From Bacteroidales bacterium (GTDB lineage: Bacteria; Bacteroidota; Bacteroidia; Bacteroidales; P3): a stretch of 34,586 bases of DNA. Positions 1 to 34,586 of the stretch are shown here, piece by piece. The stretch covers positions 1 through 34,586 of the forward strand of contig JAFSPS010000054.1 of assembly GCA_017451385.1 (NCBI GenBank). Direction: 5' to 3'. The notes below the pieces were generated by a model. The model did no database searches, was not told where the DNA came from, and saw only the letters and a program-made list of their open reading frames with translations. The first letter of the stretch is position 1, and each line of letters starts with the position of its first letter. Both the position numbers and the translations under genes were made by a program.

Positions 1-1
1 A

Positions 2-160
2 GCCGTGGGGCGTGAAGAAGGTGCGGAAAAAGAAAAAAGAATGACTGCGAGAAGAATGTTCCAGAACGGCATGGATGTTAAAACAGTCAGCGTGGCAACA
101 GGCTTATCAAATGCTGAAATTCAAAGAATTCTGAATGAAATAAATAGTGAATTGAATTAG
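2..160 (+). CDS. C-terminal fragment of Rpn-family PD-(D/E)XK nuclease/transposase-like protein (5' end outside window)
   Basis: The reading frame is open from the window edge to the TAG at 158-160 and gives 52 residues. It holds a charged Glu/Lys/Arg linker (REEGAEKEKRMTARRM) and then a short helical tail with MDVKTVSVATGLSNAEI and QRILNEI. A basic/acidic linker followed by a 'G-D-V-x-x-V-x-x-x-T-G-L-S-x-x-E-I' tail is the usual C-terminus of the Rpn/PDDEXK_2 family (TIGR01784-like), which are recombination-promoting nucleases related to transposases. The catalytic domain lies upstream of the window, so activity cannot be judged. The family assignment rests on the tail alone. Confidence 0.7.
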   Translation, partial: AVGREEGAEKEKRMTARRMFQNGMDVKTVSVATGLSNAEIQRILNEINSELN

Positions 161-696
161 CAAGAAAAAACTGTTTTTAACGCGGTTCGCGATTATAGGC
201 GTGAATTTCTTTGTTCCCTTATTTGTATCAAGGTCCTCCAGACACCTCTATCAAGGATAAGCGATTAAAAGAAAATATTTACGCCTTACTTTTATTCTCC
301 TATTTCACAATATCTTACGGCAAGAAACGAAGAAGCCGAAAATAGCATTGCAGAGTATGCACAACAAGAATAATATATCCAATATACTATGATTAGATGC
401 TTGAAACTCAAAAAAGACCGGTATGTATAATATCGGTCTTTTCTTTCTCCATAGTAGCTGCATATTATTATATATACAGTCTGTTTCTTCTGTCTCTCGC
501 CACAGCATTGAGTACATAAAACTCTAATTTATAGAAATCTAAAACAAGTAAGTCTATGCACGTTCTAAAAATACCAAAAGCATAATAGTTTATCAAACGA
601 CATAGTTACTTTATGCTCGAAACATAAAAAGTTTTACCGTTCCACGTTATAGAAAAACAATATATAATTCACAATCATTCAACTCAATCAAAAGTT
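161..696. other. AT-rich intergenic stretch, no supported gene
   Basis: No frame gives a convincing protein. The longest open frame here (minus strand, 305-517) runs straight through the terminator hairpin at 411-447 and is not believable. Apart from that hairpin I see only AT-rich, low-complexity DNA, probably degraded sequence between the Rpn gene and the small broken gene that follows. Confidence 0.6.
411..447. terminator. Intrinsic (possibly bidirectional) terminator hairpin
   Basis: AAAAGACCGGTAT (412-424) pairs with ATATCGGTCTTTT (430-442) around a 5-nt loop. This gives 13 pairs including one G-U. The stem starts in an A-run and ends in a T-rich tract (TTTTCTTTC), so it can act on either strand. 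It most likely ends transcription of the upstream Rpn gene. Confidence 0.7.
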
Positions 697-881
697 ATGT
701 CGAAAGAAGCGATTGACGATTACGATAAGAGACCTATGGAAGGGTTGCTCCTATCAGAAAAAAGATGCTGAAAGAAAGAGCTTTACATAATGAGTATGTC
801 ATCAACTGCGATAACAACGGCAATATCGTGCGTGTCCATGATGCCGAAATCATAGCGAGATACAAGTTCTATCAAGACTGA
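697..881 (+). pseudogene. Small gene of unknown function, frameshifted at an A6 run
   Basis: ATG at 697 opens a frame (MSKEAIDDYDKRPMEGLLL) that stops at 766-770. A second frame, starting at 765 and ending with TGA at 879-881, encodes 38 residues (MLKERALHNEYVI...ARYKFYQD). The two frames meet at a run of six A residues (758-763). A one-base slip there would join them into one protein of about 60 residues with a coherent acidic/helical character and a C-terminal 'NGNIVRVHDAEIIARY' stretch. I do not recognise the family. It may be a decayed gene or a sequencing error at the homopolymer. Confidence 0.35.
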
Positions 882-893
882 ACGACACACCGT

Positions 894-1406
894 TTAGATG
901 CCGCTTCTCTCCAACTCAAGCAAATATCGTTTTGCCTCTATGCCACCGGCGTAGCCGGCGAGGGTGCCATCGGAGGCGATGACACGGTGGCAGGGGATAA
1001 TGATTTGCAGACGGTTGCGGCCTACCGCAGCACCTACGGCACGCACGGCATTGGGTCTGCCGATACGGGACGCAAGGACTGTGTAGGAGACTGTGGCGGA
1101 GTAGGGGAGTGCCTGCAACGCCTGCCATACCATACACTGAAAATCAGTACCTTCCGTGAGCAATGGCACGCTGAACTCATGACGCTCGCCAGCAAAATAT
1201 TCGTCAAGCTGCTCGGCAGCACGACGCGTGATGTCCGACACTGCAGGCACGAGACGCCTTACGGCACCATGCAGTACCATGCTGTCGGCATACGTATGCC
1301 TCCCGTTCACCCATTCGCAAAGGCACAAAGCGCCATCGAACGCACCCAAAAGCATATCGCCACACGGCGTAGCCTTGCATAGGTACTCTATCGAATCGGG
1401 CATCAT
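894..1406 (-). CDS. ogt: Methylated-DNA--protein-cysteine S-methyltransferase (O6-alkylguanine repair)
   Basis: This is a suicide DNA repair protein of the cytoplasm. It moves the alkyl group from O6-alkylguanine (or O4-alkylthymine) in DNA onto its own cysteine. The 170-residue length fits Ogt/MGMT proteins without an Ada regulatory domain. The active-site motif IIPCHRVI is present with Cys at about residue 139, followed by the conserved LAGYAGG segment. Upstream is the helix-turn-helix-like stretch [26 protein letters not shown] containing the arginine finger. ATG at 1404-1406 is chosen; the next in-frame ATG is at 1401-1403, and a TTG just upstream is less likely. It follows the small acidic-protein gene on the same strand with a 32-nt gap. 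The family is certain; ogt versus ada-type naming is less so. Confidence 0.93.
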
Positions 1407-1441
1407 CAAAAAGGCTTAGACTATTGGAAATAAAGGCCGTA

Positions 1442-1615
1442 TCAGAACCCTAACCAATCGTAGTCGCCATCAAACCCTTCTGGCATATCGCCATACTGGC
1501 CATCGGTCATGGCATCCCACGTCATCTCGTCAAGTTCTCTTCTTGAATAGCCACCATCATCGTAACCATAATAATCGTCGTCATCATTACGACGGATTGC
1601 ATCATTTCTTCTCAT
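1442..1615 (-). CDS. Small Asp/Tyr-rich acidic protein, 57 aa, unknown function
   Basis: The protein has a basic N-terminus (MRRNDAIRRN), an Asp/Tyr/Gly-rich middle (DDDDYYGYDDGGYSRRELD), and a C-terminal block with MTWDAMTDGQYGDMPEGFDG ending in DWLGF. It has no signal peptide or membrane segment. I recall similar small 'DAMTDGxYGDxPEGF' proteins from Bacteroidales, but no function is known to me. The start at 1615 is preferred over a longer frame to 1702, because a perfect -7 box on this strand (1679-1686) puts transcription start about 55 nt upstream of 1615 and inside the longer frame. It sits between the DUF4175-type gene and ogt, both on the same strand. Confidence 0.7.
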   Translation of the reverse strand: MRRNDAIRRNDDDDYYGYDDGGYSRRELDEMTWDAMTDGQYGDMPEGFDGDYDWLGF

Positions 1616-1678
1616 GATTTCATTTTTTTGAGTTAGACTGTTTGTGATGAAAATACCTGTCTCGGTACTTTCTGAGTG

Positions 1679-1686
1679 CAAAAGTA
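1679..1686 (-). promoter_or_regulatory. Bacteroidetes -7 promoter box (TACTTTTG) for the small acidic-protein gene
   Basis: Read on the minus strand this is TACTTTTG, a perfect match to the Bacteroidetes TAnnTTTG box. It lies about 64 nt upstream of the ATG at 1615. A -33 TTTG element at 19-21 nt spacing is not clear. Confidence 0.5.
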
Positions 1687-1784
1687 CTACAACGAGGTGC
1701 AACCTTTTTGCATTGTTGTTTCATCATCTGTCTTTTTTCAGAAAAAACGTTTACCAAGTCACAGAACTTCTCAAGCTTTGTGGC

Positions 1785-4700
1785 TTACAGGTTGTAGAAA
1801 TACTCCGAGACACGACGTTTGTAGAATGGCGTGAACGATGGGGGAGTGGTGCGGAAGAGTTCTTGATTGTTTTTCTTCAGCTGTTCAAACTTCTGTAAGT
1901 CTGCCGGTGACGGCTGATACTGCTCGGTAGCCTCGTTGCTCTTGCGGCGTTCCTCTTTCTCACGCTGCATCTCGGCACGCTCGTGCTCCAGCAGACGCGT
2001 CATTATCTGCTCCTGACGCTTGATAGTCTGCTGCGTGATGGTACGGTTGACGAGGTCGGTCTCCGTCTGTTCCATCTGTCGCATCATCTCGTCTATCTCT
2101 TTGGCGAGCTGTGCATTGCCTGCTGCCTGCTGCTTCATCTGCTGTCCGTACTGCTGCATCATACGGCGTATCATCTCCTGCTGTGCCGCCATCTTTGAGA
2201 ACTCCTCGCTCATCGTGTTGCCCGCTCCAATCTTATGACGGCCGCTGCCACGCTGCTGGTTCTTGCCCTGCTGGTCCAGCTGTTTCTTGAGCTGCTCCAG
2301 CTGCTTGTTCAGCTGTTCCTGCATCTGTTTGATACTCTTGGCGGAAGGCTTCTGACTATTATGGTTGCGGCTGTTGCCCTGCTGCTGCGACTTGCTGTCG
2401 CGCTTGCAGCTGCCCTGCATCTTCATGGAGGCGTTCTGCCGCATCTGGTTCTGCATGGCATCGAAACTCTCGGCAAGGAGCAGCGAGAGGTTGTTGATAG
2501 CCGTCATACAGTACTGCATAGGCTGCGAAGCACTGTAGTTGTATGAGTTGTTGTAGAACGACTGGTTGAAGCGCAGCAGGGTAGAGAGCGACCGCTGAAT
2601 GTTGCTGTTCACGTTGCCCACCTCGCGCGAGATAGCCGATGCTACTGCTACTTGGCGGCGTGCTATGGCGGAGAGGGTGTCCTCGATGTTGCGGAAATCG
2701 TCCTTTATCTTGTTCTGCGACGATATAATCTCCTGATAGCGCGGGTCTTGTATATAGGTCTTTGATGTCTGCGCTATGAGAGACTCCTGCTCAAAGGAGA
2801 GCTGGACAAGGCTTTTCAGCAACCGGCGCATCTGCTCGCTGTCCTCGGCGAGGTCCTCCTGCTCCATACGCATCTGCTCCGACGCCAGCTGTTCGGAGAG
2901 CTTCTGCATATCGTCGGCAGCCTCTTTCTGCTTCTTCGACGCCTGCTTGTTCTTTTTCTTCTGCATCTGCTGCTGCGCCTCCTGCTGGCTGTTCTCTATA
3001 TTCTTCTCAAGGTCCTTGTCGGGCTTGAAATCCAGACTCTTGTCTATCTCCTTATAGTCTTTCTCTATCTGCTCTATCTCTTTCTTCTGCTCTTGGAACT
3101 CCTTGTTCAGTGCCTCCTGACGCTGCTGCAGTTCCTCCTGTTTGCGTGCCTTGTCCTCTTTAGAGAGCTTCTGCTCATCGAGAGCGTCGGTCTCCTTGGC
3201 GAGCTCCTCCTGCTTGCGCGCCAGCTCGTCCATCTGCTTGACGGCGTTGTCCACCTTCTTCTCCATCTCGAGGCGTTTCAGGAGGTCTATGTTCTGGTCT
3301 ATCTGCTTCTCCAACTGCTCGTTGTCGAGCTTCAGCGTCTCCAGCTGCTCCTGCACCTTGTTCTTATCCACCTGTTGCAGCAGGCTGTCTATCTGCTGCA
3401 TCATGTCGCGCATCTCTTCGTTAAGCACCTCGTTCATCAGACGGTCCAGCTCGTCCTGCTTCTCGCGTATCTGGTCGTTCTGCTCACGATATTTGTCTTC
3501 CATGCGGTTGCTTTCCTGCATCTGTTGCTGCATCTTCTGCAACTCCTCGCGTATCTCCTTCTGCCGTTCTGCCAGCTCTTCCAGCTGCTTGCGCTCCTGC
3601 CATCCCAGCTCCTTCTTATCCACCAGACGGCGCATGAGGTCGTTTATCTCCGCCTGCTGCCGCTTCAGGTCGTCGATGGTCTGCGAGGCTTTCTCCCTCA
3701 CCTCGTCGTTGTTTTGCGCTAAGATTTGCGTCAATTCGCGCTCCGTGGGCACCTCTATCATGAACTGCTGCGATGTGGCTGATTTGGGGCCGTGGATGGC
3801 GTCATTGTCCCACACCTCGAAGTAGTACTGCAGACGGTCGCCGGCGGTGAGGCTAACCTCGGCAAGGTTGATAGCATAGCGGAACTCCTGCGCCACCTCG
3901 TGGCTGAGGGCTATGGGCTGGCTCTTTCGCTCATGGACGGATGTATCGGCTACATTGGTCTTCACGAATACCAACTCGAGGCGCGTGAAGCCGTAGTCGT
4001 CTTTGATGCGTCCTTGGAAGAAACGACGGTCGGGCAGGGCAGAATCCATCGTCTCCATCACCGCAATCATGGGCGCCACATCGGGGATGACTGAGACGGC
4101 GTAGCGCAGCGTATCGCTATTGGCGGCGTGACTATTAGCCACAAAGAACTCATAGCCAAACGACTCCATGGCACGCTGCTCCACCGCCACGCGTCCTGAT
4201 GCGTCCGGCTTCACGCCACGCACCTTGTCGCCAACGGCAAAGAAGAGCGTATCAACATCGCGTGTGAGAAACGTCCAGCGGACGGAAGTCCCCTGCGCCA
4301 CACTCAGGTCGCCCTGATTGGAGAGCGTGGCAGCCTGCTGACGCGTATAGGCAGGGTAGGCGAGAGCTACCTGAAAATCAATGATAGAAGGCTTCGGCAA
4401 CACCTGCAGCACATACTCCTGCGAGGTGACGCCGGCACCCGTGAGATGGAATGCTACCGACTGCTGCTGCTGACGGAAACGATAGGCGAAATGAGCCTTG
4501 TCCTGCTGCTGCATCTTGTAGCGACGACCGTCGATAAGCACGAAGGCCTCGGCAGGCAACGACTCGCCTTCTATGCTCACCTGCAGCAGGAAGTCCTCCT
4601 GCTGCGCCACCTGCAGGGTGTCGTTATCCACCACGAAGGCGAAAGGGGCGGGACGTTCGTAGGCGGTGTTGTAGTTGGCTATGCGCTTTGTGGGCTCTGT

Positions 4701-5231
4701 GATGAGACGCGGGGTGACGACAAAGGCTATAACGATGATAGCTAAGGGGATAAGCGCATATTTGGCATAGCGGCGGTTTTCGCGCAAGTTGACGGCATTC
4801 TTGAATGGGATAGGGGAGAGCTGTGCCGTCTTCTGCTCTATGCCGGCACGCAGTAGCTCGCTGTCGCTCTCGCCGCCCATCTGCTGCAGCTGCAGGAGGT
4901 TGAGCAGCTTATCCTTCACCTCAGGGAAATGGTCGCCAATAATGACGGCAGCCTGCTCATAACTGATGCGGCGGCCAAGACGGTACATCTTAGCCAACGG
5001 CACGACGACAAAGAAAAAGAGCACGAGCAGCGTGGCAATGACATAGGACCAGAAGAGTATGGCACGCACCACGGGGGGAAAGTAGCCAAAATACTCCAAA
5101 AGCAGCATCACGATAAGCAACGACAAAAGTAGCGCGACGGAATACAGCACCCCACGTATCAGTCTATTCTTGTAGTACTTACGAATAAACTCATCCAGCC
5201 TGTCTATTATCAAGTTGCGAGCCACGCCCAT
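1785..5231 (-). CDS. DUF4175-type large membrane-anchored coiled-coil protein, 1148 aa
   Basis: The N-terminus carries three probable membrane helices, at about residues 27-48, 56-80 and 155-174. A region of about 300 residues follows, rich in beta-type sequence (probably extracytoplasmic). From about residue 520 there are several hundred residues of Glu/Lys/Gln heptad-like coiled coil. A Gln/Asn/Met-rich stretch comes next (for example MRQNASMKMQGSCKRDSKSQ). It ends with the short tail TPFYKRRVSEYFYNL. Architecture and length match the DUF4175-annotated proteins of Bacteroidales, whose function is unknown; an envelope scaffold is my guess. The start at 5231 (MGVARNLIIDRLDEF) is preferred over 5342, because the extra 37 residues are atypical and a -7 box lies at 5245-5252. 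Confidence 0.8.
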   Translation of the reverse strand: MGVARNLIIDRLDEFIRKYYKNRLIRGVLYSVALLLSLLIVMLLLEYFGYFPPVVRAILFWSYVIATLLVLFFFVVVPLAKMYRLGRRISYEQAAVIIGDHFPEVKDKLLNLLQLQQMGGESDSELLRAGIEQKTAQLSPIPFKNAVNLRENRRYAKYALIPLAIIVIAFVVTPRLITEPTKRIANYNTAYERPAPFAFVVDNDTLQVAQQEDFLLQVSIEGESLPAEAFVLIDGRRYKMQQQDKAHFAYRFRQQQQSVAFHLTGAGVTSQEYVLQVLPKPSIIDFQVALAYPAYTRQQAATLSNQGDLSVAQGTSVRWTFLTRDVDTLFFAVGDKVRGVKPDASGRVAVEQRAMESFGYEFFVANSHAANSDTLRYAVSVIPDVAPMIAVMETMDSALPDRRFFQGRIKDDYGFTRLELVFVKTNVADTSVHERKSQPIALSHEVAQEFRYAINLAEVSLTAGDRLQYYFEVWDNDAIHGPKSATSQQFMIEVPTERELTQILAQNNDEVREKASQTIDDLKRQQAEINDLMRRLVDKKELGWQERKQLEELAERQKEIREELQKMQQQMQESNRMEDKYREQNDQIREKQDELDRLMNEVLNEEMRDMMQQIDSLLQQVDKNKVQEQLETLKLDNEQLEKQIDQNIDLLKRLEMEKKVDNAVKQMDELARKQEELAKETDALDEQKLSKEDKARKQEELQQRQEALNKEFQEQKKEIEQIEKDYKEIDKSLDFKPDKDLEKNIENSQQEAQQQMQKKKNKQASKKQKEAADDMQKLSEQLASEQMRMEQEDLAEDSEQMRRLLKSLVQLSFEQESLIAQTSKTYIQDPRYQEIISSQNKIKDDFRNIEDTLSAIARRQVAVASAISREVGNVNSNIQRSLSTLLRFNQSFYNNSYNYSASQPMQYCMTAINNLSLLLAESFDAMQNQMRQNASMKMQGSCKRDSKSQQQGNSRNHNSQKPSAKSIKQMQEQLNKQLEQLKKQLDQQGKNQQRGSGRHKIGAGNTMSEEFSKMAAQQEMIRRMMQQYGQQMKQQAAGNAQLAKEIDEMMRQMEQTETDLVNRTITQQTIKRQEQIMTRLLEHERAEMQREKEERRKSNEATEQYQPSPADLQKFEQLKKNNQELFRTTPPSFTPFYKRRVSEYFYNL

Positions 5232-5244
5232 TATTTTTAACTTA

Positions 5245-5252
5245 CAAAAATA
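5245..5252 (-). promoter_or_regulatory. Bacteroidetes -7 promoter box (TATTTTTG) for the DUF4175-type gene
   Basis: Minus-strand TATTTTTG matches TAnnTTTG and lies about 14 nt upstream of the chosen ATG, implying a very short leader. No convincing -33 box is seen. Confidence 0.4.
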
Positions 5253-5672
5253 CAAATAAAAGCGAAATAGCCGAAAGATTGTTTCGTCCGTGCATTGAAA
5301 CAGATACAGATATAGGCGTATTTTCGCACATGGAGAAAACAAATCGCACCCATCACGAAAACAGATGCTAAATGCTGATTAAACACCAGTTGTATCGATG
5401 TAGGTAGTTCCAATACACCGAAATAAACAGCAGCTGTTTAGTATTCAGTCCTTCACCCACATAAGGATTGCCGATATACCCGATTTATAAGCCCCTATCG
5501 TTTTACTTTATTTTTGAATACTACTAATATGACATCAATAAAGGAAAGAGAAAAACACCCCAGACTTCATACTCCTCTACGAAGCACACCTGAAAACCAA
5601 ACATAGTCAAAAAGAAGCTCATTGAAAAAACACTTTTACTACATAATAAGATAGATTATGCCAAAAAAAAAG
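5253..5672. other. Intergenic region between divergent transcription units, no gene seen
   Basis: About 420 nt of AT-rich DNA with frequent stops in all frames. It separates the minus-strand DUF4175 unit from the plus-strand defence island. I see no tRNA, repeat or coding remnant in it. Confidence 0.6.
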
Positions 5673-5680
5673 TACCTTTG
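5673..5680 (+). promoter_or_regulatory. -7 promoter box (TACCTTTG) for the defence island
   Basis: TACCTTTG is a perfect TAnnTTTG match on the coding strand, 152 nt upstream of the helicase ATG. The -33 element is not obvious. The implied leader of about 145 nt contains two possible hairpins. Confidence 0.5.
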
Positions 5681-5775
5681 CAAACAATTCTCCTTCTCTT
5701 GGAGGAGAGAAGAAATAGATATCATAGATAAAGACCACCAAATGCCATTTAGGGGGAAAAAATATAACAAAGCCT

Positions 5776-5809
5776 CCACGTAGTGTAACCTCTCAAGACA
5801 CTACGATGG
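5776..5809 (+). promoter_or_regulatory. Leader hairpin just upstream of the helicase start
   Basis: CGTAGTGT (5779-5786) and ACACTACG (5798-5805) form a perfect 8-bp inverted repeat. The flanking CCA/TGG extends it to 11 bp with one bulged A. It ends 22 nt before the ATG at 5832, so it could be an operator or an RNA element that affects translation. A weaker hairpin (TTCTCT...AGAGAA) lies upstream near 5693-5710. Confidence 0.45.
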
Positions 5810-5831
5810 GAGTTACTGTTGTTTGAAATAG

Positions 5832-8800
5832 ATGGAGTTAATTAATAACATAAGCAAGACTCTACGAGATGATATCGTGGCGCAGATGAAAGCCGGAAGC
5901 CGACTATCCATAGCGGCCTCCTGTTTCTCCATATATGCATTTCAGGAGTTGAAAGAAGCATTGACGGACATAAAGGAACTCCGTTTCATTTTCACATCAC
6001 CGACGTTTACAACTGAGAAGACTCCCAAACAGCAGCGAGAGTTCTACATCCCACGATTAGACCGTGAGCGTACGCTTTATGGCTCTGAGTTTGAAGTGAA
6101 GCTCCGCAACGAGCTGACACAAAGGGCCATTGCTCGTGAATGTGCTGAATGGATTAGAGAAAAGGCTTGTTTCAAGTCAAACAAGACCAATGAGCAGATG
6201 ATGGGGTTCATGAACCTTGATGACATCAGCTATTCTCCTATCAACGGTTTTACTACAGTTGACCTCGGTTGTGAAAAGGGCAACAATGCCTATACAATGA
6301 TTCAGAAGGCAGAAAATCCTTTTTCAAAAGCTTACATCGACCTTTTCAATCAGATATGGAATGATAGTGGCCGCCTGCAGGTGGTTACGGAAGAGGTTAT
6401 TGACAGTATCAGCAATGCCTACAAGGAGAATGCGCCAGAGTTTCTCTACTTCGTGGCACTCTACAATATTTTCAACGAGTTTTTGGAAGACATTAGCGAA
6501 GATGAGCTCCCTAAAGAAGCAACCGGCTTCAAAAACTCAGCAATATGGAATAAACTCTATAATTTTCAGCGTGATGCGGCCTTGGCTATTATAAATAAAT
6601 TGGAAAAATACAATGGTTGCATACTTGCAGATAGTGTTGGATTAGGAAAAACCTTCACGGCTCTGTCGGTTATCAAGTATTTCGAGAGTCGCAATAGAAC
6701 AGTCTTAGTGCTCTGTCCCAAGAAACTCTTTGAGAACTGGAATACCTATCGGCAAAACTACGTAAACAATCCATTGGCAAAAGACCGTCTGAATTACGAT
6801 ATACTATATCACACAGACCTCTCACGCGACTACGGACGGAGTAACGACCTTGACTTGGAACGTGTAAATTGGGGCAATTATGACCTTGTGGTTATTGATG
6901 AGAGCCACAACTTCCGTAATGGCGGTAAGGTAAGTACCGACGAGAATGGTGAGAATCCCCGTGAGAATCGCTATTTGCGTTTGATGAACAAGGTCATCCG
7001 TTCAGGCGTTAAGACCAAAGTGCTGATGCTTTCAGCAACACCCGTCAACAATCGTTTCAACGACTTAAAGAACCAGTTGCAATTAGCTTACGAAGGCGAA
7101 TCGGAAGCCTTTGACAAATTGCTACCTACCAATAGGGGTGTCGATGACATCTTCCGTCAGGCACAAGGCTCCTACAACATTTGGGCAGACCTTCCTCCAG
7201 AGGAACGTACTACGGAACGCCTTCTGCGGATGCTCGACTTTGATTTCTTCCGACTGCTCGATGCTGTTACTATTGCCCGAAGCCGCAAACACATTCAGCA
7301 GTACTATGATACTGCCGACATAGGCACGTTCCCCGAACGTTTGAAGCCAATTTCACGAAGTCCGCACCTGACTGACCTTGATACAGCCATCAACTACAAC
7401 GAGATATTCGAACAGCATCAGATGCTGCATCTTGCCATCTATGCGCCATCCGCCTTTATTCTTCCAAGCCAACTTTGGAAATATAAAGAAGAGGAAAGCA
7501 CAACGGGGCATCGGTTGAGTATTGAAGAGCGTGAACAAGGTATTCAGCGCTTGATGAACATACAGATGTTGAAACGATTGGAGTCATCGGTCAACTCATT
7601 CCGCCTGACGTTGACTCGCATCCGTGACTATATGCAGGAAACCCTTGATGCCATCGCGCGTTTTCAGAATGGGGAAAAACGTGTGTCGGTAGATGACTAT
7701 GAAAGTGTGGATGGCGACGAGGACGAGCAGGACTTCACCATTGGTAAGAAGAAAAACCGTATCCTCTTGGAGGATATGGACTTCATTTCATGGCAGAAGG
7801 AAATCAAGGATGACCTTGAAATCATTCGCCAGTTGTTGCAGATGCTTCAGAGTATCACGCCTGAGCATGACAGCAAACTGCAACAGCTCATCACAGACCT
7901 GCAAGATAAGTTTGCCCATCCTATCAATGGCAATAATAAGAAAGTCCTTATCTTCACGGCTTTCTCAGATACGGCGCTGTACCTCTACGATTGTCTGGCA
8001 GACCCAATCAAGAAACAATATGGCTTGAATGTGGCTTTGGTTACCGGTGATGTGGAGGCACGTAGCACACTCAAACTGAAGGAGAAACTGGACTTCAACA
8101 AAGTTCTGACGCTCTTCTCTCCTCTATCCAAGGAGAGAGAAACCGTCTATCCACATTTGAAAGAAGAAATAGATGTGCTGATAGCTACCGACTGTATCAG
8201 CGAAGGACAGAACTTGCAGGACTGCGACTATCTGCTGAACTACGACATCCATTGGAACCCCGTGCGCATCATCCAGCGTTTCGGACGTATAGACCGTATT
8301 GGTTCTAAGAATACTAAGATACAGCTGGTGAACTACTGGCCTGACATGACACTCGATGAATACATCAATCTGAAAGGGCGCGTAGAGAGCCGCATGAAAG
8401 TAACGGTGATGACCGCCACAGGCGACGACAACCCTCTCTCGCCAGAAGAAAAAGATGATTTAGAATACAGGCGCAAGCAACTGGAACGACTGAAAGAGGA
8501 TGTCGTGGATTTAGAGGAAATGAACACTGGCGTAAGCATCATGGACTTGGGATTGAACGAATTTCGACTTGACTTGCTGGAATACATCAACAGTAATCAT
8601 GATGTGGAACATACCCCCTTTGGGCTTCATGCCGTTGTACATGCCACAGACCAGGCACCAGCCGGAACAGTCTTCGTTTTGAAGAACAGAACTGCTGGCA
8701 TAAACATCGACCACAAGAACCAGTTGCATCCGTTCTACATGGTCTATATCAAGGACGATGGAGAAGTGCTTGTTGACCATCTGCACCCGAAAGACTTGCT

Positions 8801-9059
8801 CGACAAGATGCGCTTGCTCTGCAAACCCATGACGAAGCCTGATGTCAAACTATGCAGTGCCTTCAACAAAGAGACACGCGACGGTCTGCGCATGGGCAAA
8901 TACTCAGAGCTACTTGGCAAGGCGATAGAGTCCATTGTCACCAAGAAGGAAGAATCAGATATAGACAGCTTCCTTGATGGCTTCATGGGAGAACTTTTTG
9001 AGGAGCGTATCACGGGGCTTGACGATTTTGAACTAATATGTTTCCTCGTCGTCATATAG
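5832..9059 (+). CDS. SNF2/DEAD-type helicase with PLD-like N-terminal domain
   Basis: This is a 1075-residue superfamily 2 DNA helicase/translocase. Walker A is ADSVGLGKT at about residues 266-274, Walker B is VVIDESHN with D356-H359, motif III-like LSATPVNNR follows, and motif VI is QRFGRIDRIG at about 815-824. Residues 1-250 resemble the PLD-like domain that precedes this helicase type (LSIAASCFSIYAFQELKEAL, then FIFTSPTF). No HxK catalytic pair is visible, so it may be non-nucleolytic. This helicase type is often found next to DUF4391 and type III mod/res genes, as here, suggesting a role in phage-DNA sensing or processing. It is the first gene of the island. Its TAG stop (9057-9059) is also the first three bases of the inverted repeat around the next gene, so the extreme C-terminus could have been altered by that insertion. 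Confidence 0.88.
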   Translation: MELINNISKTLRDDIVAQMKAGSRLSIAASCFSIYAFQELKEALTDIKELRFIFTSPTFTTEKTPKQQREFYIPRLDRERTLYGSEFEVKLRNELTQRAIARECAEWIREKACFKSNKTNEQMMGFMNLDDISYSPINGFTTVDLGCEKGNNAYTMIQKAENPFSKAYIDLFNQIWNDSGRLQVVTEEVIDSISNAYKENAPEFLYFVALYNIFNEFLEDISEDELPKEATGFKNSAIWNKLYNFQRDAALAIINKLEKYNGCILADSVGLGKTFTALSVIKYFESRNRTVLVLCPKKLFENWNTYRQNYVNNPLAKDRLNYDILYHTDLSRDYGRSNDLDLERVNWGNYDLVVIDESHNFRNGGKVSTDENGENPRENRYLRLMNKVIRSGVKTKVLMLSATPVNNRFNDLKNQLQLAYEGESEAFDKLLPTNRGVDDIFRQAQGSYNIWADLPPEERTTERLLRMLDFDFFRLLDAVTIARSRKHIQQYYDTADIGTFPERLKPISRSPHLTDLDTAINYNEIFEQHQMLHLAIYAPSAFILPSQLWKYKEEESTTGHRLSIEEREQGIQRLMNIQMLKRLESSVNSFRLTLTRIRDYMQETLDAIARFQNGEKRVSVDDYESVDGDEDEQDFTIGKKKNRILLEDMDFISWQKEIKDDLEIIRQLLQMLQSITPEHDSKLQQLITDLQDKFAHPINGNNKKVLIFTAFSDTALYLYDCLADPIKKQYGLNVALVTGDVEARSTLKLKEKLDFNKVLTLFSPLSKERETVYPHLKEEIDVLIATDCISEGQNLQDCDYLLNYDIHWNPVRIIQRFGRIDRIGSKNTKIQLVNYWPDMTLDEYINLKGRVESRMKVTVMTATGDDNPLSPEEKDDLEYRRKQLERLKEDVVDLEEMNTGVSIMDLGLNEFRLDLLEYINSNHDVEHTPFGLHAVVHATDQAPAGTVFVLKNRTAGINIDHKNQLHPFYMVYIKDDGEVLVDHLHPKDLLDKMRLLCKPMTKPDVKLCSAFNKETRDGLRMGKYSELLGKAIESIVTKKEESDIDSFLDGFMGELFEERITGLDDFELICFLVVI

Positions 9060-9080
9060 ACTTTAGGTATTAGATTTTAG
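9057..9080. repeat. Left arm of inverted repeat enclosing the four-helix-bundle gene
   Basis: The arm contains TAGACTTTAG at 9057-9066 and TAGATTTTAG at 9071-9080; a further TAGACTTTAG overlaps at 9078-9087. Against the reverse complement of 9441-9464 it matches at 21 of 24 positions. Two of the three differences become G-U pairs in RNA, leaving one true mismatch. Confidence 0.85.
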
Positions 9081-9092
9081 ACTTTAGAAAAT

Positions 9093-9458
9093 ATGAAATC
9101 AAGCGATTATAGACAGTTAAAGGTGTGGCAGAAAGCCATGGACTTGACTACGGAAATATATAAGTTGGTCAGATTGTTGCCCAAGGATGAGACATACGCC
9201 TTATCTGATCAAATGAGAAGGGCGGTTGTATCAATTCCTTCCAACATAGCAGAAGGACAAGGCCGAAACTCTGATAAAGAGTTTATTAACTTCTTGTCAA
9301 TAGCAAGAGGCTCCTTATGGGAGTTGGAAACTCAATTGGAAATCTGTGTTCGACTTGGTTATATCGATTCGAGTCTAACGCCTAATGTCTATAACCTGAC
9401 AACTGAAGTCAGCAAGATGCTTAATGCGCTTGCCAACTCGCTAAAGTCTAACGCCTAA
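9093..9458 (+). CDS. Four-helix-bundle protein (23S rRNA intervening-sequence protein family)
   Basis: The 121-residue protein has the family hallmarks: an N-terminal YRQLKVWQKAMDLTTEIYKL, a central SDQMRRAVVSIPSNIAEG, FLSIARGSLWELETQLEI, and a final helix with KMLNALANSLK. These are the S23/IVP four-helix proteins (TIGR02436-like). They were first noticed inside intervening sequences of 23S rRNA, and their biochemical role is unknown. The gene is enclosed by a 24-nt inverted repeat (9057-9080 / 9441-9464), as rRNA intervening sequences are. The right arm overlaps the last codons, and an 18/19 copy of its GTCTAACGCCTAAAGTCTA word occurs inside the gene at 9373-9391. It sits between helicase and DUF4391 with 33-nt and 16-nt gaps and looks like a small inserted unit rather than a core partner. 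Confidence 0.9.
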   Translation: MKSSDYRQLKVWQKAMDLTTEIYKLVRLLPKDETYALSDQMRRAVVSIPSNIAEGQGRNSDKEFINFLSIARGSLWELETQLEICVRLGYIDSSLTPNVYNLTTEVSKMLNALANSLKSNA

Positions 9459-9464
9459 AGTCTA
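9441..9464. repeat. Right arm of inverted repeat enclosing the four-helix-bundle gene
   Basis: It contains two copies of CTAAAGTCTA (9441-9450 and 9455-9464), the reverse complement of the left-arm word. The stop codon of the four-helix-bundle gene (9456-9458) lies within it, and the DUF4391 start codon follows 10 nt later. Confidence 0.85.
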
Positions 9465-9474
9465 AAGACTTAAA

Positions 9475-10077
9475 ATGTTCCAGTTACCGCCTGCTACCGC
9501 CATCAATAAGCCGCTCTACAAGAAGGCAGTCTTTGAGAAGTTCCATCTCAAAGCGACAGAGCGTGACCGTTTCGACGCAGACATTAGCCGCATGGCGTTG
9601 GTGGCAAGGGTATCAACGGCAACAGTCCCTGCTTTGACGAAAGGGAAAGAAATAGAAGGGTTCTATGTACTGCAAGTGGCATTGAAGCGAAAGGACTATG
9701 ACTCGAAGAATATCCTCATGCTCCAAAAGCTGATACCACAGCGCATAGTCTTTGCCCTGCAATTCGACAAGGAAACACAGTTCTGCATCTTTCATACCCG
9801 ACTACAGCAATCGGCATGGATGCCGACTGACGAAGCCACCATCACTTTACAAGGCTTGTCGCTTGATGATGTCTGGAACAGCATCGTTGCAACCATTGGA
9901 GGCTTGGATGCCCAGGCAGAAGAAACCATTGAGGAGCAGATTATCCATCGTGAACAACAAGAAAAGTTGCTTCGCCAGATAGAATCATTAGAAAAGCAAT
10001 GCCGTACAGAGAAGCAGACTCGTAACAAGTACGAACTTCATCAACAGATAATAAAACTTAAAGAGCAATTAGAATGA
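9475..10077 (+). CDS. DUF4391 domain protein
   Basis: The 200-residue protein has the N-terminus [20 protein letters not shown] and [19 protein letters not shown], a central [41 protein letters not shown], and a C-terminal coiled coil ([20 protein letters not shown] then [16 protein letters not shown]). This pattern is that of DUF4391, a family of unknown biochemical function seen next to SNF2-type helicases and type III restriction-modification genes. It is presumably a partner of the upstream helicase, with the coiled coil for assembly. Its stop overlaps the Fic start (ATGA), so the two are probably translationally coupled. Confidence 0.8.
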
Positions 10078-10622
10078 AAAAGATAGATGAACAAAGTTTG
10101 GAAAACGCTATAAGACTATATGAGTCTGGTGATATCAGCAAGATAGAGGTGGGAACCACTAAGGGTCTACAGGCGATACATCATTACCTGTTTGATGGGC
10201 TTTATGACTTTGCAGGAAAGATACGTGAGAAGAATATTGCCAAAGGCGGTTTCCGCTTTGCAAATAGTATGTATCTCGTTCCTGCGCTTGAGGCTGTAGA
10301 GAAAATGCCAGAGAGTACATTAGAGGAAATCATATCCAAATACGTGGAAATGAATGTTGCTCATCCCTTTTTGGAGGGTAATGGACGTGCGACACGCATC
10401 TGGCTGGACCAGATATTGAATAAGAATTTGGGTAAGGTGGTTGATTGGCAGTATATTGACAAGGACGATTATCTCTCTGCCATGGAGCGAAGCCCCATTA
10501 ACGACTTGGAAATCCGCACACTCTTAGGTGCTCACCTGACAGATAGGGTTGATGACTGCGAAGTCCTCTTCAAAGGAGTTGAGCAGTCATACTATTATGA
10601 AGGATATAAGAAAGGAGAGTGA
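10074..10622 (+). CDS. fic: Class III Fic protein (AMPylating enzyme with C-terminal autoinhibitory helix)
   Basis: Fic enzymes transfer AMP from ATP to target hydroxyls. The catalytic motif [12 protein letters not shown] is intact with His97, Asn103 and Arg105. The short length (182 residues), the N-terminal [20 protein letters not shown] and the C-terminal SYYYEG (Ser172, Glu176) fit class III Fic proteins such as NmFic from Neisseria. In those, a C-terminal (S/T)xxxE(G/N) helix blocks the ATP site until autoAMPylation and oligomer changes release it. NmFic is reported to modify DNA gyrase subunit B; by similarity this one could hit the same target. No separate FicA/VbhA-type antitoxin gene is seen. 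The ATGA overlap with DUF4391 ties it to the island's expression. Confidence 0.92.
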
Positions 10623-10626
10623 GCAA

Positions 10627-11373
10627 ATGAACACGTTTAAAGGTATGTTTCTCTTAAAGAAAGAGAAAAATGAAACCGTTTGTGCGATTAAGGAATTGTG
10701 CGATAGCTATAGTGGCAGGCAAGCAAATAATATAAAAGAAGAGAGAAGTTTATATCGTGACTATTTTCATGATGTCAATGGATGTTTGAAAGAATGCTTC
10801 TATGAGACTTTTGGAAGCATCCGGCGTTGCCTTGCTTTTGTCTATGGAGCACAACACACTGATGATATTTGTTATCAAAGAGTCGCTCTTTACAGAGTAT
10901 TTTGTTTTTTTATGGAATTATATAGGATAGTTCCAGATGCCATATCCATCAACGATTTTCCATCATGCAAGGACTTACTTCAGTTATCAGAAGAGGACTT
11001 GGTTTCCGCGGCAAATGATCTCGTCGGCAACAAAATTGTAAAAGGAAAAGTTAGTTTCGCATTGTTAGGGAAAGGGATGGATAACCTAACTAAAATTGGT
11101 GATGTTATGGCATTTTATGACAACATGGCAAATGAAATGAAAGCGGATATAAATGAGAAAGGACTCTCAGATATTTCCTTGGAGTCTTTCTTGCTTAAGA
11201 AGGCGAAAGCAGAATATGCTTATTGTTTCCTTGCTATGTTAAAAGTGGGGCATGGTATTGGCAAAGAAGCAAAAAGTATTCAAGAAGCTCGGAAAGACAT
11301 AGAACAATTTGAAGACTTTTGCCAGCAAAATAGTATTGGCAATTTGACAATATCTAATAATACACAATTATAA
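10627..11373 (+). CDS. Hypothetical protein, 248 aa, mostly helical
   Basis: I do not recognise this family. The start at 10627 is supported by a good AAGGAG site 10-12 nt upstream and by lying 4 nt after the fic stop; the longer frame from 10549 overlaps fic and is unlikely. The protein looks soluble and alpha-helical. It has a cluster of Cys residues in the first half (VCAIKELC, CLKECFYETF, RRCLAF), an aromatic-rich segment VALYRVFCFFMELYRIVPD, and a Lys/Glu-rich C-terminal third. No signal peptide, membrane helix or catalytic motif is visible. Its codon use is more AT-rich than that of the helicase. Position suggests co-transcription with fic. Confidence 0.75.
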   Translation: MNTFKGMFLLKKEKNETVCAIKELCDSYSGRQANNIKEERSLYRDYFHDVNGCLKECFYETFGSIRRCLAFVYGAQHTDDICYQRVALYRVFCFFMELYRIVPDAISINDFPSCKDLLQLSEEDLVSAANDLVGNKIVKGKVSFALLGKGMDNLTKIGDVMAFYDNMANEMKADINEKGLSDISLESFLLKKAKAEYAYCFLAMLKVGHGIGKEAKSIQEARKDIEQFEDFCQQNSIGNLTISNNTQL

Positions 11374-11473
11374 GTGTTGTACTGAAAAGCTGACACGAAA
11401 GAAACATGGGCTGTGCCAATAGTTATTATATAATACAAATAGTCAATATATAGAATCTATAACAGAAAAGAAT

Positions 11474-13231
11474 ATGGCAAGATTAACGATAGAACAATTA
11501 AAGAAACTCAAAGAATCAGAAGATAAAGTTGAGTTTAAAAGGGCAGAGCAGGGAAACTTTGCCTACGATGGCGGCAGCCGTATAAAGCCCAACGAACGTC
11601 GCAAATGCATTCTCGGCTATGTGACTGCTTTCTGCAATGAGGGAGGTGGCTATCTTGTCATTGGAATGGAGGACGCTTATCCCCATAAAGTTGTAGGAAC
11701 CAAACAATGTGAGGGACAGTTGGGAGTATTGGAAAGTGATATTTACCGAGATGTTCAGATTCGTCCCACCGTTTATGAATTGTACGAAGATGAAGCAAAC
11801 AAGAAGGGGCGAGTTTTAGTGATAGATATTCCTTCACGGCCTGTTGGAAAACTTTTTAGGTTTGAAGATGTGCCCTTGATGCGTATTGGCGAAGAACTAA
11901 AACCTATGTCTGATGAAATGATGTTTCAGATTCTTCAAGAACATGAGCCAGATTTCTCATCAGATATATGTGAGGGCGTAACTTTTGACGATTTAGATGT
12001 AGAGGCTATTCGCATATTGAAACAGAAATATGCAACAAAACAGAAGAATCCAGATTTCCTGACTTTACCAGATGAGCAAGTCCTTAGTGATTTGCAATTA
12101 ATCAAAGAAAATAAAGTTACGAATGCTGCGCTTATATTGGTTGGAAAGCAGGAAGTCTTGAATGCTAAACTACCACAGGCTGCCGTATTCTTGGAGTACA
12201 GAAAATCCGAATCTTTAGTTCCATATACAAATCGCCAAGAATATCGTCAACCATTTTATAAGATGATAGACCTCTTATGGCATGATATAGACTTGAGAAA
12301 TGACAAAATAGATGTAAAGGAGAATTCTTACATCTTTAATATACCTTATTTTAACGAAGAGGTCATCCGTGAGGCCATTAATAATGCCATTACACACAGA
12401 GACTATAGAAGAAATAGCGAAACCGTTATCATGCAGTACCCCCAGAAGATGATCATTATAAACATTGGCGGTTTTCCTCTTGGGGTTACTGTTGATAATT
12501 TACTTAGAGTTCCAAGTACTCCGAGAAATAGACTGCTTGCAGATGTACTTGCAAAAACAGGTATAGTGGAGCGTTCAGGACAAGGGGTTGACAAAATCAT
12601 CAAGAATACCTTGGCAGAAGGAAAGGAACAACCAGATTATTCACATAGCGATCCGTTTAGGGTGGAACTTCAAATCTCGGCAGTCATCAAAGATAAGGCA
12701 TTTGCAGTATTTTTGGACTCTGAGCAAAGAGACCTGCCTGAAGAAGAAAGGCTTTCCGTCTTTGAGGTTGTATCTTTGAATGATATCAGACAGGGCCATT
12801 CAGAACTTGTTTCAAAGGAAATGATAAAACAGCTATTGAGCCGTAACCTTATAGAGAAACGTGGTAGGACGAGGGGAACTTACTATATTTTATCCAAAAA
12901 CTATTATGAGTTATGTGGTGAAGAAGGTGAGTATTCTCATAAAGACGATTGGGGGATTAACCAAGTAATATCTATCATTATGCCTCACTTGGCAAAGTTT
13001 GAGAAGGCAAAGATGAAAGATTTTGTGAAATTGTTGGATGGACACCTTACAAGAAGACAGGTCCGTCTAATGATAGACCATTTAGTAGATAAAGATTATC
13101 TTGCTAAAGAAGGCGAAGGTGCTGCTACAGTTTATAAAATTGGAGATGCTTTTAAACAAAGTTCTGCTATGTTAGCAAGAGCTTTTGATTTAGGTATTGA
13201 AGAAATGAAAAAACGAGGAGAAATCAAATGA
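11474..13231 (+). CDS. AlbA_2 (Schlafen-type) / HATPase_c_4 ATP-binding protein
   Basis: The 585-residue protein begins with an AlbA_2/Schlafen-like domain (residues 1-150: EDKVEFKRAEQ, then ILGYVTAFCNEGGGYLVIGMED). A middle ATPase part of the RecG-C/HATPase_c_4 kind follows (FNEEVIREAINNAITHRDYR near residue 300, then GGFPLGV and VERSGQGVDKIIK). The C-terminal third has winged-helix-like segments (VSKEMIKQLLSRNLIEKRGR and RRQVRLMIDHLVDKDYLAKE). Such proteins are often annotated as ATP-dependent transcriptional regulators and are frequent in defence islands; some Schlafen-type domains are nucleases. It starts 100 nt after the previous gene. Its stop is the first base of a 32-nt direct repeat. 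A regulatory or effector role in the island is inference. Confidence 0.82.
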   Translation: MARLTIEQLKKLKESEDKVEFKRAEQGNFAYDGGSRIKPNERRKCILGYVTAFCNEGGGYLVIGMEDAYPHKVVGTKQCEGQLGVLESDIYRDVQIRPTVYELYEDEANKKGRVLVIDIPSRPVGKLFRFEDVPLMRIGEELKPMSDEMMFQILQEHEPDFSSDICEGVTFDDLDVEAIRILKQKYATKQKNPDFLTLPDEQVLSDLQLIKENKVTNAALILVGKQEVLNAKLPQAAVFLEYRKSESLVPYTNRQEYRQPFYKMIDLLWHDIDLRNDKIDVKENSYIFNIPYFNEEVIREAINNAITHRDYRRNSETVIMQYPQKMIIINIGGFPLGVTVDNLLRVPSTPRNRLLADVLAKTGIVERSGQGVDKIIKNTLAEGKEQPDYSHSDPFRVELQISAVIKDKAFAVFLDSEQRDLPEEERLSVFEVVSLNDIRQGHSELVSKEMIKQLLSRNLIEKRGRTRGTYYILSKNYYELCGEEGEYSHKDDWGINQVISIIMPHLAKFEKAKMKDFVKLLDGHLTRRQVRLMIDHLVDKDYLAKEGEGAATVYKIGDAFKQSSAMLARAFDLGIEEMKKRGEIK

Positions 13232-13350
13232 TTAAAAACGTCCAAAATGCGTCCAATATAATGTAAATAATCGTTAATTTTAGATACGTTAGAAATGCAA
13301 TATACTTATTTTTAGTAAATTAAAAACGTCCAAAATACGTCCAAAATAAT
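13231..13350. repeat. Pair of about 32-nt direct repeats (88-bp period) with a repeated-element core between them
   Basis: ATTAAAAACGTCCAAAATGC begins the copy at 13231-13262, and ATTAAAAACGTCCAAAATAC begins the copy at 13319-13350; the two differ at only two or three bases. Each contains two CGTCCAA words. The spacer holds TACGTTAGAAATGCAATATA (13285-13304), which resembles the element at 23021-23055. The first copy starts at the last base of the AlbA_2 stop codon. Confidence 0.75.
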
Positions 13351-13563
13351 TAATAAATGAACAAAACAGACATGGCAGAAATGTAAGAAGTATGAATGAC
13401 ATCAACAGATTTTAAAGTTAAAGGAGGTACTACAATGAATATAACCGTATGTTGTATTGATTGGGAGGCTGTTAGTGCAATATCTAATAGCTTCTCACGA
13501 CCCACAGGATAAATCAATTCAGAAAAGTCTCCAAAAAATTGCAAATAATAAAAGAAAATAACA
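13232..13563. other. Spacer between the AlbA_2 gene and mod
   Basis: 332 nt holding the direct-repeat pair and a possible 25-codon leader ORF. No TAnnTTTG box is obvious. It is the largest gap in the island and divides it into an upstream helicase-to-AlbA_2 block and a downstream mod-rhuM-res block. Confidence 0.6.
13435..13512 (+). CDS. Possible 25-aa leader peptide with strong RBS
   Basis: ATG at 13435 is preceded by AAAGGAGGTACTACA, a near-perfect Shine-Dalgarno sequence that is unusual for this window. It encodes 25 residues starting MNITVCCIDWEAV and ends at TAA 13510-13512, 51 nt before mod. The peptide resembles nothing I know. It could be a leader that tunes mod expression, a gene remnant, or chance. 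Confidence 0.3.
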   Translation: MNITVCCIDWEAVSAISNSFSRPTG

Positions 13564-15426
13564 ATGGATAAATTGAATATGCAGACCACGAACATCGTGG
13601 ATAAGAATATAAAGCGGATTGGGGAATTGTTTCCCAACTGCCTCACGGAACGGCTGAATGCAGAGGGGAAGCCGGAACTGGCAATCGATTTTGACCAACT
13701 CAGACAGGAATTGTCGAAAGATATTGTGGACGGTCCGGAGGAACGGTATCAGTTCACTTGGCCTGATAAGCGCAATGCCATCCGACTTGCCAATGCCCCT
13801 ACGACCGACACACTGCGCCCTTGTCGTGAGGAGAGCGTGGACTTCGACACGACACAAAATTTATATATCGAGGGCGACAACTTGCAAGTGCTGAAACTGC
13901 TGCGTGAGAACTATCTGGGCAAAGTGAAGATGATTTATATCGACCCGCCATACAACACGGGCAATGATTTTGTATATAACGACGACTTCTCGCAGACGGC
14001 AGGTGATTATATGCATAACAGTGGACAGACGGACGAAGAGGGTAATCGCCTCGTAGCCAACACAGAGAGCAACGGCCGCTTCCATACCGATTGGCTTAAC
14101 ATGATTTATCCTCGCCTCAAAGTGGCAAAAGATTTGTTGAGTGAAGATGGCGTGATTTTTATCTCAATTGATGATAATGAACAAGATAATCTCAAACGAG
14201 TGTGTAATGAAGTGCTTGGTGCGCACAATTTCATAGCACAATTGGTTTGGGAGCGGGCATATTCGCCTAAAAATGACGCACGCTTCATTTCCATCAGTCA
14301 CGATTATATTTTGATGTTTGCTAAAAACATCAACCAGTTTGTTATAGGCAGACTTGATAGAACGGAAGAAGCAAATGCACGATATAATAATCCAGACAAC
14401 GATCCACGTGGCGTGTGGAAGCCGAGTGACATGTCTGTAAAAACATACAACGCTGAAAGCGATTACCCCATCACGACCCCTTCGGGGCGTGTCGTCGAGC
14501 CTCCAGCAGGACGCTGCTGGAGGCTCTCGCGGAACGCGTTCCGCGAGAGACTCAAAGATAATCGTATATGGTTCGGACCCGATGGAAATAGTGTCCCCTG
14601 TATTAAGCGTTTTTTGTCAGAATTGAAGTTTGAAGGAATGGCTCCTACCTCTATCTTATTTTACAAAGATGTTGGCCATAGTCAAGAAGGAGCAAAAGAA
14701 GTTGTGGCATTGTTAGATAAAGGCGTGTTTGATGGACCAAAACCTGTTCGCTTGTTGAAACGCTTACTATATTTGGCTAATTTGAAAAATGATTCTCTTA
14801 TTCTTGATTTCTTCTCTGGTTCAGCATCTACTGCACACGCTCTAATGTCTTTTAATGCTGAGAAGGATAAACATTGTAAGTTTATTCTAGTTCAATTGCC
14901 TGAGGAAACAGATGACAAAGCTAATCAAGCTGGTTATAAAAATATTTGTGAGATAGGCAAAGAACGCATCCGTCGTGCAGGAAAAAAGATAAAAGAGAAG
15001 TCGCCGCTGACCACGCAAAATCTTGATACTGGCTTTCGTGTGTTGAAACTTGATTCCTCGAATATGGAGGATGTCTATTATACTCCAGCAGACTTTAACG
15101 ATAGAAATTTGTTTGAGGAGAATATCAAGTCCGACCGCACGGATGAAGACTTGCTCTTCCAATCAATGATAGAACTCGGCATTGAACTGTCTGCCAAGAT
15201 TGAGAAGCGTAGCATTGCCGGCAAGACAGTTTATAACGTGTCTGATGGTTATCTCTTGGCTTGCTTCGACGAGGATGTGAACGAGACAACTATCACAGAG
15301 ATTGCCAAGCTAAAACCATCCTACTTCATTATGCGCGACAGCAGTCTTGCCAACGATAACGTGGCCGACAATTTCGAGCAGATTTTTGAGCATTATAGCA
15401 AAGATACGGTTCGTAAAATATTGTAA
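13564..15426 (+). CDS. mod: Type III restriction-modification DNA methyltransferase (Mod), N6-adenine type
   Basis: The 620-residue beta-class amino-methyltransferase has motif IV DPPYNTG (Asp127-Tyr130) before the AdoMet-binding motif I DFFSGSAST (about residues 415-423). The motif order and length are those of type III Mod subunits, which both modify and recognise the asymmetric site for the Mod-Res complex. The upstream block YIEGDNLQVLKLLRENYLGK is standard for Mods. The region between motifs IV and I carries target recognition; it includes the common PSGRVVEPP...DNRIWFG block. That block is encoded here by three consecutive GC-rich hairpins (14472-14549), quite unlike the surrounding DNA. 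rhuM starts 5 nt after the stop and res follows. Confidence 0.95.
   Translation: MDKLNMQTTNIVDKNIKRIGELFPNCLTERLNAEGKPELAIDFDQLRQELSKDIVDGPEERYQFTWPDKRNAIRLANAPTTDTLRPCREESVDFDTTQNLYIEGDNLQVLKLLRENYLGKVKMIYIDPPYNTGNDFVYNDDFSQTAGDYMHNSGQTDEEGNRLVANTESNGRFHTDWLNMIYPRLKVAKDLLSEDGVIFISIDDNEQDNLKRVCNEVLGAHNFIAQLVWERAYSPKNDARFISISHDYILMFAKNINQFVIGRLDRTEEANARYNNPDNDPRGVWKPSDMSVKTYNAESDYPITTPSGRVVEPPAGRCWRLSRNAFRERLKDNRIWFGPDGNSVPCIKRFLSELKFEGMAPTSILFYKDVGHSQEGAKEVVALLDKGVFDGPKPVRLLKRLLYLANLKNDSLILDFFSGSASTAHALMSFNAEKDKHCKFILVQLPEETDDKANQAGYKNICEIGKERIRRAGKKIKEKSPLTTQNLDTGFRVLKLDSSNMEDVYYTPADFNDRNLFEENIKSDRTDEDLLFQSMIELGIELSAKIEKRSIAGKTVYNVSDGYLLACFDEDVNETTITEIAKLKPSYFIMRDSSLANDNVADNFEQIFEHYSKDTVRKIL
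14472..14549. repeat. Three consecutive GC-rich hairpins inside mod
   Basis: Hairpin 1: CACGACCCC (14472-14480) with GGGGCGTG (14484-14491), one bulged A. Hairpin 2: GAGCCTCCAGCAG (14497-14509) with CTGCTGGAGGCTC (14514-14526), a perfect 13-bp stem and 4-nt loop. Hairpin 3: 14524-14549, a perfect 26-bp palindrome centred on ACGCGT. Hairpins 2 and 3 share three bases. The reading frame stays open and encodes a conserved Mod segment. Confidence 0.95.
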
Positions 15427-15431
15427 GGCAG

Positions 15432-16439
15432 ATGGAAGACAATAATAAGATACTCATATATACAGACAGCAGCGGACTCACGAAGATTGATGTGAGAATG
15501 ACAGACGATACGCTATGGCTTACACAGGCTCAGATGTGCGAACTATATCAGACGAGTAAATCGAATGTCAGTGAACACATCAAGCACATCTTTGAAGAAG
15601 GCGAACTACAGGAAGGCGCAGTTGTTCGGAAATTCCGAACAACTGCCGCAGACGGGAAGTCATACCTGACTACCTTCTACAATCTTGACATGATTATTGC
15701 TCTCGGCTATCGGGTGCGCTCCATCATTGCGACACGCTTCAGACAGTGGGCAACGGAACGTCTGAAAGAATACATTGTCAAAGGATTTACACTTGACGAT
15801 GAACGACTGAAAAAACTTGGCGGTGGTGGCTATTGGAAGGAACTTCTCGAACGTATCCGAGACATCCGTGCCACAGAGAAGGTGCTCTATCGGCAAGTGC
15901 TTGAAATCTACGCCACGAGTATTGACTATGATCCACGAGCATCTATTTCTCAGGAGTTTTTCAAGAAGGTACAGAACAAAATTCATTATGCCATCCATGG
16001 ACGCACGGCAGCAGAACTGATAGTGGAGCGAGCCGATGCAGAGAAAGACTTCATGGGACTTCTTACCTTCAAAGGGAATCAGCCAACATTGGTTGAAGCC
16101 AAGACCGCCAAGAACTATCTTGATGCCAAGGAACTCCGGGCAATGGGACAACTGGTATCGGGATACCTTGACTTTGCTGAACGACAGGCAGAGCGCGAGC
16201 AACCGATGACCATGAACGACTGGGCCAACTATCTGGACCGCATTCTCACAATGTCGGGAGAGCAACTGTTAGAGGGTGCTGGCTCTGTTTCTCATACAGA
16301 AGCAATGGAACATGCGACAAACGAATATCGCAAATACAAGCAACGCACCATCAGTGATGTGGAACGTGACTATCTGGATGCTATAAAGCGATTGGGCGAT
16401 ATGGGAAAGAAAGATAATTCAAAGGAGGCAGACGCATGA
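15432..16439 (+). CDS. rhuM: RhuM-family protein
   Basis: The 335-residue protein matches the Virulence_RhuM family (COG3943). It opens with an HTH-like region (LWLTQAQMCELYQTSKSNVS, then EHIKHIFEEGEL). The hallmark segments YNLDMIIALGYRVRS and FRQWATERLKEYIVKGF follow, and then a C-terminal domain with AEKDFMGLLTF and AKNYLDAKEL resembling Fic/DOC-associated RhuM proteins. RhuM was named in a Salmonella pathogenicity island. Its molecular function is unknown, and it is common in type I and III restriction loci. It lies 5 nt after mod and overlaps the res start by 4 nt (ATGA), so the three genes form one translationally coupled unit. Confidence 0.9.
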   Translation: MEDNNKILIYTDSSGLTKIDVRMTDDTLWLTQAQMCELYQTSKSNVSEHIKHIFEEGELQEGAVVRKFRTTAADGKSYLTTFYNLDMIIALGYRVRSIIATRFRQWATERLKEYIVKGFTLDDERLKKLGGGGYWKELLERIRDIRATEKVLYRQVLEIYATSIDYDPRASISQEFFKKVQNKIHYAIHGRTAAELIVERADAEKDFMGLLTFKGNQPTLVEAKTAKNYLDAKELRAMGQLVSGYLDFAERQAEREQPMTMNDWANYLDRILTMSGEQLLEGAGSVSHTEAMEHATNEYRKYKQRTISDVERDYLDAIKRLGDMGKKDNSKEADA

Positions 16440-19400
16440 AATTCAAATTCAAGATACAACAATACCAAACGGATGCTGTGGAGCAGACGGTAAACGTGTT
16501 TGCCGGACAACCATCGAAAGCCAATGCACAATACCGTCGTGACCTCGGTAAGCGTAATGGACAGATTACGTTTGAAGAGGAATATGTGGGATGGCGGAAC
16601 AATGATGTGGAACTCGACGACCACCAGCTGTTGGAGAATATCCAGAAGATGCAGGTTGAAGGCAATATTCCACAGAGCAAACTCTTGAGTAAGCCCGAAG
16701 GACTGGGAGCTTGCTCACTCGACATCGAGATGGAAACGGGTACTGGCAAGACCTACGTCTATATCAAGACCATGTTCGAGATGAACAAACGCTACGGATG
16801 GTCTAAGTTCATCGTCGTAGTGCCGAGCATAGCCATCCGTGAGGGCGTATATAAGAGTTTCACGATGCTGGAAGACCACTTCATGGAACAGTATGGCAAA
16901 AAGGCTCGCTACTTCATCTACAATAGCGGCAACCTGACACAGATTGACTCATTCAGCAGTGATGCCAGCATCAATGTGATGATTATCAACGTGCAGGCAT
17001 TCAACACTTCGCTCAACGCCGATAAGAACGTGGAGGGGCGAAAAGGCGATGCCGCAGCACGCATCATATACTCGAAGCGCGACGACTTCCAGAGCCGGCG
17101 TCCAATAGACGTGATAGCAGCCAACCGTCCTATCATAATCATGGACGAGCCACAAAAGATGGAGGGAGTAGCCACACAGAAAGCATTGAAGAACTTCAAA
17201 CCGCTATTTGTCCTTAACTATTCAGCCACCCACAAGACATCGCACAACTGCATCTATGCGCTTGACGCATACGATGCCTATCGTCAGAGATTGGTAAAGA
17301 AGATACAAGTCAAAGGTATCACCTTGCAAAACCTGTCGAGCACGCAAGCCTATATCTACTTTGATAATATCATCCTATCGAAAAACCATGCACCTAAGGT
17401 GAGATTGGAGATAGAAGTGCAAGGTGCAACTGCCACACGAAGACAGACATGTACGTTCTCACAGGGCGACTCTCTTTATGACTTCTCAAAACTTCCAGCC
17501 TACAAGGAGTTTGTCATAATCGAGATAAATGCCTATACCAACACCATTTGTTTCCGCAACGGAGACAAATTGCACAAAGGTGAGGTTATGGGCGATGTCA
17601 CAGAAAAGACAAAACAGCAAATACAAATCCGAGAGACCGTGGCAAGTCACTTTGAGAAAGAGCGTGAACTGTTCCGTCATGGCATTAAGACACTATCGCT
17701 CTTCTTTATTGATGAGGTAGCCAACTATAAAAGCTATGACGAGCAGGGCGAAGTGGTAAAGGGGCAACTATGGCAGATGTTTGAAGAGGAATATTTACGC
17801 TACTTCAATGAAAATTTATCCCTCTTTGAGGATGATTATCAGAAATATCTGTGTAAGTTCCCTGTCGGACAAGTGCATAACGGATATTTCTCCATTGACA
17901 AGAAAGGGCATGCAATAAACAGTGAAGTAAAACGCGGTGAAACAATATCATCTGACATTTCCGCTTACGACCTTATCTTGAAAAACAAGGAAAGGCTTCT
18001 AAGTTTCGATGAGCCTACGCGCTTCATTTTCTCACACTCTGCACTGCGTGAAGGTTGGGATAATCCTAACGTGTTCCAAATATGTACTTTACGACACGCC
18101 AATAGCGCTACGGCGAAGCGTCAAGAGGTGGGGCGTGGATTGCGAATATGTGTTGACCAACAAGGAAACCGCATGGATGCAGAACGGTTGGGTGATAGCG
18201 TTCACGACATCAACAAACTGACTGTTATTGCCAACGAAAGCTATTCTTCGTTTGTTGATGATATTCAGAAAGAGACACGCGAAGCCTTGCGTGAGCGTCC
18301 TACACAGGCAAAAGTTGCTTATTTCAAAGGTAAGACCTTCAAGGTAGGTGAAGAACTGCATACCATCTCCGAAATGGAAGCAACATCTATCGTCAATTAC
18401 CTCTTTGAAAACGACTATACCGACGAGAATGGGAATATCCTGCAATCCTATCATAAGGATATGCAACAGGAAGCACTTGCTCCACTGAACAAGAAACTGC
18501 AACCAATAGCAGAACAGGTGCATAGGCTAATACAGGGTATCTTCGACCCAGCAGCCTTGGAAGGTATGATTGAAGATGCTAATAAAAAGGCTGAAGCTGT
18601 CAATGAAAAACTGAATGACAATGCTCAGAAAGAGGAATTCAAGAAACTCTGGGCTCAGATAAATCACCGTTATGTCTATACTGTTCACTATGACAGCGAA
18701 GAACTAATCAAGAAATCCATCGCAGCCATTGACAAAGACCTTACCGTTACACAGCTACGTTATATAGTAACAACAGGTGAACAGGGAGAAGGAACGGATT
18801 TCGATGGCGACCAGCGTATGAGCCGTCAAGAGATGCGAAATGTCAGCACCTCTACTGTCCTATATGACTTGGTGGGAGATATCGCTCGTGGAGCAACGCT
18901 CACTCGCAGAACGGTTGTAAGAATCTTAAAAGGTATCTTACCAGAACGTCTGCTGTTGTTCAAGAACAATCCGGAAGAGTTTATACGCAAGGTTATAAAA
19001 CTCATCAAGGAGCAGAAAGCCACGATGATTGTAGAACATATTGCCTATAACCTCACCACAGACACCTATGACACTAATATCTTCACACAGGAAAAGAGTC
19101 GCCAGTCGGTGGATAAAGCCTATCCTGCAAAAAAGCACATCTTAGACTATGTTTTCTCTGATAGTAAAGGGGAACGCAATTTCGCTGAAGACCTTGACAA
19201 AGCCGATGAAGTTTGTGTCTATGCCAAGTTGCCACGCACATTCCAGATTCCGACACCAGTAGGCAATTACGCTCCGGATTGGGCTATAGCGTTCAATGAC
19301 AACATGGGCATCAAACATATCTTCTTCATAGCAGAAACCAAGGGCTCTATGGATTCCATGCAGCTGAAAGGTGTGGAAAAAGCGAAAATAGATTGTGCCA

Positions 19401-19495
19401 AGAAGCTCTTCAACGAACTATCTACAAGCAATGTCCGCTATCACGAAGTAAGCAGCTACGACAAACTTTTGGAAGTAATGAAATCTATGCCATAA
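16436..19495 (+). CDS. res: Type III restriction endonuclease helicase-nuclease subunit (Res)
   Basis: The 1019-residue protein has an N-terminal superfamily 2 helicase and a C-terminal PD-(D/E)XK nuclease, as in EcoP1I/EcoP15I Res. Walker A is METGTGKT (residues 99-106). Walker B is MDEPQKM (Asp237-Gln240). SATHKT and the motif VI-like RQEVGRGLRI follow. The nuclease residues are Asp948 in YAPDWAI and Glu967/Lys969 in IAETKG. With Mod it would cut unmodified DNA after ATP-driven communication between two head-to-head sites. All motifs look intact, and the ATGA overlap with rhuM indicates coupling. It is the last gene of the island; convergent DNA follows. Confidence 0.95.
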   Translation: MKFKFKIQQYQTDAVEQTVNVFAGQPSKANAQYRRDLGKRNGQITFEEEYVGWRNNDVELDDHQLLENIQKMQVEGNIPQSKLLSKPEGLGACSLDIEMETGTGKTYVYIKTMFEMNKRYGWSKFIVVVPSIAIREGVYKSFTMLEDHFMEQYGKKARYFIYNSGNLTQIDSFSSDASINVMIINVQAFNTSLNADKNVEGRKGDAAARIIYSKRDDFQSRRPIDVIAANRPIIIMDEPQKMEGVATQKALKNFKPLFVLNYSATHKTSHNCIYALDAYDAYRQRLVKKIQVKGITLQNLSSTQAYIYFDNIILSKNHAPKVRLEIEVQGATATRRQTCTFSQGDSLYDFSKLPAYKEFVIIEINAYTNTICFRNGDKLHKGEVMGDVTEKTKQQIQIRETVASHFEKERELFRHGIKTLSLFFIDEVANYKSYDEQGEVVKGQLWQMFEEEYLRYFNENLSLFEDDYQKYLCKFPVGQVHNGYFSIDKKGHAINSEVKRGETISSDISAYDLILKNKERLLSFDEPTRFIFSHSALREGWDNPNVFQICTLRHANSATAKRQEVGRGLRICVDQQGNRMDAERLGDSVHDINKLTVIANESYSSFVDDIQKETREALRERPTQAKVAYFKGKTFKVGEELHTISEMEATSIVNYLFENDYTDENGNILQSYHKDMQQEALAPLNKKLQPIAEQVHRLIQGIFDPAALEGMIEDANKKAEAVNEKLNDNAQKEEFKKLWAQINHRYVYTVHYDSEELIKKSIAAIDKDLTVTQLRYIVTTGEQGEGTDFDGDQRMSRQEMRNVSTSTVLYDLVGDIARGATLTRRTVVRILKGILPERLLLFKNNPEEFIRKVIKLIKEQKATMIVEHIAYNLTTDTYDTNIFTQEKSRQSVDKAYPAKKHILDYVFSDSKGERNFAEDLDKADEVCVYAKLPRTFQIPTPVGNYAPDWAIAFNDNMGIKHIFFIAETKGSMDSMQLKGVEKAKIDCAKKLFNELSTSNVRYHEVSSYDKLLEVMKSMP

Positions 19496-19719
19496 GATAT
19501 TGTTAAATAATATCGAACGTAAACTGCAAAATTGTTCAAGTATCCGCTTGATTGTCAGTTTTTAGAAAAAAAGATGACATAAATTTTTGAGTGTTTTGAT
19601 GTATGTGCTATGGCCTTACAGACCATTTGCTATAGGTAAGCTATTACAGCACGATTACTTACTTTTATAAGTCACTCTTAGTAGGTTAAGAGACACTTTC
19701 CTTGAAACGGAAATAAAAA

Positions 19720-20580
19720 CTAATATTCAACTGTTTTGAACAAGTCGTAGATGTTGATTGTGATTTCATCAGGCTTGCGTAAGTATTTCTTTTTGCGTAT
19801 TATTTTACATACCTCGTCATATTTTCCGCAAATACTGATTCCAACAAGATTTGTGGCAAATAGCTCTTTGATTTCTGGCAACAGTTCTTCTGCGGCAATA
19901 TCAATGAGGTCGGTTACAAAAAAGCCTGCCAAGTCAACATCGAAACTCTTGGTCTGTGGCAGGGCTTGTATTGCAAAAGCTATGAGCTGACGGAACCACT
20001 CTATGACTTCCTGTCGCCGCAAAGGGGAAAGAATGGCAATAAACAAAACCGCCATAGTAACCATAGATTTGGAAACAGATAAAAGACCTTCTTCCTTCAA
20101 AAATGCCATAAGCTTGTCCAAACGGTTATTACCTATCTTATAGATAATATTCGGCAGGAAATCGCCACTCATGTCGCCAAAGTGATATTCATAGAACTCG
20201 TCGTTCTGGCGTAAAAACTCCAATACCACATCGAGACTGCTATCGCCATTTCCAACCTCGCTAAGCAAAACCATAGCGTTGCAGATAGTGCCAGCATACC
20301 CATTAGCATCATAATTATCGGGAATGTTATCGCAGGTTTGCCCTATATGATACATGATTATCTGCTCAAGGTCTTGACGTAGAGCATCGTGAGGCAAAGC
20401 GAGGATTCGCTTCGCTAAGTCGGATTTAAAATGGTTTGCATTTTCGGGGTTTGTCAACTCATCATAAAGCCATTCAGGACTTTTTAGCGTCAGCAACGTT
20501 GGATACCGCGGGTGCTGGTAGGCGTACTCTACCGATGGTCCGTATGTTTTGAATAAAGGACTATCCTTTATATTACTCAT
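19720..20580 (-). CDS. Hypothetical helical-repeat protein (possibly DUF1186-like), 286 aa
   Basis: The protein is soluble and built of many amphipathic helices. Segments include LTLKSPEWLYDELTNPENAN, ICNAMVLLSEVGNGDSSLDV, DFLPNIIYKIGNNRLDKLM and RRQEVIEWFRQLIAFAIQ. The spacing recalls DUF1186/HEAT-type proteins, but I cannot confirm a family. The C-terminus is short and basic (RKKKYLRKPDEITINIYDLF). ATG at 20578-20580 is chosen; an in-frame TTG lies 24 nt upstream. It is transcribed toward res (convergent) and away from the deoC group, with 125 nt to deoC, so it may have its own promoter. It may be part of the island's edge or an unrelated gene. Confidence 0.6.
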   Translation of the reverse strand: MSNIKDSPLFKTYGPSVEYAYQHPRYPTLLTLKSPEWLYDELTNPENANHFKSDLAKRILALPHDALRQDLEQIIMYHIGQTCDNIPDNYDANGYAGTICNAMVLLSEVGNGDSSLDVVLEFLRQNDEFYEYHFGDMSGDFLPNIIYKIGNNRLDKLMAFLKEEGLLSVSKSMVTMAVLFIAILSPLRRQEVIEWFRQLIAFAIQALPQTKSFDVDLAGFFVTDLIDIAAEELLPEIKELFATNLVGISICGKYDEVCKIIRKKKYLRKPDEITINIYDLFKTVEY

Positions 20581-20705
20581 TTTTTCAAGTATCTCATCAT
20601 ACAATAGTTGTTCTTCAACTATGGGGTGATAAGTTGAAAAATCAAGAAATTTCTATCAACATGTAACTCATTAGGAGTTTTTTAGTCCATTTTAATCATC
20701 AATGA

Positions 20706-21470
20706 CTATCGAGCCATCAAATAGTCATAGAGCGTGGTGACGAGGCGGCTGGCACCTATGCGGAAATGGTGTTTATCGAAATACTTGTCACCCATTATGT
20801 TGTATGCCATACGCGCATATTGCAGCGCCTGCTCGGGTGTGGATATGCCACCAGCAACTTTAAGTCCTACCATGCTGCCTGTTGTTTTGTAGTTCTCATA
20901 TATGGCGTTGAGCATCACTTCGGCGGCTTCTGGCGTAGCGCCTACTTTGATTTTGCCCGTAGAGGTCTTGATGAAGTCGGCTCCAGCGGCTATAGCTATC
21001 TGCGAGGCTTGCCTGATGATGTCGAGGGATGGCAGCTCGCCAGTCTCGAGTATCACCTTCAGTATTCTGCCTTTCGTGGCAGCACGTATGGCTGCAATCT
21101 CGTCATACACCTGCTGCTCTCTACCTTCTATCAACGCACCACGAGAGATAACCATATCGACCTCGTCGGCACCTTCGGCAACGGCATAGCGTATCTCGGC
21201 AAGCTTTACGTCGATAGGCGACTGACCGGCAGGGAACGCCCCAGCCACGCAGGCAGTATGCACACCACTGCCGTCGAGCAACCGCTTGGCCTGACGCACA
21301 AAGACAGGATAGACACATACTGACGCCACACGAGCAATGCCCTTTGCAGCATCATGTAAGCGCAAAGAATTGTTGCACAATGTCTCAATACGCTCCGTTG
21401 TGTCGCTGCCTTCCAAAGTGGTATTGTCTATACAAGAAAAGGATATTTTGAGCAAATCGTTATCTGTCAT
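20706..21470 (-). CDS. deoC: Deoxyribose-phosphate aldolase
   Basis: A class I aldolase that splits 2-deoxyribose 5-phosphate into acetaldehyde and glyceraldehyde 3-phosphate, used in deoxynucleoside salvage. The 254-residue sequence has the Schiff-base Lys168 in DFIKTSTGK, the proton-relay Lys204 in GLKVAGGIST, and Asp105 in DEVDMVI, plus LKVILETGEL. The length fits the E. coli-type enzyme. It is the last gene of a minus-strand group rpiB-sanA-deoC that links ribose and deoxyribose phosphate metabolism; 39 nt separate it from the DUF218 gene. Confidence 0.95.
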   Translation of the reverse strand: MTDNDLLKISFSCIDNTTLEGSDTTERIETLCNNSLRLHDAAKGIARVASVCVYPVFVRQAKRLLDGSGVHTACVAGAFPAGQSPIDVKLAEIRYAVAEGADEVDMVISRGALIEGREQQVYDEIAAIRAATKGRILKVILETGELPSLDIIRQASQIAIAAGADFIKTSTGKIKVGATPEAAEVMLNAIYENYKTTGSMVGLKVAGGISTPEQALQYARMAYNIMGDKYFDKHHFRIGASRLVTTLYDYLMAR

Positions 21471-21509
21471 TGTTAAGGAAATTTATGATATTGTAATCTA
21501 TGAGCATCA

Positions 21510-22118
21510 CTAAAAAAGGAGGTCCCAAAATACTTTGACGCGGGCGAACCATTCGCGCACAAAGATACGTTTGGAGAAGAAAGTGGTGGGGTCGGCGGCA
21601 TTGAAGCCCGCAACATCTACCGCATGAGAAGCTATGTGCGAGGCAAGATACATAGCACGCTGATTGTGAAAGCGCTGCGAGATGAGCAGATACCTGCTGA
21701 TATGATATACCGAGTCAAGGCGTGCCACAGACTCTATGGTGCGATAGCCTTTGCCGTCAAGCATGATGGCAGCAGCAGGTATGCCACGCCCCATGAGCGC
21801 ATCCTTCATTGCGTCAACCTCGCTAACGCCATCATTACTGTTGTCGCTGCCACTAATGAGTATATGGTCTATCTTGCCAGCCTTGTATAACTTCTCGGCA
21901 GCATCAATACGATTGACGAAGAAACTGTTTTCCTTATCGTCAAAACGCGTGCGTGGCGATGTGCCCAAGAGGACACCAACATCATAGTGTGGCACCTCGG
22001 CAACATCAGAATACAACCTGCCACCAGTGAACGACGAGATAACAACATTGCATCCCGCCACCAGAAGCACAAAGACAACAACTGTCAACAACAGACGAAA
22101 AAAGAGCCTACGCAGCAT
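21510..22118 (-). CDS. SanA/YdcF-type DUF218 membrane-anchored protein
   Basis: A 202-residue protein with one N-terminal hydrophobic segment (LFFRLLLTVVVFVLLVAGC) followed by an extracytoplasmic DUF218 domain. The domain shows YDVGVLLGTSPR, FFVNRIDAAEKLYKAGKIDH, LISGSDNS and YLLISQRFHNQRAMYLA, the pattern of SanA/ElyC/YdcF proteins. SanA affects envelope permeability to vancomycin in E. coli; the reaction is unknown. LVAGC could also serve as a lipobox, making it a lipoprotein. It lies 7 nt after rpiB on the same strand, so co-transcription is likely. Confidence 0.88.
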   Translation of the reverse strand: MLRRLFFRLLLTVVVFVLLVAGCNVVISSFTGGRLYSDVAEVPHYDVGVLLGTSPRTRFDDKENSFFVNRIDAAEKLYKAGKIDHILISGSDNSNDGVSEVDAMKDALMGRGIPAAAIMLDGKGYRTIESVARLDSVYHISRYLLISQRFHNQRAMYLASHIASHAVDVAGFNAADPTTFFSKRIFVREWFARVKVFWDLLF

Positions 22119-22125
22119 AAGGCTT

Positions 22126-22572
22126 TCAGTCTGTTATCAATTTGTTAATCTTATCCACACGGCGCTGATGGCGACCACCCTCGAATTCTGTGTTCAGATA
22201 TTCATCAACAATCTGCATAGCCGTCTCCTTAGATATAAAACGGGCAGGAAGCGAAATAATATTGCAGTCGTTGTGCTGGCGTCCGAGATGTGCTATCTCC
22301 GGCGTCCAACAGAGGGCGCAGCGCACATTAGGATACTTATTGACAGTCATCTGAACACCATTGCCACTGCCACAGATGACTATGCCACGACGAAAGAGAC
22401 CACTATTGATAGCATGGCCTACCTGATGAGCAAAATCGGGATAGTCGCAACTGTCGGAACTATTGGTTCCATAGTCCTTGATCTCAAAACCGAGGTCAGT
22501 GAGGTGATTGATGACAGCAAGCTTGAGTTCGTAACCGGCGTGGTCGCACGCTATAGGAATAATTTCTTTCAT
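22126..22572 (-). CDS. rpiB: Ribose-5-phosphate isomerase B
   Basis: Interconverts ribose 5-phosphate and ribulose 5-phosphate in the pentose phosphate pathway. The 148-residue sequence has the N-terminal ACDHAGYELK with Asp10/His11, the catalytic Cys67 in ICGSGNG, and His100 in GRQHNDCN, and ends in a basic tail. Related lacA/B-type sugar isomerases share the fold, but the motifs fit RpiB. It is first in the minus-strand group with the DUF218 and deoC genes, and a TAnnTTTG box lies 32-39 nt upstream. Confidence 0.94.
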   Translation of the reverse strand: MKEIIPIACDHAGYELKLAVINHLTDLGFEIKDYGTNSSDSCDYPDFAHQVGHAINSGLFRRGIVICGSGNGVQMTVNKYPNVRCALCWTPEIAHLGRQHNDCNIISLPARFISKETAMQIVDEYLNTEFEGGRHQRRVDKINKLITD

Positions 22573-22603
22573 TTTTTTTGATGTTGATAAATAAACACAC
22601 CAA

Positions 22604-22611
22604 CAAAAGTA
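22604..22611 (-). promoter_or_regulatory. -7 promoter box (TACTTTTG) for rpiB
   Basis: Minus-strand TACTTTTG matches the Bacteroidetes TAnnTTTG box, 32 nt upstream of the rpiB ATG. A GTTTG about 25 nt further upstream is a possible but loosely spaced -33 element. Confidence 0.5.
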
Positions 22612-23154
22612 AGCTTTTTATTTAAATGGCTAATTTCAAACATAATCTATTTTTCACCATTCATTACCTCATAAAAAATATATGTTTGTTTTTTAATATA
22701 TTATAAAAAAATCAACATATCCATGTTGATAAAGTGTAAAAACGATTGTTGATTAAATGTTAATTCAGGGAGCGGCTTTCAAAAATGTTAATAAAAGAGG
22801 ATTTTTTAGAATTTATCATGAGGAAATTGACAGTAGAAATTAACAAAAAATGATGTGTAAGTTAAACAGTTATAAAGTTATCACCAATATTAACAATCAA
22901 AAAGAAAAACAAAAATAGATTAAAGAAAGAATAATGATAAATATTTAAAGGAGGCATAGTGAAAGGTTCACGTTGTGCAACGAAAAAAAATGAAGAACTC
23001 AAAACACATGTAAATATAGGTACGTTGGATTGCAATATACTAATTTTTGTTAAAATGGCGTTATAGAAAGAGATATGGCAGTTATGCAGGTATTCGAGGA
23101 TACGAATAAATGTAACATGTAACATAGAGAAATGATAAATTAAGAAAAATTTAA
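22612..23154. other. AT-rich divergent intergenic region between rpiB and fabH
   Basis: About 540 nt of strongly AT-rich DNA. The 107-residue minus-strand frame here is low-complexity (Phe/Ile/Leu-rich) and is rejected as a gene. The region holds the repeated element at 23021-23055 and, at its end, the fabH promoter. Confidence 0.6.
23021..23055. repeat. Second copy of the TACGTT...GCAATATACT element
   Basis: TACGTTGGATTGCAATATAC followed by TAATTTTTG closely matches 13285-13316, where the corresponding parts are TACGTTAGAAATGCAATATA and CTTATTTTTAG. Both copies are preceded by an ATGTAAATA word and followed some tens of bases later by an ATGGCAG word. This looks like two members of a dispersed non-coding family. 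Confidence 0.6.
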
Positions 23155-23162
23155 TATTTTTG
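23155..23162 (+). promoter_or_regulatory. -7 promoter box (TATTTTTG) for fabH
   Basis: TATTTTTG followed by CA is a typical Bacteroidetes -7 box, 66 nt upstream of the fabH ATG. The -33 element is not clear. Confidence 0.5.
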
Positions 23163-23228
23163 CATCTTTTAAGAAAGTAAAACAAAAAGCATGGCGTAAG
23201 CTATGCGAATATTATAAATAAACATAAT

Positions 23229-24197
23229 ATGAAGATAATAGGAACAGGAAGAGCTGTACCGAAACATACTGTCAGTAATGACATGCTGTCGGAGTTTCTT
23301 GACACGAGTGATGAGTGGATAGTGCCGCGCACAGGCATACATACACGGCAGATAATAACTGACGAGACCTTGCAGGACCTTGCTATAGAGGCTTCAAAAA
23401 AAGCTTTGGCAGACTCTGGCTTGGAGGCAAAGGATATAGATTTTATTCTATGTTCTAATGTTGCTAACAATTATGTTACGCCTGCCATGAGTGCTTTCAT
23501 ACAGGAGGCCACGGGATGCACTTGTCCTTTTTTTGACATCAATGGGGCATGTGCCGGTTTCATCTATGCGCTTGATATAGCTGACGCCTATATGCATTCT
23601 GGACGTGCAAAGAATATACTTATCGTTGCTGCCGAAGAGGTTACTAAGTTCTGCAACTGGAAGCAGCGCGAGACGAGTGTGCTCTTCGGCGATGGTGCAG
23701 CAGCAGCAGTGGTTAGTTACGATGCAGAGCCTATGCCTGTCATCCTTACTGGTGATGCCAATTATAAGGATGTCATTACCTATAGGCGCAAGTTGGAACA
23801 GACGCCTTTCGAGCAGCCGGACAAGGCTGTCAACGAGGCAATGATACTGAAGGGACGCGATGTGTTCCGTATGGCCGTTACGTGTGCTAAGCGAGACATT
23901 AAGGCGTTGCTTGACAAGGCCGGATTGCAGCCTTCCGACATCAAATACTTCATGCTCCATCAGGCTAATAAGCGCATAGTGGATGCTATACAGGAGCATC
24001 TGGAGATGCCGGCGGAGAAGTTTCCGACCATCATAGACCATTCTGGCAACACATCGTCTGCCAGCGTGCCTCTGCTGATAGATGAGACGGCGGAGAAGGG
24101 TATGATAAATGAGGGTGATTTGCTGTTGCTCGACGCTTTCGGAGCAGGCTTCGTGACGGGTGCCGCAATAGTGAAATGGGGAAAGAAGAGTAAATAG
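23229..24197 (+). CDS. fabH: 3-oxoacyl-ACP synthase III (KASIII)
   Basis: Condenses an acyl-CoA with malonyl-ACP to start fatty-acid synthesis. The 322-residue protein has the Cys-His-Asn triad: Cys108 in INGACAGF, His244 in MLHQANKR and Asn274 in HSGNTSSAS. It also has the N-terminal DEWIVPRTGIHTR and the C-terminal LDAFGAGFVTGAAIVKWG. It leads the fab-etf-acd block. In Bacteroidetes, paralogues of this type may also serve special pathways, so housekeeping FabH is likely but not certain. Confidence 0.93.
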   Translation: MKIIGTGRAVPKHTVSNDMLSEFLDTSDEWIVPRTGIHTRQIITDETLQDLAIEASKKALADSGLEAKDIDFILCSNVANNYVTPAMSAFIQEATGCTCPFFDINGACAGFIYALDIADAYMHSGRAKNILIVAAEEVTKFCNWKQRETSVLFGDGAAAAVVSYDAEPMPVILTGDANYKDVITYRRKLEQTPFEQPDKAVNEAMILKGRDVFRMAVTCAKRDIKALLDKAGLQPSDIKYFMLHQANKRIVDAIQEHLEMPAEKFPTIIDHSGNTSSASVPLLIDETAEKGMINEGDLLLLDAFGAGFVTGAAIVKWGKKSK

Positions 24198-24487
24198 AGA
24201 TTGGAAGATGGTAAGAGATTATTAAGATTTGAAGATATTATTGAGATTAGAAGGCATTAAGATTTTTATATAATATAAAAGAAAAATAGATGAGGTAGAT
24301 AATCACTAATTGTAATCAATCAACCCCTCATAAAATCCTAATTCCTGAATAATCTTAAAAAAAGAAATTGTAACTAATCATAATATCTTAAAAACTTTAT
24401 TTCATAATCCATAAAAATCTAAATTCTGAATAGTCTTAATTACAAGTTGTAACAAATTTGATTATAATACCATAAAACAAAACATAT
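24198..24487. repeat. fabH-fabF spacer with inverted AAGATT / AATCTT word arrays
   Basis: The first third is rich in AAGATT-type words (AGATTATTAAGATTTGAAGA and relatives, 24212-24265). The last part carries the complementary words (AATCTTAAAAA, ATATCTTAAAAAC, AATAGTCTTAATT, 24350-24442). The two halves could pair as a long imperfect hairpin. No gene is present. Confidence 0.6.
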
Positions 24488-25723
24488 ATGAAAAGAGTTG
24501 TAATTACCGGAATGGGATGTGTGTCGCCTTTAGGCAACAGCATATCCACTATGTGGGCGCGCTTGCAGAAAGGAGAGAACGCTATACGCGAGATACAGAC
24601 CATTCCCTTAGACACAATTCCTGTTCGTCTGGCTGCCGAGGTGTTGGACTTCAATGCCGAGGAGCAGGGTCTTGACAAAGCGACGGTGCGTCACAACGAC
24701 CGTTACGCCCTTTTTGCCCTCGCTGCTGCCCGTCAGGCAATGAACGATAGTGGTCTGAACGTTGGTGTCGATGTGCAGCCGGAGCGTCTGGGTACGGCGA
24801 TAGGGTCAGGCATTGGCGGCATACATACTTTCAACGCACAGCATACGGAGTTGCTGAAGAGTGGCGCGCGCCGCATCTCGCCGCTGTTTATCCCCATGAT
24901 GATAGCCAATATAGCTTCGGGTAATGTGGCAATAGCTCACAATGCGCAAGGACCATGCTTGCCTGTGGTGACAGCATGTGCTACGGGTACTCACTCTATA
25001 GGCGAGGCATTCCGCATGATAAAGGAAGGACGTGCCGACGCCATGATTACAGGCGGGGCCGAAGCTACGATATGCGAGATAGCTATAGGCGGTTTTGCCA
25101 ACAGCAAGGCACTCTCTACGAGTGACGACCCCAACGCTGCTTCGTTGCCTTTCGATGCACGCCGCAAAGGCTTCGTCATGGGCGAGGGTTCTGGTATTAT
25201 GATTTTGGAGGACTACGAGATAGCCAAACGTCGTGGTGCTCATATATACGCCGAGGTGGTGGGCTACGGCAACACGTGCGATGCTCATCATTATACCGCT
25301 CCTCGTCCCGACGGCAAGTGCGCTGCCAACGCTATGAAGCTGGCCCTCGAAGAGGGTGGCTACGACGGCAGCAGCCTCTATATCAACGCCCACGGCACTG
25401 GCACGCCGCTCAACGATAAGAGCGAGACGGCAGCTATCAAGATAGCCCTTGGCGAGGCTGAGGCTCGCAAGACGGTCATCAGCTCTACTAAATCTATGAT
25501 GGGTCACATGTTGGGCGCTACGGGTGCTGTGGAGCTCATCATCAGTGCGCTGACGCTACATGACGGCGTGGTGGCTCCTACCATCAACCTGCGTGAGGCA
25601 GACCCCGACTGCGACCTCGACTATACGCCCAATACTGCCCGCCGCTATCAGGCTGAATATGCTATCTCTAACACCTTCGGCTTTGGTGGTCACAACGCTT
25701 GTGTGGCGTTGAAAAGGATGTAG
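24488..25723 (+). CDS. fabF: 3-oxoacyl-ACP synthase II (KASII)
   Basis: The elongating condensing enzyme of fatty-acid synthesis. The 411-residue protein has Cys164 in VTACATGTHS, His302 in INAHGTGTPLND and His340 in SMMGHMLGATG, so the Cys-His-His triad is complete. The N-terminal VVITGMGCVSPLGNS and C-terminal ISNTFGFGGHNACVA are standard. The length is as in E. coli FabF. It is the second gene of the block, with fabZ 173 nt downstream. Confidence 0.95.
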   Translation: MKRVVITGMGCVSPLGNSISTMWARLQKGENAIREIQTIPLDTIPVRLAAEVLDFNAEEQGLDKATVRHNDRYALFALAAARQAMNDSGLNVGVDVQPERLGTAIGSGIGGIHTFNAQHTELLKSGARRISPLFIPMMIANIASGNVAIAHNAQGPCLPVVTACATGTHSIGEAFRMIKEGRADAMITGGAEATICEIAIGGFANSKALSTSDDPNAASLPFDARRKGFVMGEGSGIMILEDYEIAKRRGAHIYAEVVGYGNTCDAHHYTAPRPDGKCAANAMKLALEEGGYDGSSLYINAHGTGTPLNDKSETAAIKIALGEAEARKTVISSTKSMMGHMLGATGAVELIISALTLHDGVVAPTINLREADPDCDLDYTPNTARRYQAEYAISNTFGFGGHNACVALKRM

Positions 25724-25730
25724 TCGCGAA

Positions 25731-25817
25731 TGGTGAGATGTAAATAGTGAGTAATGAGATGTGAATAGTGAATAGTGAAATGTAAATAGTGAGATGTGAA
25801 TGGTGAATAGTGAGATG
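25731..25817. repeat. GTGAATAGTGA-type short tandem word array between fabF and fabZ
   Basis: About 87 nt of imperfect repeats of words such as GTGAATAGTGA, GTGAGATGTAAATA and GTGAATGG. A partial complement (TTTACTATTCAA) lies at about 25840-25851. This is unlike the surrounding coding DNA and resembles the arms in the next spacers. Confidence 0.75.
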
Positions 25818-25896
25818 TAGAGTGTGTTGTTTTGCATCCTTTACTATTCAATCAAAAAAAAAACTGATAATTATAATATCATAATATCTTGATGCA

Positions 25897-26313
25897 ATGA
25901 ACCGAGACGAAATAAAGACATTTCTTCCTCATCGTGAGCCGATGTTGCTTGTTGACGATATGGAGGTTAATGATGGTGTGGCTACGGGTCACTATCATGT
26001 GCGTGGCGACGAGCATTTCCTGCAGGGTCATTTTCCGGGCTACCCCGTGGTGCCGGGAGTGATACTGTGCGAGATTATGGCTCAGTCGTGCAGCATACTC
26101 ATTAAGGACCAACTGGTTGGCAAAACGCCGTTCTATAGTGGTATCGATGAGGTGCGTTTCAAACGTCAGGTGCGTCCTGGCGACACTATCACCATCGAGG
26201 GACGCATCACCAGCAGCCGCGGCCCCATCTTTTTCATCGAAGCCAAATGCAGTGTAGATGGTCAGCTCGCCGCCAAGGGCAAGATGATTATCACACTGGT
26301 GGAGAATAAATAA
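25897..26313 (+). CDS. fabZ: 3-hydroxyacyl-ACP dehydratase
   Basis: Removes water from 3-hydroxyacyl-ACP to give trans-2-enoyl-ACP. The 138-residue hot-dog protein has the catalytic His45 and Glu59 in FLQGHFPGYPVVPGVILCEI and the N-terminal LPHREPMLLVD. The length and motifs fit FabZ rather than FabA. It lies between fabF and fabG in the block. Confidence 0.94.
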   Translation: MNRDEIKTFLPHREPMLLVDDMEVNDGVATGHYHVRGDEHFLQGHFPGYPVVPGVILCEIMAQSCSILIKDQLVGKTPFYSGIDEVRFKRQVRPGDTITIEGRITSSRGPIFFIEAKCSVDGQLAAKGKMIITLVENK

Positions 26314-26323
26314 GAAGTGAATG

Positions 26324-26409
26324 GTGAATAGTGAAATGTGAATTGACGAATGAATAAAGCATAATGTATTGTATTATTGTCAATTCACTATTTACATCTC
26401 ACTATTCAC
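26324..26409. repeat. Hairpin-forming inverted word array between fabZ and fabG
   Basis: The left arm (26324-26347) reads GTGAATAGTGAAATGTG then AATTGAC. The right arm (26379-26409) reads GTCAATTCACTATTTACATC then TCACTATTCAC. They are near-perfect reverse complements apart from a short extra segment in the right arm, with a loop of about 31 nt. The arm ends 18 nt before the fabG ATG. Confidence 0.85.
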
Positions 26410-26427
26410 AAAAAAAATAATCAAATC

Positions 26428-27174
26428 ATGAAACTACTTGAGAATAAGATAGCCCTTGTTACGGGTGCTTCGCGCGGCATAGGACGCGGAATAGCAAAAA
26501 AGTTTGCCGAGGAAGGTGCCGACATAGTGTTCACCGACCTCGTGGAGAACGAGAATAGCGAGTCGATGCTTGCTGAGCTCAAAGAGATGGGTGTGCGCGG
26601 CATGTTCATCCCTTCGGATGCATCGAAGTACGACCAAGCAGAGGCCGTTGCGGCACAGGTGGCCAAAGAGTTCGGCCGCTTGGACGTGCTGGTCAACAAT
26701 GCCGGCGTCACGCGCGACAAGCTCCTCCTCCGCATGACCCCCGAAGATTGGGATTTCGTCATCAACATCAACCTGAAGTCGGTGTTCAACTACACCAAAG
26801 CCTTTGCACAGATGATGATGAAGCAGCGTGCCGGCTCGGTCATCAATATCAGCTCTATAGTGGGCATCAACGGCAATGCCGGACAGGGCAACTATTCGGC
26901 TTCCAAGGCTGGCATCATCGGTTTCACGCGTTCTATGGCTAAGGAGTTTGGCTCGCGCGGCATACGTTGCAACGCCATAGCTCCCGGATTCATAGAGACA
27001 GCTATGACTGACCAGCTGGGCGAGGAGTACCGTCAGGAATGGATTAAGCAGATTCCGCTGCGTCGTGGAGGCAAGGATACAGATATAGCCAATGTGGCTA
27101 CATTCCTTGGTTCCGACCTCTCGAGCTATGTCACCGGTCAGGTGATACGCTGCGACGGCGGACTGTCGATATAA
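26428..27174 (+). CDS. fabG: 3-oxoacyl-ACP reductase
   Basis: Short-chain dehydrogenase that reduces 3-oxoacyl-ACP with NADPH. The 248-residue protein has the cofactor motif TGASRGIGRG, VNNAGVTRD, the catalytic Ser in NISSIVG and YSASK, and the PGFIETAMT and CDGGLSI ends typical of FabG. ATG at 26428 is preferred; the longer frame from 26377 lies inside the hairpin array. Confidence 0.94.
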   Translation: MKLLENKIALVTGASRGIGRGIAKKFAEEGADIVFTDLVENENSESMLAELKEMGVRGMFIPSDASKYDQAEAVAAQVAKEFGRLDVLVNNAGVTRDKLLLRMTPEDWDFVININLKSVFNYTKAFAQMMMKQRAGSVINISSIVGINGNAGQGNYSASKAGIIGFTRSMAKEFGSRGIRCNAIAPGFIETAMTDQLGEEYRQEWIKQIPLRRGGKDTDIANVATFLGSDLSSYVTGQVIRCDGGLSI

Positions 27175-27187
27175 TGTAAGGATAATA

Positions 27188-27267
27188 AGACTATAAGATT
27201 TTCAGATAAATAAAGTGTTTCACTATTGCAAAGATTATCAATCTTTATCTTAAAAATCTCATAGTCT
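27188..27267. repeat. Hairpin-forming inverted word array between fabG and etfB
   Basis: The left arm (27188-27215) begins AGACTATAAGATTTTCAGAT. The right arm (27243-27267) reads CTTTATCTTAAAAATCTCAT then AGTCT. They are reverse complements with a few mismatches and a loop of about 27 nt. The array fills most of the spacer. Confidence 0.8.
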
Positions 27268-27298
27268 CTAAATCTTAAAGTCTTTTAATCATAAAATC

Positions 27299-28093
27299 AT
27301 GAAGATAATCGTTTTAGCCAAGCAAGTGCCAGACACGCGCAATGTGGGTAGCAATGCTATGAAGGAAGACGGCACCATCAACCGTGCTGCGCTGCCTACG
27401 GTGTTCAACCCCGAGGACTTGAAGGCGTTGGAGATGGCCTTGCAGGTGAAAGATAAGATAGAAGGCACTACGGTGGAGGTGATAACCATGGGACCGCCGC
27501 GTGCCGAAGAGATAGTGCGTGATGCTCGTTCGCGTGGTGCTGATGGCGGTTTCGTGCTCAGCGACGCCCGTTTTGCTGGCAGCGACACGTTGGCCACATC
27601 CTATGCGCTGTCTAAGGCTATAGAGTCAACAGAAGGCTACGACATGGTGTTCTGTGGCCGTCAGGCCATCGATGGCGACACGGCACAGGTGGGACCGCAG
27701 GTGGCAGAGAAACTGGGCATCCCGCAGATAACCTACGCCGAGGCCTTGGAGCACATTGACGAGACAAAGGTCGTCGTTCGCCGCCGTCTGGAGCATGGCG
27801 TGGAGACAGTAGAGGCACAGCTGCCTGTCTTGGTGACTGTCACCTCGGCAGCTGCCGATTGTCGCTATCCTCATGCTCACCGCCTGTTGCGCTATGCCAA
27901 GACACCTGTCGATGTGAAGAATGCCGACGACGTGAAGCCCGACTTCTCACGCCTCGGTCTGGCAGGGTCGCCCACCAAGGTCAAGAAGGTGGACAACGTG
28001 GTGCTGGCACACAAAGAGAGCATCACCATAGAACCTACCGACGAGAACCTCAGCGAGATGATGCATAGCCTCATAGAGGAGCATATTATTTAG
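27299..28093 (+). CDS. etfB: Electron transfer flavoprotein, beta subunit
   Basis: Forms the ETF heterodimer that carries electrons to or from acyl-CoA dehydrogenases. The 264-residue protein has the N-terminal MKIIVLAKQVPDT, FNPEDLKALEMAL, and the nucleotide-binding CGRQAIDGDTAQVGPQVAEK. It also has the signature RYPHAHRLLRYAK. The DGDTAQVGP version is the one I associate with anaerobe and electron-bifurcating ETFs rather than the mitochondrial type. The alpha subunit gene follows. Confidence 0.95.
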   Translation: MKIIVLAKQVPDTRNVGSNAMKEDGTINRAALPTVFNPEDLKALEMALQVKDKIEGTTVEVITMGPPRAEEIVRDARSRGADGGFVLSDARFAGSDTLATSYALSKAIESTEGYDMVFCGRQAIDGDTAQVGPQVAEKLGIPQITYAEALEHIDETKVVVRRRLEHGVETVEAQLPVLVTVTSAAADCRYPHAHRLLRYAKTPVDVKNADDVKPDFSRLGLAGSPTKVKKVDNVVLAHKESITIEPTDENLSEMMHSLIEEHII

Positions 28094-28111
28094 AAACGAA
28101 TATAAGATGAC

Positions 28112-28252
28112 CAGATTTTAAGATTTTAAGAGAAGTTACGTTGGCTGAATTTGACTACAATTTGGCGTTCAAAATAATAAGTTGTCTGTCATTGATAAGA
28201 AATTGTAACTATTCAAAAAATCTTAATATCCTAAAATCCTAAAATCTTTCAG
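28112..28252. repeat. Inverted word array between etfB and etfA
   Basis: The left arm (28112-28132) is CAGATTTTAAGATTTTAAGA. The right arm (28219-28252) contains ATCTTAATATCCTAAAATCC and AAAATCTTTCAG. Together they can form an imperfect stem around an 86-nt loop, ending 6 nt before the etfA ATG. Confidence 0.65.
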
Positions 28253-28258
28253 TTTATC

Positions 28259-29281
28259 ATGAACAACGTATTAGTATATTGCGAGATAACAGAAAAAAAC
28301 AATATTGCGGACATCAGTCTTGAACTCTGCACCAAAGGGCGTCAGCTTGCCACACAGCTGGGAGGGCGCCTGCAGGCCGTCGTGCTGGGCAGTGGCGTTC
28401 AGGGCTTGGAGCAGCAGCTCTACCCTTATGGCGTAGATGAGGTGCTCATGGCCGACGACAAGCGTCTGTCGCCCTACCGCACCCTGCCTCATTTCGAGCT
28501 TCTCGTAGAGGTCATCAAAGAGCAGCAGCCCAACATCGTGCTGTTTGGCGCTACCACCATAGGACGCGATATGTCGCCACGCATCTCTTCGGCACTGCGC
28601 TGCGGTCTGACGGCAGACTGCACACAGCTGGAGATAGGCAGCCACACCGATGCCAAGACCAAGAAGGTGTATGACAACATCCTCATGCAGATACGTCCTG
28701 CCTTTGGTGGCAATATCGTGGGCACCATCGTCAGCCCCGAGACGCGTCCGCAGATGGCTACGGTGCGCGAAGGCGTGATGCGCAAAGAAATCCTCGACAA
28801 GGGCTATAAAGGCACGTTAACCAAGATAGCGGTAGGCGACAAGATAGACCGTGCCGACAAGGCGGTACGCATTATCAGCCGCGAAATCAAGGAGCAGACC
28901 ATCAACATCAAGCCTGCCAGCATCATAGTGGCTGGTGGCTACGGCATGGGCAGTCGCGAGAACTTCCAGCTGCTACACCGTCTGGCGGAGACGCTGGGCG
29001 GCGAGGTAGGTGCCACGCGTGCCGCCATCGACGCTGGCTTCTGCGAGCCGGAGCGTCAGATAGGGCAGACCGGCGTCACGGTGCGCCCCAAGCTCTACAT
29101 AGCCTGTGGCATAAGCGGTGCCATACAGCATACGGCGGGCATGGACGAGTCCGGCAAGATTATATCCATCAACACCGACCCTAACGCCCCTATCAACGCT
29201 ATAGCCGACATCACTATCATTGGCGATGCCTGCACCATAGTGCCTAAACTGATAGCAAGTTATAATAAAAATCTGAAGTAG
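28259..29281 (+). CDS. etfA: Electron transfer flavoprotein, alpha subunit
   Basis: The FAD-holding subunit of ETF. The 340-residue protein has the N-terminal NVLVYCEITEKN, a middle ATTIGRDMSPRISSALRCGL and MQIRPAFGGNIVGTIVSPE, and the FAD-binding C-terminal half. That half contains VAGGYGMGSRENF, GATRAAIDAGF, RQIGQTGVTVRPKLYIACG, SGAIQHTAGM and INTDPNAPI. All elements of a complete EtfA are present. Co-location with etfB and an acyl-CoA dehydrogenase supports one redox module. Confidence 0.95.
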   Translation: MNNVLVYCEITEKNNIADISLELCTKGRQLATQLGGRLQAVVLGSGVQGLEQQLYPYGVDEVLMADDKRLSPYRTLPHFELLVEVIKEQQPNIVLFGATTIGRDMSPRISSALRCGLTADCTQLEIGSHTDAKTKKVYDNILMQIRPAFGGNIVGTIVSPETRPQMATVREGVMRKEILDKGYKGTLTKIAVGDKIDRADKAVRIISREIKEQTINIKPASIIVAGGYGMGSRENFQLLHRLAETLGGEVGATRAAIDAGFCEPERQIGQTGVTVRPKLYIACGISGAIQHTAGMDESGKIISINTDPNAPINAIADITIIGDACTIVPKLIASYNKNLK

Positions 29282-29297
29282 GGGAGAGAGGCGAACA

Positions 29298-29373
29298 GTG
29301 AAAAGTGAATTGAAGAAACATAGCGCAATTCTTTCATTGAAGCAGGCATTTCATTTGTCAATTCACAATTCAC
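29298..29373. repeat. Inverted word array between etfA and the acyl-CoA dehydrogenase gene
   Basis: The left arm (29298-29313) is GTGAAAAGTGAATTGA. The right arm (29357-29373) is GTCAATTCACAATTCAC, followed by further AATTCAC words to 29402. The words match those of the fabZ-fabG spacer. Confidence 0.75.
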
Positions 29374-29428
29374 ACATCGCAATTCACACACCACAATTCA
29401 CTGATTATTGAATCTTAAAACACAGATA

Positions 29429-31057
29429 ATGAACTTCTATACCGATAACGACAGTCTTTCGTTCTATCTGCATCATCCTGAGATGAGCGAGATAGCCACG
29501 TTGAGAGAGCATGATTTTGCCGAGGCGGGACAGCATCCCGAAGCCCCTGCCAACGCCGACGAGGCCATAGAGCAGTACGATAGCGTGATGCGTCTGCTGG
29601 GCGAGATAGTGGCCGACGTGGTGGCACCCAATGCCGAGGCTGTTGACCACGAAGGACCGCATATCGAGAACGGGCGCGTGGTCTATGCCAAGGGCACGCA
29701 GCAGAACCTGAAGACCATGATAGACGCCGGCCTCTACGGCATGACGCTGGAACGCAAATACAACGGGTTGAATTTCCCTCGCGTGCTGGCTGTCATGGCA
29801 GGCGAGACCATAGCACGTGCCGATGTAGGCTTCGCCACCATCTGGGGTCTGCAGGATTGTGCCGACACCATACAGCAGTTTGCCTCCGACGAGCTGAAAG
29901 AGAAATACCTGCCACGCATCTATGGCGGCGCCACCTGCTCTATGGACCTCACAGAGCCCGATGCGGGAAGCGACTTGCAGTCGGTGCGTCTGCGTGCCAC
30001 CTACGACGAGGCAGCCTCCTGCTGGCGTCTGAACGGCGTGAAACGTTTTATCACCAACGGCGATGCCGACCTGCACCTCGTGCTGGCACGCAGCGAAGAG
30101 GGCAGCACCGACGGACGCGGATTGTCCTATTTCGTCTTCGACCGTGCCGATGGTGGTCTGACGGTACGCCGCATAGAGAACAAGATGGGCATCAAGGGCT
30201 CGCCGACGGCAGAGCTGGTGTTCACCAATGCTCCTGCCTATCTTGTTGGCGAGCGTCGTCTGGGACTCATCAAATATGTCATGTCGCTGATGAATGCCGC
30301 CCGTCTGGGCGTGGGTTCGCAGTCCATAGGTCTCTGCGAGGCCGCCTACCGTGAGGCTGAGGCCTACGCTGCCTCCCGTCAGCAGTTTGGCCATCCTATC
30401 AATCAGTTTGTCGCCGTACAGGACTTGCTGCGCGCCATGCGGGCACGCACCGATGCCGCTCGCAGCCTTATGTATGAGACGGCACGCATGGTGGACCGCT
30501 CCGCCACGTCGAAGCCTGCCTCGCGCATTGCCGACATACTGACACCGCTGGTGAAACTCATGGCCAGCGAGTTCTCCAACCGCAACGCCTACGACAGCAT
30601 ACAGGTGCATGGTGGCAGCGGCTTCATGAAAGAGTATGCCTGCGAACGCCTCTATCGCGACGCCCGTGTGCTCTCTATCTATGAGGGTACGAGCCAGTTG
30701 CAGGTGGTGGCAGCCATCAAGGGCATAGCCAATGGTGCCTACTTGAAACGCATTGAAGAATACGACCAGCAAGTATCCAATATGGTCCTCAGCGACCAGC
30801 AAACGGCCGTTTTAGGCATTTTACGTCGCGCCACGGAGTCCTACAAGCAGCTCTATGAGAAAGCCACTTCTAAGGGCACTTCTGACGTTCTGTTCGAGCA
30901 TGCCTCCCGCGCACTTACCGAGGTGCTGGCATACACCATCATGGGCTACCTGCTCCTGATAGACAGCACGCGCAGCGAACGCTACCTCGATTCCGCCGAC
31001 TACACGGCACGCGAGGCCCTCGGCGAAGCGGTCAAAGCGATAGCTATGATAGGCTGA
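29429..31057 (+). CDS. Acyl-CoA dehydrogenase family protein
   Basis: A flavoprotein that oxidises acyl-CoA thioesters, or reduces enoyl thioesters, with ETF as partner. The 542-residue protein has the FAD/substrate block SMDLTEPDAGSDLQSVRLRA and NGVKRFITNGDAD, and MGIKGSPTAEL. The C-terminal helical domain has RQQFGHPINQFVAVQDLLRA, VHGGSGFMKEY and the catalytic-type Glu419 in LSIYEGTSQLQ. It is longer than the usual 380-residue enzymes because of an N-terminal part and a C-terminal extension after about residue 430, as in AidB/ACAD-type long forms. ATG at 29429 is chosen; an upstream in-frame TTG is less likely. It directly follows etfBA, so the three probably form an ETF-linked acyl-thioester oxidoreductase. 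Confidence 0.92.
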   Translation: MNFYTDNDSLSFYLHHPEMSEIATLREHDFAEAGQHPEAPANADEAIEQYDSVMRLLGEIVADVVAPNAEAVDHEGPHIENGRVVYAKGTQQNLKTMIDAGLYGMTLERKYNGLNFPRVLAVMAGETIARADVGFATIWGLQDCADTIQQFASDELKEKYLPRIYGGATCSMDLTEPDAGSDLQSVRLRATYDEAASCWRLNGVKRFITNGDADLHLVLARSEEGSTDGRGLSYFVFDRADGGLTVRRIENKMGIKGSPTAELVFTNAPAYLVGERRLGLIKYVMSLMNAARLGVGSQSIGLCEAAYREAEAYAASRQQFGHPINQFVAVQDLLRAMRARTDAARSLMYETARMVDRSATSKPASRIADILTPLVKLMASEFSNRNAYDSIQVHGGSGFMKEYACERLYRDARVLSIYEGTSQLQVVAAIKGIANGAYLKRIEEYDQQVSNMVLSDQQTAVLGILRRATESYKQLYEKATSKGTSDVLFEHASRALTEVLAYTIMGYLLLIDSTRSERYLDSADYTAREALGEAVKAIAMIG

Positions 31058-31297
31058 TAGATTACAGATTTTTTTTTAGCAAGCCATCGATTATATCCGA
31101 TGTGGGCTGATGCCTACGAGGATAAAACGAATCGATGGCTTTCTTTGTGCCTACAATTTGTTGTAAAATAAGCGAAAAAGTTTGTTTCTCCACTTCATTT
31201 ATAGGTCGAAAAATCAATAACCTTTACTATTATTACCCTTTTCATATTACTGAATAACGATAATATAGGCTGTGTAGAGGGGCAATATTTACATTGA
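31058..31297. other. Intergenic region after the acyl-CoA dehydrogenase gene
   Basis: 240 nt with no gene. It starts with a T9 tract (31069-31077), then the hairpin at 31078-31144, then AT-rich DNA leading into the FISUMP-like remnant. Confidence 0.6.
31078..31144 (+). terminator. Long-stem hairpin after the acyl-CoA dehydrogenase gene (terminator-like)
   Basis: AGCAAGCCATCGATT (31078-31092) pairs with AATCGATGGCTTTCT (31130-31144) at 14 of 15 positions around a 37-nt loop, followed by a weak T-rich tail. It could terminate the fab-etf-acd block or be a structured RNA. The large loop is unusual for an intrinsic terminator. Confidence 0.5.
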
Positions 31298-31543
31298 TAC
31301 GTTTTCCTTCCTATCACCTACTTTTCCGACGACCGCGGCATACTCAACCATTCTTATAGTGCGTGGTACACTGGTGGCGAATTTGCCTACTACTGGTCAT
31401 CTGTCGAAGATGAGGATAGAAATACAAATGCCCACGTTCTCTGGTTCACACACCTTGACGGTCAACTACAAGTCGATAACCCAATGTACGGAACGTCAGT
31501 AAAATACCATGGCATAGCCATTATTCCCGTCAAGGCTGAATAA
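31298..31543 (+). pseudogene. C-terminal remnant of a FISUMP-like surface protein
   Basis: The frame is open after a TGA (31295-31297) to a TAA (31541-31543), about 81 codons with no plausible start. It reads YVFLPITYFSDDRGILNHSY, then WYTGGEFAYYWSSVEDE, ALVLWF-like NAHVLWFTHLDG, and GTSVKYHGIAIIPV. The FLP...GYYWSS...A..L.F......G.SVR.V pattern is the end of FISUMP/DUF1566-type domains of Bacteroidetes surface lipoproteins. The upstream part of the gene is gone, so this is a decayed fragment. Confidence 0.6.
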
Positions 31544-31568
31544 AACATACTCTGACAATACTATTCGC

Positions 31569-31612
31569 CGAGGGCTGCAACAGCGTTAACGCATGCAGTC
31601 CTCGTTTTTTTT
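31569..31612 (+). terminator. Strong intrinsic terminator after the FISUMP remnant
   Basis: CGAGGGCTGCA (31569-31579) pairs with TGCAGTCCTCG (31594-31604), 11 pairs with one G-U. The loop contains the palindrome GCGTTAACGC. It is followed at once by T8 (31605-31612). Its survival suggests the FISUMP gene was lost recently. Confidence 0.88.
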
Positions 31613-31622
31613 AATTATCCTC

Positions 31623-31666
31623 ATAAAAATGTAGTCAAATTACATTTTTATGTGGATAAAAATGTA
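31623..31666. promoter_or_regulatory. Operator-like inverted repeat plus third half-site
   Basis: ATAAAAATGTA (31623-31633) and TACATTTTTAT (31641-31651) form a perfect 11-bp inverted repeat with a 7-nt gap. A third direct copy, ATAAAAATGTA, lies at 31656-31666 and overlaps the -7 box. The arrangement suggests a repressor that binds across the promoter of the truncated ATPase gene. Confidence 0.6.
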
Positions 31667-31672
31667 TATTTG
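31665..31672 (+). promoter_or_regulatory. -7 promoter box (TATATTTG) for the truncated ATPase gene
   Basis: TATATTTG followed by CA matches TAnnTTTG, 37 nt upstream of the ATG at 31709. The -33 position falls in the operator-like repeat. Confidence 0.6.
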
Positions 31673-31708
31673 CAGGACAAAAAGGAGTAATTAAAGAAAA
31701 AATAGGAT

Positions 31709-31852
31709 ATGAAACGATTGATATATAACAAATTGAAACAATGGAAAGAGTCGCAGGAACATAAGCCACTCATCTTGCTTGGTGCCCGTCAAGTCGGTAA
31801 GACATATATCTTGAAGGAATTTGGAACTCGCCAAATTCAACCTGTGCTTTAA
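31709..31852 (+). pseudogene. 5' fragment of an AAA_14/DUF4143-type ATPase gene, cut off at the prophage junction
   Basis: 47 codons start with MKRLIYNKLKQWKESQEHKP and contain the Walker A segment LILLGARQVGKTYILKEFG. This is the standard N-terminus of AAA_14 ATPases, which are normally about 350-450 residues. After GTRQ the sequence no longer looks like the family and stops at TAA 31850-31852. Operator, promoter and a GGAGTAA ribosome site remain intact. The rest of the gene is missing and may lie at the far end of the element that follows. Confidence 0.75.
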
Positions 31853-31899
31853 GTTTCAGATGGTTGGGTAATATACACACACTTTAACACACGGAAAGG

Positions 31900-32187
31900 C
31901 TAATTTAAGACACTATTCAGAGAGGTGTCGAATGCAGGGAGAATGGCATTGCCAAGACCTGTCAAAAGCCATAAAGAAGATACACCATGTTCCATGACCA
32001 GAGGCATGAAATAGTCGTAGTGAATGGTGTCGTTAGATGAATTGTCCTTGTACTGCATGATGTCTGACACGGAAAAACCGTATTTATTGCAGTAGTCGTC
32101 AATGCTGTTGATAGACTTGCTTTCTATAAGCGTGTCGATTGCTTGGAAAAAGCGGGTGGAAACCTGCTGGTCAATTTGTGTGTGCAT
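31900..32187 (-). CDS. Phage-type regulator with CI-like tail, 95 aa
   Basis: Residues 5-60 resemble a short helix-turn-helix (STRFFQAIDTLIESKSINSI and DDYCNKYGFSVSDIMQY), and the end has VSSLWLLTGLGNAIL. The 'vs..WLLtG.G' tail is common in Bacteroidales phage repressors. ATG at 32187 (MHTQIDQQVS) is chosen because it leaves a 20-nt gap to the upstream nuclease gene; starting at 32241 would give an overlap of 34 nt. DNA binding is inferred. Confidence 0.6.
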   Translation of the reverse strand: MHTQIDQQVSTRFFQAIDTLIESKSINSIDDYCNKYGFSVSDIMQYKDNSSNDTIHYDYFMPLVMEHGVSSLWLLTGLGNAILPAFDTSLNSVLN

Positions 32188-32207
32188 GAATATTTTGTGT
32201 TTAGTGA

Positions 32208-33272
32208 TTATTTCCAGTCTGGTCTGTTGTCTGTTATCCATTCTTGTCGGCTTGTACCCTCTGGCAATATCAACACCTTTACAATGTCCTTTATGTCCTT
32301 TGAGTAAGTCCGTATTTCGTCAAGATTGTTCAAGTAGTGTTTATTGGATAGGCTGTTTGCAACTTTGCAATTTGCGTAAGTCATTTTGCTGACAGATACC
32401 CATTGTACGTTCCCAGTCCATTTGAATTTGAGAATAGAATACCAAACGATGCCATCCAGACGTATTGTAGAATAGCTGGTGCCAACAAATAACTGTATTC
32501 TATCTTTGCTCACCATGTCTGAAAGAATATTCTGGACTATGGCAAGGACGCTTTGTTCTCCGGCATTTCCCACTGGTGCGTATAGTGGTTCCCCAGTCTC
32601 TATTTCGTGAGCCACGTCTTTGATGGCCATTTGAAGCAGTGATTTCAAACGTTGCTGGTCTGTCTTTGAATGGTTACAGCCGAAGATACGCTTTGCCATG
32701 AGTGCGGTGAAATCAACCGACGGGTTGGCATATTCATTGCGCAGTGATTTACGCAGGCTCTCTATGGTTTTCTGTTCGTATGCCTTGTTCCATATCTTAT
32801 CATCATTGAAATGGTCCTTGCAGAACATTCGCAGCCATTCCATACCAGTCTCGTCAAGATGCTCCATGTTTATTCTGACAAATGGAGTATCGTCCATCAA
32901 GTTTTTCTTACAGGTATCTGTATATAACCAATAGTCAATCCCATTAGTCAAGATGCCGAAACGAGCATCAGAAGCCACATAGTATGATGCGAGTTGTGGA
33001 ACAAAGGTTGTAAGCGCCTTATCCCAATGTTTACACTCAATGACGATTTTGTCGGCATCATCCTGTCTCACTATGTAGTCCACTCGGTCGCCGCGACCTT
33101 TGATGTCCCTATTAACCTCTGGAACAACCTCGGATGGGTTGTGGATGTCATAACCCATCAACTGCAATAATGGAAGAACCAATGCGGTCTTTGTTCCCTC
33201 TTCATTCAAGCATTGCTTTTTTGAATTGGCAATCTTGTGGGCTAACTCGGCCATCCTTTCATTGAACTCCAT
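32208..33272 (-). CDS. HsdR_N-type (type I restriction R N-terminal) nuclease-domain protein
   Basis: The 354-residue protein has an N-terminal PD-(D/E)XK-like domain of the HSDR_N kind. It shows TKTALVLPLLQLMGYDIHNP, RGDRVDYIVRQDDADKIVIE and then CKHW, so the Asp and Glu-x-Lys residues are present. LASYYVASDARFGILTNG follows. There is no helicase domain, unlike a true HsdR. The C-terminal half looks like a separate domain of unknown role (WKG-type hydrophobic strands, TYANCKVANSL). Such stand-alone proteins occur in Bacteroidales prophages beside the repressor. A role in excluding other phages is plausible but not shown. Confidence 0.78.
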   Translation of the reverse strand: MEFNERMAELAHKIANSKKQCLNEEGTKTALVLPLLQLMGYDIHNPSEVVPEVNRDIKGRGDRVDYIVRQDDADKIVIECKHWDKALTTFVPQLASYYVASDARFGILTNGIDYWLYTDTCKKNLMDDTPFVRINMEHLDETGMEWLRMFCKDHFNDDKIWNKAYEQKTIESLRKSLRNEYANPSVDFTALMAKRIFGCNHSKTDQQRLKSLLQMAIKDVAHEIETGEPLYAPVGNAGEQSVLAIVQNILSDMVSKDRIQLFVGTSYSTIRLDGIVWYSILKFKWTGNVQWVSVSKMTYANCKVANSLSNKHYLNNLDEIRTYSKDIKDIVKVLILPEGTSRQEWITDNRPDWK

Positions 33273-33293
33273 AATGTTGTCTGTTTGGTTTTA

Positions 33294-33713
33294 TTATTCC
33301 GTGGCGTACTTTTTTTCAAGCAGGGTGATGAGCCGGTCAATTTGACGGTCTTTGTTTTCGAGCAATGCAATGAGCCTGTCAATATCAGCGGTACGATCAG
33401 ATATTGGCATAATCTCTTTGCCCTGCACATTATTATTGCCAAATGCTGTGTTGGTTATTACATCGGTAGAAATGGTTGGTTCGGGCTTAAGCATATCACC
33501 CTCGCCAAGCACAAGCCATGCACGGTTTATCCTTGGGAAGGCACGTAAGATTTTATCCTGTGTGTCTTTGCCTGCTGGCTTTGTCCCCCTGCAAATACCA
33601 CTTGCATTTTGCGGTGAAAGTCCTATAAGTCCAGCAAACTGATTGTTGTTTCCATCGCAAAACAACTCACGGATTTTGCTTATTCTTTGGCTAATTTCTG
33701 TCTCTTTTCCCAT
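33294..33713 (-). CDS. Phage repressor-like HTH protein, 139 aa
   Basis: The N-terminal HTH runs ISQRISKIRELFCDGNNNQF then AGLIGLSPQNASGICRGTKP. It is followed by ILRAFPRINRAWLVLGEGDM, the usual Bacteroidales prophage repressor pattern. The C-terminus has two direct heptad-like copies (DRLIALLENKDR, DRLITLLEKK), a likely coiled coil for oligomerisation. ATG at 33713 (MGKETEISQ) is preferred to the longer frame from 33755. It is transcribed divergently from the small HTH gene across an AT-rich control region. Confidence 0.78.
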   Translation of the reverse strand: MGKETEISQRISKIRELFCDGNNNQFAGLIGLSPQNASGICRGTKPAGKDTQDKILRAFPRINRAWLVLGEGDMLKPEPTISTDVITNTAFGNNNVQGKEIMPISDRTADIDRLIALLENKDRQIDRLITLLEKKYATE

Positions 33714-33912
33714 TATAATTAGTATATAGTTGATAATTTTCTCTTGATTATACATTACTAATAATCAATAATATATAAATTATTTTGTAAATTATTTAGT
33801 AATATATTTTGTCAATAATAATTTAATTATTAGTTTTGCAAAACAAATCAATCAAAACCACTGCAAATGTACAAAGTTTTATTTAGAAATTTAGTAAAAA
33901 ACTTATAAAAAG
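33714..33912. promoter_or_regulatory. Divergent prophage control region with repeated TAATAA-type words
   Basis: About 200 nt of very AT-rich DNA between repressor and early genes. It contains related words ATTACTAATAATC (33756-33768), ATTTAGTAATAT (33794-33805) and AATAATTTAATTATT (33816-33830) that could serve as operators. The early promoter lies at 33808-33838. Confidence 0.55.
33808..33838 (+). promoter_or_regulatory. Full Bacteroidetes promoter for the early prophage genes
   Basis: TTTG at 33808-33811, a 19-nt spacer, then TAGTTTTG at 33831-33838: both -33 and -7 elements match the consensus at consensus spacing. This is the clearest promoter in the window, 75 nt upstream of the ATG at 33913. 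Confidence 0.75.
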
Positions 33913-34098
33913 ATGAAAAAATTATTAAACAAAGGACGGTCGAGATTGCTGGAACGCAATCGAAACATTCGCAAGATGTACGAAAAATACATCAGCCAAG
34001 GGTCGGACAAAACAGCCACAATGGAGTATGTCGCCAATGAGTTTGGTCTATCTGTCCCACGGATATACCAAATTGTCAATTCAAAGGAGGAAGAATAG
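33913..34098 (+). CDS. Small prophage HTH protein, 61 aa
   Basis: A basic N-terminus (KKLLNKGRSRLLERNRNIRK) precedes a helix-turn-helix-like C-terminal half (MEYVANEFGLSVPRIYQIV). Small proteins of this type open the early region of many Bacteroidales prophages. It follows the early promoter, and its stop lies 2 nt before the ATPase gene, so both are probably co-transcribed. Confidence 0.7.
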   Translation: MKKLLNKGRSRLLERNRNIRKMYEKYISQGSDKTATMEYVANEFGLSVPRIYQIVNSKEEE

Positions 34099-34100
34099 CC

Positions 34101-34586
34101 ATGAGAGTAGAACTTAAAGAAATGCACCTGCGCAATTTCAAAGGTGTGCTTGACAAGACCTACACGTTTTCTCACAACACTATAGTGAGAGGAACTAACG
34201 GCACTGGCAAGACCACTCTGAATGACGCTTTCATGTTTTGCTTGTTCGGCAAGGATAGCAAGGGAAATACCAACTTCGGTTACAAACGCAGAGACAGTGA
34301 ATGCAATGTTGTTCACAATCTGGAATATTCGGTTGAGGTTGTTCTGATTGTTGATGGTGTCGAGAAACGCTTTGAGCGAACCATGACGGAGAAATGGACG
34401 AAACCCAGAGGCGGCAAGGAAAAGGTGTTGAGCGGACATGAGGGCTCGTACTACCTCAACCGAGTGAACGTGACGCAGAAAGACTTCAATGCTGCTGTTG
34501 CCACACTGGCAAGCGACGAAGTGCTACGCATGATGACTGACGTAAGTTACTTCATGTCCTTGAAAGATGACATCAAGAAACGGATG
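34101..34586 (+). CDS. RecF/SMC-like AAA ATPase, N-terminal part (3' end outside window)
   Basis: 162 codons are visible. MRVELKEMHLRNFKGVLDKT and Walker A GTNGTGKTTL, then FCLFGKDS, are the standard start of the AAA_23/RecF/SbcC-type ATPases used in phage recombination. An AAAGGAGG site at 34083-34090 supports the ATG at 34101. The coiled-coil and Walker B parts lie beyond the window. A 178-residue minus-strand frame here is its shadow. Confidence 0.82.
   Translation, partial: MRVELKEMHLRNFKGVLDKTYTFSHNTIVRGTNGTGKTTLNDAFMFCLFGKDSKGNTNFGYKRRDSECNVVHNLEYSVEVVLIVDGVEKRFERTMTEKWTKPRGGKEKVLSGHEGSYYLNRVNVTQKDFNAAVATLASDEVLRMMTDVSYFMSLKDDIKKRM

Follow-up and report, generated by a model that had tools for sequence, protein, structure and literature searches.

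The window, that is, the whole analyzed stretch of 34,586 nucleotides (contig JAFSPS010000054.1 of a Bacteroidales bacterium), carries a four-helix-bundle (4HB) gene placed between the ORFs of an SNF2-like helicase and a DUF4391 protein, and not within a 16S or 23S rRNA gene (Table 1). The two inverted arms that an earlier note on this DNA had described around the gene are present as claimed, and their score was never reached when the two 55-nt flanks were dinucleotide-shuffled 20,000 times. The arms are complementary at 21 of 24 positions, and since the exceptions are T-G, A-C, and T-G, they can pair at 23 of 24 positions as RNA. The unit is a discrete one and fits exactly between the neighboring genes: the left arm opens with the stop codon of the helicase, which is the first TAG of the left array (9057-9059), and 10 nt separate the end of the right arm from the ATG of the DUF4391 gene (9475). 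The arms do not both lie outside the gene, since the five C-terminal residues of the 4HB protein are encoded by the right arm, and a TAA in the right array serves as its stop codon. Both arms are made of tandem 7-nt units, TAGnnnT on the left and CTAAnnn on the right. The array-like repeat in the 3' part of the gene belongs to a direct repeat (D1) in which positions 9372-9402 and 9445-9475 are 81% identical. No Rfam family matched at the gathering score in positions 5000-13000 of the window. The 7-nt units, like the gene-less copies and the spread over phyla reported below, were observed beyond what the earlier note contained.

Table 1. Features of the 4HB locus and its neighbors in the window.
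Feature	Position	Strand	Evidence
Upstream gene, SNF2-like helicase	5832..9059	+	ORF; Helicase_C/SNF2 match
Left array, TAGACTT TAGGTAT TAGATTT TAGACTT followed by TAG	9057..9087	+	Sequence, inverted repeats I1 and I2, best lag 7 (L001)
Left arm, 24 nt, TAGACTTTAGGTATTAGATTTTAG	9057..9080	+	Complementary to 9441-9464 at 21/24
4HB gene, 121 aa, TIGR02436 / PF05635 23S_rRNA_IVP	9093..9458	+	Profile matches; weaker match to Avd
Array-like repeat GTCTAAC GCCTAAT GTCTATA within the 3' part of the 4HB gene	9373..9393	+	Direct repeat D1
Right arm, CTAAAGTCTAACGCCTAAAGTCTA	9441..9464	+	Last five codons and stop of the 4HB gene
Right array, CTAAAGT CTAACGC CTAAAGT CTAAAGA	9441..9468	+	Sequence, best lag 7 (L001)
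Downstream gene, DUF4391	9475..10077	+	PF14335 E 2.7e-31

The 4HB protein

The gene product belongs to the 4HB family at 142.5 bits for TIGR02436 (cut-off 24; E 5.3e-42) and 145.3 bits for PF05635 (cut-off 33.8; E 8.7e-43). Its solved homologues are XCC0516 (2gsc, E 8.9e-26) and 2rld (E 5.8e-10), each crystallized with five chains, and a toroidal homopentamer is cited for the Xanthomonas protein in the accessible part of PMC4990558. When the window protein was compared with five relatives, pN was 0.10-0.12 against a saturated pS of 0.76-0.79, which points to strong purifying selection on the protein in these pairs. Matches to two Avd profiles were detected below the curated cut-offs, namely to DivGenRetAVD (E 3.1e-7, 30.6 of the 80 bits needed) and to bAvd (E 1.8e-4, 22.4 of 40). 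No transposase or catalytic family matched the window 4HB protein at E ≤ 0.001 in NCBIfam, Pfam, and PADLOC, and a reverse transcriptase was absent among the eight window proteins scanned.

Arms and 7-nt arrays in related loci

Related loci came from several samples. The family set comprised 190 genomes of the family of the window, 88 of them with a 4HB relative at E ≤ 1e-10, and 30 of these loci were kept. Among named-genome contigs the best 80 of 561 relatives were fetched, and viral contigs gave two loci. In the Bacteroidota profile sample, 111 of 148 genomes had the family and the 30 best matches, the window among them, were used. The Firmicutes sample held 41 loci selected by contig title; these are bins, and the label may be wrong for some. 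The 4HB family was matched in 28 plasmid records, of which 12 were read, all twelve cyanobacterial. Two duplicates (L037, L099), one weak match (L002), and the pattern matches L003-L007 were left out of the counts.

An arm score of at least 16 was reached by 141 of 187 own pairs, compared with 3.8% of cross-locus pairs and one of 147 far-flank pairs, and arms at this score were absent at the other 46 loci. The mean score over the 187 loci was 21.4 for own pairs and 9.4 for cross pairs. Identity at lag 7 was 0.41 in the 120 nt before the gene and 0.40 in the 120 nt after it (106 loci), with far controls at 0.245 and 0.242, and seven came out as the best lag at 85 of these 106 loci on the left and at as many on the right, compared with 37 of 406 control windows. 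The units vary from locus to locus and both arms covary. When the arms of the five most similar proteins were taken for comparison, the own pair outscored every one of the ten cross pairs at 43 loci out of 108, beat only their median at 51, and failed at 14. At 14 serC-serA loci with a GTGAnnn unit, the own pair was above the row median in all 14 and was the row best in 6. The excess over the nearest relatives and over loci of the same theme indicates that the two arms change together.

The same organization was found in further samples. The signal was weaker in the 30 best Bacteroidota matches (own 14.2 vs. cross 8.9; own pair row-best at 15 of 30). In the contigs titled Firmicutes, the arm score was at least 16 at 31 of 40 loci, and the best lag was 7 at 30 and 29 of 38. 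Among the cyanobacterial plasmid loci, the best lag was 7 on both sides at 11 of 12, and the own pair was row-best at 10 of 12. The unit length is not fixed, as lengths of 6, 7, 8, and 10-11 nt all occur inside one genome (G100) and lengths of 7 to 11 nt elsewhere.

The left arm is placed close to the upstream gene. The end of the upstream ORF lay no more than 30 nt from the edge of the left arm at 115 of 126 loci (median -2), with the stop within the arm at 45. The left array thus starts at or near the upstream stop, and in some loci, the window included, it provides that stop. Stops in all three frames were found in 80 of 141 left arms (23 expected) and 65 of 141 right arms (11 expected), the expectation being taken from shuffled arms. 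On the opposite strand such all-frame stops occurred in 61 left and 83 right arms of 141; they are equally frequent on both strands and so give no mark of sense. Two candidate end signals were also tried and rejected. An inner motif, GACAA upstream of the gene and TTGTC downstream of it, was clear in one subfamily but did not mark element ends in general, with 20 of 125 upstream stretches against 28 of 125 control stretches, and the core TGCGYARG of genome G091 stood behind one of 121 other 4HB genes, with one in the control.

Filled and empty junctions

Nine DUF4391 loci were found in the family; the helicase-DUF4391 junction was filled in two, empty in four, and not comparable in three, so the empty sites by which the earlier note proposed to check mobility do exist. 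The distance from stop to ATG is 415 and 462 nt in the filled junctions (G000 and G049) and 5-9 nt in the empty ones (G015, G093, G095, and G167). Three of the element-free helicases end in FELICFLVIK with a TGA 5 nt before DUF4391, and the fourth ends in FELICFLVVK with a TAG 9 nt before it. Without the element the C-termini are thus VIK or VVK, and with it they are VVI or VIRH, because the array provides the stop in the filled loci. Comparison with the distant empty sites of the helicase junction showed no target-site duplication; the last codons are altered instead.

The element is also found at junctions of other genes. Of 112 serC-serA loci read, 110 had serC and 19 had the 4HB gene, in a non-random sample in which 8 of the 30 best serA matches were filled and 11 loci were added as already known 4HB-serA neighbors; the naming of serC and serA by NCBIfam rests on one locus (L032). 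Three close relatives of the window protein, with 83-85% amino acid identity, lie elsewhere: one follows an hsdS-like gene and precedes RhuM (L038), and two stand between truA and an EamA transporter gene (L040, L041). The cosine of their units to that of the window was 0.70 (L040), 0.58 (L041), and 0.12 (L038). Over 126 loci, with 87 same-junction pairs removed and host kinship uncontrolled, protein similarity and unit similarity were correlated (Mantel r 0.28, 0/500 permutations). At further sites a ParB-like or nucleotidyltransferase-like gene lies downstream, or the site is among cas genes, and with this variety of neighbors the element is not tied to defence genes. Carriage by phages or plasmids was considered and rejected, with two loci in viral contigs, one phage record, and the 28 plasmid records. 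The 4HB element thus occupies unrelated sites and has filled and empty sites among relatives, as a mobile element does, and, judged from these sequence comparisons, the 4HB gene and its arrays look mobile as a unit.

Gene-less copies

Arrays and hairpins of the same kind occur without the gene. In genome G091, GGTTATnGGTTATnGGTTA (one mismatch allowed) was found 69 times and a control pattern 8 times; the matches often face each other in pairs, 40 to 75 nt from one another. The 30 loci kept from this genome yielded nine distinct hairpins, 77 to 183 nt long, and most of these hairpins share a core by eye. L269 resembles by eye a 4HB-bearing copy of this genome, L173, reduced to its inner ends, with no gene in it, and the reading frame of L173 is itself broken by a stop. 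Exact GGTTATn arrays were present in 37 of the 190 genomes, all of one genus, with up to 77 matches, and within this genus they go with the presence of a 4HB gene (30/37 vs. 46/83, p 0.008). Gene-less hairpins were read in G091, G043, and G042, and in the first two they accompany a 4HB copy with a matching unit. A 4HB gene between GGTTAT arrays is open in G043, G108, and G121, short in G082, and interrupted in G091; in other GGTTAT-rich genomes, such as G022, G047, G074, and G105, no 4HB gene with this unit was among the copies fetched. At the serC-serA junction, the local unit forms a hairpin with no gene in L226, whereas in L202 the gene is deleted and the arms persist. The 10-mer CTAAAGTCTA, from the unit of the window itself, was found once more in G000 (L003), with no array round the match. 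Dispersed gene-less palindromes were thus seen for the GGTTATn unit of the relatives; for the unit of the window none was seen.

RNA or DNA

An RNA-level intervening sequence was considered as an alternative. It would form a stem in the mRNA that is cut by RNase III, so that the 4HB piece is excised and the flanking mRNAs are separated, with selection acting on the stem. The protein family and the complementary ends are common to this reading and to rRNA intervening sequences (IVSs), and in the available text of PMC4990558, cleavage of the Coxiella IVS by RNase III was reported where its first heptamer begins. The whole unit of the window folds strongly as RNA (z -7.3; the coding part without arms, z -4.55). 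Furthermore, the orientation of the element is biased. Where both neighbors agree, it lies in the same direction at 66 loci and in the opposite direction at 3, with 61 loci ambiguous, 18 without data, and 15 other (163 loci; same-junction loci counted separately). The bias fits a need for host transcription, either for protein expression or for an RNA intermediate, though it is not strict: by annotation, the cyanobacterial plasmid elements are 8 same, 3 opposite, and 1 convergent, so that 3 of 11 lie opposite to neighbors that agree, which argues against an RNA-level intervening sequence. It was also claimed that the differences between the arms preserve RNA pairing. The mismatches go in the opposite direction, with 146 G-U against 208 A-C (101/110 loci), so the two G-U pairs of the window are no general signature, and RNA wobble in the arms was rejected as a mark of the element. 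A general folding of 4HB coding RNA was likewise rejected, as it was no more folded than flanks or antisense at 48 loci and the window is an outlier. With no G-U preference and no unusual coding fold, excision from mRNA was not adopted, and we regard an RNA-level intervening sequence as unlikely.

Other candidate partners

REPINs are believed to depend on RAYT transposases for their movement. Similarly, both the hairpins and the 4HB elements could be moved by Y1 (RAYT-type) transposases encoded in these genomes, in which case the 4HB protein would be a passenger or a helper. A Y1_Tnp match is present in 81 of the 190 genomes and co-occurs with 4HB genes over the family (OR 5.98), falling to OR 1.99 (p 0.086) within the genus; GGTTAT arrays co-occur with Y1 as well (OR 4.95; within the genus 2.51, p 0.044), and at L387 a cluster of GGTTAT hairpins has a Y1 gene some 0.5 kb away. 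On the other hand, in the 160 nt around each of 20 Y1 loci no period attained the 0.75 lag mark, and the inverted flanks of 17 of these 20 (score at least 16) are, by eye, GC-rich palindromes of a different kind. Moreover, G014 and G082, with 10 and 58 array matches, have no Y1 match at E ≤ 1e-6. As a partner, the Y1 transposase is thus associated across the family, weakly so within the genus, and has palindromes that differ; it was rejected, and this explanation seems rather improbable to us.

Avd has a four-helix fold, and a retro-element acting in trans is conceivable, in which an Avd-related 4HB protein would pass the hairpin RNA to a host reverse transcriptase. The sub-cut-off matches to DivGenRetAVD and bAvd and the sense orientation bias speak for it, but 4HB genes and reverse transcriptases were not associated in the 190 genomes (OR 0.99; within the genus 0.48, p 0.077). 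The reverse transcriptase was rejected as a partner, and such an explanation is very unlikely. We give equally little weight to a host regulatory cassette, in which the 4HB protein would bind the adjacent array and regulate the operon, the cassette being spread by ordinary recombination. Purifying selection, the operon position, the orientation bias, and a local hairpin seen by eye before the start codon in several serC-serA copies agree with such a function; its presence is scattered beside unrelated genes, however, decayed copies are retained between the arms (L202, L173), and gene-less copies occur in many places. Ordinary microsatellites, that is, slippage in intergenic gaps where a 4HB gene happens to sit, can be set aside as most improbable. 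Heptamers are a common class of bacterial repeat in the accessible parts of PMC4679880 and PMC4692102, but slippage yields direct and not inverted arrays, the 7-nt signal is absent from far flanks, and the far better match of own arms than of arms from other loci, together with the unit tracking the protein across junctions, already contradicts this view.

A proposed mobile element

It is likely that the unit is a mobile element in which short tandem units, usually of 7 nt, form two inverted arrays with a 4HB gene between them. Such an element is probably REPIN-like, with a non-catalytic protein that has a putative binding to its own arrays. More tentatively, and at somewhat less than even confidence, we hypothesize that these elements form a separate class in Bacteroidota, in records titled Firmicutes, and in cyanobacterial records, in which a ring-forming 4HB protein that lacks known enzymatic motifs reads and moves with a pair of inverted 7-nt arrays. 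The heptanucleotide repeats of cyanobacteria, Beggiatoaceae, and Xanthomonas would then be its gene-less copies, and the rRNA IVSs would be members that landed in rRNA.

In the proposed mechanism, the ring-shaped 4HB protein would bind the arrays of its own element, either as a hairpin of single-stranded DNA or as RNA, and would aid the copying or insertion of the hairpin by an enzyme supplied in trans. Gene-less hairpins may ride the same machinery as the 4HB element. Slippage would alter the number of units, and template switching between the arms, or transposition, may keep the arms complementary.

Relation to known systems

REPIN/RAYT systems are defined by a protein gene between palindromic repeats, with gene-less hairpins dispersed elsewhere. 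The elements described here have in common with them a protein gene between palindromic repeats and dispersed gene-less intergenic hairpins. However, the master copy of a REPIN/RAYT system carries a Y1 (HUH) transposase, whereas the 4HB protein has no Y1 match, and the arms here are tandem 7-nt units, whereas GC-rich palindromes flank the Y1 genes of the same genomes. A MITE is a short gene-less copy of a gene-bearing element. L269 is comparable, being short, gene-less, and by eye alike in its inner ends to the gene-bearing L173, but no transposase was matched in the gene-bearing copy and no target duplication was seen. The similarity to Avd and bAvd of diversity-generating retroelements is detectable in sequence below the cut-offs, with no reverse transcriptase among the eight window proteins. 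The cyanobacterial STRRs are heptanucleotide repeats; tandem 7-nt units between genes are found in the window and in 11 of the 12 plasmid loci, a likeness in layout.

The likeness to rRNA IVSs, which carry the same protein family, was correctly noted earlier. The IVSs with an S23p ORF in Leptospira, Coxiella, and others have the protein family, complementary ends, and a sporadic distribution in common with the present element, and in the window complementary ends enclose the S23p ORF, the right end overlapping its last codons. The rRNA IVS lies in rRNA helices, whereas the window-type element lies between protein genes with arrays on both sides. According to the accessible part of PMC4990558, tandem GACAGAT heptamers immediately precede the S23p ORF in the Coxiella IVS, and the Coxiella ORF was reported to be decaying, whereas the window-type protein is conserved. 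Heptamers of the sequence TAACTGA were reported in Beggiatoaceae, cyanobacteria, and Bacteroidetes, with stops in all frames, and one possibility raised by the author is a repeat-binding protein that is itself a mobile element (available text of PMC4679880). GGGAATC was described in Xanthomonas and GGGGA(T/C)T in Nostoc, with 70 convergent GGGAATC pairs in Xcc and 75 in Xac, in the portion of PMC4692102 at hand. The terms 'four helix' and 'S23' have 0 occurrences in the main text of either PMC4679880 or PMC4692102, and a 4HB partner is not named there.

In the open-access literature, outside which most subscription journals lie, no paper connecting 4HB genes with heptamer arrays outside rRNA was found. 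Bacterial heptamer repeats, unexplained, were already known, as were, from the accessible part of the Coxiella paper, the heptamers before the S23p ORF of its IVS. Within this literature, the link between 4HB genes and heptamers, the elements at operon junctions, and their empty sites and gene-less copies are new here. If the proposal is true, the large family that carries the annotation 'four helix bundle protein' or 'S23 ribosomal protein' would gain a role, the bacterial heptanucleotide repeats that have been puzzling for decades would gain an origin, and both would be linked with rRNA intervening sequences. Two questions also become testable: how a hairpin may move by means of a protein without a known catalytic site and how distant arrays may stay complementary while their sequence shifts. 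As the element interrupts rows of genes, for example serC-serA or the cas genes, it affects the reading and annotation of many genomes.

Diversity of units in four-helix-bundle elements and gene-less hairpins

In the related genome G100, seven matches to the four-helix-bundle family lie within about 11 kb (L158 in the table); the last of them is 86 aa long, and the array units along this stretch are 6, 7 or 8 nt. A subfamily of four-helix-bundle genes with longer units, of approximately 9 to 11 nt (e.g. GGGAGTGAAA), was found at L350, L380, L382, L385, and other loci, where the inner ends are GACAA and TTGTC. Gene-less hairpins with longer units occur at the serC-serA junction (L134, L142, L150, L189, L214, and L215), and several of these contain, by eye, a CTGCGYARC-like core that is also present in the GGTTAT hairpins.

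Genomic neighbors

A defence-like gene cluster was identified downstream of the element in the window by profile matches (NCBIfam, Pfam, and PADLOC). On three cyanobacterial plasmids (L408, L411, and L417), four-helix-bundle elements are located among cas genes; two are placed between cas6 and cas4, and one is flanked by cas10 and a Cmr3-family gene. A Y1 (RAYT-type) transposase gene of the window's own genome appeared on inspection to have long direct arrays of ATCTTA-type repeats on either side, outside its palindromes.

Positions of the gene clusters and the transposase gene
Feature	Location	Position	Members
Four-helix-bundle stretch (L158)	G100, contig 7	4500-17000	
Defence-like gene cluster	Window	9475-19495	DUF4391; Fic (PDC-S04 model); AlbA/HATPase protein; type III methyltransferase; RhuM (PDC-S05 model); type III restriction enzyme
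Y1 transposase (L389)	Window's genome, contig 46	around 107188-107532	

Local hairpin in the serC-serA copies

A second, local hairpin, composed of an array, a short loop, and an inverted array, was recognized by eye between the left array and the start codon in L128, L132, L161, L166, and other serC-serA copies of the element. This hairpin could compete with the far arm.
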